A DNA stretch of 64,000 nt, from NCBI GenBank assembly GCA_030057555.1, contig JASGUU010000069.1:1-64000 (forward strand), in the 5' to 3' direction. This document shows, one piece after another, positions 1 through 64,000 of the stretch. The notes beneath the pieces were generated by a model. The model did no database searches. It saw only the letters and a list, made by a program, of their open reading frames with translations, and was not told where the DNA came from. The translations under genes and the position numbers were made by a program. The first letter of the stretch is position 1, and every line of letters starts with the position of its first letter. Source of the stretch: Bacillota bacterium. Lineage in GTDB: Bacteria; Bacillota; Clostridia; Saccharofermentanales; Fastidiosipilaceae.

Positions 1-501
1 CGCACAATCATCCTGTCGGATGATGAAATCGGCCCGCGCATCTTGGCGTCTTACTCAGCCGAGTTAAATACACTGTTCTTGCGGGAACGCGTGTTTGACA
101 AACAGAGTCTTTGCGTTGCGATAGAAGTGGTGAAGACGAATAGCGGCATAAGCGGCTCCTTCTTCGCCCTGGAGAGTCAGCCTCTGGCGACGTTCGTTCA
201 TGAACTCGCACACTGGCTTCACGCGGAGTATGCACGAAGCCACTCAAAGTTCGGGCCTGACTATGGCCTTCATGATAGAATGTGGCTCACCGCACAGGCC
301 GTGATCGAGGAAATCCAAAGGAAATACCCTGACTTCGACTTCAGCAAGGTTAGCGTGTACGCAGGCAGAAACTGGGTAAACGAACCTGAGGAAGTCATCG
401 CGGAGGCGGTAACACGGTATTTACTCGACAACAGCAATAACGAGGTGCAGATCATCATGGAGGAGGTAGATTATGGCCGATTTTTTCCCAGAGGAGGATA
501 A
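1..501 (+). CDS. Zincin-like metallopeptidase-domain protein, 5'-partial (phage-like)
   Basis: The frame is open from the first base, so this is the C-terminal part of a longer protein; a TTG at 43 is a possible internal start but nothing favours it. The fragment carries HELAHW (an HExxH zinc-binding motif) and, about 70 residues later, EPEEVIAEAV, which fits a glutamate third ligand in the zincin fold. Such domains are common at the ends of phage minor head proteins and in phage-borne peptidase-like proteins; I infer a phage origin, not a proven function. The 3' end overlaps the next small gene by 29 bases. A decayed second copy of this 3' part lies at 838-1098. There is no signal peptide in the visible part. 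Confidence 0.6.
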   Translation, partial: RTIILSDDEIGPRILASYSAELNTLFLRERVFDKQSLCVAIEVVKTNSGISGSFFALESQPLATFVHELAHWLHAEYARSHSKFGPDYGLHDRMWLTAQAVIEEIQRKYPDFDFSKVSVYAGRNWVNEPEEVIAEAVTRYLLDNSNNEVQIIMEEVDYGRFFPRGG

Positions 502-709
502 GCTGTTTGAGATGATCCGCAAGCGTAATGAGCTATACCCTCAATTCAAGCCTTATCTGTCTTCAGCTAAAATTGATGGCAGGCGAAGGGAAATCCTCGT
601 GGAGGGGGCTCCCCCTGAGCTTCAGGATATTTTCAAGGAGTTTCAGGAAGCGGGATGCTGGCTCGGCGAATACCGCCTGAAATACGGGATCCTGCTCCCT
701 CGCGCCTAG
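473..709 (+). CDS. Small hypothetical protein, copy 1 of a tandem pair
   Basis: A 78-residue charged, soluble protein with no recognised domain. It starts with ATG directly after a strong GGAGGAGG Shine-Dalgarno site that lies inside the upstream zincin gene, so the two are translationally coupled. The N-terminus (MADFFPEEDKLFEMIRK) and the segment EGAPPELQ are conserved in a paralogue at 1070-1309, which shows that it is a real gene. The overlap with the zincin gene and the shared terminator suggest a two-gene cassette of phage origin. Function unknown. Confidence 0.7.
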   Translation: MADFFPEEDKLFEMIRKRNELYPQFKPYLSSAKIDGRRREILVEGAPPELQDIFKEFQEAGCWLGEYRLKYGILLPRA

Positions 710-734
710 ACGCGCGTATACATCACACTGGATG

Positions 735-757
735 AAACCGCCTCCGGGCGGTTTTTT
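735..757 (+). terminator. Rho-independent terminator, copy 1
   Basis: A hairpin of AACCGCC and GGCGGTT with a TCCG loop, ending in six T residues, follows the 473-709 gene. The same terminator with its flanks is repeated at 1333-1355, part of the tandem duplication. Confidence 0.85.
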
Positions 758-779
758 CATGCCGGAAAGGACCGCAGTC

Positions 780-836
780 ATGACTATTGATCAGCTGAGA
801 CGAGGACAGGAGATACAGGACAGGCTCAACGTGTAA
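780..836 (+). other. Short ORF remnant, 18 codons
   Basis: ATG at 780 follows a GGAAAGGA-like Shine-Dalgarno site and encodes MTIDQLRRGQEIQDRLNV before a TAA. It reads like the start of a small phage protein truncated by the junction with the decayed zincin copy. It could also be a chance reading frame. Confidence 0.25.
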
Positions 837-837
837 A

Positions 838-1098
838 AAACCCAGGGCTTGGGTCGGGCGATGGTCTTGATGACAAAATGCGGTTCACAGCGTAGGAAGT
901 GATCAAAAGAGTTCAAGAACGCTACCCGGATTTCGACTTCAGAATAATAACTGTGTACGCTGATCGATGTCGGCGAGCAAACTCCGATGGAGTGTTGGCT
1001 AGGCGGTAACACGGTATCTGTTTGAGGGCATCAACGACGAGGTTTGGATCATCATAAAGGAGGTAGCCTATGAGCAGTTTTTTCCCAGAGAGAGATAA
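838..1098 (+). pseudogene. Decayed second copy of the zincin gene 3' end
   Basis: The translation matches the upstream gene in pieces: GLDDKMRFTA then EVIKRVQERYPDFDF, corresponding to GLHDRMWLTA and AVIEEIQRKYPDFDF in the intact copy. A TAG replaces the CAG glutamine codon between these pieces, and frameshifts follow. The last segment (AVTRYLFEGINDEVWIII, ending QFFPRER) is again homologous to the intact tail and overlaps the 1070 gene exactly as copy 1 overlaps the 473 gene. The HExxH part is missing. This is a broken duplicate. Confidence 0.75.
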
Positions 1099-1309
1099 AC
1101 TGTTTGAGATGATCCGCCGAAAAAATAAGGCGGGGCTTCACGTAGAGCCCTATCTCACTACCGTGTGGAATCCGGACGGTAAACTGGCATTCGCTCTTAA
1201 GGAAGGCGCGCCTCCGGAGTTGCAGACTTCGCTCGACGAGTTAACTGAGGCGAGCCGCTGGCTCAACGAATACAGTCGGAAGTACGACATCATGATTCCG
1301 CGCGTCTAG
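1070..1309 (+). CDS. Small hypothetical protein, copy 2 of a tandem pair
   Basis: A 79-residue paralogue of the 473-709 product, sharing FFPE.DKLFEMIR, EGAPPELQ and the LNEY/LGEY C-terminal motif. ATG follows an AAAGGAGG Shine-Dalgarno site. The open frame is intact although its upstream partner gene has decayed, so it may still be translated or may be recently orphaned. Function unknown. Confidence 0.65.
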   Translation: MSSFFPERDKLFEMIRRKNKAGLHVEPYLTTVWNPDGKLAFALKEGAPPELQTSLDELTEASRWLNEYSRKYDIMIPRV

Positions 1310-1332
1310 ACGCACGCACATCACACTGGACG

Positions 1333-1355
1333 AAACCGCCTCCGGGCGGTTTTTT
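1333..1355 (+). terminator. Rho-independent terminator, copy 2
   Basis: The same hairpin and T-run as at 735-757 (AACCGCC / GGCGGTT then six T), following the second small gene. Confidence 0.85.
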
Positions 1356-1544
1356 CATGGTGGCGCGCCGGGTATGGGCACGTGCCACCGCGGCTCCAGT
1401 CTTGTCGATTCTAAAAAACGCAGACGGATTTCTAAGCGAACTCCAAGCTTCCTCTCAGGCCTTTCCAGCCGTCCCTGGCCGATCATAAAGGCACAGAACA
1501 AGCGCTTCCGAAGCCGGGAGCGAAAGACAAAGGAGAGGAAAGAA

Positions 1545-2066
1545 ATGAAAATCACACTGGATATGGTTGATGAGGTCATGCGCCGCAAGCCCTGCGAATA
1601 CAGCGTTGCCCGCGCCGCACTCGAAGCCACGGATGGCGACATCCTCGCCGCGATCGAACACATCGAAGCCCATGAAACGAAGCGGCCCGGCGCCCAGAGC
1701 AGCGAAGTCCCGCTCGGCACGAAGATCATGAACGGCGTGCGCCGCCTCCACGCCACCTCGCTGCGCGTCACCAAAGGCGACCGTGTCTATCTCAATCTCC
1801 CGGGCACGATTGCTCTGCTCGTGGTACTCTGCACCTGGCCGGCGGCCATCATCGCCATCCTGCTGCTTGTCATCTTTGGCTACCGCTTCACCATCAGCGG
1901 CAGCAGCCGTGACCAGGCCGTCAACGACAACCTGAACCGTGCCGCCGACCAGGTCTCACGTGTCGTGAATCAGGCCTCCGTGGCCGTGACCACCGCCACC
2001 GCCCCCACCGCCCCCGCCGCCCCCGAAGCAGCTGAAACAGGAGACGCCGCCCCCGCCAGCTCATGA
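1545..2066 (+). CDS. DUF4342 domain protein with UBA-like N-terminus
   Basis: A 173-residue protein. The start chosen is ATG 1545 because AGGAGAGGAAAG lies just upstream; the frame stays open further 5' but without a site. Residues 1-43 resemble the UBA-like helix bundle that precedes DUF4342 in Bacillota proteins (TLDMVDEVMRR, then ALEATDGDILAAIEHIE). Residues 70-118 match the basic strand followed by a hydrophobic stretch (LNLPGTIALLVVL to ILLLVIFGY) typical of DUF4342, probably membrane-inserting. The tail is rich in Ala, Pro and Thr. The stop overlaps the start of the response regulator (ATGA), so it is co-translated with a two-component system; whether it acts in that pathway is unknown. 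Confidence 0.8.
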   Translation: MKITLDMVDEVMRRKPCEYSVARAALEATDGDILAAIEHIEAHETKRPGAQSSEVPLGTKIMNGVRRLHATSLRVTKGDRVYLNLPGTIALLVVLCTWPAAIIAILLLVIFGYRFTISGSSRDQAVNDNLNRAADQVSRVVNQASVAVTTATAPTAPAAPEAAETGDAAPASS

Positions 2067-2782
2067 CAAATCCAGAAGTCCCTATCCGTATCCTCTATAT
2101 TGAGGATGAGCGCGCCATCGCCCGCTTCGTAGAACTCGAGCTCCGGCACGAGGGATACCAGGTCCGCCTCGCCCATGATGGGCCGGGCGGACTCGCCCTT
2201 GCTCAGAATGAGGCCTGGGATGTCATCCTCCTCGACATCATGCTGCCCGGCCTCAGCGGACTCGAGATCCTGCGCCGCCTCGCCGCTGACGGTGCCCACG
2301 CCCCGGTCATCATGCTGACCGCCAAGGACGACAGCTCTGATACCGTCCAGGGCCTCGACGCCGGCGCCAGCGACTACCTGACGAAGCCCTTCGCCATCGA
2401 GGAGCTCCTCGCCCGCATCCGCCGCGTCCTCCGCGAGCGCCCCCGTCCCGGGTCCGACGCCCCCGCCACCCGCCTGCAGGCAGGCCGCCTCTGTCTCGAC
2501 CTGCCCGCCCGCAGCGCGATGGTCGACGGCGAGCCCCTCGAGCTCTCGCGCACCGAATACGATCTCCTCGCCTTCTTTGTTTCCCACCCCGATCAGGTCT
2601 TCACCCGCGACGAGATCCTGAACGCTGTCTGGGGACCGAACTTCTACGGCGACACCGGCAACGTCGATGTCTACGTGCGCTATCTCCGGGCGAAGATCGA
2701 CGATGTCTACAACATGCAGATCATCCGTACCGTACGAGGAGTCGGCTATGGCCTCAAACGCCAGCCAGCGAGTGAAGCGTAG
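2063..2782 (+). CDS. OmpR/PhoB-family response regulator
   Basis: A 239-residue cytoplasmic DNA-binding regulator. The receiver domain (1-120) has the acidic pair E14-D15, phosphoacceptor D58 (VILLDIMLPG), T86 and K108 (LTKPF). A winged-helix Trans_reg_C domain (about 140-235) has SRTEYDLL and the terminal VRYLRAKID and TVRGVGYGLK motifs. It begins in an ATGA overlap with the DUF4342 gene, and its end overlaps the kinase start by 35 bases, so all three form one transcript. The stimulus and target genes cannot be read from the sequence. Confidence 0.95.
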   Translation: MTNPEVPIRILYIEDERAIARFVELELRHEGYQVRLAHDGPGGLALAQNEAWDVILLDIMLPGLSGLEILRRLAADGAHAPVIMLTAKDDSSDTVQGLDAGASDYLTKPFAIEELLARIRRVLRERPRPGSDAPATRLQAGRLCLDLPARSAMVDGEPLELSRTEYDLLAFFVSHPDQVFTRDEILNAVWGPNFYGDTGNVDVYVRYLRAKIDDVYNMQIIRTVRGVGYGLKRQPASEA

Positions 2783-3881
2783 ATTACGCAAAGTCCGCCG
2801 CTCCCGTCTGCTGCGCCTGCCGCAGGCGCTCTGGCGGGCCATCTCCGCTCTGGTCGCCGCCATCGGTGCCCTCCTCGAGCGCGCCTCGCGCCGCCTCCGA
2901 CTCTCCATTACCTTCAAAATCACCTTCGCCTTCGTGGCCCTCGCCTTCGCTCTCATCAGCCTCTTTGGCGGCGGGAGCCGTCTCACGCTCTATCTCCTCG
3001 CCCTGCCGCCGCTGGCGATCTTCGGCCACCGTGCCGTCTCCTACCTGCTGCGGCCGATTACCGAGATGACCCAGACCGCCGGCCGCCTTGCGCAGCCCGC
3101 CGCCCCCGACACCTGGACCAGCGAGCGGATCAACGTCGCCGAGGCCCAGGATGAGCTGCGCGAACTCGCCCTGATGCTGAACGCCATGCTCGACCGTCTC
3201 GAGGCCTCCGTCGCCGAACAGCGCCGCTTCATCGACCATGCCGCCCATGAACTGCGCACACCCCTGGCCGTGATCAGCGGCTACGGTGATCTCCTCGATC
3301 GCTGGGGCAAATCCGAACCCGCCGTCCGCGACGAGGCCATCGCCGCCATCCGCAGCGAGGCCGGCCGCATGAGTAGCCTGGTGGACCGCCTGCTGCAGCT
3401 CTCGCGCATGGATGCCGGCCGCACCGCCCTGCGTCTCGAAACGGTCTCTCTGCCCGATCTCATCGAGCGCTGCGCCGAGGCCCAGCGCGTGCTCCACGGC
3501 GGGCGCCTGCAGATCGAAACCGAGACCGAGCCCCTGGCCGTCACCGGCGATCCCCTGCTGCTGGGGGAGGTCCTCGGCATCCTCGCCGACAACGCCTGCC
3601 GCTATACGCCCGACGGTGGCCACATCCGCCTCGCCTGCCGCCGCGCCGATGGAGCCGTCCTCCTCACGGTCCGTGACAACGGCATTGGGATCGAAGCCGA
3701 TACCCTGCCGCATCTTTTTGAACCCTTCCGTCGCGGCGAGCGGGCCCGCGCCCACAATGCCGGCGGCAGCGGTCTGGGCCTCGCCATCGCCAGGCGCATC
3801 CTCGATCTCCACGGCGCCCGGATCCGGGTGGCCAGCGAAGTCGGGGAGGGGACGCTGATGACGGTGGAGTTCCCAGCCTGA
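2748..3881 (+). CDS. Sensor histidine kinase
   Basis: A 377-residue membrane kinase paired with the upstream regulator. The start at ATG 2748 is preceded by GAGGAG. The N-terminus is strongly basic, followed by two close hydrophobic segments (about 58-73 and 79-93) with almost no extracellular loop, so it probably senses something in or at the membrane. A HAMP-like linker (about 95-155) leads to the HisKA H-box HELRTPL with H167 and then a HATPase_c domain with N-box DNACRYTPDGG, G1 DNGIGI and G2 GSGLGLAI. All catalytic motifs are present. A terminator follows at 3889. Confidence 0.93.
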   Translation: MASNASQRVKRRLRKVRRSRLLRLPQALWRAISALVAAIGALLERASRRLRLSITFKITFAFVALAFALISLFGGGSRLTLYLLALPPLAIFGHRAVSYLLRPITEMTQTAGRLAQPAAPDTWTSERINVAEAQDELRELALMLNAMLDRLEASVAEQRRFIDHAAHELRTPLAVISGYGDLLDRWGKSEPAVRDEAIAAIRSEAGRMSSLVDRLLQLSRMDAGRTALRLETVSLPDLIERCAEAQRVLHGGRLQIETETEPLAVTGDPLLLGEVLGILADNACRYTPDGGHIRLACRRADGAVLLTVRDNGIGIEADTLPHLFEPFRRGERARAHNAGGSGLGLAIARRILDLHGARIRVASEVGEGTLMTVEFPA

Positions 3882-3888
3882 GCCCTGG

Positions 3889-3917
3889 CCCTGCCGGGCT
3901 GACCCCGGCAGGGCTTT
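3889..3917 (+). terminator. Terminator after the two-component operon
   Basis: CCCTGCCGGG pairs with CCCGGCAGGG over a 5-base loop. It is followed by CTTTCC, a weak T-tract. Confidence 0.6.
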
Positions 3918-4648
3918 CCGGATTCATAACTGAGACCGTCGGCTTCTTGCGAGGTGCCAGCCTGGGGCGCCGGGGCTGCACTGTGCTGCCAGCCTGCAGA
4001 TCCGGCTGAGAGAGACAAAGCCGGAAGTGAGCGCTGCCGGGTGCTGCCGTGCCTGCTGCATAAAGGGCTGGTGAGCAGGTTTTCAAGTTGTACACGGACC
4101 ACCGTGCATAAGCTGGAATTCTGAGCCGGAAACCACCACTCGCAGCGTATTTTGCAGCAATTATTCAGGTTGTGCGCACCGGGGCGTGTACAGGCCGCTT
4201 TTTCGCTCACTGCATACTGTACCCAGGTCGAAGAATGCTGTTTTCTCCGGGCAAAGGAGCAGGCTGCGGCGGCCGAAGGGAACGGGCAGCGCCTCAAAGC
4301 TCATAACGCTGAAACTGCCCAGTCATCCACTCTGCCAGGAACGGCTGGGACGTACGGCTGTCAGCCGTCTCCGGTTCTCCGGCCGGAAAAGTCCCGCCAG
4401 GCTCTGAAATCATGGGTTCATCGGAAACAGGTCTTCGGAGTTCAGGATCATGTGAAAATAGTGACTGTTACCGGCTGTCGCGCCGGTTCTGCTGAAAACG
4501 CTGGAACTGGAGTCAAACAGGCTTTGCCGGGACAACACATGGCTGCCACTTACGCACTGCCTCGTTATGCGAAACTGTAGACGAAGCTGCTTTAACGTAA
4601 TATATAAAGACAGGACAATTCAGTGCTACATGAATGAGGAGGTAGACC
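3918..4648. other. Intergenic region with a dispersed repeat
   Basis: No convincing gene. Short open frames at 4152-4580 have no Shine-Dalgarno site and a composition unlike their neighbours. The part 4051-4263 is copy R1 of a dispersed repeat (separate entry). The last 60 bases are AT-rich and probably hold the promoter of the nitroreductase gene, but I cannot place a good -35/-10 pair. Confidence 0.5.
4051..4263 (+). repeat. Dispersed repeat R1 (about 213 bp)
   Basis: Aligns base by base with 28800-29012: both begin GCCTGCTGCATAAAGGG, contain GAAACCACCACTC, end near GTACCCAG.TCGAA..ATGCTG, and carry an internal hairpin built on CACGG/CCGTG (here about 4088-4117). A shortened copy is at 37571-37640. 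All copies lie in intergenic DNA downstream of plus-strand genes. There is no coding capacity; it is MITE-like in size, but no clear terminal inverted repeats were seen. Confidence 0.7.
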
Positions 4649-5149
4649 ATGACCGTTCAGGAAGCCATTCGTATCCGCCGCAGCATTCGCCGCTACCAGA
4701 GCCGTGAGCTGCCTGCCGAGCTGCTTGACCAGGTGCTCGAGGCCGGCCGTCTCGCCCCTTCTGCCCGCAACCTGCAGAACTGGCGCTTCCATGTTGTCCG
4801 GGACGCGGGGCTGCGCGAGAAGAGCGCCGCCGCCTGCAACGGACAGACCTGGATCGCCGGGGCGCCCGTGATCCTGGTGATTTCGGAGACCGACAACCGC
4901 CTGATGGGCTGCGGGCAGCCCATGGGCACGATGAATGCCTCCATTGCCGTTTCCTACATGACCCTCGCCGCGGCAGAAGCGGGCCTCGGCACCTGCTGGA
5001 TCGGCTCCTTCAAGGCCGATGAACTGCATGAGCTCCTCGGTCTGCCGGAGGAGGAGACCATCGTCGCCGTCACCCCGCTGGGCTATCCCGCCGAAACGCC
5101 GGAAGCACGTCCGCGTCAGCCGCGCGAGGCCATTGTGATCGAACATTGA
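4649..5149 (+). CDS. Nitroreductase family protein
   Basis: A 166-residue FMN-dependent NAD(P)H oxidoreductase of the short nitroreductase type. ATG is preceded by GAGGAGGT. Family features are the N-terminal IRIRRSIRRYQ (FMN phosphate contact), LAPSARNLQNWRF, the central MTLAAAEAGLGTCWIGSF and PLGYPAE near the C-terminus. The protein is likely cytoplasmic and dimeric. It is monocistronic, with repeats upstream and the oligopeptide importer downstream. The physiological substrate (quinone, nitro compound or flavin) cannot be assigned. Confidence 0.9.
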   Translation: MTVQEAIRIRRSIRRYQSRELPAELLDQVLEAGRLAPSARNLQNWRFHVVRDAGLREKSAAACNGQTWIAGAPVILVISETDNRLMGCGQPMGTMNASIAVSYMTLAAAEAGLGTCWIGSFKADELHELLGLPEEETIVAVTPLGYPAETPEARPRQPREAIVIEH

Positions 5150-5290
5150 GGAGGGTCTGCGAACGTTCCGGAGACGCAGATCTGGCATGATGAGGGGCCG
5201 GACGCCCGACCAGCGGCGGGCTCGAATCTGCTTTCATGGTGGAAAATCATGAAGTAATGTCTGTGCAGGGTAAATTGTTAAAAGATTCGT

Positions 5291-5320
5291 TTGCGATCAG
5301 TAAAATGGCTGTGATACTAT
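5291..5320 (+). promoter_or_regulatory. Candidate promoter of the opp operon
   Basis: TTGCGA (5291-5296), an 18-base spacer and TACTAT (5315-5320) lie about 95 bases before oppA. This is a reasonable sigma-A-type match and the best in the gap. Confidence 0.45.
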
Positions 5321-5415
5321 AAGGTATCGTGTTGCCCGGCAGGGGCTAATGTATGTTGGCAGTGAACAGCAGTTGCCAGTGCCGGAAACTAAAGATCACA
5401 TCAGGAGGATAACAC

Positions 5416-7878
5416 ATGAGGAAGAAATCCAGAATTCTCGCTCTGGTGCTCGGTTTCGTGATGGTTGCGGCTTTCGTCTTTGCCGCCGCGCCGCCGACAC
5501 GGGTAGCAGCATCCGAGGAGACGACTGAGGCAAGCGAAACTGAGAGACAGATCGTTGACGGCGAGTATCCGCTCGTCTACGGCATTGAGCCCCTCTCCGG
5601 AAAGTTCAGCCCCTTCTATTCTGAGACAGCATATGACGCTGACGTTGTGTCGATGGTGCATGTGGGCCTGCTTACCACGGACCGTCAGGGCAATATCATC
5701 TTCAACGCCATTGAAGGTGAGACGCATGAATACAATGGCACGCCCTACCTCTACACCGGTATCGCCGATCTGTCGATTGAGCGCGTGGACGAGGGCACTG
5801 ACACCGAGCAGACCACCTATACCTTTAAGCTCCGCGACGACCTCGTCTTCAGCGACGGTGAGCCGCTGACGGCAAAGGACGTCATTTTCTCGGCCTATGT
5901 TCTTCTCGACCGCCTCTATGTCGGCTCCAGCACACTGCAGTCGCTGCCGATCGTCGGTCTGAACGAATATCGCACACAGACGAACCCCGCTGTCTATGAG
6001 AAGTACGCGGACATTTTTGATACCGCGGTCGAAGTCGGTGCAGACGGTGAAGTCGAGGGTGCCATGCCCGAGATGGTCTCTGACATCTGGGCGGCTATTG
6101 ATGAGGAATGGGCGGCCGATGTCACCGCGCAGGTCGACAGTGCCTGGGCCCGCTACGGCGAGCAGTCCGAGGCCATCATGGGTGTTCCCGCTGAGGATGC
6201 CGATGACAATCCCGATGTCAAGAACGCTTTCTGGCTGATCGCCTATGAAATCTTCCCCTACGATGTAGAGGGCGAGCTGACCTTTGAGAAGACCGGCATG
6301 TCCTATGTCTTCGCCGACGGCGAGTTCCCGACGACGGATGAAGTCGTCGCCGAGCTGAAGGCTGTCTACGATGGAGATCCCTACGCCTACGAGAAAGAGA
6401 TGGAGAGCGACTTCATGTCCGCGATCCGCGAAAACTTCATCGTCGAATGGGGTCCCCAGGATGAAGAGATGGCCGGCGAAGGCGTGCAGGGCATCACGGG
6501 CATCAACATGGTTGATGAATACACCGTCGAGTTCACCCTGAACGGCTTCGACGCCTCCGCGGTCTATAAGCTGGGCCTGACGGTAGCGCCGCTGCACTAC
6601 TACGGTGATGCGGATCTCTTCGACTATGAGAACGGCCAGTACGGCTTCCCCATGAACGACCTCAGCTCCATTGAGGAGAAGAACGGTGCTCCGCTGGGCG
6701 CCGGTCCGTACAAGTTTGTCGAGTGGACGAACAAGGTTGTCTACTTCGTCGCCAACGAGAACTACTACCGCGGCGAGCCGAAGATCAAGAATCTGCAGTT
6801 CAGGGAAACCGCGTCTGCCGACCAGGTTCCCGGTATCGCGAACGGCACCATCGATATCACCACGCCTTCCTTCAGTGTTCCCAACGTTGAAGCGATCAAG
6901 GGCTATAACGGCAACGACGACATCGACGGCCCCGTGATCGCCACGAGCACCGTTGACAACCTCGGCTACGGCTATGTGGGCATCAACGCCGACACGGTCC
7001 GGGTTGACGAGCCGGATTCCGAAGCTTCGAAGAACCTGCGCCGGGCTTTCGCCACTGTCATCGCCGTGTACCGCGACCTGGCCGTCGACTCCTACTACGG
7101 CGACCGCGCTTCGGTCATCAACTACCCGATTTCGAACACTTCCTGGGCTGCGCCGCAGGAGACGGACGAGGGTTATGAGATTGCCTTCTCGACCGACGTT
7201 GACGGAAACCCGATCTACACCGCCGACATGAGTGCGGATGAGCGCTATGAGGCAGCGAGAGAGGCCGCCATCGGCTTCCTGAAGGCCGCCGGCTACACCT
7301 TCGACGAAGCCACCGGCACCTTCACCGCAGCCCCCGGCGACGCCAAGCTTGAATACACCTTCTACGTTCCCGCCGGCGGCACGGGCGATCACCCGGCCTT
7401 CCTGCTGTGCACAAAGGCCAAGGAAGTGTTCGACAGCCTCGGCTTCAATCTGATCATTGATGACCCGTCTGACTGGAACGTCATGCTTGAAGCGATCGCA
7501 GCCGGAACGCATGAGCTCTGGACCATGGCCTGGGGCGCCAGCATCGATCCCGACATGTACCAGATCTACCACTCCAACAACATCATCGGCAAGGAAAACT
7601 CGACCGGTGACAACCACTATCACATTGCCGATGCCGAACTCGACGAGCTCATCATGGAAGCCCGCACGAGCGATGATCAGGAGTTCCGGAAGACCACCTA
7701 CAAGGCCGCTCTGGACCGCATCATCGACTGGGCAGTTGAGATTCCGACCTATCAGCGCCAGAATGCGGTCATCTTCAGCGCCGAGCGGGTGAATCTCGAC
7801 ACCCTGACCCCGGATATCACGACTTTCTGGGGCTGGTCGAACGACATCGAGCTGCTCGAAATGCAGCCCGTAGACTAA
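5416..7878 (+). CDS. oppA: Extracellular solute-binding protein, family 5 (oligopeptide type), enlarged
   Basis: An 820-residue peptide-binding component of the ABC importer encoded downstream. ATG follows AGGAGG. Residues 1-32 form a signal peptide (basic MRKKSR, hydrophobic core, then APPTRVAAS) but there is no lipobox cysteine, which is unusual for a Gram-positive binding protein. SBP_bac_5 features include YTFKLRDDLVFSDGEPLTAKDV, here in the usual place, then GAGPYKFVEW and a C-terminal region with IPTYQRQNAV. Compared with the usual 500-600 residues there is an acidic insertion at about 180-370. Strong codon bias and a hairpin after the stop suggest high expression. Substrate inferred from family only. 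Confidence 0.92.
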   Translation: MRKKSRILALVLGFVMVAAFVFAAAPPTRVAASEETTEASETERQIVDGEYPLVYGIEPLSGKFSPFYSETAYDADVVSMVHVGLLTTDRQGNIIFNAIEGETHEYNGTPYLYTGIADLSIERVDEGTDTEQTTYTFKLRDDLVFSDGEPLTAKDVIFSAYVLLDRLYVGSSTLQSLPIVGLNEYRTQTNPAVYEKYADIFDTAVEVGADGEVEGAMPEMVSDIWAAIDEEWAADVTAQVDSAWARYGEQSEAIMGVPAEDADDNPDVKNAFWLIAYEIFPYDVEGELTFEKTGMSYVFADGEFPTTDEVVAELKAVYDGDPYAYEKEMESDFMSAIRENFIVEWGPQDEEMAGEGVQGITGINMVDEYTVEFTLNGFDASAVYKLGLTVAPLHYYGDADLFDYENGQYGFPMNDLSSIEEKNGAPLGAGPYKFVEWTNKVVYFVANENYYRGEPKIKNLQFRETASADQVPGIANGTIDITTPSFSVPNVEAIKGYNGNDDIDGPVIATSTVDNLGYGYVGINADTVRVDEPDSEASKNLRRAFATVIAVYRDLAVDSYYGDRASVINYPISNTSWAAPQETDEGYEIAFSTDVDGNPIYTADMSADERYEAAREAAIGFLKAAGYTFDEATGTFTAAPGDAKLEYTFYVPAGGTGDHPAFLLCTKAKEVFDSLGFNLIIDDPSDWNVMLEAIAAGTHELWTMAWGASIDPDMYQIYHSNNIIGKENSTGDNHYHIADAELDELIMEARTSDDQEFRKTTYKAALDRIIDWAVEIPTYQRQNAVIFSAERVNLDTLTPDITTFWGWSNDIELLEMQPVD

Positions 7879-7903
7879 GAACTCTCCTTAGGGGATAAGT
7901 GCA

Positions 7904-7933
7904 GGATCCGCGTCCCGCCGCGGGCGCGGATCC
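7904..7933 (+). other. Strong intergenic hairpin between oppA and oppB
   Basis: GGATCCGCG and CGCGGATCC pair perfectly over a GC-rich loop, with no T-run after it. It is better read as an mRNA-stabilising or processing hairpin that allows more binding protein than permease than as a full terminator. Confidence 0.6.
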
Positions 7934-8050
7934 CGTACCTCCAGAGATGCGAATGATTCTACGTTCGAAGCAAGCATGGGCCCGCTGTTTGCGGGCTCAT
8001 GTTCTGCCCCGGATCCCTCTCACTCCCCCGAGTTTCGTGAAGGAAGACAC

Positions 8051-9037
8051 ATGAGACAATTCATTATCAAGCGGCTGCTGTGGGCAGTCATGATTCTGTT
8101 TCTGGTTGCGTTCGTGATTTACCTGCTGATGCGTGCGCTGCCGACATCTTACGTCGAAGCAATCGCCAGAGAACGCGCGGCAGCCCAGACCGGCATGAGC
8201 TACAAGCAGTGGCTTGAACAGCTCACGGCAATCTACCGCCTTGATGTCCATCCCGTCATCGGCTTCTTTCACTGGGTGGGCAACGCCATCCGCGGCCAGT
8301 TTGGTACCAGCTGGCACTGGGGCGTCGATGTGGTTCAGAAGTTCCGCGATGTCATTCCGGCCTCCATCATATTGGGCGCCTCCGCTTTTGTACTCGAGAT
8401 CGTCATCGCGATCCCGCTCGGCATCCTGGCCGCGCGCAAACAGTACTCGCTCACCGACTACACGGTGACCTTCATGGCCCTGATCGGCATCTCGCTGCCG
8501 ACCTTTTTCGTGGCGACGATTCTCAAAATGGTCTTTGCCGTGAATCTGGGCTGGCTCGATCTCTACGGCATGGTCAGCCGCGATCATCGCAGAATGACCG
8601 ATCTCCAGAAGGTGCTGGACATTGCCAGCCACATGATCATGCCGGTTCTGACCATAGTCGTCATCAGCGTCGGCTCGCTGATGCGCTATACCCGCACCAA
8701 CATGCTGGAGGTGCTTAACGCTGACTATATTCGCACGGCTCGGGCGAAGGGACTCTCCGAGCGGCGCGTGATCAATTACCATGCCTTCCGCAACACGCTG
8801 ATTCCGATTGTGACCATCGTGGGCGGCACACTGCCGAGCCTCTTCTCGGGCGCTCTGATCACCGAGCAGCTCTTCCAGATACCCGGCATCGGCTGGATTT
8901 CCTATATCTCCATGACGCGTGGCGACATTCCCTTCACGATGTTCTACCTCTCGTTCATGGCCATACTGACGATGCTCGGCAACCTGATATCGGACATTTT
9001 GTACGCCGTTGTCGACCCTCGAGTTCGCGTGAGTTAG
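8051..9037 (+). CDS. oppB: Oligopeptide ABC transporter permease (OppB type)
   Basis: A 328-residue inner membrane subunit. The start at ATG 8051 (MRQFIIKRLLW) is preceded by AAGGAAG; an in-frame ATG at 7976 would add 25 residues that do not resemble the family. The family features are a first membrane helix, the periplasmic loop with GQFGTSW, then BPD_transp_1 with the coupling motif RTARAKGLSERRVI and the C-terminal YAVVDPRVR. It should pair with the OppC type protein 14 bases downstream to form the translocation path. Confidence 0.95.
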   Translation: MRQFIIKRLLWAVMILFLVAFVIYLLMRALPTSYVEAIARERAAAQTGMSYKQWLEQLTAIYRLDVHPVIGFFHWVGNAIRGQFGTSWHWGVDVVQKFRDVIPASIILGASAFVLEIVIAIPLGILAARKQYSLTDYTVTFMALIGISLPTFFVATILKMVFAVNLGWLDLYGMVSRDHRRMTDLQKVLDIASHMIMPVLTIVVISVGSLMRYTRTNMLEVLNADYIRTARAKGLSERRVINYHAFRNTLIPIVTIVGGTLPSLFSGALITEQLFQIPGIGWISYISMTRGDIPFTMFYLSFMAILTMLGNLISDILYAVVDPRVRVS

Positions 9038-9051
9038 GGAGGACGACAGAC

Positions 9052-10842
9052 GTGCCACAGGATAAACCGGATCGCGACCAGATGTCCGCGACGCCCGCCC
9101 CTTCCACCCCGAATCCGCCGCCGCAGGAAACCATTGCCCTCGACGATGAACGCCGTGTCAAGGTGCTCTCGCCGTCCATGCTGGTCTTCCGCCGCTTCAT
9201 CCGCAACCGGCTGGCCATCCTCGGCGTTGCGATTCTGCTGGTCATGACCTTTTTCTCGGTTGTCGGCCCCTTCATTTCACCCTATCGCCAGGACCAGGTT
9301 TTCACCCATGATGATCTGGTCTATGCAGATTTCGCCGGCATCATGGTCAACGACACGTTCCGCTACACCGTAAAGGAGGGTGCCAGCCTGAGCCCGGGAG
9401 CCCGTGCCCAGCTGACACAGGCGGTCAACCGCGGCCTGGACCATTTCGCATACCGCGGAGTCGGTTATGACCTCACCCGCATCCACGATGAGGCCTACGC
9501 CGTCACCCAGAATGCCATCTGTGGCTATGCCCTGCTCTTTGCCGGCCGTGTCATCCCGAGCTACGAAGAGGGTTTCGAGCCGGCTGCCGGCTTCGAGGAT
9601 GCGCTCAAGGAAGCCGTTGACGCCAGGGCCGAGGAGTTCACGTTCGAGAATGCGACCTACGATCTCGCCTACGATGACCGTGAAGTAGCCATCACCGTGG
9701 CGGCACCGGTCGCCCTCGCCTCCTACAATGTCGTGAATTTTGCGACGGCGGGTCAGAAAACCAGCTTCGCGTTTTCTCTGGCTGCCGAGCAGGCTCTGGC
9801 AGCTGCCCGGGAGGCAGGCGAAAGTGAAGGCAGCTTCACGGTCGAAGGCCGCGACTATCGCATTGTGGTCGACGAAGCCGAGGCCATGATCTATGAAGCC
9901 GCCAGTCCGGATGATGCCTTTGCCTCGCTGTCCAAGTACATTGTCCAGCCGGTCATGCCCGACGTTTTCATCGAGCCCGAGTTCAAGGAGGCTCTGCTGA
10001 CGGCTGTCGAGGAAGGTGAGAGCGAACTCGTCTGGGGCGAGGAAGACCCGATTGTCTACCGCATCCGCCGCGAAAACCTGCGCTGGAATGTCCGCGGACC
10101 GCGCAAGAGCCAGCTGGTTTCCTACTACATGTCGCCCTCCTGGGAACACTGGGTGGGGACCGACGGCAACGGCATGGATCTTCTGACCCGCCTGATGTAT
10201 GGTGGCCGCATTTCGCTCTCGATCGGCTTCGTCGTCGTCCTGATCTCGCTCCTGATCGGGGTCACGATGGGCGGCATCTCCGGCTACTTCGGCGGCTGGG
10301 TCGACATGCTGATCATGCGTGCGGTCGATGTCTTCTACTGCATCCCGACCTGGCCGATCCTGATCATCTTCGGCTCGGTTATGGATACCTATCGAGTCAA
10401 CCCCTATGTCCGCCTGGTCTACCTGATGATGATTCTGGGCTTCCTGAGCTGGGCCGGCATCGCGCGCCTGGTGCGCGGCCAGATCCTCTCGCTGCGTGAA
10501 CAGGAGTTCATGGTGGCGGCAGAGGCCAGCGGCCTCTCGGTCTACCGCCGCATCTTCAAGCATCTGGTGCCCAACGTCATCCCGCAGCTGATCATCATCG
10601 CGACGGGCACGCTCGGCAGCACCATCCTGACCGAGTCGACGCTCTCCTTCCTCGGCCTCGGGGTCAAGTATCCGATTGCCTCCTGGGGCAACATCATCAC
10701 CGCCGTCAGCGATGTCAATGTCATGACGAACTATCTCTTCGTCTGGGTACCGGCCTCGCTTTGCATCGTTATCACCGTTCTCGGCTTCAACTTCGTCGGC
10801 GACGGCCTGCGCGATGCCTTCGATCCGAAGATGAAGCGTTGA
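9052..10842 (+). CDS. oppC: Oligopeptide ABC transporter permease (OppC type) with large extracytoplasmic insertion
   Basis: A 596-residue permease starting with GTG 9052 after AGGGAGGA. Residues 40-75 match the OppC N-terminal segment and first membrane helix (RRFIRNRLAILG). About 270 residues (85-355) follow that have no counterpart in ordinary OppC proteins of about 300 residues; their acidic, soluble character and their position after helix 1 place them outside the cell. The normal family resumes at GTDGNGMDLLTRL and ends with DGLRDAFDPKMKR; the coupling helix is VAAEASGLSVYRRI. The insertion may contact or hold the unusual binding protein (inference). Confidence 0.93.
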   Translation: MPQDKPDRDQMSATPAPSTPNPPPQETIALDDERRVKVLSPSMLVFRRFIRNRLAILGVAILLVMTFFSVVGPFISPYRQDQVFTHDDLVYADFAGIMVNDTFRYTVKEGASLSPGARAQLTQAVNRGLDHFAYRGVGYDLTRIHDEAYAVTQNAICGYALLFAGRVIPSYEEGFEPAAGFEDALKEAVDARAEEFTFENATYDLAYDDREVAITVAAPVALASYNVVNFATAGQKTSFAFSLAAEQALAAAREAGESEGSFTVEGRDYRIVVDEAEAMIYEAASPDDAFASLSKYIVQPVMPDVFIEPEFKEALLTAVEEGESELVWGEEDPIVYRIRRENLRWNVRGPRKSQLVSYYMSPSWEHWVGTDGNGMDLLTRLMYGGRISLSIGFVVVLISLLIGVTMGGISGYFGGWVDMLIMRAVDVFYCIPTWPILIIFGSVMDTYRVNPYVRLVYLMMILGFLSWAGIARLVRGQILSLREQEFMVAAEASGLSVYRRIFKHLVPNVIPQLIIIATGTLGSTILTESTLSFLGLGVKYPIASWGNIITAVSDVNVMTNYLFVWVPASLCIVITVLGFNFVGDGLRDAFDPKMKR

Positions 10843-10861
10843 GAGGGGAGAGGATCTAAAG

Positions 10862-12076
10862 ATGTTTGGTAATCGCAAGCGCAACACCAACTATGTCAGC
10901 GGTCGCCAGATACGGCAGACCGCACGGCACAACCGCCGCATTACGCGCCAGCTGGAAGCGCAGAAAAAGCGCCGCAATGTGCCTGAGAGCGAATATCTGA
11001 CGAAGATGCAGGATCCCGACAATATCCTGGAGATCGATGATCTGCATACATATTTTTTCACCGATGCCGGCACGGTCAAGGCTGTCGACGGCGTGACCTT
11101 CAGCGTCCCGCGCGGGAAGACTGTCGGTGTCGTCGGCGAGTCCGGCTGCGGGAAGTCGGTGACCAGCCTCTCGGTCATGCAGCTGCTGCAGCGGCCACAG
11201 GGCCAGGTGGTGTCGGGTGAAATACGCCTCGCAGTCGGCGATCAGGTGGTGGATATCGCCAAAATGCCGCTGTCGCGTATGGAGGAAATCCGCGGCAACG
11301 AGGTCTCCATGATATTTCAGGAGCCGATGACCAGCCTGAATCCGGTCTTCCGCGTCGGAGCCCAGATTGACGAGGTCATCTCCCTGCACAATCCCGAGAT
11401 GTCTGCCGCTGATGTCAAGCAGCGCACCATCGACATGCTCGATCTGGTCAGCATCGCGAACTCCGAAGCGGTCTATAAGATGTTCCCGCACCAGCTTTCG
11501 GGCGGCATGCGCCAGCGCGTCTGCATCGCGATCGCCCTGGCCTGCAACCCCTCTCTGATCATCGCCGACGAGCCGACGACGGCCCTCGACGTCACGATCC
11601 AGGCCCAGATCCTCGACATCCTGCGCCGCCTGAAGGACCAGATCAACTCCTCCATCATGCTGATCACCCACGACCTCGGCGTCATCGCCGAGATGGCGGA
11701 TCTGGTCGTTGTCATGTACGCCGGCCGCATCGTCGAGCTGGGCACGGCGCGCGAGGTCTTCAAGAACCCGCAGCACCCCTACACCATCGGCCTGATGGCC
11801 TCAAAACCCGTGGTGTCACGGCGGGTGGAGCGCCTCTACTCGATCCCCGGCAACGTGCCAAACCCCATCAGCATGCCGGACTACTGCTATTTCCGCGATC
11901 GCTGCGACCGCGCCTTTGAGCGCTGCTACGGCCCCTATCCGGGCATGTACCAGCTGACAGATACGCACAAGGTCGCCTGTTATCACTGCGAGGCCGCCGC
12001 CCGGCGCGTGGAGCACGTCCACTCGGTCGCCGGACTCGATGCTGAGCTCGTGGATGAGCCAGCTGCCGCCCGTTGA
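10862..12076 (+). CDS. oppD: Oligopeptide ABC transporter ATPase (OppD type)
   Basis: A 404-residue ATPase that energises the importer at the cytoplasmic face. After GAGGGGAGAGG and ATG there is a basic N-terminal extension of about 50 residues, then the ABC domain with Walker A GESGCGKS, signature LSGGMRQR, Walker B LIIADEPTTALD and the switch histidine in LITHDLGV. The C-terminal oligopeptide domain has the cysteines typical of OppD/DppD (CYFRDRC, ERC, ACYHC). The basic extension is longer than usual for the family. Confidence 0.95.
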   Translation: MFGNRKRNTNYVSGRQIRQTARHNRRITRQLEAQKKRRNVPESEYLTKMQDPDNILEIDDLHTYFFTDAGTVKAVDGVTFSVPRGKTVGVVGESGCGKSVTSLSVMQLLQRPQGQVVSGEIRLAVGDQVVDIAKMPLSRMEEIRGNEVSMIFQEPMTSLNPVFRVGAQIDEVISLHNPEMSAADVKQRTIDMLDLVSIANSEAVYKMFPHQLSGGMRQRVCIAIALACNPSLIIADEPTTALDVTIQAQILDILRRLKDQINSSIMLITHDLGVIAEMADLVVVMYAGRIVELGTAREVFKNPQHPYTIGLMASKPVVSRRVERLYSIPGNVPNPISMPDYCYFRDRCDRAFERCYGPYPGMYQLTDTHKVACYHCEAAARRVEHVHSVAGLDAELVDEPAAAR

Positions 12077-12099
12077 GCGGGCGTCAGGGAGGAAGCCAG

Positions 12100-13257
12100 A
12101 TGGTGTCAAATACGAGCACTGCAACCGCCGCGCCCGAGCTTCGCGAGGAGCTGCGCCCGCGGCAGCGGAAGTCGATCGGCGGCGAGCCTGTCGTCGAGGT
12201 CCGGCATCTGAAAACCCACTTCCCGATCAAGGACGGCGTCCTGCAGCGCGTCGTCGGCCATGTCCGCGCGGTGGACGGGATATCATTCAGCCTCTATCGC
12301 GGCATGACCATGGGTCTCGTCGGCGAATCGGGCTGCGGGAAGACCACGGCCGGCCGCAGCATCCTGCGGCTGACGCCGAAGACCGGGGGCGAGGTCCTGT
12401 TCAAGGGCCAGGATGTCTATGCCCTGAACCGCTCGGAGCTCAGGGCTTTGCGTCCGAAGATGCAGATTATCTTCCAGGATCCCTACTCCAGCCTGTCACC
12501 GCGCCTGCCTGTCGGTGAGATCATCGGTGAAGCCGCGCGCGAGCACCGTATCGTGCCGCCCGAGGAGTTTGACGACTACATCGACCGCATCATGCAGAAC
12601 TGCGGCCTGCAAAGCTACCACCGCGACCGCTATCCGCACGAGTTCTCCGGCGGCCAGCGGCAGCGCATCTGCATCGCCCGTGCGCTGGCCCTGAACCCCG
12701 AGTTTGTCGTCTGCGACGAACCCGTCTCGGCGCTCGACGTGTCGATTCAGGCCCAGATCATCAACCTGCTGATGGACCTGCAGGACCAGTATGAGCTGAC
12801 CTATCTCTTTATTTCCCACGACCTCTCGGTGGTCGAGCATATTTCGGATACCGTCGGCGTCATGTACCTCGGCGACATTGTCGAGTTTGCGTCGAAGGAG
12901 GATATCTTCTCCTATCCGCTGCATCCCTATACCGAGGCCCTGTTCAGCGCCATTCCGATCCCGGATCCGGATGTCAGGCGCAAGCGCATCCTGCTCGAGG
13001 GCACGGTGCCGTCGCCGGCCAACCCGCCGTCGGGCTGCAAGTTCCACACCCGCTGCCCGCGGGCCATGGATATCTGCCGCAGCGAGGTGCCGCCGGTCTA
13101 CGAGGCCGCAGCGGGGCACCGCGTGGCCTGTCATCTCTATGCCGGCTGTCCGGTGGTCGAGGACGAGGCCGCGGCGCCGATCCTGCTCGGCGAGCACGAG
13201 CACACAGTCCAGGCGCTGAACAACGGATCGGACACGGACGGCGACGCCGACGCCTGA
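12100..13257 (+). CDS. oppF: Oligopeptide ABC transporter ATPase (OppF type)
   Basis: A 385-residue second ATPase. The start at ATG 12100 follows AGGGAGGA; the frame extends back to a TTG overlapping oppD, but that is less likely. It has Walker A GESGCGKT, signature FSGGQRQR, Walker B FVVCDEPVSALD, switch FISHDLSV, and a C-terminal cysteine cluster (CKFHTRC, MDIC, ACHLY). It forms the heterodimeric motor with OppD. It is the last recognised importer gene; a small membrane protein begins three bases after the stop. Confidence 0.95.
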   Translation: MVSNTSTATAAPELREELRPRQRKSIGGEPVVEVRHLKTHFPIKDGVLQRVVGHVRAVDGISFSLYRGMTMGLVGESGCGKTTAGRSILRLTPKTGGEVLFKGQDVYALNRSELRALRPKMQIIFQDPYSSLSPRLPVGEIIGEAAREHRIVPPEEFDDYIDRIMQNCGLQSYHRDRYPHEFSGGQRQRICIARALALNPEFVVCDEPVSALDVSIQAQIINLLMDLQDQYELTYLFISHDLSVVEHISDTVGVMYLGDIVEFASKEDIFSYPLHPYTEALFSAIPIPDPDVRRKRILLEGTVPSPANPPSGCKFHTRCPRAMDICRSEVPPVYEAAAGHRVACHLYAGCPVVEDEAAAPILLGEHEHTVQALNNGSDTDGDADA

Positions 13258-13260
13258 CGG

Positions 13261-13647
13261 ATGACGGGCGGGCGGAAGAAACGCCGTCTCTTCGCGGATT
13301 TCGAGGACGACGGCCGGACAATCGCTCCGATGGATCTCGACGGCATGCCGGAACGGGCGGGCGGAAGCCGGCTCTTCGACATGCCGTTTCGTCTGCCCCA
13401 CGGTGCCGCCCGCGTGCGCCGGGAGGAGGCCGAGTCGCGCCGGATGGCCGAGCGCGAGGCCGCTGCACGGGGGGAGGCCGAGTGGCTCTATGAGCGTCGG
13501 CAGCGGGCGGCGGCGCCGCCCAGCCGGCGTGAGACGATCAGCCTGATCCTGAATGCCATGCTGGCGGGGCTCGCGGTGGCTTCCGTCTATCTGATCGTCT
13601 TTGCTCTTTTCTTTCTCTTTGTCTGGTTTGTCTGGCTGCGCCGCTAG
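13261..13647 (+). CDS. Hypothetical small membrane protein
   Basis: A 128-residue protein beginning three bases after the oppF stop, so it is translated from the same message. It has a basic and charged soluble part rich in Arg and Glu (about 1-90, including a likely helix MAEREAAARGEAEWLYERRQ) and one hydrophobic C-terminal segment (about 97-124) ending in WLRR. This suggests a tail-anchored protein with the bulk in the cytoplasm. I recognise no family. Its position links it to the importer or to the transglutaminase-like gene behind it. Confidence 0.65.
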   Translation: MTGGRKKRRLFADFEDDGRTIAPMDLDGMPERAGGSRLFDMPFRLPHGAARVRREEAESRRMAEREAAARGEAEWLYERRQRAAAPPSRRETISLILNAMLAGLAVASVYLIVFALFFLFVWFVWLRR

Positions 13648-13671
13648 CGGCCTGCTGTCCGGGGGGTAGCG

Positions 13672-15921
13672 ATGCAGGTATCGTCTTTTTTGTGTGCGGA
13701 ATTTCTCGACGCTCTCTGCGCGGCGGCCGGGGCGGCGGGGCGTCCGATCCCGCCGCTGGACACAGCCGAAGAACGGCTGCGGGCTGTCTTTGTCGCGGGC
13801 CTGTCGCTCACGGATGCAGCCTGGCTCGACAAGACGGCGGTGGCGGAACTCTTTGCCGAGACTGCGGCTGTGCTCGCGGCCGCCCCCTGGACCGGCGAAA
13901 TCACGGACGCGGATATCTGGCACTACATTCTGCAGCCGCGGATCAACGAAGAGGCGCTGCTGCCGCATCGTGGTGAACTGCGCCGCCGGATGGCGCCGCT
14001 GCTTTCGGAGCTCCATGCACAGCCGGGCATAAGCCGTGCCGAGGTGGCTCTGGCGATCAACCGCTGGTGTGCCGAACGAGTACACTACGAGGCGAGCGAC
14101 AGCCGCTGCCTCGATCCGCTGGCCGTTCTCGAGCGCGGGCGCGGCCGCTGCGGCGAGGAGTCGACACTGGTCGTGGCCTGCCTGCGGGCGGCCGGTATCC
14201 CGGCGCGTCAGGTCTATGCGCCACGCTGGCTGCACGTCAACGACAATCATGCCTGGGTAGAAGTGCGGACAGATGAGTTCTGGCACTTTCTCGGGGCCTG
14301 CGAGCCCGAACCCTGGCTCGATCATGGCTGGTTCTGCGAGGCGGCGCAGCAGACGCCGCTGGTGGTCGCGCGGCGTTTCGGCTTCGCGGCCGAGCCGGAT
14401 CCGGAGGCCGGGTCGCGTCTGCCCGTGCGCGGTCTCGCGGCCGATCTGCTGCGCGTGACGGAGCGCTATGCCCAGACGCGGACGGTGGGGATCTCCCTAA
14501 TCCTGCCGGCCGATACGCTGCACGTGTCCGTCGAGCCGCTGATTCCAAACTGGGGCCAGCTCGCCGCACTCAGCCAGTTCGATGTCGATCTGAAGACGGC
14601 GAGGCCGCTGGGGGATGGCCGGCTTGAGGCCCGGTTCGACCTCGATTTTGCCGGGAGCGGACTCGTGCTGCGGCTGGTCTCGACAGGTCCGGGGGGACGG
14701 GCGTCCAGAGAGCTGACCCTCGCTGCCGGTCTCGAGCGGGCGGAGCTCGCGGTCGACTTCACTCGGACGGAGATAGGGCGGGGAGACTGGCGGCGCTGGA
14801 ATTTTGAACTGCCGGCGCTGGCCCCGGCCTCGCTCTGGCCGCCGCCTGTCGGGCGGGCAGCGCTACCGGATGCAGCTCCGGAGCCTGTGCCTGACTCAAC
14901 CCAGGATGCCGAACAGCCACCGACGGCGAACGCTGCCTTTGACCACCCGCTGGCTCTGTCTCTCGAGGGACATGAGGCGCTGGCCGCTGGGATTGGCCGT
15001 GAGGCGGGGAAGCGGGCAGGAGAGTGGCTGGCCCTGCTGGAGAACGGCGCGGACGGCCTCCATGCCCGGCTGCTGCGGCAGCTGCGCGCCAAGGACCTGA
15101 GCGACACCGATCCGAAGTGCGTCGTGGAGCGGGTGGCACTCTGGCGTGACAGCGGCTGGCTCGCAGGATCCGGGCGCTTTACGGGACTCGGGCCGCAGGA
15201 AGTTGATGCCTGGGCACTTGGACTGCGGGTTGCCGATGAGAAGCTGCTGCCGTTCGCGGCGCCGGATTGGGCCGGAAGGCTTCCGGGCCTCAAAGCGCAT
15301 GACGACCCGCGTGGTATCTGTCTCGTGCTGGAGTCTCTTTTAGACATTGAACGGGAGTGGATAGAGGGCAGCGAAGCTGCAGCGCGCTGGCTGCCACCGG
15401 CGCTTCTTGTGGCTGCGGGGCGTGGAAACCGGCGTTCGGTGGACCTGCTCGCGGTGACGCTGGCGCGGCTCTTCGGCTGGGCAGCCAGGCTCGGCGCGGG
15501 CGATGGCTGCCCCGAGGTCTGGATCGACGGAGCCTGGCACCGGATGGCCAGAGCGGAGAGCGAGACAGATGAGATGCTGCGCCGCGCTGCGCCGGGCGAG
15601 CTGCGGATCGGATTCCGCAGCTTGGTGCCGGGGCTCGAGACACTTGTGGAGAATTTCGTCGAGCGTCTCGACCAGCACGAGAACTTTGGAGTCGCGAGGC
15701 GGGGAGCGGACGGCTTTTATGAGGCAGTCCAGCTGGAGCTGCGGCGTGAAAACAACCGGCTCGTGGGCCCTCTGGCCGCGGGCAGCTATCGCCTGACGCT
15801 GGTGCAGCGGAGGGATGAGGCGGTTACGGCCGTGTGGAGGGACTTTGCCCTCAAAGGAGGCGAACAGAAAGAGATCGCCATCGAGGTCGATGACGATCTC
15901 CTGCGACTGTTTGCCGGCTGA
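13672..15921 (+). CDS. Transglutaminase-like cysteine protease-fold protein
   Basis: A 749-residue protein with no signal peptide or membrane helix. The transglutaminase-core fold is shown by C160 (GRCGEES), H193 (NDNHAWVEV) and an acidic residue in WHFLGACEPE (E211 in place of the usual Asp). The motif with WLDHGWF after it is characteristic of a bacterial transglutaminase-domain subgroup. The remaining 500 residues contain a beta-rich part and no recognised domain. It lies 24 bases after the small membrane gene and could process peptides in the cytoplasm together with the importer, but that is inference. The stop codon directly abuts the stop of the convergent RDD gene. Confidence 0.8.
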   Translation: MQVSSFLCAEFLDALCAAAGAAGRPIPPLDTAEERLRAVFVAGLSLTDAAWLDKTAVAELFAETAAVLAAAPWTGEITDADIWHYILQPRINEEALLPHRGELRRRMAPLLSELHAQPGISRAEVALAINRWCAERVHYEASDSRCLDPLAVLERGRGRCGEESTLVVACLRAAGIPARQVYAPRWLHVNDNHAWVEVRTDEFWHFLGACEPEPWLDHGWFCEAAQQTPLVVARRFGFAAEPDPEAGSRLPVRGLAADLLRVTERYAQTRTVGISLILPADTLHVSVEPLIPNWGQLAALSQFDVDLKTARPLGDGRLEARFDLDFAGSGLVLRLVSTGPGGRASRELTLAAGLERAELAVDFTRTEIGRGDWRRWNFELPALAPASLWPPPVGRAALPDAAPEPVPDSTQDAEQPPTANAAFDHPLALSLEGHEALAAGIGREAGKRAGEWLALLENGADGLHARLLRQLRAKDLSDTDPKCVVERVALWRDSGWLAGSGRFTGLGPQEVDAWALGLRVADEKLLPFAAPDWAGRLPGLKAHDDPRGICLVLESLLDIEREWIEGSEAAARWLPPALLVAAGRGNRRSVDLLAVTLARLFGWAARLGAGDGCPEVWIDGAWHRMARAESETDEMLRRAAPGELRIGFRSLVPGLETLVENFVERLDQHENFGVARRGADGFYEAVQLELRRENNRLVGPLAAGSYRLTLVQRRDEAVTAVWRDFALKGGEQKEIAIEVDDDLLRLFAG

Positions 15922-16890
15922 TCAGCCGAGAGGGCGTTCGTCGATTACGACCCCATCGCAGATGTAGTCGTGAATACCCTGGCGCTTCTCGTTCACCAGA
16001 ATCATGACGGCGGAAACAATGGTGGTGATGCCGCCCGAGATGGCGGAGAGCAGTCCGAGGCCTACAAACTGGCGGAGGAAGATGCTGCCGCGCGAAAGCG
16101 TATAGCCGCTGGTGCTGACGGGGCGCAGCTTGAGGATCATCTTCCCCGGTGTACGTCCACCGGTAAGGACCGGTATGACGACCATGTAGAGCGTGCTGAT
16201 GAGCAACAGGACCAGGTACAGGATGAACATATTGCCGATCAAGCTGAAGGTGAAGTCAAAGATCGGCTCGGCGAACGGGTTCTCGCTGTAGCCTCTGTAT
16301 TCCTCGAGTCCGCTCCAGTCGGTCGCCGCGAGGTTGCCGATGGTCGTGACCAAATACACGATGACGATGATGCTGCTGGGGATGGAGAGAAACAGGGAAT
16401 CCAGCAGATAGGCACCAAAGCGACGACCCTTCGCCGCGAGTTTGACGTAACGGCGATTGCCGTCGGGATACTCGAGGAGCATGACGGGGTCGGCGGCGTA
16501 GGGCTGCTGGTAGCCTCCCGGCTGCTGGGTGTACTGGGGCTGCTGCTGGTAGCCTCCCGGCTGCTGACTGTACTGGGGCTGCTGCTGGTAGCCTCCCGGC
16601 TGCTGGCTGTACTGAGGCTGCTGCTGGTAGCCTCCCGGCTGCTGGCTGTACTGGGGCTGCTGCTGGTAGCCTCCCGGCTGCTGGCTGTACTGGGGCTGCT
16701 GCTGGTAGCCTCCCGGCTGCTGGCTGTACTGAGGCTGCTGCTGGTAGCCGCCCGGCTGCTGGCTGTACTGAGGCTGCTGGTAACCGCCCGGCTGCTGTGC
16801 ATACTGTGCAGGATCAGGCTGGGGGGCGGCATTCTGGGCGGCTGCAGGTGTTTCCGAGGCTTCCGGATTGGGCTGCTGATCTTGGTTCAT
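15922..16890 (-). CDS. RDD family membrane protein with a Gln/Tyr/Pro-rich repeat N-terminus
   Basis: A 322-residue protein; the start at 16890 has AAAGG upstream. After about 30 hydrophilic residues come eight units of the form PQYSQQPGGYQQQ (first and last variant), then an RDD domain with the arginine/aspartate helix (RRFGAYLLDSLF), two further hydrophobic segments and GRTPGKMILKLRPV. RDD proteins are polytopic and of poorly known function, some acting in ion or cofactor transport. The disordered repeat tail should be cytoplasmic. A TATAAT-like -10 lies at 16969-16974 on this strand without a good -35. A minisatellite underlies the repeats. Confidence 0.85.
   Translation of the reverse strand: MNQDQQPNPEASETPAAAQNAAPQPDPAQYAQQPGGYQQPQYSQQPGGYQQQPQYSQQPGGYQQQPQYSQQPGGYQQQPQYSQQPGGYQQQPQYSQQPGGYQQQPQYSQQPGGYQQQPQYTQQPGGYQQPYAADPVMLLEYPDGNRRYVKLAAKGRRFGAYLLDSLFLSIPSSIIVIVYLVTTIGNLAATDWSGLEEYRGYSENPFAEPIFDFTFSLIGNMFILYLVLLLISTLYMVVIPVLTGGRTPGKMILKLRPVSTSGYTLSRGSIFLRQFVGLGLLSAISGGITTIVSAVMILVNEKRQGIHDYICDGVVIDERPLG
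16504..16805 (-). repeat. 39-bp minisatellite inside the RDD gene
   Basis: About eight in-frame 39-base units encode the 13-residue repeat PQYSQQPGGYQQQ; six are near-identical (differences such as GGGG versus GAGG) and the two ends are diverged. Near-identity at synonymous sites suggests recent slippage or recombination and length variation between strains. Confidence 0.9.
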
Positions 16891-17340
16891 GTGCGAGACC
16901 TTTCTGTGATAGACACCCTTCTGAAAATGTGTTTTTGTGTTGTTTCTACTATGCTGATATCGTTCCCTATTATACTCCAAGTCCGTATTTCCCCATGTTA
17001 TCAGCGTTTTAGCTCTGTCTATGCAAATCTTCACAGGGAGCCTGTGGCACGTCCAGGCAGAACCCTGATGACCCGGCGAAGGGGTAGAAAACGCGGAAAA
17101 CGGCGATCCGGAGCCGGCTCCTTGCCCAGGGATATTCCGTGCCGACAGGTCGCGGACAGACTGGCCATAGCTGCGCAGCACGGAGTTTTTCGCCCCCGTC
17201 TCCGAATCGCGGGTGTCCGCCTGTACGGCCCGGGTTGGCACACCCCGGGGTGGGCACTCCAGTAATACCGGTCGAACCGTTTCAGCAGAATACTCTCGAG
17301 ATGTCTGACCTCCGGACGGCCGGCAGTTGGCGCGAAGAGA
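16891..17340. other. Intergenic region
   Basis: About 450 bases between the starts of the RDD gene and the end of the ABC exporter gene. The first 110 bases are AT-rich and carry a TATAAT on the minus strand for the RDD gene. In the rest I see no gene with a ribosome binding site, no RNA gene and no repeat copy. Confidence 0.5.
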
Positions 17341-19155
17341 TCACTCGAACTGGGCGGCATAGAGGTCGGCGTAGTGGCCACCGGCGGCGAGAAGCTCGGC
17401 ATGGGTGCCCTGCTCTACGAGGCGGCCGCCCGAGATGACGAGAATGCGGTCGGCGTGCTGCACGGTCGAGAGGCGGTGCGCGATGACAAAGCTCGAGCGT
17501 CCCTCCATCAGGCGGCGCATCGCGTCCTGAATGCGGCGTTCCGTGCGCGTGTCGACATGGCTGGTGGCCTCGTCGAGGATCAGCATCGGCGCCCGGGTCA
17601 GCATGGCCCTGGCGATCGTCAGCAGCTGGCGCTGCCCCTGCGAGATCTGCCGCCCGCCGCCGGTCAGGCGGGTATCATAGCCCTCGGGCAGCTGCTCGAT
17701 GAAGCGGTCGATGTAGCAGGCGCGGGCTGCCTCGCGGATCTCGGCGTTGCTGGCGCCGGGGCGGCCGTAGGCGAGATTCTCGCGTACCGTTCCGTCGAAG
17801 AGCCAGGTCTCCTGCAGCACCATGCCGAAGGCGCGGCGTACAGAATCGCGCTCGAGCTCTGTCGCGGGCACCCCGTCCAGCCGGATCACACCGGAGGATG
17901 GTTCGTAGAAGCGCATCAGAAGGTTGATGATGGTCGTCTTTCCGGCGCCGGTCTCGCCGACGATGGCGGTGATCTCGCCGGGCTTTGCCTCGAAACTCAC
18001 GTTCTCGAGGACCGGCACCCCCGGCAGATAGGAGAAGCTGACATTCTCGAAACGCACATGGCCCTGTGGTTCGCTGTAGGGAATCGCCTCCGGCGGATCG
18101 GCGGGCTCGGGCTCCTCGTCGAGGAGGTGGAGCACGCGCTCGGCTGCCGCCGCTGCGGACTGCAGATCGGCGAAGATATTGGCAACTTCGTTGATGGGGC
18201 CGGAGAACTTTCGCGAATAGAGCACGAAGGAGGACAGCGGTCCCAGCGTGATCGCGCCGCCCAGATAGAGGAAGGCGCCGGCCAGCGAGACCAGTGAGAG
18301 CGAGATGTTGTTGATGAAGCTGACGAAGGGGCCGGTCATGGTGCCGTGGAACTCGGCGCGGTAGTAGGATTCGACGGCGGCTTCGTTATAGCTGTCGAAG
18401 CGCTCGACGAAGGCAGCCTCGCGATGGTAGACGCGGATGGCGCGCTGGCCGCTGATGATTTCCTCGACATAGGCGTTGAGCTCACCGAGGCGGGCGGAGC
18501 GCTCGCGGAAGAGCGGGTGGACGAGGCGGGCGCGGTAGCGGGTGAAGAGAATGGAGATGGGGACGGTGAAGGCGAAGACCAGCGACAGCCGCCAGGAGAT
18601 GGTGAGCATCATCAGAAGCGAGCCCGTCACCGTGATCAGGGCGCCGCCGATCTGGATGATGTCGTTCGAGAGCGAGGCGTTGACGGTGTCAATGTCATAG
18701 GTCATGTGCGAGATGATCTCACCGGTCTGCTTGCTGTCGAACCAGGGGATGGGCAGGCGGATCAGGCGGTCGTAGAGGTCCTGGCGCATGCGCTGGACGA
18801 GGCTCTGCGAGAGCCAGACCATCAGGCGGGCGTTGATATAGACGAGGCCGGCCTGCAGGGCATGGACGAGGAGCATCAGCAGGCAGTAGTGGATGACTCT
18901 GGCAAAGGGTACCTGCCCGACACTGCTGGCTCCGACCGCGCGCGAGCCCGGCCCCATGGCGTCAATGGCCTGGCCGGCGAGGCGTGGGCCGAAGAGGGAG
19001 AGGACGTTGGCGACGAGGATCAGGCCGAGGGAGAGGGCGAACTGCGGCAGGTGTCCGCGCAGGTAGCGCCAGAGGCCGCGGAGGACGTAGCCCAGGTCGC
19101 GGGGCTTCTGGCGGGCGGCGCCGCGGCCGCGGGAGCCGGTTCCGGGGGTCGCCAT
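17341..19155 (-). CDS. ABC exporter half-transporter, second subunit of a heterodimer
   Basis: A 604-residue protein with an N-terminal six-helix ABC_membrane domain and an ATPase domain with Walker A GETGAGKT (about 400), Walker B LILDEATS with the catalytic glutamate, and switch histidine in VIAHRLSTV. Its signature is ISQGQ, not LSGGQ. The partner gene has the opposite pattern, so the pair forms one consensus and one degenerate ATP site, as in known heterodimeric exporters of the LmrCD/BmrCD/TM287-288 kind. Start and partner stop overlap by one base (TGATG). The substrate (drug, lipid or peptide) is not predictable. Confidence 0.93.
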   Translation of the reverse strand: MATPGTGSRGRGAARQKPRDLGYVLRGLWRYLRGHLPQFALSLGLILVANVLSLFGPRLAGQAIDAMGPGSRAVGASSVGQVPFARVIHYCLLMLLVHALQAGLVYINARLMVWLSQSLVQRMRQDLYDRLIRLPIPWFDSKQTGEIISHMTYDIDTVNASLSNDIIQIGGALITVTGSLLMMLTISWRLSLVFAFTVPISILFTRYRARLVHPLFRERSARLGELNAYVEEIISGQRAIRVYHREAAFVERFDSYNEAAVESYYRAEFHGTMTGPFVSFINNISLSLVSLAGAFLYLGGAITLGPLSSFVLYSRKFSGPINEVANIFADLQSAAAAAERVLHLLDEEPEPADPPEAIPYSEPQGHVRFENVSFSYLPGVPVLENVSFEAKPGEITAIVGETGAGKTTIINLLMRFYEPSSGVIRLDGVPATELERDSVRRAFGMVLQETWLFDGTVRENLAYGRPGASNAEIREAARACYIDRFIEQLPEGYDTRLTGGGRQISQGQRQLLTIARAMLTRAPMLILDEATSHVDTRTERRIQDAMRRLMEGRSSFVIAHRLSTVQHADRILVISGGRLVEQGTHAELLAAGGHYADLYAAQFE

Positions 19156-20912
19156 CAGGAGGTGCCCCCGGCTGCGCCCATCTGTGGGGCCGCGACGCCC
19201 ACGCCCATCTGCGAGGCCGCTATTTCACGGTAGGCGGGGCTGTTGACGAGGAGCTCGGCATGACTGCCCGAGGCGGCGATGCGGCCGTTCTCGATCAGGA
19301 GGATGAGGTCGGCATGCTGGATCGAGCTGATGCGCTGGGCCACGATGACGCTGGTGGCGCCCGCGTAGTGCTCGCGCAGGGCCTGGCGGAGTTCGGCATC
19401 GGTGCGGTAGTCGAGGGCTGAGGAGGCGTCGTCGAGGATCAGGATGCGGGGGCGGGTGGCGAGGGCGCGGGCGATGAGCAGGCGCTGGCGCTGGCCGCCC
19501 GAGAGGTTTGCGGCGCGGACGCCAAGCTCGAAGTCGAGGCCGCCGGATTTCTCGGCGACAAAGTCGGAGGCGCGGGCATCGGCGACGGCGCGGACGATGT
19601 CTTCTTCGGCGACCTGGCGGGCGAAGCCGACATTCTGCCGGATGCTGTCGCGGTAGAGGAAGTCATTCTGGAAGGTGACTCCGAAGAGCTCGGCGCGCTC
19701 GCGGCGGGTCCAGCTGCGGTTCTCGCGGCCGTCGAGGTAGATCTCGCCGCGGTAATCAGGATAGAGGCCGAGCAGCAGCAGCAGCAGTGTCGATTTCCCG
19801 GAGCCCGTCGGTCCGATGATACCGAGGGTCTGGCCGGCTTCGAGGCGGAAGCTGATCTCTTCGAGCTGGTCGTGCTTGCCGTCATAGGAGAAGGAGACGT
19901 CGCGGAACTCGATGGCGGCGGGGGTGCAGGCGTCTCCTTCGGCCACAGCGCTGGAGCCAGGCATGTTTTCGTCCTCATCCGGAAGCGTGAGGATCTCCTC
20001 GATGCGCTCCGCGGAGGAGATACCACGGTTGTAGATCGCGAAGATGCGGGTGACGGCAATCATGGAGCTGGTGATGATGGTGAAGTAGGTCAGGAAGGCG
20101 ATGATGACGCCGAATTCCATCAGGCCACGGTTGATACGCCAGGCGCCGATAAGGAGGACGAGGGCGAGGCCGATGTTGAGCAGCAGCGTCATCAGGGGGT
20201 TGGTCAGCGCCATGTTGTAAGCTGCACGGCGTTCGGAGGCGGAGACGGTCTGGTTGACGCCGGCGAAGCGGGCGCGCTCCGAACGCTCGGTGACCAGGGC
20301 GCGGATGATGCGGATGCCGGTGACGGTTTCGCGAACGCGACGGGTCAGCAGGTCGACATTGGCCTGGAGCTGATTGTAGAGAGGGCGGCCGCGGCGGGCG
20401 ATGAGGTAGATGGCGATGCCCATGAAGGGCAGCAGGACGATGAGGCTGAGGGCAAGGACGGGGTCGAGGGCGACGGTGAAGGCGAGTCCGCCGAGGAGGA
20501 GGATCGGGGCGCGCACGCCGAGGCGCTGCAGGCGCGAGATCATCTGGTGGACGTGGTAGGTGTCGCTGGTCAGGCGGGTTTCCAGGGAGGGGATGCCGAT
20601 GCGGTCGACCTGATGCTGACTGAGATGCAGGGTGCGGGTAAAGAGATCGTGGCGGATGCGGCGGGTGACGCGCGAGGATACACGGGCAGAATTCTGGTTC
20701 GCGACGATGTTGCCCACGAGGGCGAGGAGGGCGAAGAGGAGCATCAGGCCACCCTGAAGCCAGATGGCGCGGCGATTGCCGGTCGGGACGACTTCGTCGA
20801 GCATGTCGGCGAGCAGCATAGGGATGACCAGCTCGGCGACCGAGCCGAGGAGTTTCATCGTCAGGCCGAAGCATAGGAGTGCGAGTTCCGGACGGAGGTA
20901 GCGTCGGATCAT
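19155..20912 (-). CDS. ABC exporter half-transporter, first subunit of a heterodimer
   Basis: A 585-residue subunit with six membrane helices and an ATPase domain: Walker A GPTGSGKS (about 368), a canonical signature LSGGQRQR (about 470), but Walker B LILDDASS with Asp instead of the catalytic Glu, and VIVAQRISSI with Gln at the switch histidine position. These changes mark the degenerate nucleotide site of a heterodimeric exporter. It is the first gene of a two-gene minus-strand operon. The N-terminus MIRRYLRPELALL is the family's usual start. Confidence 0.93.
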   Translation of the reverse strand: MIRRYLRPELALLCFGLTMKLLGSVAELVIPMLLADMLDEVVPTGNRRAIWLQGGLMLLFALLALVGNIVANQNSARVSSRVTRRIRHDLFTRTLHLSQHQVDRIGIPSLETRLTSDTYHVHQMISRLQRLGVRAPILLLGGLAFTVALDPVLALSLIVLLPFMGIAIYLIARRGRPLYNQLQANVDLLTRRVRETVTGIRIIRALVTERSERARFAGVNQTVSASERRAAYNMALTNPLMTLLLNIGLALVLLIGAWRINRGLMEFGVIIAFLTYFTIITSSMIAVTRIFAIYNRGISSAERIEEILTLPDEDENMPGSSAVAEGDACTPAAIEFRDVSFSYDGKHDQLEEISFRLEAGQTLGIIGPTGSGKSTLLLLLLGLYPDYRGEIYLDGRENRSWTRRERAELFGVTFQNDFLYRDSIRQNVGFARQVAEEDIVRAVADARASDFVAEKSGGLDFELGVRAANLSGGQRQRLLIARALATRPRILILDDASSALDYRTDAELRQALREHYAGATSVIVAQRISSIQHADLILLIENGRIAASGSHAELLVNSPAYREIAASQMGVGVAAPQMGAAGGTS

Positions 20913-21199
20913 GGCTTGTAGTGGTCCCGTCTCATTATGAAATCGAGTTTACCATTTGCAGGGAATTGTTAAGACGCTATGCGTGAACGATTTCTGTCGA
21001 AAATGGCTGTCAGCTGGGGTGATATGAGCAACCGGCTTTCATCCTGTACCCCAATACGTGTGAATGTATCAGCAACTGCTCAGAACGGGGTTGATACGCT
21101 GGCACGGCCTGCCCGAATGTGATGGCTGTTTAATGTCGGCCAACGCAATCTATTACACGTCAGGTACCCTGTGGTTCATTTAGGCTCCATTTTGGGGGC
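20913..21199. other. Intergenic region
   Basis: Upstream of the ABC exporter. A TTAACA-like -35 with a TAAACT-like -10 can be drawn on the minus strand near 20946-20972, but the spacing is only 15. No gene seen. Confidence 0.35.
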
Positions 21200-21941
21200 G
21201 CACGTCATATTTGCAGGACGAGTGTAGTCTTTTTCGAGTCTTCCTCAAACACCTGAAACACTGAAGTTCCAGCGCAGCTTGCATGCAGGCATAGGGAAGA
21301 TCCCTTCTCCTGTTGCCTGCGAAGTGGCCAGCCTCACAAACGGCCGGAATGTGAATGGGATAGGAATAGGATGGCGGGCGACGAGGCTGACAGGCACGAC
21401 CTGGCACATTCCAGAAGATTGTGAATCGATCCAGGTTCTCTTGCTCTGAAGTCGTGATAAAGGCGATCCCGACAGGCAGCGCGCCGCGCAGCGGTCAGGA
21501 TGGCGAGTAATCCAAATCGTTTTTTGGAAAACTCTTCGTTCTGACCAGAAACAGCCCTTTTGTGGTCAAGATGGGGAGTAATCCAAATCGTTTTTTGGAT
21601 AACTCCTCGTTTTGACCAGAAACAGCCCCTTTATGGTCAAGATGGGGAGTAATCCAAATCGTTTTTTGGATAACTCCTCGTTTTGACCAGAATCGACCCT
21701 TTTATGGTCAAGATGGCGAGTAATCCAAATCTTTTTTTGGATAACTCTTCGTTTTGACCAGAAACAACCCTTTTATGGTCAAGATGGGGACTTTTCCAAA
21801 TCTTTTTTTGGATAACTCCTCGTTTTGACCAGAATCGACCCTTTTATGGTCAGGATGGCGAGTAATCCAAATCGTTTTTTGGAATACTCCTCGTTTTGAC
21901 CACCAGAAGTCCGCAAACTGCTTTTCTACCCCTCTTGCCAG
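21200..21941. repeat. Repeat element, copy A (shared with 43256-43714)
   Basis: The 295 bases before the 71-bp array match 43256-43553, from GCACGTCATATTT through CTCAAACACCTGAAACAC to GATAAAGGCGATCCCGACAGG. After the array both copies share CCACCAGAAGTCCGCAA and TTGCCAGC. The two copies differ by substitutions, small indels and array length (six units versus two). On the minus strand both read IAFITTSEQENL followed by a diverging frame, possibly a decayed gene. I do not recognise a transposase or clear terminal repeats. Confidence 0.75.
21495..21901. repeat. 71-bp palindromic tandem array, six units
   Basis: Units begin at 21495, 21566, 21637, 21708, 21779 and 21850 (period exactly 71; the last is partial). 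Each unit has arms ATCCAAA / TTTGGAT and GGAGT / ACTCC within TCAA ... TTGA, a roughly 50-base imperfect palindrome. A 21-base linker starts CCAGAA and ends TGG, so that TGACCA / TGGTCA forms a second inverted repeat across unit boundaries. The outer arm pairs are TCAG/CTGA in unit 1, TCAA/TTGA in units 2-5 and TCAG/TTGA in unit 6. Confidence 0.9.
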
Positions 21942-21954
21942 CCGCCCTTCTGGC

Positions 21955-22086
21955 ATGCTCAACCGTCAGGCACCGCTGAAGTACAGGGACGATCAGGAGG
22001 TCCTGGACCTGGCGGGGACGCTTGCCGGATCAGTACAGCGCTTTGCCGATGTGCTGGAACGAGAGTTGCGTGAAATAGAGATATAG
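21955..22086 (+). CDS. Short ORF, 43 codons, possible gene fragment
   Basis: ATG 21955 to TAG 22084-22086 encodes an acidic helical peptide ending ADVLERELREIEI, with composition like a real protein C-terminus. No ribosome binding site is evident. It could be the surviving 3' end of a gene truncated by the repeat element next to it. Confidence 0.3.
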   Translation: MLNRQAPLKYRDDQEVLDLAGTLAGSVQRFADVLERELREIEI

Positions 22087-22141
22087 CTGTCCATTTCCCA
22101 GGCATGTCGTGCCATTGCGCGAGCGATAAGGGGGTCGGACG

Positions 22142-22580
22142 ATGACAGAAGAAAGCAGGCCCAATATCATGCGGATCAACTGTGCTGATCTCGGCTGCGG
22201 GAATCCTGGCTGCTACGGCTCCAGGGTGAACCGCACGCCGACGGTCTCTCGTATGGCGGCGAAGGGACTGCGGCTCACGGATTTCTACATGGTATCGCCG
22301 CTCTGTTCATCTTGGCGGGGTGCCATGCCGCCGGGCAGCCAAGCGCCGCGCAGTGGCTTTGGCTCCTTTGACAGCGATTCCGTCCTGTTCCCGGGCCATG
22401 ACCTCAGCCAGCTTCCCGGAAAGACGCGCTTCATTCATGAGCAGCGCGAGACATTCTTCGTTTTCTATCCACCCGGATGCATGTCCATCCGGCCTGCCAT
22501 GTGCAGGAGTACTTCGAAAGGAAATCGCGAAACGGTTTCTCCTGCTACTGTGTCAAGATGCTGGACCGGGCGACGGCCCG
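22142..22580 (+). pseudogene. Decayed sulfatase gene
   Basis: ATG at 22142 follows AAGGGGG. The translation begins like family S1 sulfatases: RPNIMRINCADLGCGNPGCY, then VNRTPTVSRMAAKGLRLTD and SPLCSSWRGAM. The usual DD metal pair is AD and the CxPxR modification motif is CSSWR, so the product would be inactive. After GFGSFDSDSVLFPG a large internal part of the catalytic domain is missing. The match resumes at FIHEQR and, after a frameshift, at MHVHPACHVQEYFERKSRNG. The decay is clear; the ancestral substrate (sulfated glycan or other ester) is unknown. Confidence 0.75.
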
Positions 22581-22667
22581 AGGCGTGTCCCGCATCCCGG
22601 GCCACTCATCGTCAACGACGAGAATCATCCCTGCGTCATCGCGCTCTTCGATCGTTTCTTGTACGGT

Positions 22668-22722
22668 CCCTTAAAGCCGGCCTTTTCCGCTGCCAGCACA
22701 CCGTGGATGGTGGAGGCGCCGG
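22668..22722 (-). pseudogene. Fragment duplicated from the proC 3' end
   Basis: About 55 bases match 23100-23152 inside proC in the same orientation: AAAGCCGGCCTT, GCCAGCACACC and GGATGGTGG are shared with scattered differences. The rest of 22581-23024 is not recognisable as a gene. Confidence 0.6.
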
Positions 22723-23024
22723 GGACCGGTACATCCGAAGTGCCATCAAAATACCCGCTCTGGGATGTGCATCACGTCCACGGGCAGCCTGGACCCGTCC
22801 GGAGCGGAAATTTCGCTCATACGCGGCTGTACAGCTCGGAGAGAAGAGCCGGCAGAGGAGACAGAACGGCCAAACAGGACAGGGCGGCAGAACGATCATG
22901 TGAAATTCATCGGGCATTACAGTGAAAAAGGCCGAAAATCCTGAAACACCAGCATATCGACCGTTTACGCCTGTCCCGCCCGGAACGTTTCGCCAGGGCC
23001 ACCCGTCCGACCGCACGTGCCGGA

Positions 23025-23840
23025 TCAGAACAGCGGACGATTCCTTTCGCCCAGCCGTCCCTGGTCGCCCATCGCGGCCCGGATCGCCGCGTGGACAGCC
23101 GCCTCAAAGCCGGCCTTCTCCATCGCCAGCACACCACGGATGGTGGTACCGCCGGGAGAACAGACCTGGTCCTTGAGCTCGGCGGGATGGCGCCCCGTCT
23201 CAAGCGCGAGCTGACCGTAGCCGCCGAGCATGGCGGCGGCGAGGCGATAGGCGACGGCGCGCGGCAGGCCGTAGTAGACCGCAACATCACCCAGTGCCTC
23301 CTGCATCAGGGCGGCATAGGCGGGACCGCAGGATGTCAGCGCGGCGGCGATGCCGAGCAGCGCCCCGTCGACATACTCGATGCTGCCTGTCCGGCCAAAT
23401 ATCCGGGCAAAGTTCTCCCTGTCCTCCGCGGTGAAGGTCGAATCCCGCTCGCAGAGCCAGACGCCGCGGGCGACGGCGACGGGCGTGTTCGGGATCACAC
23501 ACTGCACGCGGGCACCCTCCGGCAGCAGCGGACGGAAGTCGGCGAGGCGGCGGCCGGCGAGGATGGACAGGAGGGGTCGCCGGGCGAGAGCAGCGGCCAG
23601 AGGAGCGACGACAGACTCGAGCAGGGCCGGCTTGACGGCGAGCACCACGAAGTCGACAGCCTCGATGAGCGCTGCGGCGTCGGGGGCGGCGTTGATGCCG
23701 AGTTCGGCCGTGCGTGCCTCCAGCGCCTCGCTGTCAATGTCGCTGGCCCAGAGCTCTGCGGGCTCCAGAGCCCCGCTTTTGAGCAGTCCGCGGGCGATCG
23801 CCGAGCCCATCTGGCCGAAGCCGATCAGACCAATTTTCAT
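23025..23840 (-). CDS. proC: Pyrroline-5-carboxylate reductase
   Basis: A 271-residue cytoplasmic enzyme that reduces 1-pyrroline-5-carboxylate to proline with NAD(P)H. The N-terminal Rossmann motif is IGLIGFGQMGSAIARGL, followed by VVLAVKP and IPNTP. The C-terminal dimerisation and active-site region has LTSCGPAYAALMQEAL and the family signature QVCSPGGTTIRGVLAME. Length is normal. The start overlaps the DUF1667 gene stop by four bases (ATGA), so it is the last gene of the glycerol-phosphate oxidoreductase operon, an uncommon partner. A short duplicate of its 3' part lies downstream at 22668. Confidence 0.95.
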   Translation of the reverse strand: MKIGLIGFGQMGSAIARGLLKSGALEPAELWASDIDSEALEARTAELGINAAPDAAALIEAVDFVVLAVKPALLESVVAPLAAALARRPLLSILAGRRLADFRPLLPEGARVQCVIPNTPVAVARGVWLCERDSTFTAEDRENFARIFGRTGSIEYVDGALLGIAAALTSCGPAYAALMQEALGDVAVYYGLPRAVAYRLAAAMLGGYGQLALETGRHPAELKDQVCSPGGTTIRGVLAMEKAGFEAAVHAAIRAAMGDQGRLGERNRPLF

Positions 23841-24217
23841 GCTGGTTCACCTTCCGTTTCCGTGACCCGGTCGAGATCCCGGGTGACAATAATGTCGACG
23901 CCGCTCCCGGCGGCATCGGCGAGAACCGTGTCGCCGCGGCGCACCGGCGCCTCCAGGCGGCATCGGCGAAGGGCGGCCATGACCTCCGGGAGCGTCTCCT
24001 TCGGCAGTTCGCCGCGCGAGCGCACGGGCGCCCGGGCGATGGCCGCGCCGCTGATGGCGACGGTTGTCGTCAGGCTGCGTACGGGATGCTGCAGCTCCGC
24101 CCGGCCGTAGGCGATGCCGCGTGCGCAGTGGTTGCCGCTGACGGCCCAGTCCCGCTCGCTGTCGACAGTCAGCAGGCAGCCGCGCGGGCAGACGATGCAG
24201 ATGACTTCCTGTTTCAT
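23837..24217 (-). CDS. DUF1667 domain protein
   Basis: A 126-residue protein with an N-terminal cysteine cluster (ICIVCPRGC, then SGNHCARGIAYG), probably a metal or Fe-S site, followed by VRSLTTTVAISG and a small C-terminal beta domain. DUF1667 proteins are regularly encoded with the two FAD oxidoreductases found upstream here in Bacillota glycerol-3-phosphate clusters and are thought to be a small electron-transfer or assembly subunit; the exact role is not established. It is separated from the upstream gene by 11 bases and overlaps proC by four. Confidence 0.88.
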   Translation of the reverse strand: MKQEVICIVCPRGCLLTVDSERDWAVSGNHCARGIAYGRAELQHPVRSLTTTVAISGAAIARAPVRSRGELPKETLPEVMAALRRCRLEAPVRRGDTVLADAAGSGVDIIVTRDLDRVTETEGEPA

Positions 24218-24228
24218 GGGCGCTCCTC

Positions 24229-25638
24229 TCAGTTCTCTGGCGGCATGGCAGCCGGCCGGTTCACGTCGTGCCGGTCGGGCGTCGCGGATTCTGCCGGCTC
24301 CGCCCGGAGCTCGAGACTGCCGCCCGCCTGCTGCAGGATCGCCGCCGGCACGTTGAGACGGATCATCTCTCCGGGCGCGAGGCGTTCGCGCTTCCAGCGG
24401 GCGAGGACGACACCGTCGGACTCGAGCACGAGATAAGCCTCGGGCATGGGGCGGCGGACGCGACCGTAGAGCGTCTGGCTCCGGGCGAGCCCGGAGCGCG
24501 TCAGGCGCTGCGGGACGACATAGGAGAGCTCGCCCGCCGGCAGCACCATGAGGCTGCCGGAGCGGGGGGTGGGGGTGGCTTTGCGTGACAGGGCATATCT
24601 GGCTGCGGCTCTGCCGGTCCGCCCGGACTCCGCCGAGACATAGTCGACCAGGTCGTGGACATGGAGGACGTTGCCGCAGGCGAAGATGCCGGGTGTCGCC
24701 GTCTCCATGTTTTCGTCGACGATGGCGCCACGGGTGCGTTCGTCGAGGGGGATGCCGGCGGCGCGGGTGAGCTCGTTCTCGGGGATCAGGCCGACCGAGA
24801 GCAGGAGGGTGTCGCAGTCATAGTGCTGTTCGGTGCCGGGAAGCGGGCGGCGGCTGCGGGGGTCGACGGCGGATACGGTGACCGCTTCGAGGCGGCGGCG
24901 GCCGTGGACGGCAGTGATCGTGTGGCCCAGCAGGAGCGGAATATCGTAGTCGTTCAGACACTGGACGATGTTGCGGATGAGACCGCCGGACCAGGGCAGC
25001 AGCTCTACGCAGGCGAGTACCTGGGCGCCTTCGAGGGTCAGGCGCCGCGCCATGATCAGGCCGATGTCGCCGCTGCCGAGGATGACGACGCGGCGGCCGA
25101 CGCTCCAGCCCTCGATGTTGACGTAGCGCTGGGCGGCGCCGGCGGTCAGGATGCCGGAGGGGCGGCTGCCGGGAAGGGCGATGCCCCCGCGCGAGCGCTC
25201 GCGGCAGCCCATCGCCAGGATGACGGCGCGGGCCCGGAGATCGCGGCAGTCGAGGCTGCTGCCGGTGACACGGACCCGGTGGCAGTCGGGGGCATGCAGC
25301 ATGGTCCCGGGTCTGCCGCCACGGGCGAGCTCCGTCGTTTCATGGCCGTCGATGCCGATGACCATCGTGTCGGTCAGCAGTTCGACACGGGTATCGGCGA
25401 GCAGGTCGAGATAGCGGCCGGCGTATTCGGGGCCGGTCAGTTCCTCGCGGAAGATCTCGAGGCCGAAGCCGTTATGGATGCACTGGCCCAGGATGCCGCC
25501 GGCTTCCGCGGCGCGCTCGCAGATCAGGATGTCGCGGGCGCCCTCCTCCCAGGCGGCGAGGGCGGCGGCGAGGCCAGCCGGTCCGGCGCCGACGATGATG
25601 ACATCATAGAGGCGGTCTGGATTCTGACAGGGGATCAT
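24229..25638 (-). CDS. NAD(P)/FAD-dependent oxidoreductase of the glycerol-3-phosphate cluster
   Basis: A 469-residue soluble flavoprotein. FAD-binding GAGPAGLAAALAA is at 17-29, then GILGQCIHNGFGL, the NAD-binding site VILGSGDIGLIMARRL in the middle, and FACGNVLHVHDLVDYVS near the end. This is the pyridine nucleotide-disulfide oxidoreductase type that accompanies the GlpA/GlpO-like dehydrogenase and DUF1667 protein, probably passing electrons from glycerol-3-phosphate to NAD(P) or another carrier. Its start overlaps the stop of the upstream dehydrogenase gene (ATGA). The C-terminal about 110 residues are not assigned. Confidence 0.9.
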   Translation of the reverse strand: MIPCQNPDRLYDVIIVGAGPAGLAAALAAWEEGARDILICERAAEAGGILGQCIHNGFGLEIFREELTGPEYAGRYLDLLADTRVELLTDTMVIGIDGHETTELARGGRPGTMLHAPDCHRVRVTGSSLDCRDLRARAVILAMGCRERSRGGIALPGSRPSGILTAGAAQRYVNIEGWSVGRRVVILGSGDIGLIMARRLTLEGAQVLACVELLPWSGGLIRNIVQCLNDYDIPLLLGHTITAVHGRRRLEAVTVSAVDPRSRRPLPGTEQHYDCDTLLLSVGLIPENELTRAAGIPLDERTRGAIVDENMETATPGIFACGNVLHVHDLVDYVSAESGRTGRAAARYALSRKATPTPRSGSLMVLPAGELSYVVPQRLTRSGLARSQTLYGRVRRPMPEAYLVLESDGVVLARWKRERLAPGEMIRLNVPAAILQQAGGSLELRAEPAESATPDRHDVNRPAAMPPEN

Positions 25639-27104
25639 GAGGGGCCTCCTTCTGTCGTTTCGGCTCCCAGGGGGCCCAGGACAATATGGCTGCCCGGCTC
25701 GTGCTGACAGATGTCGTTATAGCGGCGGCCGAGTTCGCGGGCCAGCAGGGCCTGTACGCGCGGGCCGCAGAAGCCGCCCTGGCAGCGGCCCATGCCGGCG
25801 CCCGCATGGCGTTTGACGGCATCGAGCGAGGTGGCCGGGACCGGGCCGTGGATGGCGGCGACGATTTCGGCCTCGGTGATCGTTTCGCAGCGGCAGATGA
25901 TGCGTCCCCAGGCGGGGTCGGCGGCGATCAGGCGGTTGCGCTCCTCGAGGTCGAGATCGCGGAAACGCACGCGCTTCCGGGTGCGGACGGCGTCGGGCCT
26001 GTCGGCGGACCGGATGCCGGCCGCCCGGAGCAGCTCCAGGGCGCGTTCGGCGATGGCCGGTGCCGCGCTCAGGCCCGGGGATTTGATGCCGGCGAGATTG
26101 ATGAAGGCCGGATCCAGCGGCGAGGCGGCGATGATGAAGTCATCGACATCACAGGCGGCGCGGATGCCGGCGAAGTTGCGGATGTTCTCATGCAGGGGCA
26201 GGGCAGGCAAAGAACGCCTGGCGGCCGCGGCCACCTCCGCGAGTCCGGCGGCGGTCGTCTCGACCGCGTGGCTGTCGTCGAGCAGCTCGGCGTTCGGGCC
26301 CACGATGAGGTTGCCGTGCACGGTGGGGGAGACGAGGACGCCTTTTCCCGCAGCGGTCGGACACTGAAAGAGGGTGTGGCGTGCAGCGCTGCCGGCGGAC
26401 TTGTCGAGCAGATAGTACTCGCCGCGGGTCGGCCGGCTGCCCCAGTCACTGCCCCCGAGGAGGCGGTGGACCCGGCCGGCCTCCACCCCAGCGGCATTGA
26501 CGATGCTGCGGCCGGTGAAGCTGCGGCCGTCTTCTGTCTCCACCGTGAACGTGCCGCCGGGCTCACCGCTGAGCCGGATGGCGGTCACGCGGGCGCCGAG
26601 CTCGAGGCGGGCGCCGTTTGCGATGGCATTCTCGGTCATGGCGAGCGTGAGCTCCCAGGGGTCGACGATGGCCGAGGTCGGGGCGTAGAGGGCTGCCGTC
26701 GCCTCCGGGGAGACGCCGGGCTCGAGCGCCCGCAGCTCCTCCTGTCCGACGATGCGGAGATCCGCAACGCCGTTCCGGCGCCCGCGCTCGAGCAGCAGCT
26801 CGAGATGGGCGCGGTCCGCCTGGTCAAAGCCCAGCACCAGCGCCCCGTTTTCGAGACGCGGGACATCGAGATCGGTGCAGATTTCGCGGTAGAGCTCCAC
26901 GCCGCGCACGTTCATCTCAGCCATCAGCGTGCCTGGTTCCGGGTCGAAGCCCGCATGCAGAATCGCCGAATTCGCCTTTGAAGCTCCGCAGGAGACGTCG
27001 TGCGCTGCTTCGAGCACCAGTACGCCGAGGCCGCGCAGGCTGGCCAGACGGGCGACAGCCGCTCCGATCACTCCGCAGCCAATGACGATGAGGTCGTAGT
27101 GCAT
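25635..27104 (-). CDS. FAD-dependent glycerol-3-phosphate dehydrogenase-like protein with [2Fe-2S] BFD domain
   Basis: A 489-residue protein; ATG 27104 is chosen because AGGGAGGA lies before it, although the frame is open to 27329. The DAO fold starts with LIVIGCGVIGAAVARL and contains VSCGASKANSAILHAGFD, typical of the GlpA-like subgroup. The C-terminal domain has CRC (about 410) and CQGGFC about 34 residues later, a BFD-like [2Fe-2S] site. It probably oxidises glycerol-3-phosphate to dihydroxyacetone phosphate using electrons passed to the next gene's product. It is transcribed divergently from glpK across a 110-base gap that must hold both promoters. Confidence 0.9.
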   Translation of the reverse strand: MHYDLIVIGCGVIGAAVARLASLRGLGVLVLEAAHDVSCGASKANSAILHAGFDPEPGTLMAEMNVRGVELYREICTDLDVPRLENGALVLGFDQADRAHLELLLERGRRNGVADLRIVGQEELRALEPGVSPEATAALYAPTSAIVDPWELTLAMTENAIANGARLELGARVTAIRLSGEPGGTFTVETEDGRSFTGRSIVNAAGVEAGRVHRLLGGSDWGSRPTRGEYYLLDKSAGSAARHTLFQCPTAAGKGVLVSPTVHGNLIVGPNAELLDDSHAVETTAAGLAEVAAAARRSLPALPLHENIRNFAGIRAACDVDDFIIAASPLDPAFINLAGIKSPGLSAAPAIAERALELLRAAGIRSADRPDAVRTRKRVRFRDLDLEERNRLIAADPAWGRIICRCETITEAEIVAAIHGPVPATSLDAVKRHAGAGMGRCQGGFCGPRVQALLARELGRRYNDICQHEPGSHIVLGPLGAETTEGGPS

Positions 27105-27214
27105 CGCAAAATCCTCCCTGATCCCAGCCGCGCGCAGTATATACTCATACCAGAGTCTGCATCTACTGGCGCGATTGTAGCACGCTGGAGACGAGACCGC
27201 GGGAGGTAGGGAAG

Positions 27215-28762
27215 ATGACGACGAATCAGAAACCGGGCCAGCCGCGCGCGATCCTCGCGATCGATCAGGGGACATCCTCGACGCGCGCCATCCTCTTCGA
27301 CCACGATAGTCGTATTCTGGGACAGGCACAGCAGGAGTTCACACAGTACTATCCCGCCCCCGGCCAGGTGGAGCATGATGCGGAAGAAATCTGGCAGAGC
27401 GTTGTGGCGACCGTGCAGGCCGTCCTGACCGGAACCGGCCTCGACTGGTCCGACATCGCAGCCTGCGGATTGACGAACCAGCGCGAGACGGTTGTCGTCT
27501 GGGAGCGTGAGAGCGGCCGCCCCATCGCTCCCGCCATCGTCTGGCAGTGCCGCCGTACGGCCGACGTCTGTCGGCAGTTGCAGGAGGACGGCTACGAGGC
27601 ACTGGTGCGTGAACGCAGCGGCCTCGAGATCGATGCCTATTTCTCGGCGACGAAGCTTGCCTGGCTGCTCGACCACGTGCCGGGCGCCCGCGCCCGGGCC
27701 GAGGCCGGCGAGCTGCTGGGCGGCACCATCGACAGCTGGCTGATCTGGAAGCTCAGCGGCGGCCGGGTCCACGCCAGCGACTTCACAAACGCGGCGCGCA
27801 CGCTCCTGCTCGACATCCGCCGTCTTGACTGGGATGAGGAACTGCTCCGACTCTTCCGGGTGCCGCGGCAGATTCTGCCTGAACTGCGGGCTTCGGGCTC
27901 GGTTTTTGCAGAGATCAACTGTAAAGAGCTGGGGGCGGATGGTGTTCCCATCAGTGGTGTGGCCGGTGATCAACAGGCTGCGCTCTACGGGCAGCTGGGT
28001 TTCGAACCGGGAGCGGTGAAGGCGACCTATGGGACCGGGGCCTTTATTCTGCAGTCGACCGGCAGCGTGGCTGTGGCCAGCGAAAGCCGTCTGCTGACGA
28101 CCGTGGCCGCTTTCCGCGAGGGGGAGGCGCCGGCCTATGCGCTGGAGGGTTCAGTGTTTAATGCCGGTTCGACGATCCAGTGGCTGCGTGATGAGCTCGG
28201 CCTGATCGCGTCGAGTCCGGTGTGCGACCGCCTGGCCGAGACGGTGGCCGATGCGGGCGGGGTGCGGATGGTGCCGGCCTTTACCGGGCTGGGGGCGCCC
28301 TGGTGGGAGCCCGACGCGCGCGGTGTCTTCCTGGGCTTGAGCCGTGGAACGGGGCGGGCAGAGATCTGCCGCGCGGTGCTCGAGAGCATCGCCCAGCAGG
28401 TGTCCGATGTCTGCCTCGCGATGGCGCATGATAGCGGGCGGGCGCTGGGGACGCTGCGTGTCGACGGGGGCGCGAGCCGCAGCGACGTGATGCTGCAGTA
28501 TCAGGCGGATCTGCTGGGTGCCGTGATCGAGCGGCCCGAGGTGATCGAGACGACGGCGCTGGGGGCGGCGTATCTGGCCGGCCTGACGGTGGGCTTCTGG
28601 ACAGATGTGGATGAGATCCAGGGCAGCTGGCAGCTGGGGCGGCGTTTCGAGCCGCAGCGGGATGCGGCCTGGCGGGAGCGGGAGCGGAGGGCCTGGCTGG
28701 ATGCGGTCGCGGCGGTGCGTTTTGATGCGAAACGGCGGCGGGAGCGGCATGAGGCCGGGTGA
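27215..28762 (+). CDS. glpK: Glycerol kinase
   Basis: A 515-residue FGGY kinase that phosphorylates glycerol with ATP; the product feeds the divergent dehydrogenase. ATG follows GGGAGGTAGG. Motifs: AIDQGTSSTRAILFD at the N-terminus, CGLTNQRETVVVWE, GTIDSWLIWKLSGG, ATYGTGAFIL and LRVDGGASRSDVMLQYQADLLG. It is slightly longer than usual because of a basic C-terminus (KRRRERHEAG). No glycerol facilitator gene is present in the window. The site of HPr phosphorylation was not determined. Copy R2 of the dispersed repeat begins 38 bases after the stop. Confidence 0.97.
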   Translation: MTTNQKPGQPRAILAIDQGTSSTRAILFDHDSRILGQAQQEFTQYYPAPGQVEHDAEEIWQSVVATVQAVLTGTGLDWSDIAACGLTNQRETVVVWERESGRPIAPAIVWQCRRTADVCRQLQEDGYEALVRERSGLEIDAYFSATKLAWLLDHVPGARARAEAGELLGGTIDSWLIWKLSGGRVHASDFTNAARTLLLDIRRLDWDEELLRLFRVPRQILPELRASGSVFAEINCKELGADGVPISGVAGDQQAALYGQLGFEPGAVKATYGTGAFILQSTGSVAVASESRLLTTVAAFREGEAPAYALEGSVFNAGSTIQWLRDELGLIASSPVCDRLAETVADAGGVRMVPAFTGLGAPWWEPDARGVFLGLSRGTGRAEICRAVLESIAQQVSDVCLAMAHDSGRALGTLRVDGGASRSDVMLQYQADLLGAVIERPEVIETTALGAAYLAGLTVGFWTDVDEIQGSWQLGRRFEPQRDAAWRERERRAWLDAVAAVRFDAKRRRERHEAG

Positions 28763-28799
28763 ATGATATATGGGTGAAGGGTCACCTGTATGGTACTTT

Positions 28800-29012
28800 G
28801 CCTGCTGCATAAAGGGTTTGTGAGCAGGAATGCAACTTATCCACGGGTAACCGTGTATAAGTTGGCATTTTGAGCCTGAAACCACCACTCAAAGCAGGTT
28901 TTGTTGTAAAAATTCGGGTTGTGCTGTGCCGAAACATGCATAAGTCGCTTTTTTGAGCACTGCATAATGTACCCAGTTCGAAGGATGCTGTTTTCCATGG
29001 TCAAAGCAGCAG
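28800..29012 (+). repeat. Dispersed repeat R2 (about 213 bp)
   Basis: Aligns end to end with R1 at 4051-4263. The internal hairpin is best preserved here: AACTTATCCACGG pairs with CCGTGTATAAGTT (28834-28863), 12 of 13 positions matching. R1 keeps the central CACGG/CCGTG stem with changes in the outer stem. It lies in the otherwise empty gap 28763-29131 after glpK, where I see no gene. Confidence 0.75.
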
Positions 29013-29131
29013 ACAGCAGGTGTTCTGGTCGGTCGGGAAGATGGATATCCAGATGGAGTCGTGGATTCTGGCCTGGACGAGAAGCGGGCCCTGATGCCCG
29101 GGCAGCCCGATTCCGGACGTTTATGGTGGCG

Positions 29132-30154
29132 TCAGGCTGACTGGATATCGCCGCAGACAGGTTCGCGGAAGCGGCGGGCGACCTCGGCAGGATCGCGGTA
29201 GCGCCCCAGCAGGGTGATGAGCTTGGCGACGCAGCTCTCCGTCGTCATGTCAAAGGCCGGCACCGCGCCGCGCTCAAGCACGCTGCGCCCGACGGCGTAG
29301 CGGCGGAAATCGCTGCGTTCGTAGAGACACTGGCTGCCAACCACGACGACGAGGCCGGCGGCGATGAGGGATTCGAGGGCGGTGAGGAGATTGCGGCGCA
29401 GCTCGTGGACGCCGCCGATGCCGAAGGCCTCGAGGACAAGAGCGCGGCAGCCGCGGGCGGGCAGCGCTTCGAGGAGGCCGGGGTCGAAGCCGGGGCTGAG
29501 CTTGAGCACCATGACGGAGGCGTCGACGGCGTCTTCGAGGCGGAATGGCCCGTTGACAGGCGGGGGCAGGCACGAGTGGTCCAGAACCAGGCCATCGCCG
29601 CCGATGTGGCCGACGATCGGGTGGTTGATGCTCTCGAAGGCTGCGAAGCCGGTCGTGCGGACCTTGACCGCCCGGGTGCCGAGCAGGATTTGCCGGTCAA
29701 AGGCGAGAAAGACGCCCGGCACCCCGCTCGTCGCCATCGCGAGGGCGGCGGCGAGATTGGCAGTGGCATCACTGAGCGGGTCCGTGATCGGCAGCTGCGA
29801 GCCGGTCAACACGACCGGGAGCGGCAGGTTGACGAGCATGTAGGAGAGAGCGGCGGCCGTGTAGGCCATCGTGTCGGTGCCGTGGGTGATGACGATGCCG
29901 ACAGGCGGCCGCGGACTGGTGAGCGCCCGTGCCACCGCCCGCGCCATGATCTGCCACTCCTCGGGCTGGATGTTGGAGCTGTCGAGGTTGAGCAGATCCT
30001 CAATTTCAATGTCGTAGTGAAGCAGGGCGGACTGGCAGTAACGCAGGATCTCCGCGCCGCCAAAGCCGGGTACCAGCCCGTGCGCCGAAGGCACCGAGGC
30101 AATCGTGCCGCCGGTCGCGATGAGGTGGACGGTTCCGCCTGATTTCGCTTCCAT
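29132..30154 (-). CDS. ansA: L-asparaginase, type I-like (cytoplasmic)
   Basis: A 340-residue enzyme that hydrolyses asparagine to aspartate and ammonia. The start is at 30154 with GGAGGG just upstream. The first active-site motif LIATGGTIAS has the nucleophile T17, and VITHGTDTMAYTAAALS holds the second Thr-Asp pair. The catalytic lysine region is represented by TRAVKVRTTGFAAFESIN. There is no signal peptide, so it is cytoplasmic (type I-like). It is monocistronic, between the R2 repeat and the two-unit 71-bp array. Confidence 0.93.
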   Translation of the reverse strand: MEAKSGGTVHLIATGGTIASVPSAHGLVPGFGGAEILRYCQSALLHYDIEIEDLLNLDSSNIQPEEWQIMARAVARALTSPRPPVGIVITHGTDTMAYTAAALSYMLVNLPLPVVLTGSQLPITDPLSDATANLAAALAMATSGVPGVFLAFDRQILLGTRAVKVRTTGFAAFESINHPIVGHIGGDGLVLDHSCLPPPVNGPFRLEDAVDASVMVLKLSPGFDPGLLEALPARGCRALVLEAFGIGGVHELRRNLLTALESLIAAGLVVVVGSQCLYERSDFRRYAVGRSVLERGAVPAFDMTTESCVAKLITLLGRYRDPAEVARRFREPVCGDIQSA

Positions 30155-30559
30155 GGTTTTTCCCTCCTGATCCGGCCTTCTTTTCTTCGAGTATGCCTCA
30201 GATGGAAGTGCCTGTGGCCCTGACGGGTGTCATTTTCCATGCCGGCATGACCGCAAGTGATTTGAGTGGTCAGGATGGGGAGAAATCCAAATTATATTTT
30301 GGCAAAGTCCCGATCCTGACCAGAAACGGGGCATTCGTGGTCAGGATGAGGAGAAATCCAAATTGTATTTTGGCAAAGTCCCGATCCTGACCAGCTGCGG
30401 TTTCGAGGCGGCCAAAACACGCTGGAATTTAAAACCCCTTTTTGTGAGCTCCCCCTGGACGCCATCTTGACCCGTGGGAAGCCAGGAGCAGCTGGTGGAC
30501 AGCGGTGCTGAACCCGACCCGGACCCCCAAGCCTGCCAATCGGTGATAAACTACATAGC
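30155..30559. other. Intergenic region with a two-unit 71-bp array
   Basis: Contains the variant 71-bp array at 30270-30394 and otherwise no gene. The plus-strand end of the region should contain the promoter of the nine-gene operon; GATAAACT near 30549 is a possible -10. I looked for a preQ1 riboswitch before the QueT gene and found none. Confidence 0.5.
30270..30394. repeat. 71-bp palindromic array, variant type B, two units
   Basis: Units start at 30270 and 30341, again exactly 71 bases apart. The unit is diverged from the 21.5-kb type but keeps the design: TCAGGAT pairs with ATCCTGA as outer arms (seven pairs), inner CCAAA pairs with TTTGG, and TGACCAGAAAC links the units. The second unit is incomplete. 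No longer flanking homology with the other two loci was seen. Confidence 0.85.
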
Positions 30560-31168
30560 ATGTTAAAGCAAAGACCCAAACCGCAGAGCCGGGAAGGTGT
30601 GGCATCCCCGGCCCTCACTGTCCCCGGCCTCGCCCGTGCCGGCATCATAGCCGCCCTCTATGTCGTGCTGACCATGGCCTTCCTGCCGGTCAGCTTTGGC
30701 ATCGTCCAGTTCCGCGTCTCCGAAGTGCTGATGCTGCTGACCGCCCTTGTCCCCGGCGCCGTCCCCGGCGTCACTGTCGGCTGCTTCCTCGCCAACATCC
30801 TCGGCCAGCAGGGCATCGTCGACATCGTTGGCGGCACACTGGCGACCGCCATCGCAGCCCTCGCGACCGCACGCCTCGCCCGCCAGATCGCGGCCCCCCG
30901 CCTGCTCACCAGCCTGCAGCTGCGCCCGCCTTTCGACACCCGCGCGCTCGGCCTGTTCACGCTGCCCCTGCCCACCATCCTCGCGAACGGGCTCATCGTC
31001 GGCAGCTACCTGCCGCTGCTGCTGCTCGAGAACCCGACCATCCCGGCCTGGCTCGCCGCCATGGGCAGCGTTGCCCTCGGCGAGGCGTTTGTCCTTTATG
31101 TCCTCGGCCTGCCGCTGCTGGTCCTCTTCGGCCGCCTGGCCCGGCCGCACGCCGGATACGCCCGATGA
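30560..31168 (+). CDS. queT: QueT-family ECF transporter S component
   Basis: A 202-residue membrane protein with about six hydrophobic segments. ALYVVLTMAFLPVSFG followed by VQFRVSEVLMLLTAL is the QueT family hallmark, indicating uptake of a queuosine precursor through an ECF module encoded elsewhere. Assignment rests on the family. The N-terminal 25 residues are hydrophilic. It is the first gene of a nine-gene operon; the following gene starts in an ATGA overlap. No preQ1 riboswitch was recognised upstream. Confidence 0.88.
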   Translation: MLKQRPKPQSREGVASPALTVPGLARAGIIAALYVVLTMAFLPVSFGIVQFRVSEVLMLLTALVPGAVPGVTVGCFLANILGQQGIVDIVGGTLATAIAALATARLARQIAAPRLLTSLQLRPPFDTRALGLFTLPLPTILANGLIVGSYLPLLLLENPTIPAWLAAMGSVALGEAFVLYVLGLPLLVLFGRLARPHAGYAR

Positions 31169-31788
31169 CGCACTACTTCGATCCTGAACCCGCGACGCCC
31201 TCCGAGCCGCGCCACTACGACCTCGACTTCGACGGCCGCCACTTCCTCATCCACAGCGACCGCGGCGTCTTCTCGCACCGCCGCCTCGATGACGGCAGCC
31301 GCCTCCTGCTCGAAGCCGTAACCGCCGACCTCCGTGCCGACGGCATCCATGAAGGTGAGCTGCTCGACCTCGGCTGCGGCGTCGGTGTCCTCGGCATCGT
31401 GCTCAAACGCGTCTTTCCCGGCTTTGCCCTGACGCTCAGTGACGTCAACGCCCGCGCCCTCGAGCTCACGCGCACAAATCTCGAGGAGAACGGCATCCGC
31501 TATGCCACGGTGCTCGCCTCGGACGGCTGGGAAGCCCTCGCCGACCGCCGCTTTGACATCATCGTCACCAATCCCCCGATCCGCGCGGGCAAGTCCACGG
31601 TCCTCCGCCTCCTCGACGGCGCCGCCGACCATCTCAGCCCCGCAGGCCGCCTCTATCTCGTCATCGGCAAAAAGCAGGGCGCCCCATCCTACGCCCGCCA
31701 TCTCGAAACCCGTTATTCCGCGGTCGACCGCATCGCCCGTCGTCAGGGCTTCGCGGTCTATCGCTGTCAAAAAGGAGAATCAACATGA
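31165..31788 (+). CDS. Class I SAM-dependent methyltransferase, RsmC-like
   Basis: A 207-residue single-domain methyltransferase. The SAM site is LLDLGCGVGVLGIVL (about 66-80), the acidic loop is SDVNARALELTRTN, and the catalytic NPP motif reads IIVTNPPIRAGK, as in the RsmC/YbiN-like group that methylates rRNA guanine N2. It lacks the N-terminal pseudo-methyltransferase half of E. coli RsmC, as is usual for the short Bacillota proteins. It overlaps both neighbours by four bases. Target RNA not proven. Confidence 0.9.
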   Translation: MTHYFDPEPATPSEPRHYDLDFDGRHFLIHSDRGVFSHRRLDDGSRLLLEAVTADLRADGIHEGELLDLGCGVGVLGIVLKRVFPGFALTLSDVNARALELTRTNLEENGIRYATVLASDGWEALADRRFDIIVTNPPIRAGKSTVLRLLDGAADHLSPAGRLYLVIGKKQGAPSYARHLETRYSAVDRIARRQGFAVYRCQKGEST

Positions 31789-32666
31789 CCGACTGCCAGA
31801 CCTGCGCCGCCCGCGGTGAATGCCCCTCCGCCTCCGACCCCGGCGCCGAATGCCCCTCGCAGCAGAACGCCCAGGCCCGGGGACCTGAGCTCGCCCGGCT
31901 GCATCCGGCCGCCAGCATCCGCCGCGTCTTTGCCATCGCCAGCGGCAAGGGCGGCGTCGGCAAATCCACCGTCACCGCTCTCCTCGCCGTCTCCCTCGCC
32001 CGCCAGGGCCTCAGCGTCGGCATCCTCGACGCCGACCTCACCGGCCCCTCGATCCCGCAGGCCTTCGGCATACTCGACCGTGCCACGGGCACGGGCGACG
32101 GCATCCTCCCGGTCCGCACCCGCACCGGCATCCAGCTGATGTCGATCAACCTCCTGCTCGAGAATCCGGAGCAGCCCGTCGTCTGGCGCGGCCCCGTTCT
32201 CGCCCAGGTTGTCTCGCAGTTCTACTCCGAGGTCATCTGGCAGGATGTCGATGTCCTGCTCATCGATCTGCCGCCGGGCACGGGCGACGTCCCCCTCACG
32301 GTCTTCCAGTCCCTGCCGCTGACCGGCCTGGTCATGGTGGCGACACCGCAGGACCTTGTTCGCATGATTGTTGCCAAGGCCGGCCACATGGCCGAACTCC
32401 TCAACATCCCTCTGCTCGGTCTCATCGAGAACATGAGCGGCTGCCCCTGCCCACACTGCGGCGAGATGCTCTATCCCTTCGGCAAAGGCCGCGCCGAAGA
32501 CGCCGCTCTCCAGCTCGGCGTACCGCTGCTGGCTCAGCTGCCCATCAACCCCGAGATCACCCGCCTCGTGGATGCCGGGGCGATTGAGGAGGTGCCCGGC
32601 GACCCGCTCGAACCGGTGAGCGACCTGCTGCTCACGCTCAGCGTCCGCATGGAATCAGACGGGTGA
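31785..32666 (+). CDS. mrp: Mrp/ApbC-family iron-sulfur carrier ATPase
   Basis: A 293-residue P-loop protein, probably cytoplasmic and dimeric, that loads Fe-S clusters onto target proteins. The N-terminus has four cysteines (C4, C7, C13, C23), the deviant Walker A is SGKGGVGKST, and GILDADLTGPSIPQAFG and LIDLPPGTGDV follow. The bridging cluster site is CPCPHCG. The cysteine-rich N-terminus resembles the Nbp35-like variant. It starts in an ATGA overlap with the methyltransferase and ends in a GTGA overlap with the IspF-like gene. Confidence 0.93.
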   Translation: MTDCQTCAARGECPSASDPGAECPSQQNAQARGPELARLHPAASIRRVFAIASGKGGVGKSTVTALLAVSLARQGLSVGILDADLTGPSIPQAFGILDRATGTGDGILPVRTRTGIQLMSINLLLENPEQPVVWRGPVLAQVVSQFYSEVIWQDVDVLLIDLPPGTGDVPLTVFQSLPLTGLVMVATPQDLVRMIVAKAGHMAELLNIPLLGLIENMSGCPCPHCGEMLYPFGKGRAEDAALQLGVPLLAQLPINPEITRLVDAGAIEEVPGDPLEPVSDLLLTLSVRMESDG

Positions 32667-33175
32667 TCACGCGCTGCGCCATCGGGCAGGACTCCCACCG
32701 CTTCGCCGCTCCCGACAGCGGCCGGCCGCTGCGACTGGCCGGTATCACCATCCCCGGCTGCCCCGGGCTTGAGGGGAATTCGGACGCCGATGTCATCCTG
32801 CATGCCGTGACGAATGCCGTCTCGGGCATCACCGGCCGCAACATCCTCGGCCGTGTCGCCGACGAACTCTGCCGCTCGGGGATCACGGACAGCAGTGCCT
32901 ACCTGAAGCTGGCACTTGAAGATTTATACCAAAAGCCCGGCCGCCGACCGCTCCATCTTTCGGTTTCCGTAGAGGCCCGCCGCCCGCTCCTGGCACCCCA
33001 CATCCCCGCGATGCGCGCCGCCCTCGCCCGGCTGCTGGGGCTGACCGAAGCCGACATCGGCCTGACCGCGACGAGCGGCGAGGGCCTGACGGGGCCCGGC
33101 CGCGGCGAGGGGATCGCCGTGCTGGCCATCCTGACAGTAGTGGAGGACCCATGCGACTCGTTTCCTGGAATGTAA
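32663..33175 (+). CDS. ispF: IspF-like 2-C-methyl-D-erythritol 2,4-cyclodiphosphate synthase, divergent
   Basis: A 170-residue protein starting with GTG. The IspF fold is visible: GQDSHRF has the metal ligands D10 and H12, and DADVILHA has H47. The substrate-binding AHSDGD of E. coli is GNSDAD here, LTDA is VTNA, the DIGKLFPDTD loop is replaced by NILGRVADEL, and TTTEKLGFTGRGEGIA is ATSGEGLTGPGRGEGIA. I have the impression that similar proteins occur in other Clostridia. The role in isoprenoid synthesis is supported by ispD in the same operon, but the altered active site leaves this uncertain. Confidence 0.85.
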   Translation: MITRCAIGQDSHRFAAPDSGRPLRLAGITIPGCPGLEGNSDADVILHAVTNAVSGITGRNILGRVADELCRSGITDSSAYLKLALEDLYQKPGRRPLHLSVSVEARRPLLAPHIPAMRAALARLLGLTEADIGLTATSGEGLTGPGRGEGIAVLAILTVVEDPCDSFPGM

Positions 33176-33939
33176 ACGGCCTCAGGGCCATCATGAAGAA
33201 GGACTTCCCCGAACAGTTCCGGCGCTTCGACGCCGATATTCTCGGCCTGCAGGAGATCAAGCTGCAGGAGGGGCAGATCGATTTTGCCCCGGAGGGCTAC
33301 CATGCCTTCTGGAATTATGCGGCCCGGCCCGGCTATTCCGGGACGGCCGTCTTCACGAAACCCGAGCCCCTGGCGGTCCACTACGGCCTCGGCATCGAGG
33401 AGCACGACCAGGAGGGGCGGGTCATCACGCTCGAGTTTGAGACCTGGTTCTTCATCACCGTCTATACCCCGAATGCCCAGGACGGCCTGCGCCGCATCGA
33501 CTACCGCGAAGCCTGGGAGGATGCCTTCCGCGCCTACGTGGTCGAGCTCGACCGCCGGAAGCCGGTCGTCATCTGCGGCGACCTCAATGTCGCCAACGAG
33601 CCTATCGATCTCGCGAACCCGGAGGCCAATGTCGGCAACGCCGGTTTCAGCGACGAGGAGCGGGCAAAGTTCAAGCTCCTGCTGGCCGCCGGCTTTGTCG
33701 ACAGCTTCCGTCACTTCTATCCTGATGCCGCAGACCGCTACACCTGGTGGAGCTACCGCACGCGGGCGCGCAGCCGCAATGTCGGCTGGCGCATAGACTA
33801 CTTTGTCTGCTCCGAACGCCTGATGCCCCATGTCCGTGAAGCCGGCATTCTCGACGAAGAGATGGGCTCGGACCACTGTCCGGTGACGCTCGTACTCGAC
33901 CCGCCGGACGTGCTGCTGCCGCGGGAGCCGCAGGACTAG
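33151..33939 (+). CDS. xth: Exodeoxyribonuclease III
   Basis: A 262-residue AP endonuclease and 3'-5' exonuclease for DNA base excision repair. Motifs in order: LVSWNVNGLRA, LGLQEIKLQE (metal Glu), YSGTAVFTK, ICGDLNVANEPIDL (catalytic Asp/Asn), RIDYFVCS and the C-terminal GSDHCPVTL (catalytic His). Length is normal. ATG lies inside the ispF 3' end, an overlap of 25 bases, and the stop is immediately followed by the radA start, so it is translationally coupled on both sides. Confidence 0.95.
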   Translation: MRLVSWNVNGLRAIMKKDFPEQFRRFDADILGLQEIKLQEGQIDFAPEGYHAFWNYAARPGYSGTAVFTKPEPLAVHYGLGIEEHDQEGRVITLEFETWFFITVYTPNAQDGLRRIDYREAWEDAFRAYVVELDRRKPVVICGDLNVANEPIDLANPEANVGNAGFSDEERAKFKLLLAAGFVDSFRHFYPDAADRYTWWSYRTRARSRNVGWRIDYFVCSERLMPHVREAGILDEEMGSDHCPVTLVLDPPDVLLPREPQD

Positions 33940-35376
33940 ATGGCCCGCCAGAAGCGCCGTACCCGCTATGTCTGCAGCGACTGCGGACATGAGACGCAGG
34001 GCTGGCTCGGCCGCTGCCCCGCCTGCGGCGCCTGGAACAGCCTGACCGAGGCGAGCACGGCGGCACCGGCGGCCGTGGAGGCCACGGGCAGCCGTGGCTG
34101 GCTCGACGAGCGGATCACAGAAAGTGCGCCCGCGGCGCCGCAGCTGACCGACCTCGATGCAGTCAGCGTAGAGGCGGTGCAGCGGGTGAGCTCGGGGCTC
34201 GGCGAACTCGACCGCGTGCTGGGCTCGGGCTTCGTGCCCGGCTCGCTGGTGCTGGTCGGCGGCGATCCCGGCATCGGAAAGTCGACGCTGCTGCTGCAGG
34301 TGGCGGCGCGGGCGGATTTTTCCGGCCCCGTCCTCTATGTCAACGGCGAGGAGAGCGCCGAGCAGGTGCGCCAGCGTTCGGACCGCCTCGGCATCCGCGG
34401 CGGAGGGCGCATCAAGCTGCTGCCGGACGTCCGCTTTGAGCGCATCGCGGAGGTGCTGCTCGGGCTGGGGCCCGGACTTTGCATCATTGATTCCATTCAG
34501 ACGCTGTACACCGAGCAGCTCGCGGCGGCGCCTGGCACGGTGAGCCAGGTCCGCGACACGGCGGCGGGTCTGCTGCGCATCGCGAAGTCCCGCGGCATCA
34601 CCATCGTTCTGGTGGGCCATGTCACGAAGGACGGCTCGCTCGCGGGGCCGCGCGTCCTCGAGCACATGGTTGATACCGTGCTCTATTTCGAGGGCGACCG
34701 CTTCAGCCAGCTGCGTCTGCTGCGGGCGGCGAAGAACCGTTTCGGCGCGACGAACGAGGTGGCGCTCTTTGAGATGACGGGGCAGGGGCTCGTCGGCGTC
34801 AGCCATGCCTCGGAAGCCCTGCTCGCGGGCCGGCCGCGTGAGGTGCCGGGTTCGGCCGTCACCGCCTCGCTCGAGGGGACGCGTCCGCTGCTTCTCGAGG
34901 TGCAGGCCCTGCTCAATCCGGCGGCCTACGGAACGCCGCAGCGCCAGGCCCAGGGCCTCGACCGTTCGCGCGTCTCCATGCTGATGGCGGTGCTCGAGAA
35001 CCGGCTGCAGCTGGGTTTCGGCAACATGGATGCCTTTATCAACGTGGTGGGCGGTCTCAGTGTCGACGATACCGCAACGGACCTGGCGGTGGCGGCGGCG
35101 ATTGCCTCCAGCATGCGGGGTCAGCCGCTGCGCGACAACTGCCTTGTCTGCGGCGAGATCGGTCTGACGGGCGAACTGCGTCCGGTGGCCGAGCCGGCTG
35201 CGCGCATTCGCGAGGCTGCCCTGGTCGGGCTCGACACGGTTGTCCTGCCCGGTGCCAACCAGCCGGGCCGCTCGGGACGGCACCAGCCGGACGAAGCCCT
35301 GCCCGCCGGTACCCGGCGCCCGGATGTCATCTATGTCGACCGCCTCGCCGAGGCCATCGACATTCTCTTCAGCTGA
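33940..35376 (+). CDS. radA: DNA repair protein RadA
   Basis: A 478-residue RecA-like ATPase that processes branched DNA during recombination. An N-terminal zinc finger (CSDCGHETQGWLGRCPACG) is followed by Walker A GGDPGIGKST (about 108), the RadA-specific KNRFG motif (KNRFGATNEV) and a C-terminal Lon-like domain with HQPDEALPAG. All expected parts are present. ATG begins immediately after the xth stop with no gap. Confidence 0.96.
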   Translation: MARQKRRTRYVCSDCGHETQGWLGRCPACGAWNSLTEASTAAPAAVEATGSRGWLDERITESAPAAPQLTDLDAVSVEAVQRVSSGLGELDRVLGSGFVPGSLVLVGGDPGIGKSTLLLQVAARADFSGPVLYVNGEESAEQVRQRSDRLGIRGGGRIKLLPDVRFERIAEVLLGLGPGLCIIDSIQTLYTEQLAAAPGTVSQVRDTAAGLLRIAKSRGITIVLVGHVTKDGSLAGPRVLEHMVDTVLYFEGDRFSQLRLLRAAKNRFGATNEVALFEMTGQGLVGVSHASEALLAGRPREVPGSAVTASLEGTRPLLLEVQALLNPAAYGTPQRQAQGLDRSRVSMLMAVLENRLQLGFGNMDAFINVVGGLSVDDTATDLAVAAAIASSMRGQPLRDNCLVCGEIGLTGELRPVAEPAARIREAALVGLDTVVLPGANQPGRSGRHQPDEALPAGTRRPDVIYVDRLAEAIDILFS

Positions 35377-35385
35377 GGTGCCCCC

Positions 35386-36144
35386 ATGTCGAAGCTTTCT
35401 CTCTATGCGATCGTACCCGCCGCCGGCCTGGGCCGGCGCATGGGCGGCGACGGCAACAAGGCCTGGCTCGACCTCGGCGGCCGCAGTGTCCTCGAACGCA
35501 CGCTCGATCTGCTCTACGGCGAACCGCGGCTCGCAGGGCTGGTCCTGGTCGGCCGTCCGTCCGAGCTCGAGCAGCTGCACAGCCTCGCCCGGCACTATGC
35601 CCCCGAACCCCTGATCGTGAGCGGCGGCGAGACCAGGCAGGATTCGGTGCGGCACGGACTCGAGGCCCTGGCTGCGGCCCTGGCGCCCCGCGAGCGCAGG
35701 ACCGCCCGTGTCCTGATTCATGACGCGGCCCGCTGCCTCGCGACGCCGGAGCTCATCGGCCGTGTGGCAACTGCCCTGCTCAAGGAAGAAACGGTTGCCC
35801 TGACCACGGCCATTCCCGTCACCGATACCGTAGCCGAGGTGATGGAGGCGGCAGGAGCGGCAGATGAGGCCTGGCTCGTCTCTGTGCCGCCGCGGCGCCT
35901 GATGCGCGCGATCCAGACACCGCAGGGTCTCAGGCTCGCCGAGGGCCTCGCCTGGCATCAGGCGGCAGCGCGGGAGGGGCGCAGCTATACCGACGATTCC
36001 GCGCTGGCGCTGGCGTCCGGAGCCAGGGTTCTGGTCATCGCGGGTGAGGCCGAAAACTTCAAGCTCACGCTGCCGGAGGACTGCGAGCGCGCCCGCGGTG
36101 TTCTGGCCCGCCGCGAGGGCCGGCGCGATTCCACCAGTTTATGA
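35386..36144 (+). CDS. ispD: 2-C-methyl-D-erythritol 4-phosphate cytidylyltransferase
   Basis: A 252-residue enzyme of the MEP isoprenoid pathway. The nucleotide-binding loop is IVPAAGLGRRMGGDGNKAWL; GETRQDSVRHGLEAL, HDAARCLATPELI, IPVTDTVAE, QTPQGLRL and TDDSAL are the further family motifs. It lies nine bases after radA and overlaps rsmE by four. The separation of ispD from ispF by xth and radA is less common than a direct ispD-ispF pair. Confidence 0.94.
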   Translation: MSKLSLYAIVPAAGLGRRMGGDGNKAWLDLGGRSVLERTLDLLYGEPRLAGLVLVGRPSELEQLHSLARHYAPEPLIVSGGETRQDSVRHGLEALAAALAPRERRTARVLIHDAARCLATPELIGRVATALLKEETVALTTAIPVTDTVAEVMEAAGAADEAWLVSVPPRRLMRAIQTPQGLRLAEGLAWHQAAAREGRSYTDDSALALASGARVLVIAGEAENFKLTLPEDCERARGVLARREGRRDSTSL

Positions 36145-37001
36145 GCCGGCCGCGCTTCTTTCTCGAGGAGCTTCCTGAAGTTCTGGAGCCCGGCGCCGTT
36201 TTGTGCCTCGGCCCCGGCGACAGCCATCATGCCCGCCGTGTACTGCGCCTCGCTCCCGGAGATGAAGTGGTCCTGTGTGACGGCCGTCGCCATGATCTGA
36301 CCGGCCGCCTGCTGGCCGGAACAGACCCGGATACCGGCGCGGCCCGTGTCCGGATCGACGCCGTCTTCCCCAGCCCCGCCGAACGGGGCCCGCAGCTCGT
36401 CCTCTGGCAGGGCCTGCCGAAACAGGCTAAACTTGAAGAAATCATCACCCGCTCCGTGGAACTCGGCGTCCATGAGATCCGTCCGGTGCTCTGCCGCCGC
36501 AGCGTAAGCCGCCCTGAAGCCCGCAGCGTCGCCCGCCGCGAGGAACGCTGGCGCCAGCTGGCGGAGGCTGCCGCCAGACAGGCAGGGCGCGGCATGATTC
36601 CGGCAGTGCGGGCGCTCGCGCCGCTCGACCGGGCCCTGGATGATTTTGCAGCCGCTGCCGCAGTGACCAGCCGCCGCCTCGGTCTCCTGCCCTGGGAGGG
36701 TGAAGAGGCCGTCGCCCTGCCGCAGCCGCTCGCTCGTCACCGTCCCGGTGATCTCGAGCGGATTGACATCCTCATCGGCCCCGAAGGCGGCTTCGAGCCG
36801 GACGAGGTCGTCCGCGCCCGCGCTGCCGGCTTCATCAGCGTGAGCCTCGGTCCGCGCATCCTGCGCACCGAGACCGCCGGTCCCGCCGTCCTCGCGATGA
36901 TCCTCGCCTGGCAGCTCGCAGCGGATGGTGAAAACCGTTCCGGGGAGACCCGGAACCTGATCGCAGAAGCGGAGATTCTGACAGGAGAAGACGAGCCATG
37001 A
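36141..37001 (+). CDS. rsmE: 16S rRNA (uracil1498-N3)-methyltransferase
   Basis: A 286-residue SPOUT-family methyltransferase. The N-terminal PUA-like domain has DSHHARRVLRLAPGDEVVLCDG. The C-terminal knotted domain has LPKQAKLEEIITRSVELGVHEI (split by variable parts), the SAM-binding IGPEGGFEPDEVVRA and SLGPRILRTETA. Both are diagnostic of RsmE. The protein is slightly longer than the usual 245-255 residues because of a C-terminal tail after AWQLA. It overlaps both neighbours by four bases. Confidence 0.95.
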   Translation: MSRPRFFLEELPEVLEPGAVLCLGPGDSHHARRVLRLAPGDEVVLCDGRRHDLTGRLLAGTDPDTGAARVRIDAVFPSPAERGPQLVLWQGLPKQAKLEEIITRSVELGVHEIRPVLCRRSVSRPEARSVARREERWRQLAEAAARQAGRGMIPAVRALAPLDRALDDFAAAAAVTSRRLGLLPWEGEEAVALPQPLARHRPGDLERIDILIGPEGGFEPDEVVRARAAGFISVSLGPRILRTETAGPAVLAMILAWQLAADGENRSGETRNLIAEAEILTGEDEP

Positions 37002-37564
37002 GCGCCGCTCCCGAGCAGATTGACCAGTCCAGCGAAGCAGCCGCGCCCACCCGCCCGGCCCGCCTGCCGAAGACGCGTTTTCATCGCGGCCATCGCTTTC
37101 AGATCCTGATCGCCATCGGGATTGTTCTGCTGCTCGCCGCCGTCACCCTCCTGTCGACGCGCCTGCGCGCCCGCTTTGATGTCTACCAGTTTGTCCTCAG
37201 CAACGAAGCCCGCCTCAACCAGCTCCTGCCGGGTCTGCTGACCGAACTGCGTGCCGGCAACCCGATCGACGCCGCCGAGCTCAAGCTCGGGCCGGTCCGC
37301 GATATCGAACTCTTCGAGCGCTCGCCCGAGGACTTCACCGTCCGCTTCGACTATCCCGAGAAGAAGTTTCCCGAGCACGGCTGCTACGGCTTCTACTACA
37401 GCTACCGCAATGAGGCGCAGACCTTCGATCACGTACCCGCCGACGGCGAGCTGGAAGAGAACGCCGATTCCCAGATCTGGATCTACCGCGATGAAGAAGG
37501 ACTCGAGCGCTACTTCACGCGCCGCGTGCACAAGCACTGGTTCGTCTATTCGGCGAATCCCTAG
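36998..37564 (+). CDS. Hypothetical single-pass membrane protein
   Basis: A 188-residue protein, last in the nine-gene operon, starting in an ATGA overlap with rsmE. A basic N-terminal part of about 35 residues (LPKTRFHRGHRF) leads into one hydrophobic helix (about 36-52), and the remaining 135 residues, rich in Tyr, Phe and acidic residues, should lie outside the membrane. No family recognised. The bulk composition (DYPEKKFPEHGCYGFYYSY) looks like a folded extracytoplasmic domain. Confidence 0.75.
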   Translation: MSAAPEQIDQSSEAAAPTRPARLPKTRFHRGHRFQILIAIGIVLLLAAVTLLSTRLRARFDVYQFVLSNEARLNQLLPGLLTELRAGNPIDAAELKLGPVRDIELFERSPEDFTVRFDYPEKKFPEHGCYGFYYSYRNEAQTFDHVPADGELEENADSQIWIYRDEEGLERYFTRRVHKHWFVYSANP

Positions 37565-37570
37565 CGCAAC

Positions 37571-37640
37571 ACCTGTTGCATAAAAGGGTCGTGGGCAAAA
37601 GTACTCTACCCAGATTGAAGAGCGCTGCGTTCCCGGTCCC
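37571..37640 (+). repeat. Dispersed repeat R3, internally deleted
   Basis: ACCTGTTGCATAAAAGGG matches the left end of R1/R2 and TACCCAGATTGAAGAGCGCTG matches their right end; the middle, including the hairpin, is missing. It begins seven bases after the stop of the last operon gene. Confidence 0.6.
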
Positions 37641-37680
37641 GCCGGGTCCCGAGCGCTGCCGGCCCGGTACGGTTTAGATG

Positions 37681-37713
37681 AAAAGCCTGCAACCAACAGG
37701 TCACAGGCTTTTC
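37681..37713. terminator. Bidirectional terminator between convergent genes
   Basis: AAAAGCCTG and CAGGCTTTT pair over a 14-base loop, with T-runs in both directions. It serves the nine-gene plus-strand operon and the convergent GH125 gene. Confidence 0.8.
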
Positions 37714-37795
37714 TCAGGTGCTGGTCCGGAACGTTGCACTAGATGATCCCCTCGTCGACGCAGTGCTCGACAAATTCGCTGAACAGGGCCTCCGG

Positions 37796-39046
37796 CTAGG
37801 TGAACCATTCGCGCGTGTAGTTCTCCGGATTGTCTACATCGAAGCTCTCATGCATGTGGTAGGTGCCGCCGTCCGTCGCCGAAATCGTTTGCAGCAGCTC
37901 GGCCTTCTCTTCACGATCGATGGAGGTCAGGCCCTGCATGGCGAGCGCCATGTGCCAGACGTAGTTGTCAGGTGAGTGCCTGGAGCCGATCCCCTTTGCA
38001 TATTTGCCCACGAAATAGTAGGGGTTCTTCCCACTTAGCAGGAACTTTCTGGTGTTCTGATAGATCTCGTCATGCGCATCCAGATAGCCGATGTAGGGGG
38101 CCGAGAGGAGACTCGGAATGTTGGCATCGTCAATCATCATGTAGTTGCCCATGCCGTCGGTTTCACAGCAGTAGATTGGGCCGAAGGTATCATCTTCGAC
38201 GATGGAAAATTTCTGAATTCCCGCATCAATTTCGGCACGGAGCTCCGCGCAGGACTTCGCGAGCCCGGGGTTGTCGCAGATCTCCAGGAGCATCTCCTCC
38301 ATGTAGCCCAGAACCACCACGGCGAACATCTGGGAGGCGGTGAGATAGCCGTACTGACAGGCATCGTCACTGGGCCGGAAGCCCGACCAGGTCATGCCGG
38401 TATAGACCACGGGATTGCCCATGCCCTCGTTGTGCAGCGTATCCCAGGGGTTCTGGTAGTCGGGCCGGGTGAAGCGGTAGGGAGACTTCTCCATGTGATG
38501 CTGCTCAGTCCGCCATTGATTCGTGATGATCTGGACCAGTTCCTCCAGATGCCCCTCGATGAGCTCTGTCTTCCCTGTCTTCTTCCAGTAGAGATACAGC
38601 AGCCTGATGGGATAGCAGAGCGAATCGACCTCATACTTCTGCTCCCAGACCCAGGGGTTCTTTCTGGGGATGTCATTTACATAGCCCTGGTCGTTGTCAG
38701 CGACATTGAACGCGTTCGCATACGGATCGATCCTGATGTACATGAACTGCCGGCGCAGGATGCCCTCCATGACGGCGGCGATCTCAGCGCTGTCCACGCA
38801 GAGATCGATGTAGTGGTTTACCTGGGCGCTCGAGTCTCTCAGCCACATGGCGGGAATATCGCCGGTGAGCACGAAAACGGTACCGTCATCCTGTTTTTGC
38901 AGGGCGGTTTTCCAGGTGCCCACGAAGCACCTTCTGTACTGTTCCTGCAGACGGGGATACGCAGCCAGCTTCCCGGCATACGATTCGACATGAGCCTTCA
39001 TGGCCTCGGGGATCGGGTTGGATTCTCGCTCCAGTGAAACCTTCAT
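37796..39046 (-). CDS. GH125 exo-alpha-1,6-mannosidase-like protein with early amber stop
   Basis: A 416-residue protein; ATG 39046 follows AAGGAGA. It resembles glycoside hydrolase family 125, metal-independent exo-alpha-1,6-mannosidases: FVLTGDIPAMWLRDSSAQV, DNDQGYVND, MTWSGFRPSDDA and, close to the C-terminus, GGTYHMHESFD with the presumed catalytic Glu. The frame ends REWFT then TAG (37796-37798). Directly after this stop the same frame continues PEALFSEFVEHCVDEGII to a second TAG at 37739-37741. Relatives have a Trp after the WFS/WFT motif, so TGG appears to have become TAG. There is no signal peptide. Confidence 0.88.
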   Translation of the reverse strand: MKVSLERESNPIPEAMKAHVESYAGKLAAYPRLQEQYRRCFVGTWKTALQKQDDGTVFVLTGDIPAMWLRDSSAQVNHYIDLCVDSAEIAAVMEGILRRQFMYIRIDPYANAFNVADNDQGYVNDIPRKNPWVWEQKYEVDSLCYPIRLLYLYWKKTGKTELIEGHLEELVQIITNQWRTEQHHMEKSPYRFTRPDYQNPWDTLHNEGMGNPVVYTGMTWSGFRPSDDACQYGYLTASQMFAVVVLGYMEEMLLEICDNPGLAKSCAELRAEIDAGIQKFSIVEDDTFGPIYCCETDGMGNYMMIDDANIPSLLSAPYIGYLDAHDEIYQNTRKFLLSGKNPYYFVGKYAKGIGSRHSPDNYVWHMALAMQGLTSIDREEKAELLQTISATDGGTYHMHESFDVDNPENYTREWFT

Positions 39047-39215
39047 TTTTGCCGTTCTCCTTGCAATACAGAATGCACAGATGGTAATGCGCCTTCCGGC
39101 CAGGGGGTACAGTAACAAAAAAGCCCGTGATTCGCAAAAATTGATATCGTTTAGCGACTTTCCGTTTTTGCGTTTCAGCCTGCCGGACCCCAGCCGCCCC
39201 GCCGCTCTGCGGACA

Positions 39216-39260
39216 GCGGAAAGCCCGCCGGCTGCGTACAGGGCGACGCAGGGGCGGGCT
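39216..39260 (-). terminator. Probable terminator of the perR-peroxiredoxin operon
   Basis: GCCCGCC and GGCGGGC (39223-39229 and 39253-39259) enclose a second stem CTGCGT / ACGCAG. On the minus strand the hairpin is followed by TTTCC, 26 bases after the peroxiredoxin stop. Confidence 0.5.
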
Positions 39261-39285
39261 GAGGCGAATGGTCGGGGAGAGGTGA

Positions 39286-39984
39286 TCAGGCCTGGTCGGC
39301 GCTGTCCTCCCTGAAGGTCAGGAACCAGTCGAGCATCTTGTAGCCTGGCTGCTTGACCAGCTCGTTGCGCTCGACGATGCCGGCACAGGTAGCGGGCGGC
39401 GGCACGATGACATCGCGGCCGGGCTCCCAGTTGGCGGGCAGGGCGACTCCCTCGGCGGCGTTCTTCTGCAGGCCGATCAGGATGCGCTTGATCTCGGGGA
39501 AGTTGCGGCCGAGTGAAGCGGGGTAGTAGAGGATGGTCTTGACGATGCCGGCGGGATCGATGAAGAAGACCGCACGTACGGCATTCGAGTCAGACTCGCC
39601 CTGGAGCATGCCGTAGAGCCTCGCGACCTCCATCTTGATATCGGCGATGACCGGGAATTTGATCTCGGGCTTTTCGATGCCGTTCCAGCTGTAGTTGCGG
39701 ATGGCGTTCAGCCAGCCGAGGTGCGCGTGGACCGAATCGATCGAGAGGCCGACGAGCTCGGTGTTCAGGGCGCGGAATTCATCGTGCATACTGGCAAAGG
39801 TCATAAACTCGGTCGTGCAGACCGGCGTGAAATCGGCCGGGTGCGAGAAGAGGATGACCCACTTGCCCTCATAGTCGGCGGGGAAGTTGATCTCGCCCTG
39901 CGTGGTCTCGGCGACGAAGGCGGGGGCGGGGGTTCCGATCAGGGGGAACTGGACCTGGTTGGCGGTGTTCGTTGTCTCGTTCAT
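39286..39984 (-). CDS. Peroxiredoxin (Prx6/AhpC-TSA type)
   Basis: A 232-residue thiol peroxidase that reduces hydrogen peroxide and organic peroxides. The peroxidatic cysteine is C56 in HPADFTPVCTTEF. The C-terminal extension has PATCAGIVERN, a second cysteine that could resolve the sulfenic acid, and GYKMLDWFL. The length matches Prx6-type proteins of anaerobes. It starts in an ATGA overlap with the PerR-type gene and so belongs to a self-regulated peroxide operon. Confidence 0.95.
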   Translation of the reverse strand: MNETTNTANQVQFPLIGTPAPAFVAETTQGEINFPADYEGKWVILFSHPADFTPVCTTEFMTFASMHDEFRALNTELVGLSIDSVHAHLGWLNAIRNYSWNGIEKPEIKFPVIADIKMEVARLYGMLQGESDSNAVRAVFFIDPAGIVKTILYYPASLGRNFPEIKRILIGLQKNAAEGVALPANWEPGRDVIVPPPATCAGIVERNELVKQPGYKMLDWFLTFREDSADQA

Positions 39985-40481
39985 GTGGTGCTCCTTTTTG
40001 TCAGGTTGACATCCGCTGCCCGTCTGGCATCACTGTCAGGCATTTGGTCGGAAGTCGGCGGTTTTTCTATCTGCTCGAGGCAGCCGGGACAGCTGCCGCG
40101 CAAAAGCCAGTCGGCACGTTCAATCTGGTAGCCCTCGAGCCCGGGAGAGTCCGGTTCGCCAGGGAAGGGGATGTCCTCGACCTGTCCGCAGCGGGTGCAG
40201 ACGAAGTGGCCGTGGTGCTCGAGGCGGAGGTCGTAGCGCGTTTCCAGCCGGTTGACCGTGAAACGCTCAAGGAGGCCGTGGTCGACCAGGTGGTTGAGCG
40301 TGTTGTAGACCGTGGCACGGGCGATCGGCGGGCGGATCTCGGAGAGCCAGCCGTAGACCTCGTCGGCGGTAGGATGGCCACCGTGCTCGAGGATTTTCCC
40401 GAGCACCTGAATGCGCTGAAAGGAGGGCTTGATGCCATGCTTCTGCAGCATGTCCTGGACGGAACTCGGTCGAGGTCTCAT
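39981..40481 (-). CDS. perR: Fur-family peroxide regulator, PerR-like
   Basis: A 166-residue regulator. The winged helix includes HPTADEVYGWL and ARATVYNTLNHLVDHGLL. The regulatory metal site has RYDLRLEHHGHFVC, and two CxxC pairs (CTRCG, CPGCL) hold structural zinc. Linkage with the peroxiredoxin and the PerR-box-like sequence overlapping the promoter favour PerR over Fur or Zur. The C-terminus has about 20 extra residues beyond the second CxxC. AGAGGAG precedes the ATG. Confidence 0.9.
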   Translation of the reverse strand: MRPRPSSVQDMLQKHGIKPSFQRIQVLGKILEHGGHPTADEVYGWLSEIRPPIARATVYNTLNHLVDHGLLERFTVNRLETRYDLRLEHHGHFVCTRCGQVEDIPFPGEPDSPGLEGYQIERADWLLRGSCPGCLEQIEKPPTSDQMPDSDARRAADVNLTKRSTT

Positions 40482-40517
40482 CTTGGCGTCTCCTCTCTTA
40501 ATGGAAATAATCTGATA

Positions 40518-40532
40518 TTAGAATATATCTAA
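40518..40532. promoter_or_regulatory. Candidate PerR box
   Basis: TTAGAATATATCTAA is a 15-base palindrome (arms TTAGA / TCTAA) that fits the 7-1-7 Fur/PerR box pattern. It overlaps the -10 of the perR promoter. Confidence 0.65.
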
Positions 40533-40550
40533 ATATAGAATGAGTCTGAA
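40522..40550 (-). promoter_or_regulatory. Promoter of perR-peroxiredoxin
   Basis: On the minus strand TTCAGA (40550-40545), a 17-base spacer and TATATT (40527-40522). The PerR box covers the -10, as expected for repression by its own product. Confidence 0.55.
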
Positions 40551-40748
40551 ACATATGTTACGCTTTCGTCTGTTTTGTTTTCTGCCTGATCTGCATGACG
40601 GTCAGGCTGACAACGCAATTCCCTGTTTTACGTCGGCTCTTTGACAATCATGCAGGGAATCAGATCTGCCGAATTCAGGAAAAGGCTGGAGGAATGCAGA
40701 TCTGCACCGACCTGAAAGACCTTCCAGGACAGTAACGGCGAAGTCCTC

Positions 40749-40776
40749 TTAACATATATTTAAACTGTCTTATAAT
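40749..40776 (+). promoter_or_regulatory. Promoter of the MATE gene, probably giving a leaderless mRNA
   Basis: TTAACA (40749-40754), 16 bases, then a perfect TATAAT (40771-40776). The start codon ATG 40784 lies seven bases past the -10, where transcription should begin. There is no Shine-Dalgarno site. Confidence 0.65.
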
Positions 40777-40783
40777 GTGTTGC

Positions 40784-42190
40784 ATGGATACAGATCAGAG
40801 CCACGAACCCTCGCCAAAGTCCAGTTTGTTACAGCGCTTCATGGGGCCGAACGAACGCAATGTTCTGAGTCTGGCCTGGCCTGTCCTCATTGAACTGGTT
40901 CTCAGCTCGCTTTTCGGCATGGTTAATCTGATGATGCTCGGCCGTCAGGCGGATCACACGGTTGCCGCGGCCGCCGTCGCGGCAGTCGGGGTCACGAATC
41001 AGCTGATCTTTATCGGAGTTTCTCTGGTTCAGGCGCTCAATGTCGGCGGCACGGCCATGATCGCCCGCTACTATGGTGCCGAAGAGAGGGACAGGCTGAA
41101 CCCGGTGCTCAAGCATGTGCTGGTGCTGAACCTGCTGGTGCTGACGCTCCCCTTTGTCGTGGTGATGCTGATCTTCTCGGAGAATCTCCTGCGTTTCATG
41201 GGTGCCAGCGACACAGTTGTTGCGGTCGGACTCAATTACTTCCGCATTCTCCTGCTGGGCTTTATCTTCCAGTCGGCGAATCTGGCCTTCTCGGCCGCCC
41301 TGCGCGGCATCGGCGATACCCAGGTACCCATGCGCGTCAATCTGGTGGCGAACGCCACCAATGTCGTCGGCAACGTCCTGCTGATCTATGGCCTCGGACC
41401 CTTCCCGGCTCTGGGTGCGACGGGTGCAGCACTGTCGACCTCGCTTTCGCAGGGCTTCGCATTTGGCCTGATGGTACGCGTGCTTTCGCGGCCGGACCGC
41501 GAGCTGAGGCTCTTTGACGGCAGCGGTTTCCGCTTTGACCGCCAGCTGATCGGGAATCTGCTGCGGCTGGGCCTGCCGGCCTCGGGAGAGCAGCTGGTCA
41601 TGCGCGTCGGTCTTCTGACCTTCTCCCGGATTGTCATCAGCCTGGGCGATGTGGTTTTCGCAGCGCACCAGTCGGCGCTGAGCCTTTTGAGCCTGACCTT
41701 TAATCCCGGGCAGGCCTTCAGCATCGCAGCTTCGGCGATGACGGGCCAGGCGCTCGGGGCCCGCGATCCGGATGAGGCCAAGCGGCGCAACAAGGCTGCC
41801 ATGCGCCTCGGCTACACCATCGCCGCGGCGATGTCGCTGCTCTTCCTGTTCTTCGCACCGCAGCTGTTAAGCCTCTACTCGGCGAACCCGGAGGTCATCT
41901 ACCACGGTGCCGTGGCCCTGCGAATTATCGCCCTGATCCAGCCCTTCCAGGCCTCGCAGCTGATTCTGGCGGGGGCACTGCGGGGGGCGGGTGACACTTT
42001 CAGCCCGTTTATAGCGACGGCGGTCAGCCTGCTGCTGCTGCGGACCACGGTCGCCCATGTGCTGGTGAACGTGCTCAACTGGGGACTGCCGGGTGCGTGG
42101 ATTGCGATCTTTGTGGATCAGTTTGTGCGCTGGGCGATCATCTATACGCGTTATCGCCGCGGCCGCTGGGTGCGTATCAAGATCGATTAG
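40784..42190 (+). CDS. MATE family efflux transporter
   Basis: A 468-residue cation-coupled efflux protein with twelve expected helices. Family motifs include LAWPVLIELVLSSLFGMVNLMMLGR in the first helix region (shown in pieces: LAWPVLIE and VNLMMLG), ARYYGAEE, FRILLLGF, RGIGDTQVPM and GAGDTFSPF. An upstream ATG at 40775 overlaps the -10 box and is unlikely; ATG 40784 fits a leaderless transcript. The substrate cannot be predicted. The gene stands alone; the PerR operon is divergent, about 290 bases away. Confidence 0.93.
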   Translation: MDTDQSHEPSPKSSLLQRFMGPNERNVLSLAWPVLIELVLSSLFGMVNLMMLGRQADHTVAAAAVAAVGVTNQLIFIGVSLVQALNVGGTAMIARYYGAEERDRLNPVLKHVLVLNLLVLTLPFVVVMLIFSENLLRFMGASDTVVAVGLNYFRILLLGFIFQSANLAFSAALRGIGDTQVPMRVNLVANATNVVGNVLLIYGLGPFPALGATGAALSTSLSQGFAFGLMVRVLSRPDRELRLFDGSGFRFDRQLIGNLLRLGLPASGEQLVMRVGLLTFSRIVISLGDVVFAAHQSALSLLSLTFNPGQAFSIAASAMTGQALGARDPDEAKRRNKAAMRLGYTIAAAMSLLFLFFAPQLLSLYSANPEVIYHGAVALRIIALIQPFQASQLILAGALRGAGDTFSPFIATAVSLLLLRTTVAHVLVNVLNWGLPGAWIAIFVDQFVRWAIIYTRYRRGRWVRIKID

Positions 42191-43255
42191 AGCCTCATCC
42201 AGACAAGGGATCCCGACAGCCGGCGCGCGGATAGCGGCACTGCCCGCCCGTGCACCAGGCGGATGTGTTTCTGCACCTCGGCGAAATGGTGGGCTATAAA
42301 TGTAAATAGGAGAGAAGTACCGGCAAAGCTGCACTCTGCCCCCGATGCCTGTTTTGCCCGTTTGAAATACGGGAGCTGCTGGCGAGTTTCGAGCATGAGA
42401 CGGCGAATCTGGCGGTGGCCGCCTGGGAGAGCAAACTGCTGCCGCGGGACTTCATCGTGCGCGCAAATGGCGAAGCGATACTGCTGTTGTGCTGGCTGCC
42501 TGCCGCGCGGGGGCGGAGGCGGAGCTCATTGCCATGCTTGAGAATCAGCAGGAGGATACGTTTACCGGTCCAAGCGACAATCTGGGTGTTGTCAGCTGAC
42601 TTCAGACCGACGTCTCCGTGTATGAGCCCGAAGCAGTCGTGGATAGCGGGGTATCAGCGAAGCTCATGTGCATCGGAGGCTGGCGCCGGGAGAGTAGGAG
42701 ACTCGGGCCAGAGCCGTATCCGGTTTTGTCAGAAGCGCCGTATGGTCGGAACTGGGCCCTGTTATACTGTCATCAGGCTGGCATGAGGACATCGCATAAG
42801 ATGAGTTCGCCAATGCACCTTTCTGCCCGACACGGGATGACTGGCGGCAGCTGTCGGCTCTGGAGGAGCTCGCCTCAGACGCGGCCTGGCCGGGCAGGCC
42901 CGGCAAACGCAGCGGTGTCGGAGCGCTATGCGGTGCCTGACGGCAGTGGTGAATGCCGAGTCTGGGACTTCGACATACGACGCGGTTTTGCGGTGATGCT
43001 GGAGGATCGACCGCTGCGTCCGCTCGTGATCCATGGTTCGCGCATCCTCTTCTCGGCCGCGGGTGAAGCGGGCAGAGGGCTCTATCTCTTCGTTCATGAT
43101 GATTGCGTCTGGAGACGACTGAGCCGGTTGCTGCGTTATCGTCTGCCGGCTCTGCGACGACAGGTTTCGGATGGCGGCCGGCCGGTATGATGCAGCCGCC
43201 CGTGCCTGCGCCTGTCCCTCACCCGCGCAGCCGCCATCCACGCACCTGCCTGGAT
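42191..43255. other. Region of decayed coding sequence
   Basis: No intact gene. Protein-like stretches appear in shifting plus-strand frames: ELLASFEHETANLAVAAWES around 42370-42430, ELIAMLENQQEDTFTG near 42520-42570, DDWRQLSALEELASDAAWPG near 42838-42897, and WDFDIRRGFAVMLEDRP near 42963-43013. Their order and composition suggest one or two genes broken by several frameshifts. I do not recognise the family. Confidence 0.4.
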
Positions 43256-43714
43256 GCACGTCATATTTGTCGGGGCGAGTAAAGTCATTTCCCGAGCTTT
43301 CCTCAAACACCTGAAACACCGAAGTTTTAGCTTGGCTTGCATACAGGCATATGGAAGATCACTTCTCCCGTGGCCAGCGTAGCGATCAGCCTCACATACT
43401 GCCGGAATGTGAATGGCATGCGATAGGATAGCGGACAGCGAGGCTGACAGACACGGTCTGGCACGTTCAAGGAGATTGTGAAGCGATTCAGGTTCTCCTG
43501 CTCAGAAGTCGTGATAAAGGCGATCCCGACAGGCAGCGCGCCCTTCTTCGTGGTCAAGATAGCGAGTAATCCAAATCTTTTTTTGGATAACTCTTCGTTT
43601 TGACCAGAAACGGCCCCTTTGTGGTCAAGATGGCGAGTAATCCAAATTATTTTTTGGATAACTCCTCGTTTTGACCACCAGAAGTCCGCAAGCTGCTGGT
43701 TTCCCTTTGCCAGC
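43256..43714. repeat. Repeat element, copy C (shared with 21200-21941)
   Basis: Matches copy A from GCACGTCATATTTG through the 71-bp array to TTTGCCAGC. On the minus strand an open frame of 76 codons (43327-43557) includes ALPVGIAFITTSEQENL, matching the copy A reading before indels separate them. Its array has two units instead of six. Confidence 0.75.
43554..43676. repeat. 71-bp palindromic array, type A, two units
   Basis: Units start at 43554 and 43625, exactly 71 apart. Arms ATCCAAA / TTTGGAT and the outer TCAA / TTGA are kept; the array ends in the same GACCACCAGAAGTCC as the six-unit array. Confidence 0.88.
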
Positions 43715-43801
43715 TGTGCTCATAACATGATCACCCGCTTCCCGATATTCTTGACGTGCTTCCCGCCTGCTTCGCTGTCCCAGATCCTGCGCGAAATACC
43801 G

Positions 43802-43807
43802 TATAAT
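43802..43807 (+). promoter_or_regulatory. Candidate -10 box for hisS
   Basis: A perfect TATAAT 80 bases before the hisS start; no good -35 at 16-18 bases. No T-box specifier or antiterminator structure was recognised in the short leader. Confidence 0.35.
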
Positions 43808-43886
43808 ACTCCATTGATCATTCGAATTGGCGGCTCGCTGCAGGGAAGCACCCCGAGCCGTCGCCAGAGAGAGGAACCTGGGGATC

Positions 43887-45158
43887 ATGGACCAAGCGGC
43901 ACCGCGCGGAACGAGAGACATCCTGCCGCCCGAGAGCGGCATCTGGCAGCAGCTGGAAGAACGCTTCGACGATATCTGCCAGCGCTACGGCTATGGTGAG
44001 ATTCGTCTGCCGAGTTTCGAGCATACGGAAGTTTTCGCCCGGGGTGTCGGCGACAGCAGCGATATTGTACGCAAAGAAATGTATACCTTTGACGACCGTG
44101 CCGGACGCAGCCTGACGCTGCGCCCCGAAGGCACGGCCGGTGTGGCGCGCGCCTTTGTGCAGCATGGCCTGAGCTCGGAAGCCTATCCGGTCAAGCTCTA
44201 CTACCGCATGAACCTCTTCCGCTATGAAGCGGTGCAGAAGGGCCGCCAGCGCGAGTTCAACCAGTTCGGCGCCGAATGCTTCGGCTCCGCCGATCCGGCC
44301 GTCGACGCCGAGGTCATCGGTCTCGTCGACCGCTTCCTCGCCGAGCTTGGCCTCACCGCCGTGCGCCTCGAACTCAACTCCATCGGCTGCCCCGACTGCC
44401 GCAGCAACTACCATGAGACGCTGCGCGACTGGCTGCGCCCGCGCATCGCCTCCTTCTGTCCCGACTGCCAGCAGCGCTTCGAAATGAACCCGCTGCGCAT
44501 TCTGGACTGCAAAGTCCCCGAAGATCAGGCCCGCCTCCATGACGCGCCGCTTCTCTTCGACGGGCTGGATCCCGACTGCCGCGCCCACTTCGAGCGCGTC
44601 ACAGAGCTTCTTGACGCCCAGGGAATCCGCTATCAGATCAACCCGCGCATCGTGCGCGGCCTCGACTACTACAGCCGGACGGTCTTTGAGTTCATCTCCG
44701 AGAACGTCGGGACACAGGGCACGATCTGCGGCGGCGGCCGCTATGACGGCCTCGTCGCGGCGCTGGGCGGCGGCGAGGTACCCGGCTGCGGCTTTGCCAT
44801 GGGGGTGGAACGCCTCCTCATGGAACTCGAGGCCCAGTCCTGCCTGCCCTCCCTGCCTGCCCGCTCCCGCCTCTACCTCGCCTCGCTTGACCGCGCTGCC
44901 CAGACAGCGGCCGCCGGTCTCGCCGACCGCCTGCGCCAGGAGGGCATCACAACCTGCAGCGATCTCGTCGGCCGCAGCCTGCGCGCCCAGATGAAGTACG
45001 CCGCCCGCAGCGGCTTCAGTCATGTCATCGTCCTCGGCTCGGATGAACTCGCCTCCGGCAGCGGCCGCCTGCGCCGCCTCTCCGACGGCGCCGAGGAGGA
45101 GGTCCGCCTCGACGCGGATGCGATCCGCAGCCGCCTTGACCCGCGGACTGCGGATTGA
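43887..45158 (+). CDS. hisS: Histidine-tRNA ligase
   Basis: A 423-residue class II aminoacyl-tRNA synthetase. ATG 43887 (MDQAAPRGTRDILPPE) is the family's usual start; the frame is open to 43827. Motif 2 is YYRMNLFRYEAVQKGRQREF, histidine motif HisA is RGLDYYSRTVFEF, motif 3 is GCGFAMGVERLL, and the C-terminal anticodon-binding domain follows. It is 71 bases before aspS, the common hisS-aspS order in Bacillota. Confidence 0.97.
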   Translation: MDQAAPRGTRDILPPESGIWQQLEERFDDICQRYGYGEIRLPSFEHTEVFARGVGDSSDIVRKEMYTFDDRAGRSLTLRPEGTAGVARAFVQHGLSSEAYPVKLYYRMNLFRYEAVQKGRQREFNQFGAECFGSADPAVDAEVIGLVDRFLAELGLTAVRLELNSIGCPDCRSNYHETLRDWLRPRIASFCPDCQQRFEMNPLRILDCKVPEDQARLHDAPLLFDGLDPDCRAHFERVTELLDAQGIRYQINPRIVRGLDYYSRTVFEFISENVGTQGTICGGGRYDGLVAALGGGEVPGCGFAMGVERLLMELEAQSCLPSLPARSRLYLASLDRAAQTAAAGLADRLRQEGITTCSDLVGRSLRAQMKYAARSGFSHVIVLGSDELASGSGRLRRLSDGAEEEVRLDADAIRSRLDPRTAD

Positions 45159-45229
45159 CCTGCGCCCCATGTCCCGCCGGCACCGGCGATGCAGATCGAT
45201 GCATAAGATATAAAGGAGAACCACCTCAA

Positions 45230-47041
45230 ATGGCTCAATCCATGACCGGCCTTGTCCGCAGCTGCCGCTGCGCCGAACTCGAACACCTGATCCCCGGCCG
45301 CCACGTTACCCTGATGGGCTGGTGCCACCACATCCGCGACCTCGGCCGCATGCTCTTCATCACCCTGCGCGACCGCAGCGGCGAGATCCAGCTCATTGTT
45401 GAGGATCAGGCCTCCGACGGACTGCGCGCCCTTGCCGCTTCCGTCAGGCCCGAATATGTCCTCGCCGCGAGCGGCCGGATCCGCGAACGCAGCGACCCGA
45501 ACCCGCGTATGGCGACGGGTCAGATCGAGCTCGTCGTCGAGGACCTGCGCATCCTCTCGGAATCCGAGACCCCGCCCTTCTACATCGAGCCCGACAGCGA
45601 GGCGAATGAGGCTCTGCGCCTCAGCCACCGCTACCTCGACCTGCGCCGTCCCGACCAGGCCCGGCGCATCATGCAGCGCGACCGCATCGTCCTCGCCATC
45701 CGCCGCTACTTTGCGGACGAGGGCTTCGTCGACATCGAGACCCCGATGCTCGGCCGCTCCACCCCGGAGGGTGCCCGCGACTACCTCGTTCCCAGCCGCG
45801 TCAGGCCGGGCAGCTTCTATGCCCTGCCGCAGTCGCCGCAGCTCTACAAGCAGCTTCTGATGCTCGCCGGTTTCGACCGCTACATCCAGATCGCCCGCTG
45901 CTTCCGTGACGAGGACCTGCGCGCCGACCGCCAGCCCGAATTCACGCAGGTCGACCTCGAGATGAGTTTTGTCGGCCCGAACGAGGTGATGGACACGGTA
46001 GAGAGAGGTGTGGCAAAGGTCGCGGCCGAGACCTGTGGCATCGAAATTCCCCTGCCGCTGCCGCGGCTGACCTGGGACGAGGCGATGCGCCGCTTTGGTT
46101 CTGACAAGCCCGACCTGCGCTTTGACATGGAGCTGCAGGACGTCAGCTCTCAGCCCGTCATCACGGGCGCCGGCTTTGGCCCCTTCGACGAGGCTCTGGC
46201 TGCCGACGGCTCCGTCATCGTCCTCGTCGTCCCCGACGGCGGCCGCCTCTCGCGCCGCGAGATCGACGACCTCGCGAATTTCGTCCGGACCTATCGCCTC
46301 GGCGGCCTGCCCTGGCTCGTCCCCGGCCCGCCTCTGCGCGGCTCGATCCGGAAGTTCTTTGATGACGCCGCCACGGCCGGCCTCGCCAGCGCCGTCGGCG
46401 CCGGCGCGAATGACCTCATCCTCTTCGGCTGCGGCCCGACTTCCCTCGTACAGACCGCGATGGGCCAGCTGCGCGTGGAAGTAGCCTCGCGCATGGGTAT
46501 GATTGACCCCGACCGCCACGAGCTGCTCTGGGTCACCGAGTTTCCCCTCTTTGAGGCCGGCGAGCCGGGCGACGACCGCCTCTACGCCAAGCACCATCCC
46601 TTCACCCGCCCTCTCGACGCCGACATGGACCGCCTCGAGACGGATCCGCTCTCGGTCCGCGCCGCAGCCTATGACATCATCATGGACGGTGTGGAGCTCG
46701 GCGGCGGCTCGATCCGCATCCACGAATCCGATCTGCAGCAGCGTATGCTCGCGCTCCTCGGCTTCACGGAGGAAGAGGCCCGGGCCAGCTTTGGCTTCCT
46801 GCTTGAGGCCTTCCGCTACGGTGCCCCGCCCCACGGCGGCCTCGCCTTCGGTCTCGACCGCTTCGTCATGCTGCTGACCGGCGCCCGCAATATCCGCGAG
46901 GTGATTGCCTTCCCGAAGGTCCAGAGCGCCGCCGATCTGATGACGGGAGCCCCGGCTCCGGTCGCCCCCGAACAGCTGGAGGAGCTCGACCTTCTGCTCG
47001 GCCCGACCGCCGCCCAGGCCGTCACCGCGGGCGAATCATGA
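45230..47041 (+). CDS. aspS: Aspartate-tRNA ligase
   Basis: A 603-residue bacterial-type AspRS. ATG 45230 follows AAAGGAGA; the frame is open to 45155. An OB-fold anticodon domain (TLMGWCHHIRDLGRMLFITL) leads to the catalytic core with QSPQLYKQLLMLAGFDRYIQ, motif 2 RCFRDEDLRADRQPEFTQ, the GAD insertion, and motif 3 GGLAFGLDRFVMLL. Whether it is discriminating or also makes Asp-tRNA(Asn) cannot be told, and no gatCAB genes are present here. The stop overlaps lepB by four bases. Confidence 0.97.
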   Translation: MAQSMTGLVRSCRCAELEHLIPGRHVTLMGWCHHIRDLGRMLFITLRDRSGEIQLIVEDQASDGLRALAASVRPEYVLAASGRIRERSDPNPRMATGQIELVVEDLRILSESETPPFYIEPDSEANEALRLSHRYLDLRRPDQARRIMQRDRIVLAIRRYFADEGFVDIETPMLGRSTPEGARDYLVPSRVRPGSFYALPQSPQLYKQLLMLAGFDRYIQIARCFRDEDLRADRQPEFTQVDLEMSFVGPNEVMDTVERGVAKVAAETCGIEIPLPLPRLTWDEAMRRFGSDKPDLRFDMELQDVSSQPVITGAGFGPFDEALAADGSVIVLVVPDGGRLSRREIDDLANFVRTYRLGGLPWLVPGPPLRGSIRKFFDDAATAGLASAVGAGANDLILFGCGPTSLVQTAMGQLRVEVASRMGMIDPDRHELLWVTEFPLFEAGEPGDDRLYAKHHPFTRPLDADMDRLETDPLSVRAAAYDIIMDGVELGGGSIRIHESDLQQRMLALLGFTEEEARASFGFLLEAFRYGAPPHGGLAFGLDRFVMLLTGARNIREVIAFPKVQSAADLMTGAPAPVAPEQLEELDLLLGPTAAQAVTAGES

Positions 47042-47640
47042 GTCCGTCAGACGGCATCCGGCCGCGCCGGACTCCGGACGGAGAGCAGCGGCCCGCCCGC
47101 GCCGCCTCCTTCTGGCTCGAGGTCCTCGACTGGGTCAAGTACATCCTGATCGCCGTCGTCCTCGGCCTCGCCATTACTACCTTTGTCCTGCAGCGAAACG
47201 AGGTGGTCGGCAACTCGATGTACCCGACCCTCCACGACGGCGACCAGCTCTGGGTCGAGAAGATCACGCATCACTTTGGCGGTGTACGGCGCGGTGATAT
47301 CATTACCTTCAGCACGGCGAACCTCCCGGGCGGCCATCGTGAGGAGGATCTCGTAAAGCGCGTGATAGGCCTGCCCGGAGAGCGGCTCGAGATCCGCGAC
47401 GGAGCCGTCTACATCAACGGCGAGCGACTCGACGAACCTTACCTCCGCGAGGACATTACGACCGAGCCCCGCCTCGTCGGCTTCGCCAGCCTGACCCTCG
47501 CCTCCGACGAATACTTCGTCCTCGGCGACAACCGCCCCGACAGCAGTGACAGCCGCGTCTTCGGCCCCATCCGCGCGGACGATGTGATCGGCGAAACCCT
47601 GATCCGCGTCTTCCCCCTGGAGCGCTTCGGACGCCCCTGA
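47038..47640 (+). CDS. lepB: Signal peptidase I
   Basis: A 200-residue membrane protease that removes signal peptides from secreted proteins such as the giant surface protein nearby. One membrane anchor (34-51), the catalytic serine S60 in GNSMYPTL, the general-base lysine K107 in LVKRVIGLPGE and the conserved GDNRPDSSDSR near the end are all present. The N-terminal 30 residues are hydrophilic and cytoplasmic. It begins in an ATGA overlap with aspS. Confidence 0.96.
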   Translation: MSPSDGIRPRRTPDGEQRPARAASFWLEVLDWVKYILIAVVLGLAITTFVLQRNEVVGNSMYPTLHDGDQLWVEKITHHFGGVRRGDIITFSTANLPGGHREEDLVKRVIGLPGERLEIRDGAVYINGERLDEPYLREDITTEPRLVGFASLTLASDEYFVLGDNRPDSSDSRVFGPIRADDVIGETLIRVFPLERFGRP

Positions 47641-47664
47641 ACCACAGGAGAGACAACCCAGAAC

Positions 47665-49503
47665 ATGCAGCATGCCAAGCCCGACCCGGCCGCCGACGCC
47701 CGCCGCCGCAGCCTGATCCGCAATTTCTCGATTGTGGCGCATATCGATCACGGCAAATCCACCCTCGCCGACCGCCTGATCGAGGCCACCGGCGTGCTTT
47801 CGCAGCGCGAGATGCAGTCGCAGGTGCTCGACAACATGGATATCGAGCGCGAGCGCGGCATCACGATCAAGGCCCAGGCCGTCCACATGATCTACCGCGC
47901 CCGGGACGGCCAGGACTACGAATTCAACCTGATTGACACGCCGGGCCATGTCGACTTCAGCTACGAGGTCTCACGCAGCCTCGCCGCCTGTGACGGTGCC
48001 ATCCTCGTGGTCGACGCCGCCCAGGGTGTCGAAGCGCAGACGCTCGCGAACGCCTACCTCGCGATCGACGCCGACCTCGAAGTTCTGCCCGTCATCAATA
48101 AGATTGATCTGCCGGCCGCCCGCCCGGACTTTGCCCGCGAAGAGATCGAACATGTCATCGGCCTCGACGCCTCTCACGCCCCGTTGATCTCGGCAAAGGA
48201 GAACCTCAACATCGAGGATGTCCTCGAGGCCATCGTCGCCCATCTGCCCCCGCCCGGGGGCGACAGCGCCGCGCCCCTGCGGGCGCTGATCTTCGACTCG
48301 AAATATGACAGCTACCGTGGTGTCATCGTCCACGTGCGGGTGATGGACGGCCAGGTGCGCACCGGCGACATCATCCGTATGATGCACACCGGGGCGGAGT
48401 TCACGGTGACCGAGGTCGGCTATTTCCGTCCGGGCCAGCTCTTCGAGACGGGCTTTCTCGAAGCCGGCGAGGTTGGCTATCTGACCGCCTCGATCAAGAA
48501 CGTCCGCGACACCGCCGTCGGCGACACGATTACGCTGGCCGAAAGACCGGCGGCCGAGGCCCTGCCCGGCTATCGGCCGGTGCAGCAGATGGTCTTCTGC
48601 GGTCTCTATCCCGCCGACAACGCACGCTACCCCGATCTGCGCGACGCCCTCGAACGTCTCCAGATCAATGATGCGGCCCTGTCCTACGAGGCCGAGACAT
48701 CGGCGGCGCTCGGCTTCGGCTTCCGCTGCGGTTTCCTCGGCCTGCTGCACTACGAAATCGTACAGGAGCGTCTCGAACGTGAGTTCAATCTCGATCTGGT
48801 CTCAACGGCCCCTTCCGTTGTCTATCACGTGCGCCTGAATGACGGCAGCGAACTGGTGCTCGACAACCCGACCAACATGCCCGATCCTGCGCAGATCGAC
48901 GAGATGCAGGAGCCGATTGTCGAACTGACCGTGATCACGCCGCGGGAATTTGTCGGCAACATCATGGAGCTCTGCCAGCAGCGCCGCGGCAGCTATCTCG
49001 ACATGACCTATCTCGACGCAACCCGCGTCGACATGCGCTATGACATGCCGCTGAACGAAATCATCTATGACTTTTTCGATGCCCTGAAGAGCCGTTCGCG
49101 CGGCTATGCCTCGATGGACTACCGCTTTAAGCGCTATGAGGCCTCCGATCTCGTGAAGCTCGATGTCCTTCTGAACGGGGAAGTTGTCGATGCCCTGAGC
49201 TTCATCGTGCACCGTGACAAGGCCTACGAGCGCGGCCGCCGTATCGCAGAGAAGCTGAAGGAGAACATCCCGCGCCACCAGTTCGAGATTCCGATCCAGG
49301 CTGCGATCGGGGGGAAGATTATTGCCCGCGAGACCGTGCGTGCCTTCCGCAAGGACGTTCTGGCGAAGTGCTACGGCGGTGATATCACACGGAAGAAGAA
49401 GCTGCTCGAGAAGCAGAAGGAGGGCAAGCGCCGCATGCGCCAGGTCGGTTCCGTCGAGGTGCCACAGGAGGCATTCATGGCGGTGCTGCGCCTCGACGAG
49501 TGA
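47665..49503 (+). CDS. lepA: Elongation factor 4 (LepA)
   Basis: A 612-residue ribosome-associated GTPase. G1 is [10 protein letters not shown]2/G3 [11 protein letters not shown] and [12 protein letters not shown], and G4 NKID. The LepA-specific C-terminal domain has [18 protein letters not shown] and ends [21 protein letters not shown]. It is 24 bases after lepB, the frequent lepB-lepA pairing. AGGAGAGAC precedes the ATG. Confidence 0.97.
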
Positions 49504-49531
49504 GTCATAGCGGATTGGGTTCGGGCGGACG

Positions 49532-49597
49532 CGACCGCCTGAATACCACGAGATGCGGTCGCCACGACCGCCTGAATACCACGAGATGCGGTCGTGG
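49532..49597 (+). repeat. 33-bp tandem duplication and palindrome in the tRNA-Leu leader
   Basis: CGACCGC, a 16-base spacer and GCGGTCG occur twice (from 49532 and 49565, 33 apart). The second GCGGTCG is the 5' end of the tRNA. In the second copy the arms extend to CCACGACCGC (49562-49571) and GCGGTCGTGG (49588-49597), ten perfect pairs between leader and tRNA. Confidence 0.85.
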
Positions 49598-49672
49598 TGG
49601 AATTGGCAGACACGCTGGATTTAGGTTCCAGTGACGGGAGTCATGCAGGTTCAAGTCCTGTCGGCCGCACCA
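49588..49672 (+). tRNA. tRNA-Leu (anticodon UAG)
   Basis: An 85-base gene including an encoded CCA. The acceptor stem is GCGGTCG / CGGCCGC with one G-T pair; the D-arm begins TGGTGGAATTGGCAGACACG, typical of leucine tRNAs. The anticodon stem CTGGA / TCCAG carries the loop TTTAGGT (anticodon TAG); there is a long variable arm and the T-loop GGTTCAAGTCC. It reads CUN codons. It lies 84 bases after lepA and is followed by its own terminator. Confidence 0.97.
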
Positions 49673-49676
49673 GAGG

Positions 49677-49720
49677 ACAGCCGCCCATGCAGAAAACGGC
49701 ATCCGGGCGGCTGTTTTTTT
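49677..49720 (+). terminator. Terminator after tRNA-Leu
   Basis: ACAGCCGCCC pairs with GGGCGGCTGT, followed by a run of seven or more T residues. Confidence 0.9.
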
Positions 49721-49970
49721 ATATATGTATGTAAAATACGGTGAAGTTTCTTGATGCGTTAAGCATTCGCTAAGACCCATCTAATTTGCTAAATGAGAAG
49801 AAGGCAGATAATAGATGAGGAGAAACGGAAAAGCCAACAGGGTTTTGCTTTTTAGGAACGATTTGTTGTGCTATGATGCTAACTTGCTGCACAGCGATAT
49901 TTATATTCGACCATCTTTCTGAATGAGTAGGGCCAATGGCGTCTTAGCCTGGTCTACGGGAGTTGTTGCC
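49721..49970. other. AT-rich leader of the giant surface protein gene
   Basis: A marked drop in GC compared with both sides. A TATGAT at 49872-49877 could be a -10 but no matching -35 is evident. An ATG at 49923 in frame with the giant gene has no Shine-Dalgarno site; GGGAG lies nine bases before ATG 49971. Confidence 0.4.
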
Positions 49971-52900
49971 ATGTCGTGGATGAAATCCCCAAAGAACACG
50001 AAGCAGATCCTCAACAAAGCGCTGAGCCTGCTCCTGCTCGCTGCCTTCCTGCTGGCGCTTTTTACACCGAATCTGGTTGACGCCGGAGACGAAGGCGAAG
50101 CAGTGAATCCATCTCTCTCTCCCGAGACCATCGTGACGGAGATGGGAGCGGATGAGGTGCCTCCCGCGTCAACGGAGCAGGGCACAGACGAGGAGCTTCC
50201 TCAGGCAGACGAGGAAACCACAGCGTCCGTCCCCGCTGAAGAGAGCGCGACGCTGGAGGAACAGCCGCCTGTTGAAGGTCAGGAGTCAGAGCCCGCAGAC
50301 ACGGAGCTGCCGTTGGATACGAGTGTGCCTGTCGAGGAGTCCGAGTCTGCGGACACGACCCCTGCCACAGAGGACCTGCAGCGTTCCAGAGGGGCAACGG
50401 AAACGACGCCCGTGACCAGAGGAGGCGGGGATCCCGGCGCTGTTTTCCTGTACGAAATCATCGCTGAGGGCACGGCGGTACGCGTGACCGGCTGGACGGG
50501 CACGGAGACGACCGTGACCATCCCCGAGACGATCGAAGGCCTGCCCGTGACGGAGATCACCAGAGGCGATGTCTCATCTTTTCAGGCGCGTGGACTGACG
50601 GCTGTCAGCATCCCAAAGACCGTTACGAAGATCGGCGACTACGCATTCGCCGAAAATGACATCGCGACACTCGACATTCCCGCCGACAGCAGCCTGGTGG
50701 AAATCGGCGCCTACGCTTTTGCCGACAACCTCCTCACCGGCTTCACCGCACCCTCGACCCTGCGGATCATCGGCGGACAGGCTTTCGCACAGAACAGACT
50801 CACCGCCATCAGTCTGAATGTCGGCCTGGAGTCGATTGGCAATGAAGCCTTCGCGATGAACTGTCTGACGGAGGCGACCGTGCCGGACTCGGTGACGAGT
50901 TTTGGCAGCAGCGTCTTTGACGGCAACGGTGGCCGCTTCGTCAAGGTCTATACGGACAGCTCCGCCGTTCCCCCATACGAGAACAACGGTCCCGTGTCCT
51001 TTGGCTATGTTGTCAATCCGATTACCGTGACGATCAAATATATCGATCAGAAAACGCGCGCTGAAGTCATGTCGAGTGTCACGCTGGGCGACGACATGAC
51101 AGATGCCAACGGCGTCTTTGTCAAGGACGTGGAAATGACCTATGAGCCGCCGACCCTGTCGGGCTACTATGTCGAGCCTTCCATTACCTTTACGCCGGAT
51201 CGGGACGGCTATGTCCTGACCATTGAATACATCCCCGAGGGACCGCCGACACTGACCTGTCCCGCCACCATCCGGCTGCCGGAGGGTCTCACGCCTGAGG
51301 AAGCCGAGGCACGGATTCTCGATGCCATATCAGCTGTGGACTATACAGGGAAGGACATCTCGGACAGGGTGACGGTCGACCTCAGCGGGCTCGATGTGGG
51401 GACGAACGGCTTCTACTCCATCACGATCAGTCTGACGGATGACTACGGCTACGAGATCAGTGAAACCGTGCAGGTGCAGGTGGGTGCCTACGACTGGTTC
51501 AACCATGAAATCGGCGGTGGCTGGGTACTGGGCGACTTCACCTTCTCCGCCGATGGAAAAACCCTCAACGGTCTCAGTTCGCAGGGCATCACGAAGCTGC
51601 GCAACCTGCCTGCCGGCGCCAGAAATCTCGTCCTGCCGGCGCACAGCTACAACAACCCCGAAGTACCGATCATGGCGATTGCGAGCCAGGCTTTTTACAG
51701 CAACATCTACAACGTTCCACTTGAGACAGTGGATTTCTCGGCGTTGAAGGAGCTGCGGACGATCGGCAGCTACGCGTTCTACTCCTACAGCCGGCCGCGG
51801 GCGAGTGCGATCAGCACGGTTATCGGCTTTAACGAACTGACGAAGCTGGAATCGATTGGCGACTATGCCTTCAGGGGGACGACCGCTGCGTTCGATCTCG
51901 ACGGCTTTAACAACCTGCAAACGATCGGATATTCCGCCTTCGCAAGCTACAGCACGAGCTATCAGGGACCCACGATCACGCTTGGCTCCCTGCCCGCTCT
52001 GACAAGGATCGGCGCCTCCGCCTTCAGCGGTGCAACGGTGCCGGTGGCGGATCTGCGCGGCATGCCCAATCTGACCGGCATTGAAAGCTCCACCTTTTAT
52101 TATGCCAAAGTGAAGGAGATTTACTTCCCCGAGGTCGATCACAACTTTTCGATCGGCTATCAGGCATTTTACGGAGAAAGCAGCGAGCTCACGATGATTG
52201 ACTTTACGCCGATCGCGGAGCATCTCACCTCGATCGGCTCAGAGGCGTTCAGACATGTCTACAGTCCCTCCAATCTCGCAACCGTGGTGGTCTGGCCCGA
52301 CATGCCGAAGCTCTCCTCCGTCGGAAGCCGGATCTTCTGCAGCCGCAATCTGGACACGAGCCTCGATCTCTCGGGCAGTCCGCTGCTCGTGACGATTGGC
52401 TCCAATGCCTTTGAGCAGGCGGGCCTGACCGGGGTCGTGCTGCCTGAGACGGTGGAGAATATCGGTTCCTCTGCCTTCTACAACAACAGGATCACGGAGC
52501 TCGATTTCAGTCTGCTGCCCGCCCTGAAGACGATTGGGAATTCCGCCTTCCAGACGAACCGCTTCACTGCCGTTGATCTCAGCAACCTGGCCAGTCTGAC
52601 CAGCATCGGCGATTCTGCATTCAGATACAATCAGATTGAGTCGGTGAATCTGGATGAGCTGCCGCAGCTGAAAACGATCGGCAACTATGCCTTTGCCAAC
52701 AACAGAATCACGGACCTCACGTTCGGCGCTTTGCCGGAACTCGAGGTCATCAAAACATATGCGTTCTACAGCAACCAGCTGGCCAGCCTGACGATTGCCA
52801 ATCTGGAGAAGCTGAAGCGCATTGAGAATTACGCCTTTTACGCGAACAGACTGACGGATCTGACCATCAGCGACAATCCCGAGCTGAGTTCGCTCGGGAA

Positions 52901-55900
52901 CTACACGTTCTACAGCAACCAGCTGGCCGAAGTGACCTTGAACAACCTGCCCGGGCTCCTGGAGCTCGAGCCCTACGTTTTTACCAGCAATCCCGGCCAC
53001 GATGCCTATTACAACAACGTCGTCGTCTGGGATCTGCCGGCCGAAGCCTCTGTCATTCCCTCAAAGGCGAACTACCTCGTCAATCCTGATACCGAAGAGC
53101 CCCTGACAGGTCCCTGGGTCGCCGATGACTTCACCTACACGGTCACGAACGGCGAGGCCACGATTACGGGCTTTTCCGAGCAGGGAGCCAAGCGCTTCGG
53201 CTCGGGTGTGAGACCGGTTGTCTTCCCGGCAGGTGATCCGGACGGGCTTCCCGTCGTCGGCATCGCGGATTATTCCTTCGCCAACAAAAACATCGGTTCC
53301 ATCGATCTCACGGGCATGACGAAGCTGCGCACGATCGGGGTGAATGCGTTCTATAACAACGCGCTGAGCGAGGTCAGCTTCAACGGCCTCGACAGTCTCA
53401 CAGAAATTGGCAACAATGCCTTCGGCAACAACAAACTGACCGAGCTGGACCTCGGCATTCTGCCGAAACTGACCAGAATCGGCGGCTCCGCCTTCTCCGG
53501 CAATACGATTTCGAAGCTCAAGCTTGACGGCGCTGTTTCTCTCGAGTCCATCGATTCATCCGCCTTTCAGGGCAACCGCATTTCGGAGCTCAACTTCGGC
53601 TACCTGCCGAAACTGCGGCTGATTGGCAGCTCCGCCTTCTACAGTCAGGGCGGCGATCCTCTCAGTCTCGATCTGTCGGGTCTTCCCGCCCTGGAAAGCA
53701 TCGGATCCAGAGCGTTCGAGAGCACGAACCTGGTCTCTCTCAACTTTGGCGATCTGAAGAATCTCACGATCATCAATTCTGATGCCTTTGCGAGTCACAG
53801 GCTGACAGGCGAGCTGGATCTGTCAGGTCTGGATGCCCTGACCACAATCGGTTCCGATGCCTTTGAGTGCTATTCGTCCAGTGCCTACGGCATCACAAAC
53901 GTCTTATTCCCCGCGAGCGGCAACCTGCTCCACATCAACAACTATGCCTTCCGCTACAACCGGCTGACGGAACTGGATCTGAGTCCGCTGAACAGACTCA
54001 GCACGATCGGCAGCTATGCCTTTGCCTACAACTACATCGAAAACATCATATTCCCTCAGGATCCACCTCTGACATCCATCGGCAGCTACGCCTTCCAGTC
54101 CAACAGGTTGACGGAGCTGGATCTGAGGCCGCTCAGCAGGCTGAAGTATCTCTACTATTCGACCTTCGGCTACAACGCAATCGGCGATGTCTGGGCCCCG
54201 GACAGCCTCACCTCGCTCAACAATTATACTTTCATGTATAACAAGTTGAATGTGGGATCCTCTGTTTACTCGGAAGCGATTATTCACATTGGTGATCCGA
54301 CAGGACTCAGCAACTACCTGTCCGGTGGCTGGGGACATCTGATTAACCCCAAAAAACTCTACTTCACCTACAAGGATCGCGAAGGCAACGAAATCCTGCC
54401 GAGCCGGACCGAGTACTACAAAGGCAGCAATGCCAGTGAAACCTATTATGCGCCTGACATGGCCGAGTATCTGGCCAATCCGGCTTCGAAGACGGTCACG
54501 TTCGAGGAGCATCAGAACGAGTACTTCATTAACTTCGTCTATGACAAGCTCGAGTTCTTCGAGACAGACGCGTTTACACTCGGACATACCAATGTCGGCA
54601 CGAACCGGGCCTATGTCGGAAATCACCTGTATACGAATCTGACGCTCGCACTTTCGTCCGGGCAGGAGACTTACGAGAACGTCGAGCTGCGCGTCTATTA
54701 CAATCCGGAATATATCAACAGCGCGGAGGTCACGGCACCGTTGATGGGCGATGCCTATACGATCACGAAGCCGACCGACGGCAAACCTTACATTTCCTTC
54801 CATTTCCCAAAGCTCGTCGGTGGCCAGTCCTTTGTAATTCCCGTAACCTGGGCCTTCAAGACGGATTACACGCCGCAGGATCAGGCCGAAATCCTCTACA
54901 CGCAGCTGAGAAGTGCTGACAATCAGGTGCTGGCCTTTGCCACCGATGGGGCAGGGCATCCCGCGAACCCGACGATTGAGGCCTACTACCATGAGCCCTA
55001 CATAGAAAAGGGTGCCGTGGGAACGAACCAGTACAACGGTGGCCCCCGCGTGGCCGGCAGCTTCACGACGACGGAAATCGAGGGTGAGGACATCGTTCAC
55101 GTAGACGTGCCCGTTGATGTGGCGTACAGCTTCCGCATCATGCAGACGGCCAACACGTCCAACTTCGACCGCAATATCGAGACGATCACCTACATCGACA
55201 CGCTCCCGACCTATCAGGCGGTGGAGGACGGACAGATTGTCACCAGGACGGCCGTCATCAATTTGTCGACGAGCCCCGGCTGGTCCTACTATGATCCCGT
55301 CAGCGAAATGCCCGTCGAAGGCCCGACGGCCTACGGCATTGTGACCGTGCCCAACTACGACAAGGACTTTGCCTACTCGTATCCGACGCTGAATCTGCAG
55401 TTCCCCGGCGGCATCAAGGATCAGACGGTCAAGAATCAGGTGGAGGCCAGGCTCACACCGGCGAACAGGCCGGACGGGGAGCCGATCATCGTGACCTCGG
55501 ACGATGTCAACATCTCCCTGATCGCGGGTACGGTGCCGAATCCGCCCGTATATGTCACGGTGACAACGCTGACCAAGACAGTCGCGCCCCGGACGGTGCT
55601 CGACTATCAGCCGACGAAGGAGGCCGCGGGCTTTACCTGGCCGGTGCGCTTTACCGTCGGCACCGATGATCTCGCCCTGGCCAAGGTCTTCACCAATGTG
55701 GTCTTCGAGGACTTCGCCCTGGACGACCGTCTGGTCTACACGAAGGTCCAACTGCCCAGCACGGGCCATGTGGCGGTCGTGAAGGCCTGGCGGGCCGACG
55801 GTACGGAGATAGAGGATTACGGCGGGGAGACCAGCGGTGGTGTCTTCGAGTTCCCGCCCTACAGTCCGGGCATGGAACGCATCGACAGGATCACGGTCGA

Positions 55901-58900
55901 TCTCGGCGACAGGGAGGTCATGACCGGCTACAGCATCAACGTGATGACGACCTTTGCAAATCCCTCGGATGAGACCGCGGACGACTACGCGTACTACGAT
56001 ACGGAGAATCATGCCAACAACTACATGCCCAACTCGGCCAGAGTCACGGCGAGCTATACGGCGGAAGGCGAGTCCGGCGACTACAGCTCCGGGACGGTGA
56101 GCGACCGCGTCCAGATCCTGCCCTTCACCCTGAAGGCAATTCCGGACAAGACCCAGACCTTCCGTTCATCCGAGCCCGGCCAGGATCCGACCAGCCAGCT
56201 CCCGCACTATCCCGGCGACGAGGGGACATACACGATCAGTATCAAGAGGAGCCTCAACGGCCGTCCCTTCACCATGACGGACGCCGACCTGCCGATCGAA
56301 AACTTCCGCATGGTCGACCTGCTGCCGCTCGACATCGTTGTCAAACCGGAAGACATCCGGCTGTCGGCGGAGTTTGCCGCCCAGCCCGGAGCCGGCTTCG
56401 AAATGCTGGCCGACTACGGCTCGACGGGCCGTGTCGCGATCATCTTCACGGCTGATTCCGTGGCCGCCAACGTCACGACGGTCGCCAGCATTGATGCCAA
56501 GATCGATCTGGCGATGAGCGCCGGCTACCATAAGAATGATCTCTACATGTCCTTCAACACAGGGCCGGGGCATGACTGGGAATACGGACAACCGGTGACC
56601 GCCGATGATCTGGGCGACAGTCCTGAAAATCCCTACATGTACGACTATGTCTCGCTCTTACTGGTGAAGGCGCAGGCGATGAATGCCATCAAGTATGTGC
56701 GCAATGCCAGACTCGACACGGCTACGGGCCGGCTCGTCGGCACCGGCACCTGGACCGAGGGCATCTATACCGGGGATGAGGAGTATTTCCAGTATCGGCT
56801 TTTCGTCAAGAATGACACCGTCGAAGATCGCGACAAAAACGAGATCTATGATGTCTTCCCCCGCTACCTCGATCGCATGATTCAGATGAACACGCAGGGC
56901 CAGCGCGCCAACCGCGGTTCGGCCTTCAGCAACAGGATTCTCGCTGCGCGACTCGAAGGGACGACGGCGGACGAGTTCCGGATTGAGTACACGACCGATA
57001 CCACGGTCGCCAACATTCCGAATGGCACCGAGGCGGGCGTCTACCTCAGGGCCCGTAGCTGGGTTCCCGCCGGTCCCGACGGGTCGGCCCCGGAGGGTGC
57101 GACGGCCATGCGTATCATCCCGAAGGACGGCTCCACCGGCATGATCAAAAAGGACGATACCCTCATCGTCATCGTCGATGCCCAGGCTCCGCCGTACAAC
57201 GCCGATACCTCGGGCAGACGGGGTTATAACAGTTTCGTTCGCATCGACGATTCGCTCGAGACATTTATCGAGGTCCCGTCTGTCTGGAACGAAGTGCCGA
57301 CGCCGCTGGGCACGCTGCGGGTAGGCAAACGCTCACGCACCTTCGACCCCGCGAAACCCGGAGTCGTCGCCTATGATGTGCCGCTGGCCGGCGCGGAGTT
57401 TACCCTCTATTCCGAAAGTGGCATTCCACTCAGAACCGCTGTCAGCAATGACGATGGCTTCGCCGTCTTTGAGGATCTGCGGGTAGGCACATATCTGCTC
57501 GCCGAGACGGCTGTCCCAGCGGGCCATTATGAGCCGGAGGAGAGTACGCAGATCAAGGTGGAGAGGTCGGTCTGGGAGAAACAGGCCAATCTCGTCTACA
57601 CGGTCGGTCCGTTCTACAACGAGCCGGTCGTCAGCGGAACGGTTGTGATCGAGAAGCGCAACGCAGCCGGCGAGATCATGCCGGGCATCTCCTTTGCCCT
57701 GACGGACACGGCGAGCGGCGACAAGTACATGGCCACGACCGGAAGCGACGGCCGGGCGACATTTGCCAATGTTCCCTACGGTGCCTATACGCTCACCGAG
57801 ACCAACGCCCCCAGGCTGCTGGCGCCGATTGCTCCGATCATGGTCAAGATCGATGTGCCGAACAAGGTGGTGGACTACACCGGTACGGCGGCGCTGCGCA
57901 ACGACAGGGCCAATGTGGCTCTGTTCAAGCTCGGCATACGCGGCGCACTCGACAGCAGCAAAGACCTGTCGCAGTACACGAAGTCGGACGGCACCGTTGT
58001 CGCCGAATCGTGGCGCTTCGAGATCCGGAACCTGACAACTGTCAGCGAGTCGCCGCGACAGGTGAACTACACCAGCAGCCATGTGAGAAACGGCTTCAGG
58101 ATCGAGGAACTCAGGGTCGGCGATCTCTACGAGATCGAGGAGCTTTCGGGCCCGGCGCAGACCCAGACCGTGTACATTCACAACAAGACTGTCTACCAGT
58201 TCAGGATCAACAAGGCCGGTGTGCTGGTTGACGCCGATGGCGAGCCCTTCAGGGCGCAGAGCATCTACTTCCCCAACGCACGGAAGACGGTCGACGGCGC
58301 CGTTGTCGTCACCAAGGTAGATACCGAAGGAGCGCCGCTGCAGGATGCCGTGTTCAGTCTGGCCATGCTGAACAAGGCCACCTCGACCTTCGAGGTGCTG
58401 TACGAGGCAAATTCAGATGCCGACGGCCGGGTGACATGGGACGAGCTCGAACCCGGCAGCTACGAAATCCGGGAAGTCGCGGCGCCGGTGGGCTATATCA
58501 GAACCAGTGATGTCTACCGCTTCGTCGTCGAAGATTTCGCTACGACAAGCATGCTGACCAATTCCAGCTACGCGCATCGAGAGGGAGGTCTGACCCATAA
58601 CTTCAGCTTCACGGCCGTCAACCGGGAGATCAATCTCAGCCTCGTCAAGCGGCATCTGGTGGCCACCAATGTGCCCGAGGCAGAGAAGGATGCCCTGCTC
58701 GCGCAGAATCCCGCCTACAGGGCGGTCGCGAAACCGGTGGGCTATGACGTCTATGAAGTTCTGGCCGGCGCCACGTTCACGCTCTACAGGGAAGTCGACG
58801 TGAATGGTGTCAAAGTCAGGGAGGTCATCGCCGAGAATCTCGTTTCCGATGCGGAGGGCCTGATTTCCGTGGACGGAATCTCCGGGTTCAGCTGGGACGA

Positions 58901-61900
58901 GACGGCCATCTACTATCTCGAAGAGACGGCGACAGTGGACGATACCTGGCTGCTGCCGGAAAAAATGCTGAAGATCGACCTGCCGGCCGTGATCCGGAGC
59001 AATCCCACCGGCGTGGCCACTGTCTTCATGGAGAACCAGAAGAAGGTCGGCGAGATCCTGGTCTCCAAGTACGACCGCTATACAGGTACCAAGCTCACGG
59101 GCATCACATACACGCTCTACAGAGGGACGAAGGACAACTACCTGAGCGATCCCAATCCGGTCGTGAAGAAAACGGGTTCCTCCGGCTATCTGAAGTTTGA
59201 CGGTCTGCTGCCGGGAAACTATATCCTGGAAGAGACGGCGACCCTGGAAGGCTACATCCGGGATGAGACGCTGTATGAGATCGAGGTGACGCCCGACAAT
59301 CGCTACTTCTACTACTACCTCTACAACATGAGGGCTGGTGAGCTGCTCGACATCCCGGTCAAAAAGGTCTGGCTCGGCGAAGTGCCGGATTATGCCGAGG
59401 GCGAGGGCCTCGTCGTCGAGCTCTACGAAGGGACCAGTACCACGCCCATGGAGTCTGCGCTGCTGACGGCGGAGGGCGGCTGGTCGCATACCTTTGCGGG
59501 CCTGCTCAAGCGCGACAACCAGGGCAGGGTCTACACCTATGTCATCCGCGAAGGGGCCATCCCTGCGGGCTACGAGATCGCGGTCGGCGAGGGCACGGTC
59601 AAGGGTTCCTCCTACGGCCTCGACGTGACAGTGGCGGATGAAGTGGTTCTGAAGAACCACGCTCTGGGCGACCTGACGGTGACAAAGACCTGGCAGGAGC
59701 GCTATGACGAACTCCGGCCGGCTGCCGTCGTGGTGACCCTGATGCGGGCGGCATACAACGCCGATACGGGCGCCTATGGTGAATTCACCAGCCAGGGCGA
59801 TCCTGTCAACATTTCCGCTGCGACGGGTTGGGCCCATACCTGGACCGGGCTCAAGACGCATGATGTGGATGGCAGGCCCTATCGCTACAAAGTCGTCGAG
59901 GCCGCTGTCACAGGCTATCAGCTGGTGGCCCACACACCGGCCCAGGTTGAACTGACAGGCGGAGCCGAGGCCGATATCGAACTCGTCAACCGCCAGTATC
60001 TGACGCAGAAGGCAAGAAAAGCCTGGTCCGACAATGCGCCTGCGGTCAAGCCGGAGATTGTATTCCAGCTGGTGAGAAAAACGGACGACATGACCGACTT
60101 TGAGCTTGTCGACGGGGCGGCTCTCAAGACCATTCCTGACGGCTCCGCGGAGGTCGAGTGGAACGGCCTGCCGGCCACGGACGAAGAGGGGAACGTCTAT
60201 ACCTACTCCGTTTATGAGGGCTGCATCAACGACGACGATGAATTTGTCCAGCTGATACCGGAGAACTACCGCGCCGAAACCACCTTTGCACCGATCCTGA
60301 ATGAGGACAACGTCGAGATCGGCACGGAGATCATCGTAACCAACACCTGGCAGGAGACCAGTCTCACGGCAACGAAGACCTGGTCGGGCAATGCGCCGAC
60401 GGTCAAGCCGGAGGTCGAACTGGTGCTGCGCCAGAACGGCGAGCTCTACAACGGCACGGGTGTGCCGGTCACCCTCCAGAATGGAGATACCGAGGCCAGC
60501 TGGAAGAAGCTGCCGCGCTACTATTACACAGTGGATGCGGACGGGACGGTGACCGAGCATGAGTATCGCTACTCGGTCGATGAGATCAATGTCCCGGAGA
60601 GCTATGACAAAGTCCTCGACAGCGATACCGGGGTCCGGAACGAATATCATTCCGTCGTTCTGGAGGCGAGGAAGATCTTTGACCTCGACCTCGTCGAGGA
60701 AGACTTTGCCGGAACGGACATGAGGCCGGCGGAAATCCGCTTCAGCCTCTACAAGTCGACGTACGATGCCAATACGGGCACGACCTCCATGCAGAAGTAT
60801 GATGAAGTCGTTCTCGACGGTGTGGTCGACGCGGACATCACGGATGCCGGCGAGATTGAAGAGTGGCACTACATCTGGAACCGTCTGCCGAAGTACTATG
60901 AGGTCGTGGATGCGGATGGTTCGATTACGCGCCATGAGAACGAGTACAGGGTCATTGAAGAGATCATCCCGAGGTACTACGAGCTGCTGGGCTCGGAGGA
61001 CGTATCTGAGGGAGAGCTCTTCAGCTGGCAGGTTACAAACCGCTACCGCAACGCCTTTAATGCCCACAAGACCTGGGATATCGGCGCCAAAACTGTGGCC
61101 GGGCTCGGTGGTCTGCCGTCCGTTCAGCTGCAGCTGTACCGCGGCATCGTTCTGGACGACGGGACGCGGGTAGCTACTTCCGACTGGACGGAGACGGTCG
61201 GCGAGCCCGTCACACTGGACGGCCAGGCGGACGATCCCCTGCCGGGCGTCAGCCGCGAGACGACACAGGCCGACAGCCTCACCTGGACCTATGCCTGGTT
61301 CGATCTGCCGATTTACGGTGAGTGCACGGTTGACAGTCTGGCGGACTATGGCATCGCAAACGGGGATCGCGTGCGCTACTTCTACTACGTCGAGGAGGAC
61401 AGCACGGCGCCGGCTCTGGAAGACTACTCGCTCGATGCCATCAGTTCGGCCTCGACACTGCTCGTCAACCGTCTCGACAAAACAGACTTCACGGCGAAGA
61501 AGGAATGGGTCGACGGACCTGTGGACGACAGACCCGCGGTCGAATTCGTCCTCTACGCCGACTACCTCGACCCGGCTACGAATGAGAGGAGCACGGCCGA
61601 GGAGGTCAGACGTGTCACACTGGACGGTGTGGCTGACGATACCGGTGAAACCGGGTCCTGGACCTGCCATTTCGAGAATCTCAGGCATTATGTCAAGAAC
61701 GCGGATGGCAGCTACCTGAAGGATGCTGACGGACAGCCGGTTCTCTACCGCTACTTCGTAAAGGAAGAGAACGTACCGACCGACTACCGGATTTCGAGCG
61801 AGACGGACAGCACGATTACAAACAGCTATGTCATTCCGAAATTTGACATCGAAGTCAAAAAGACCTGGAACGGCGGCTATCCTGCCGACTACGAGCGGAT

Positions 61901-63857
61901 CGAGTTCGAGCTCTACCGCACGTCGGCCGTGATGACGGAGCCTGAACTCGCGAGCTCGAGCTACGAGCGTGTGGCCCTGTCCGAGACGGAATTTGCCTAT
62001 ACCTTCAAGGACATGGACAAAACCGACATCAACGGCAACGTCTACAGCTACTTCGTCAGGGAGCTGGGTGTGGTCGACGGCATCCAGAGCATCGACCAGA
62101 ACCAGTACAGCGTCGAGATCGACGGTCTGGATGTCAGCAACAGCTACATCCTCAAGCTGACCGGCGTTACGGCGGAGAAGGTCTGGGTCTACGGTTCGGA
62201 TGAGAACAGGCCGGACGTCTGCTTCCAGCTCTGGCGTTCGCTGGAGGGCGGAGAAGCGGAGCCGGTGCCGGAAGCCGAAGTGAAGCGGCTGCCGGAGGAC
62301 GGCACGACGGTCGTCTGGGAGGACATCGAGGCGGAGGCCGCGTACGGCAGGCCGTATACCTTCAGTGTCAGGGAGGGTGTTCTGGACAGCGCCACCGGCG
62401 TATTCACGGAGGGCCTGCCGGAGAACTATAACTACACTGTCGAATATGACGGCCTCCAGGTGACCAACACCTATGTGTCGCCCCCGATCGACATCGAGGC
62501 GACGAAGACCTGGGTCGGCGGCGAGAACGTCGAGAGGCCGGAACTCTACTTCCGGTTGATGCGCGAAAGCGCCGCTGAGATCGCCCACCCGGTACCGGGT
62601 GCCGAGCTGCTCGGACCCTTCAACGCTGATGCCAGCCTGGCCTGGACGGGAGTCGACGAGACCGACCCGCAGGAGAACCGCTACCGCTACTTTGTCGAGG
62701 AGGGTGTGATTGACGCCGAAAGCGGCGACTTCCTTCCCGGCACACCGGAGCACTACGAGCTCGGCGGCACCGCTCTCGCGCTGGTCAACACCTATGTGCC
62801 CGAGATCGACAGGGTGGAGGCAGAGAAGGTCTGGGTCGGCGGCGAAGCGACCATCCGCCCGACGATCTACTTCGAACTGCAGCGCAAAACCGAGGCGATG
62901 GACGACTATGAAGCCGTGCCCGACGCCGCCGTGCAGGAACTGGCGTCCGGTGTCGTAACGGTCGGCTGGGATGTGGAAATCGAGGATGCCTCGGGGCTGC
63001 CCTATACATTCCGGGTTGTGGAGGGCGATCTTGTGGGCGATGTCTTCGTCGCCACCGCACCCGAAAAATACGAGGCGGCCGCCGACGGCCTCACGATCAC
63101 GAATACCTATGTCATCAGCCGCGGCCATGTGACGGCCACAAAGACCTGGCAGGGCGGCTCTGCGCTCGAACGGCCGGAGGTATTCTTCCGCCTGCGCCGG
63201 AGTGTGGACGGACAGAGCGAGGATGTCCCGGACGCCGAGCTGCTGAAGCTGGAGGGTGATTCAGTCACCTGGACGGATGTAGAGCTCGAGACCTTCGCGG
63301 GTGTTTCCTATGAGTTCGCCGTCGTTGAGTACAGTTTTGACGAGACAACGGGCGAGTACGTGGAACGGGTGCCCAACTACGAGTCGGAGGTATCCGGTCT
63401 CGAGGTTACGAACATCTTTGTCTCTCCTGTCGGAGACGTCAGAGCGACGAAGACCTGGATCGACGGGCCCGGACGTGAGCATCCTGTGATCTGGTTCAAG
63501 CTCTTCCGTGAGTCCGAACTCGTGGAACGCGAGGCCGTGCCGGATGTCGAGCTCTTTGAGCTCGCGGACGGCGTGACGGAAGCTCTGTGGACCGACCTCG
63601 AACTTACGGACATCGAAGGCCATGACTATGTCTTTACGGTCATGGAGGTGAACGCAGCGGGCGAGGACAGCACACCCGAGCATTACAGCAAGCTCGAAGA
63701 GGGTCTGCATGTGGTCAACAGCTTTGTGCCGTACAGCGAGGATCCGGAGCCCATCCACAGGACCGGCAGAACCCGGGGCCTCGAGGCGCTCCCGGGCCTG
63801 ACCCTCATACTGGCGGCCGTGCTGATCCTGCTCAGGCGGAGGAGACAGGCAGGCTAG
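49971..63857 (+). CDS. Giant BspA-like LRR and Cna-B repeat surface protein
   Basis: About 4,628 residues (4,644 if ATG 49923 is used). In order: a signal peptide (LNKALSLLLLAAFLLALF); a Glu/Pro/Thr-rich spacer to about 150; BspA-type LRR_5 repeats (units such as IGNNAFGNNKLTELDL) at about 160-350 and 510-1455, split by a MucBP-like and an Ig-like segment; a second MucBP-like segment; about 900 beta-rich residues; about six SpaA-like domains (2440-3120); and thirteen Cna-B domains (3120-4595). Cna-B domains show the isopeptide pattern: Lys in KTW, Glu in VREG or VEEG, Asn in TNTYV. The tail is IHRTG, a hydrophobic helix and RRRR, like a sortase signal with altered first residues. Probably a wall-attached adhesin. 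Confidence 0.93.
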   Translation: MSWMKSPKNTKQILNKALSLLLLAAFLLALFTPNLVDAGDEGEAVNPSLSPETIVTEMGADEVPPASTEQGTDEELPQADEETTASVPAEESATLEEQPPVEGQESEPADTELPLDTSVPVEESESADTTPATEDLQRSRGATETTPVTRGGGDPGAVFLYEIIAEGTAVRVTGWTGTETTVTIPETIEGLPVTEITRGDVSSFQARGLTAVSIPKTVTKIGDYAFAENDIATLDIPADSSLVEIGAYAFADNLLTGFTAPSTLRIIGGQAFAQNRLTAISLNVGLESIGNEAFAMNCLTEATVPDSVTSFGSSVFDGNGGRFVKVYTDSSAVPPYENNGPVSFGYVVNPITVTIKYIDQKTRAEVMSSVTLGDDMTDANGVFVKDVEMTYEPPTLSGYYVEPSITFTPDRDGYVLTIEYIPEGPPTLTCPATIRLPEGLTPEEAEARILDAISAVDYTGKDISDRVTVDLSGLDVGTNGFYSITISLTDDYGYEISETVQVQVGAYDWFNHEIGGGWVLGDFTFSADGKTLNGLSSQGITKLRNLPAGARNLVLPAHSYNNPEVPIMAIASQAFYSNIYNVPLETVDFSALKELRTIGSYAFYSYSRPRASAISTVIGFNELTKLESIGDYAFRGTTAAFDLDGFNNLQTIGYSAFASYSTSYQGPTITLGSLPALTRIGASAFSGATVPVADLRGMPNLTGIESSTFYYAKVKEIYFPEVDHNFSIGYQAFYGESSELTMIDFTPIAEHLTSIGSEAFRHVYSPSNLATVVVWPDMPKLSSVGSRIFCSRNLDTSLDLSGSPLLVTIGSNAFEQAGLTGVVLPETVENIGSSAFYNNRITELDFSLLPALKTIGNSAFQTNRFTAVDLSNLASLTSIGDSAFRYNQIESVNLDELPQLKTIGNYAFANNRITDLTFGALPELEVIKTYAFYSNQLASLTIANLEKLKRIENYAFYANRLTDLTISDNPELSSLGNYTFYSNQLAEVTLNNLPGLLELEPYVFTSNPGHDAYYNNVVVWDLPAEASVIPSKANYLVNPDTEEPLTGPWVADDFTYTVTNGEATITGFSEQGAKRFGSGVRPVVFPAGDPDGLPVVGIADYSFANKNIGSIDLTGMTKLRTIGVNAFYNNALSEVSFNGLDSLTEIGNNAFGNNKLTELDLGILPKLTRIGGSAFSGNTISKLKLDGAVSLESIDSSAFQGNRISELNFGYLPKLRLIGSSAFYSQGGDPLSLDLSGLPALESIGSRAFESTNLVSLNFGDLKNLTIINSDAFASHRLTGELDLSGLDALTTIGSDAFECYSSSAYGITNVLFPASGNLLHINNYAFRYNRLTELDLSPLNRLSTIGSYAFAYNYIENIIFPQDPPLTSIGSYAFQSNRLTELDLRPLSRLKYLYYSTFGYNAIGDVWAPDSLTSLNNYTFMYNKLNVGSSVYSEAIIHIGDPTGLSNYLSGGWGHLINPKKLYFTYKDREGNEILPSRTEYYKGSNASETYYAPDMAEYLANPASKTVTFEEHQNEYFINFVYDKLEFFETDAFTLGHTNVGTNRAYVGNHLYTNLTLALSSGQETYENVELRVYYNPEYINSAEVTAPLMGDAYTITKPTDGKPYISFHFPKLVGGQSFVIPVTWAFKTDYTPQDQAEILYTQLRSADNQVLAFATDGAGHPANPTIEAYYHEPYIEKGAVGTNQYNGGPRVAGSFTTTEIEGEDIVHVDVPVDVAYSFRIMQTANTSNFDRNIETITYIDTLPTYQAVEDGQIVTRTAVINLSTSPGWSYYDPVSEMPVEGPTAYGIVTVPNYDKDFAYSYPTLNLQFPGGIKDQTVKNQVEARLTPANRPDGEPIIVTSDDVNISLIAGTVPNPPVYVTVTTLTKTVAPRTVLDYQPTKEAAGFTWPVRFTVGTDDLALAKVFTNVVFEDFALDDRLVYTKVQLPSTGHVAVVKAWRADGTEIEDYGGETSGGVFEFPPYSPGMERIDRITVDLGDREVMTGYSINVMTTFANPSDETADDYAYYDTENHANNYMPNSARVTASYTAEGESGDYSSGTVSDRVQILPFTLKAIPDKTQTFRSSEPGQDPTSQLPHYPGDEGTYTISIKRSLNGRPFTMTDADLPIENFRMVDLLPLDIVVKPEDIRLSAEFAAQPGAGFEMLADYGSTGRVAIIFTADSVAANVTTVASIDAKIDLAMSAGYHKNDLYMSFNTGPGHDWEYGQPVTADDLGDSPENPYMYDYVSLLLVKAQAMNAIKYVRNARLDTATGRLVGTGTWTEGIYTGDEEYFQYRLFVKNDTVEDRDKNEIYDVFPRYLDRMIQMNTQGQRANRGSAFSNRILAARLEGTTADEFRIEYTTDTTVANIPNGTEAGVYLRARSWVPAGPDGSAPEGATAMRIIPKDGSTGMIKKDDTLIVIVDAQAPPYNADTSGRRGYNSFVRIDDSLETFIEVPSVWNEVPTPLGTLRVGKRSRTFDPAKPGVVAYDVPLAGAEFTLYSESGIPLRTAVSNDDGFAVFEDLRVGTYLLAETAVPAGHYEPEESTQIKVERSVWEKQANLVYTVGPFYNEPVVSGTVVIEKRNAAGEIMPGISFALTDTASGDKYMATTGSDGRATFANVPYGAYTLTETNAPRLLAPIAPIMVKIDVPNKVVDYTGTAALRNDRANVALFKLGIRGALDSSKDLSQYTKSDGTVVAESWRFEIRNLTTVSESPRQVNYTSSHVRNGFRIEELRVGDLYEIEELSGPAQTQTVYIHNKTVYQFRINKAGVLVDADGEPFRAQSIYFPNARKTVDGAVVVTKVDTEGAPLQDAVFSLAMLNKATSTFEVLYEANSDADGRVTWDELEPGSYEIREVAAPVGYIRTSDVYRFVVEDFATTSMLTNSSYAHREGGLTHNFSFTAVNREINLSLVKRHLVATNVPEAEKDALLAQNPAYRAVAKPVGYDVYEVLAGATFTLYREVDVNGVKVREVIAENLVSDAEGLISVDGISGFSWDETAIYYLEETATVDDTWLLPEKMLKIDLPAVIRSNPTGVATVFMENQKKVGEILVSKYDRYTGTKLTGITYTLYRGTKDNYLSDPNPVVKKTGSSGYLKFDGLLPGNYILEETATLEGYIRDETLYEIEVTPDNRYFYYYLYNMRAGELLDIPVKKVWLGEVPDYAEGEGLVVELYEGTSTTPMESALLTAEGGWSHTFAGLLKRDNQGRVYTYVIREGAIPAGYEIAVGEGTVKGSSYGLDVTVADEVVLKNHALGDLTVTKTWQERYDELRPAAVVVTLMRAAYNADTGAYGEFTSQGDPVNISAATGWAHTWTGLKTHDVDGRPYRYKVVEAAVTGYQLVAHTPAQVELTGGAEADIELVNRQYLTQKARKAWSDNAPAVKPEIVFQLVRKTDDMTDFELVDGAALKTIPDGSAEVEWNGLPATDEEGNVYTYSVYEGCINDDDEFVQLIPENYRAETTFAPILNEDNVEIGTEIIVTNTWQETSLTATKTWSGNAPTVKPEVELVLRQNGELYNGTGVPVTLQNGDTEASWKKLPRYYYTVDADGTVTEHEYRYSVDEINVPESYDKVLDSDTGVRNEYHSVVLEARKIFDLDLVEEDFAGTDMRPAEIRFSLYKSTYDANTGTTSMQKYDEVVLDGVVDADITDAGEIEEWHYIWNRLPKYYEVVDADGSITRHENEYRVIEEIIPRYYELLGSEDVSEGELFSWQVTNRYRNAFNAHKTWDIGAKTVAGLGGLPSVQLQLYRGIVLDDGTRVATSDWTETVGEPVTLDGQADDPLPGVSRETTQADSLTWTYAWFDLPIYGECTVDSLADYGIANGDRVRYFYYVEEDSTAPALEDYSLDAISSASTLLVNRLDKTDFTAKKEWVDGPVDDRPAVEFVLYADYLDPATNERSTAEEVRRVTLDGVADDTGETGSWTCHFENLRHYVKNADGSYLKDADGQPVLYRYFVKEENVPTDYRISSETDSTITNSYVIPKFDIEVKKTWNGGYPADYERIEFELYRTSAVMTEPELASSSYERVALSETEFAYTFKDMDKTDINGNVYSYFVRELGVVDGIQSIDQNQYSVEIDGLDVSNSYILKLTGVTAEKVWVYGSDENRPDVCFQLWRSLEGGEAEPVPEAEVKRLPEDGTTVVWEDIEAEAAYGRPYTFSVREGVLDSATGVFTEGLPENYNYTVEYDGLQVTNTYVSPPIDIEATKTWVGGENVERPELYFRLMRESAAEIAHPVPGAELLGPFNADASLAWTGVDETDPQENRYRYFVEEGVIDAESGDFLPGTPEHYELGGTALALVNTYVPEIDRVEAEKVWVGGEATIRPTIYFELQRKTEAMDDYEAVPDAAVQELASGVVTVGWDVEIEDASGLPYTFRVVEGDLVGDVFVATAPEKYEAAADGLTITNTYVISRGHVTATKTWQGGSALERPEVFFRLRRSVDGQSEDVPDAELLKLEGDSVTWTDVELETFAGVSYEFAVVEYSFDETTGEYVERVPNYESEVSGLEVTNIFVSPVGDVRATKTWIDGPGREHPVIWFKLFRESELVEREAVPDVELFELADGVTEALWTDLELTDIEGHDYVFTVMEVNAAGEDSTPEHYSKLEEGLHVVNSFVPYSEDPEPIHRTGRTRGLEALPGLTLILAAVLILLRRRRQAG

Positions 63858-63876
63858 TCAGCAGCTGACTGACGGG

Positions 63877-63926
63877 AAAAGGGGGCCTGCTCCGCTGGCG
63901 AAAGCCGGGCTGGGGCAGGCCCCTTT
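63877..63926 (+). terminator. Terminator after the giant gene
   Basis: AAAGGGGGCCTGCTCC pairs with GGGGCAGGCCCCTTT. A second hairpin TGCGCCGGG / CCCGGCGCA follows at about 63931-63953. AAAGGAG at 63962-63968 may be the ribosome binding site of a gene beyond the window; I see no certain start codon before the edge. Confidence 0.7.
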
Positions 63927-64000
63927 CGGGTGCGCCGGGTTGGCCCGGCGCAGGACTCAACAAAGGAGCGCTTCATCATCCGACGGGTGGCTGTCTGTGC

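Follow-up and report, generated by a model that had tools for sequence, protein, structure and literature searches.

Hairpin arrays with a 71-bp period are probably the internal module of a BOX-like composite MITE

BOX elements consist of a boxA and a boxC module around a variable array of boxB modules, and carry terminal inverted repeats (TIRs) and target duplications (Croucher et al. 2011, PMC3049150). One genome holds 125 of these elements, and boxB folds largely on its own (PMC3049150). Transcripts of Correia elements are reported targets of RNase III (PMC3049150). Here we analysed a window of 64,000 nucleotides (the whole stretch of DNA presented above) in which an earlier note had described ten units with a 71-bp period at three loci. 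We confirmed all ten, correcting their starts from 21495 to 21493, from 30270 to 30268 and from 43554 to 43552. We conclude, with a probability of about 0.78, that the arrays represent the inner module of a composite, non-autonomous transposon (MITE) with a BOX-like plan. This reading is based on TIRs, an excess of 8-bp target-site duplications (TSDs), the lack of coding function, dispersed intergenic copies and a congener site without the element. The arrays are not free-standing: the larger, MITE-like element that surrounds most of them had gone unnoticed, and an independent array as a kind of its own is disfavoured. The features of the three loci are as follows.

21154 to 21194, + strand: left end of a second MITE family (MITE-2), with TIR TACACGTCCGGCACCCTG and ending in CCATTTTG, the insertion target of element 1 (from the TIR pair and nested copies)
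21196 to 21219, + strand: 5' TIR of element 1 (GGGCGCACGTCA...)
21196 to 21492, + strand: 5' module of element 1, non-coding (from module matches and flank alignment)
21493 to 21901, + strand: hairpin array of element 1, six 54-nt hairpins and five 17-nt linkers, with hairpin starts at 21493, 21564, 21635, 21706, 21777 and 21848
21902 to 21966, + strand: truncated 3' module of element 1, 3' TIR lost (from alignment; the best 3' TIR comparison has 11 mismatches)
30268 to 30392, + strand: bare two-unit array of a divergent subtype, modules unrecognisable
43243 to 43250, + strand: left target-site duplicate CACCTGCC of element 3, matching the right copy at 6/8
43252 to 43275, + strand: 5' TIR of element 3
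43252 to 43551, + strand: 5' module of element 3
43552 to 43676, + strand: two-unit hairpin array of element 3
43677 to 43763, + strand: 3' module of element 3, including the 3' TIR at 43740-43763
43764 to 43771, + strand: right target-site duplicate CGCCTGCT of element 3

The first array thus belongs to a copy without a 3' TIR, the second is bare and the third lies in a complete copy. Elsewhere in the window, an RDD-like membrane protein gene contains an internal 39-bp tandem repeat encoding a QQPGGYQQQPQYS repeat (16503-16797), and an exact 33-bp tandem duplication overlaps the start of a tRNA gene (49532-49669), a possible integration or duplication scar. Large surface proteins with BspA-like leucine-rich repeats and Cna-B-like repeats, recognised by eye, are encoded at 50600-54100 and 59700-63500.

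Each unit is composed of a 54-nt imperfect hairpin (GGTC...GACC, up to 24 pairs and a 6-nt loop) and a 17-nt linker, which gives a period of exactly 71 bp. The window hairpins have fold z-scores of -6.4 to -9.1 on the + strand, in agreement with their first description as imperfect hairpins. The paired arm changes reported alongside are present as well: TCAA/TTGA, TCAG/CTGA in unit 1, TCAGGAT/ATCCTGA in the 30-kb type and a G-T state in the last unit. Stems differ between subtypes (CCAAA/TTTGG, GGCAA/TTGCC and TACAAA/TTTGTA) within a constant frame. A second inverted repeat across unit borders, also part of that description, does exist as TTGACC...GGTCAA; it is a mere consequence of neighbouring palindromes standing in tandem. 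No protein gene is attached to the arrays, as had been stated, and the reading frames of the arrays are not open, being blocked by the invariant TGA of TTGACC. The regularity of the hairpin repeats might recall CRISPR or integron attC arrays, a reading that we regard as barely conceivable. The 17-nt linkers keep their length and, for the most part, a shared consensus, so that there are no unique spacers, and neither reading frames or cassettes between units nor associated genes were seen. The earlier rejection of CRISPR therefore stands.

To delimit the element, we aligned the array flanks, which gave, for most arrays, the layout TIR, 5' module (~300 bp), n copies of the 54-nt hairpin and 17-nt linker, 3' module (~85 bp) and TIR. 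The TIRs are ~24 bp long (GGGTGCACGTCA..GTCGGGA / TCCCGAC..TGACGTGCACCC) and match at both ends in 24 copies, many of them at 0-4 mismatches of 24. Many copies are flanked by 8-bp TSDs, often imperfect, with a mean best match of 5.9/8 compared to 4.4/8 in permuted data (p<1/5000), and this excess persists after leaving out copies nested in MITE-2. Several arrays lack both modules (for example that at 30268 and those at L010, L032, L035 and L040). The 5' module, which has 40 matches in the source genome, contains no conserved frame among six and its indels do not come in threes. Together with the TGA in the array frames, these observations led us to reject a coding function of the element. A search of element 1 for promoter or terminator consensus sequences found none.

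MITE-2 is itself non-coding, with TIRs TACACGTCCGGCACCCTG / CAGGGGTGCCGGACGTGTA and copies at window positions 21154-21194 and at L012, L019, L028, L030, L038 and L009. About ten copies have the hairpin element inserted at the CCATTTTG site of MITE-2, which suggests that the nested composite, the hairpin element within MITE-2, has itself spread. Among the fetched loci there was no copy of the MITE-2 target without the interrupting element.

We also considered the REP/BIME-like family proposed earlier, whose palindromes a RAYT (Y1_Tnp) transposase would disperse. The family is indeed intergenic, palindromic, high-copy and clustered. However, the source genome, a 96% complete draft, yielded no Y1_Tnp match where controls were positive in 5 genomes, and the copies have 24-bp TIRs, 8-bp TSDs and a fixed head-to-tail period of 71 bp. 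We therefore consider a REP/BIME origin very improbable. A transposase supplied in trans would instead recognise the TIRs of the composite MITE. No transposase-bearing copy with matching TIRs was seen in either draft genome (source and congener, both incomplete), so that we infer mobilisation of the element. One candidate for an autonomous parent (TIR pair C7:7751/9626) proved spurious, as it encloses a TrkH-type potassium transporter gene.

The source genome (G000) is a draft of 2.9 Mb in 90 contigs, and that of the congener (G001) is also a draft. A BLAST search, following the earlier proposal to look for genome-wide intergenic copies, recovered 69 matches on both strands of the source genome (best E 6.5e-213; reverse-strand palindrome echoes included), so the hairpin repeats are not due to chance. 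Across the stretches fetched from both genomes there are 414 distinct units in 102 arrays (51 per genome) with n = 1-14; those of G001 are longer than those of the source genome, and array lengths may be underestimated since several contigs end inside arrays. Under a simple codon-based gene model, every array flanked by genes on both sides (71/71) is intergenic. Their orientation is even, with the upstream gene on the same or the opposite strand in 35 and 36 cases, and these 71 arrays thus show no transcript orientation bias.

On the congener contig syntenic to the window (G001:C169), the site at 43253-43763 corresponds to an intergenic region of ~240 bp that lacks the element; this single empty site is not base-exact, as ~1 kb of other source-genome sequence is also missing there. 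The congener equivalent of the second window site, that of the 30268 array, holds two elements. Arrays at the same site in both genomes have a similarity of 0.67-0.75, compared to 0.70 for random arrays. Since they are barely more alike than random ones, concerted evolution and reinsertion are indistinguishable.

The host range was assessed in several collections. The unit pattern was absent from the GTDB collection beyond the source genome and its congener, and IMG/VR contained none; no plasmid or phage record held the element. The 5' module was found in 2/98 relatives, and a covariance model of the unit had no match in 290 further genomes from the class under strict filters. In Rfam, nothing came near the gathering score, and sub-threshold miRNA matches are chance. 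By these searches, the hairpin-element family appears genus-restricted and found in two genomes only.

The geometry of the unit is strict. The hairpin is 54 nt long in 382/398 well-delimited cases and the unit-to-unit step is 71 bp in 270/299. Longer linkers in G001 are quantised in ~18-19-bp steps (34-36, 54-56), because a GC-rich palindromic repeat of 18-19 bp (CTGCACGCCGCGCAGCGG-like; noted at L029, L053 and in many 5' flanks) is present in variable number inside them as well as directly before arrays. Units that are ~83% alike mismatch in length in ~16% of pairs, compared to ~71% expected from the indel rate of the 5' module, where sequences of comparable identity differ by roughly one indel per 71 bp. 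Unit similarity within arrays falls from 0.90 between neighbours to 0.69 at lag 8, and one-unit copies of the element exist. At its start (AGAA) the linker resembles the 3' flank (CCAGAA), and at its end (CCTTTGT/CCTTTCGT) the 5' flank. These resemblances suggest that a one-unit element would expand through local head-to-tail duplications whose breakpoints lie in the flanks.

We next assessed the conservation of the fold. In 32 diverse units, 80.6% of cells are paired, compared to 77.7% (sd 0.9) in shuffled and at most 52% in slid alignments, and the covariation score of 0.224 exceeds both the column-shuffled value of 0.173 (0/500) and the slid values (at most 0.148). Standard pairs make up 92% over 20 pairs, against 79% under the tree null (0/300), which supports the earlier view that pairing is maintained in the units. 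The proposed covariation test was positive in aggregate only: per pair, none was significant against the tree null (lowest expected count 0.37), because the stem swaps represent few deep events. The outer GGTC/GACC is invariant, and mismatches persist at columns 12-13 and 16-17. Overall, unit geometry and fold look constrained.

Quasipalindrome correction by template switching is known to act on long near-perfect palindromes, and the paired changes could in principle be mutational, arising without selection on folding. The lack of per-pair significance is consistent with this. However, correction should not leave persistent mismatch positions, the length of the unit is constrained as well, and the process predicts by symmetry a 1:1 ratio of G-T to A-C states, where we observed 2:1. 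We therefore regard this explanation as unlikely. At well-formed columns, changes from Watson-Crick to G-T and to A-C numbered 64:32 (p=0.0014), compared to balanced control transitions in the unpaired 5' module (118:107); the excess is carried largely by columns 6 and 14 and is 33:23 without them.

The invariant outer GGTC/GACC and the constant period would also fit an array for a DNA-binding protein with a requirement for fixed 71-bp phasing, be it a nucleoid or replication protein or the transposase itself. Against it, the loop-proximal stem is swapped from CCA/TGG to GGC/GCC with pairing kept, which a sequence-specific site should not tolerate, and a G-T bias is unexpected of a double-stranded site; we find this reading doubtful, more so than template switching. 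In 89% and 77% of units the element strand is more stable than its complement, and a whole one-unit element has a fold z of -6.7 on that strand compared to -3.3 on the other. In a one-unit copy, the hairpin module is predicted to fold independently of the end modules. Conserved geometry and fold modestly favour the element strand, as RNA or ssDNA, and it is probably in this single-stranded form that the fold matters.

A tentative extension is that the arrays are tandem structured RNA (or ssDNA) modules useful to the host and travelling on the MITE, as processing sites, transcript insulators or sponges. Strict unit geometry, pairing above the tree null, element-strand stability with its G-T bias, and stem sequences swapped within one framework all point this way. 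The even orientation relative to genes, the restriction to one genus with a congener site lacking the element, and the absence of an Rfam family at gathering score argue against it, and we give it a minority share, above that of the other alternatives. Equally speculative is that the array is a selected RNA module on the BOX-like MITE whose fold is required in the transcript. If true, the hairpins would be precisely sized and serial, for example tandem RNase III substrates insulating host transcripts or yielding small RNAs, and stem sequence would be freely swappable provided that the 54+17 geometry stays. Under the composite MITE that we favour, hairpins would be kept since the single-stranded form of the element strand, most likely its transcript, has to fold; the ~24-bp stem would match in size an RNase III-type substrate or a block to read-through, and the element would be mainly a genomic parasite and not a host regulatory system. 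With length and pairing visibly constrained across 414 units from two genomes, the question why such hairpins multiply, and why their fold is retained, becomes testable.

In comparison with known systems, the element shares with REP/BIME and REPIN sequences short palindromes, high copy number and intergenic position, and differs in its true TIRs and TSDs, fixed period, single orientation per array and a genome without a RAYT match. Like Correia elements and RUP, which are classical bacterial MITEs, it is TIR-bounded and non-coding; unlike them it carries an internal tandem hairpin array, and to our knowledge none is known in either. The closest likeness is to BOX of Streptococcus pneumoniae and S. 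suis, likewise a composite MITE with TIRs and target duplications (PMC3049150). In both, two end modules enclose a tandem array, variable in length, of a hairpin module that folds on its own. Both also have about a hundred copies in dispersed positions, nested insertions and a size set by module number. The hairpin element differs from BOX in lineage, sequences and sizes, in its 54-nt hairpin and 17-nt linker with a strict 71-bp period, in its ~300-bp 5' module, in n up to 14 and in several stem-swapped subtypes within one framework, and no ISSpn2-like partner was identified in the two incomplete drafts. By analogy of architecture, we would therefore call it a BOX-like composite MITE rather than a BOX element, which suggests that the BOX plan, a multiplying hairpin enclosed by end modules, arose or has persisted outside streptococci.

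Follow-up and report, generated by a model that had tools for sequence, protein, structure and literature searches.

A ten-base complement of the tRNA 5' end in the leader of a tRNA-Leu(UAG) gene and its possible origin by duplication and template switching

The leader of a tRNA-Leu(UAG) gene in the window (the whole stretch of DNA that was analyzed, 64,000 nucleotides) contains the segment CCACGACCGC (49562-49571), which is the exact reverse complement of GCGGTCGTGG (49588-49597), the first ten bases of the tRNA. This had been claimed by an original prediction made from the letters of the sequence and was found to be correct. It is rather probable that the arrangement goes back to a duplication across the leader/tRNA junction which was later perfected by homogenisation and template switching, and that the cell tolerates the resulting leader, whose pairing with the tRNA would be at most a mild drag. 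The features of the locus are compiled in Table 1.

Table 1. Features at and around the tRNA-Leu(UAG) gene (positions in the window)
Feature	Position	Strand	Basis and remarks
Class II tRNA synthetase, Asp/Lys/Asn family, with GAD domain	45155-47041		
Signal peptidase	47038-47640		
lepA (elongation factor 4)	47665-49503	+	ORF, Pfam LepA_C
tRNA leader, 84 bases, without -10-like box	49504-49587	+	Sequence, promoter scans
Outer leader helix, 5' arm	49516-49528	+	Predicted; partners 49568-49577 and 49579-49581, leader folded alone
Repeat copy 1	49532-49561	+	Repeat search; first antisense arm 49532-49538, decoy of the tRNA 5' end 49555-49561
CCA joining the two repeat copies	49562-49564	+	Bases 1-3 of the 10-base antisense arm
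Antisense arm CCACGACCGC	49562-49571	+	Complement of tRNA bases 1-10
Repeat copy 2	49565-49594	+	Last 7 bases are tRNA bases 1-7
tRNA-Leu(UAG), CCA encoded	49588-49672	+	ARAGORN, Rfam RF00005; acceptor stem with one U-G wobble, position 5
Terminator-like hairpin ACAGCCGCCC/GGGCGGCTGT, then T run	49677-49721	+	Read by eye

The junction between leader and tRNA is covered by two 30-base copies (49532-49561 and 49565-49594) which are identical at 30/30 positions and spaced by 33 bases. Since copy 2 runs into the tRNA with its last seven bases, which are tRNA bases 1-7, copy 1 ends in a 7-base decoy of the tRNA 5' end. The predicted 33-bp tandem duplication with a decoy thus holds with regard to the decoy and the spacing, but identity is restricted to 30 bases, as the two units diverge in their last three bases (copy 1, CCA; copy 2, TGG). 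Searching the window for the 30-mer with up to three mismatches revealed the two sites, compared to none in 100 shuffles. A dispersed repeat was ruled out: within the draft genome (2.9 Mb), the 16-base core of the repeat (up to two mismatches) is confined to these two sites. The identical stretch includes the U-G base at acceptor position 5. Among 35 tRNA-Leu(UAG) genes, a G-U pair in the acceptor stem occurs in two, that of the window and that of locus L061 from a distant genome. As judged from the repeat, the decoy may be the source of the U at position 5; a point mutation fits equally well.

That the second copy is an assembly artefact and absent from the cell is conceivable for a draft genome of 90 contigs, but very improbable. 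The two copies together span 63 bases, which is shorter than a usual sequencing read, they are joined by a unique CCA, and a perhaps related two-unit leader exists in the congener described below.

To what extent the complement is unusual can be seen from 128 distinct pairs of tRNA and leader, comprising 43 of the window genome (G000; 43/43 Rfam tRNA matches entered the comparison), 36 of its congener G001 (36/39 matches) and 49 of other genomes. The window tRNA-Leu alone possesses, within 100 upstream bases, an exact complement of ten bases to tRNA bases 1-12. The runners-up are one complement of eight, one of seven and six of six bases. When the 100 upstream bases of the window tRNA were shuffled by mononucleotides, complements of at least ten bases arose in 98 of 200,000 trials. 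By duplex energy between leader and tRNA, the window again ranks first of 128, with -24.4 kcal/mol versus -18.2 kcal/mol for the next pair. The complement of eight bases belongs to a tRNA-Ser(CGA) gene of the window genome (L170); it overlaps with a TATAAT box and is therefore probably not wholly contained in the RNA.

The genus is represented by two genomes in this comparison, so that the leader of one relative (G001, locus L005) could be aligned with that of the window. G001 shows the same gene order of lepA, leader and tRNA-Leu(UAG). The distance from the lepA stop codon to the tRNA is 118 bases there, with a TATAAT box 83 bases before the tRNA, and its leader carries a related decoy and antisense segment at the same place. 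Over the decoy/antisense region, 28/39 alignment columns are identical, and 44 of 2000 shuffles scored as well. The repeat unit of the window was matched as well by three and 17 of 5000 shuffles, respectively, when compared with each of the two G001 units; between the G001 units themselves the match is weak, being equalled by 150 of 10,000 shuffles. Fourfold sites of the compared lepA stretch agree at 116/233 positions, hence the two species are far apart. A mutational origin is favoured because G001 shares the gene order, the decoy and the antisense segment, and because the copies in G000 are identical at every position despite this distance. The identity of the copies suggests that they were homogenised recently or arose by a new duplication in the window lineage.

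The antisense segment of G001 forms seven Watson-Crick and two G-U pairs with its tRNA and one mismatch, compared to 10/10 Watson-Crick pairs in the window. The two species differ at four of ten bases in the antisense arm and at one of ten in the tRNA arm. The G001 duplex ranks 12th of 128, and fourth of the 36 G001 tRNAs. According to the folding model, the pairing potential is weakened rather than erased in G001, because the isolated hairpin of antisense segment and tRNA still reaches -15.8 kcal/mol (window, -18.0 kcal/mol). No alignable outgroup leader was found, and the change between the species could also have run in reverse, with G000 keeping an ancestral palindrome that decayed in G001. 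Moreover, G000 may have undergone a recent duplication of its own, because the evidence for a duplication in G001 is weak and the similarity of the leaders modest.

A somewhat unlikely explanation, though one to be weighed, is that the leader hairpin itself has been selected. Pairing of decoy and antisense segment would keep the leader off the tRNA, or would protect the 3' end of the lepA mRNA after the RNase P cut, and the likeness to the tRNA would be a by-product. The strength of this hairpin is indeed similar in the two species (-11.5 and -11.1 kcal/mol), and all of its seven pairs are possible in both, in spite of one two-sided change and two one-sided changes to G-U. In G001, the pairs are predicted with probabilities of 0.98-0.99 for five of the seven and of 0.64 for the weakest. 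The last 50 leader bases of G001 are more stable than shuffles (z -3.0), and so are leader plus tRNA of the window (z -2.13; 5/200 shuffles as good). Stable hairpins between promoter and tRNA-Leu(UAG) were also seen at L013 and L016 (G033 and G050, one genus) and at L012 (G011); their sequences differ and the last 50 bases gave z values of -3.2 to -3.9. On the other hand, four random transitions leave all seven pairs intact in 161/1001 cases, so that the conservation of the pairs lies within chance and is no proof of selection. The last 50 leader bases of the window are not unusually stable (z -1.0), and folding of the whole G000 leader predicts a different partner for the decoy, namely the first antisense arm (0.97-0.98). 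Furthermore, a search of 188 genomes of the order with the leader (E up to 0.05) detected no similar leader; matches came from seven genomes, the window's own and six with short matches of 17-43 bases (E 0.013-0.049), a search which missed even the G001 leader and is too weak to show absence.

The original prediction had further proposed that a hairpin of leader and tRNA competes with the acceptor stem and could act as a folding switch. Folded alone, the leader is predicted to reach -33.8 kcal/mol with an inner helix (49531-49540/49551-49562) that is enclosed by an outer one (49516-49528/49568-49581); in this fold the antisense arm stays single-stranded over roughly half of its length (49563-49567). 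Once about 11 or more tRNA bases have emerged, the best predicted fold changes to an upstream hairpin plus the pairing of antisense arm and tRNA. In the full precursor this pairing has a predicted probability of 0.98-0.99, the acceptor stem being displaced, in partial support of the original prediction. Already 20 upstream bases suffice to lower the acceptor-stem probability of the window tRNA to 0.01. Such a loss is, however, frequent for ordinary tRNAs. Adding 84 upstream bases reduced the mean acceptor-stem probability from 0.90 to 0.47 for the 43 G000 tRNAs and from 0.91 to 0.61 for the 36 G001 tRNAs, and in the sorted list 11 of the 79 tRNAs precede that of the window, although this control is harsh, as much of the upstream sequence is promoter DNA and probably untranscribed. 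Folding as proof of a switch was therefore rejected; the predicted fold alone is weak evidence, because ordinary tRNAs with upstream sequence often lose the acceptor stem too.

A switch in which the antisense arm pairs in turn with the leader and with the 5' strand of the tRNA, and thereby controls RNase P cleavage of tRNA-Leu(UAG), must be regarded as improbable. The differing predicted folds of leader and precursor, the strongest duplex of the 128 pairs and the fairly stable isolated hairpin in G001 would agree with such a switch. By contrast, the full leader of G001 is predicted to fold on its own, with the acceptor stem retained (0.95-0.97) and pairing of antisense segment and tRNA at 0.01 or less. 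Alternative structures conserved among relatives were not seen in the one relative compared, and no RNA family besides tRNA was detected in Rfam between positions 49000 and 50200 at E values up to 1. A regulatory switch is thus not supported. The comparison of relatives envisaged by the original prediction had a mixed outcome: G001 comes near to contradicting it by its normal acceptor stem, though an imperfect palindrome is present there. A more elaborate version appears quite improbable, namely a self-made processing switch in which the arm chooses between decoy and tRNA, the rate of leader folding or lepA translation sets the maturation of tRNA-Leu(UAG), and the sister species has been tuned towards the open state. 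If a switch did exist, it would represent a tRNA precursor controlling its own maturation.

Any influence of the arm presupposes that it is part of the RNA. Applying a 4/6 match with A2 and T6 as definition of a -10-like box, the 150 bases preceding the window tRNA contain none, and a separate scan of 49200-50000 gave no promoter-like site on the + strand. Therefore, the antisense arm is probably present in the precursor. Such boxes are common elsewhere. They occur in 37 of 42 G000 tRNAs examined (42 of 43 passed the filter for longer upstream sequence) and in 33/35 tRNA-Leu(UAG) loci, from which the window thus differs. The other exception is L031 (G046), where the tRNA-Leu(UAG) starts two bases after the lepA stop codon, which suggests a lepA-tRNA transcript that is cut by RNase P. 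We infer that the window tRNA is probably transcribed by read-through from the lepA side. The order of lepA and tRNA-Leu(UAG) is seen in at least 14/35 loci examined, in which a motif test detected the lepA end within 400 bases upstream; this count is a lower bound, locus L014 having just 252 bases upstream.

The leader/tRNA junction of the window is A(-2)U(-1), as in 18/35 tRNA-Leu(UAG) loci. PMC9433436 describes this pair as the optimal one for the RNase P of E. coli. Several pre-tRNAs are known, according to PMC10731613 and PMC9433436, in which the leader can pair with nucleotides close to the cleavage site and is inhibitory (anti-determinants of bacterial RNase P). The window leader resembles them, since its ten predicted pairs likewise lie near the cleavage site and form the strongest duplex of the set; it differs by a complement of ten bases together with a decoy copy, and is known here in silico only. 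As such inhibition is documented (PMC10731613), an effect on RNase P of the known kind, a mild brake, is possible by analogy. Normal processing is an assumption, because ViennaRNA prefers the hairpin of leader and tRNA by about 6 kcal/mol (full precursor, -70.5 kcal/mol; with constrained cloverleaf, -64.7 kcal/mol), energies and probabilities which, like all those given here, leave out tertiary folding of the tRNA, its modifications and RNase P binding.

The preferred explanation, a mutational origin with a tolerated leader, would comprise the following steps. First, some 33 bases spanning the leader/tRNA junction would have been duplicated in tandem, perhaps before the two members of the genus diverged, which would have created the decoy and the antisense segment. 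In the G000 lineage, replication errors would then have rendered the direct copies identical, by homogenisation or by renewed duplication, and template switching between the inverted arms would have perfected the palindrome to 10/10 pairs. The tRNA, having no recognisable promoter of its own, would be expressed together with lepA, the leader would largely fold on itself during synthesis, RNase P would cut normally at the A(-2)U(-1) junction, and pairing of the leader with the acceptor stem would impede processing mildly at most. The sequence, the repeat, the leader of G001 and the lack of a -10-like box by the tests applied are observations, from which we infer the order of events, the mutational mechanisms, read-through and normal processing. 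Template switching is reported, in PMC7202029 and PMC8794818, to make imperfect palindromes more perfect, and quasipalindrome switches have been described there to create and mend RNA hairpins. As in those cases, the window has close inverted arms that are more perfect than those of the relative (ten Watson-Crick pairs versus seven plus two G-U pairs and one mismatch). What sets the window apart is that a direct repeat contains both arms and that a tRNA gene supplies one of them with its 5' end. Provided that the mutational reading is true, the locus would be a compact example from nature of repeat homogenisation that may have extended into a tRNA gene (U-G at acceptor position 5) and built a strong antisense hairpin which is tolerated by the cell. 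It would also allow one to measure how much pairing between leader and tRNA can be overridden by RNase P.

Finally, the original prediction had named a scar of insertion at the tRNA gene as an alternative, which would involve insertion or excision of a mobile element. A short direct repeat does span the junction, and tRNA genes are common integration sites. Integrases usually use the 3' half of a tRNA, though, whereas the repeat sits at the 5' end. The one match to the phage-integrase family PF00589 in the draft genome lies on contig C41, the window being on C69, and further copies of the tRNA 3' end were confined to two other tRNA-Leu genes. Moreover, lepA is located upstream here as in at least 14/35 tRNA-Leu(UAG) loci. 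With neither an att-type repeat nor an integrase nearby, as judged by the search for this one family and for the tRNA 3' end, the proposed scar is unsupported and deserves hardly any credence.

When contigs were scanned for LepA and 80 of 587 confirmed loci were taken (identity up to 79%), a tRNA-Leu(UAG) was encountered in one of the 80, L061. The terminator-like hairpin downstream of the window tRNA was not picked up by the scan, its loop probably exceeding the 8-base limit set there. Beyond this hairpin, an ORF of 4644 residues (49923-63857, + strand) encodes BspA-type leucine-rich repeats, SpaA and Cna_B domains and, at the C-terminus, a hydrophobic stretch with a basic tail; as judged from this composition, its product is a giant surface adhesin-like protein.
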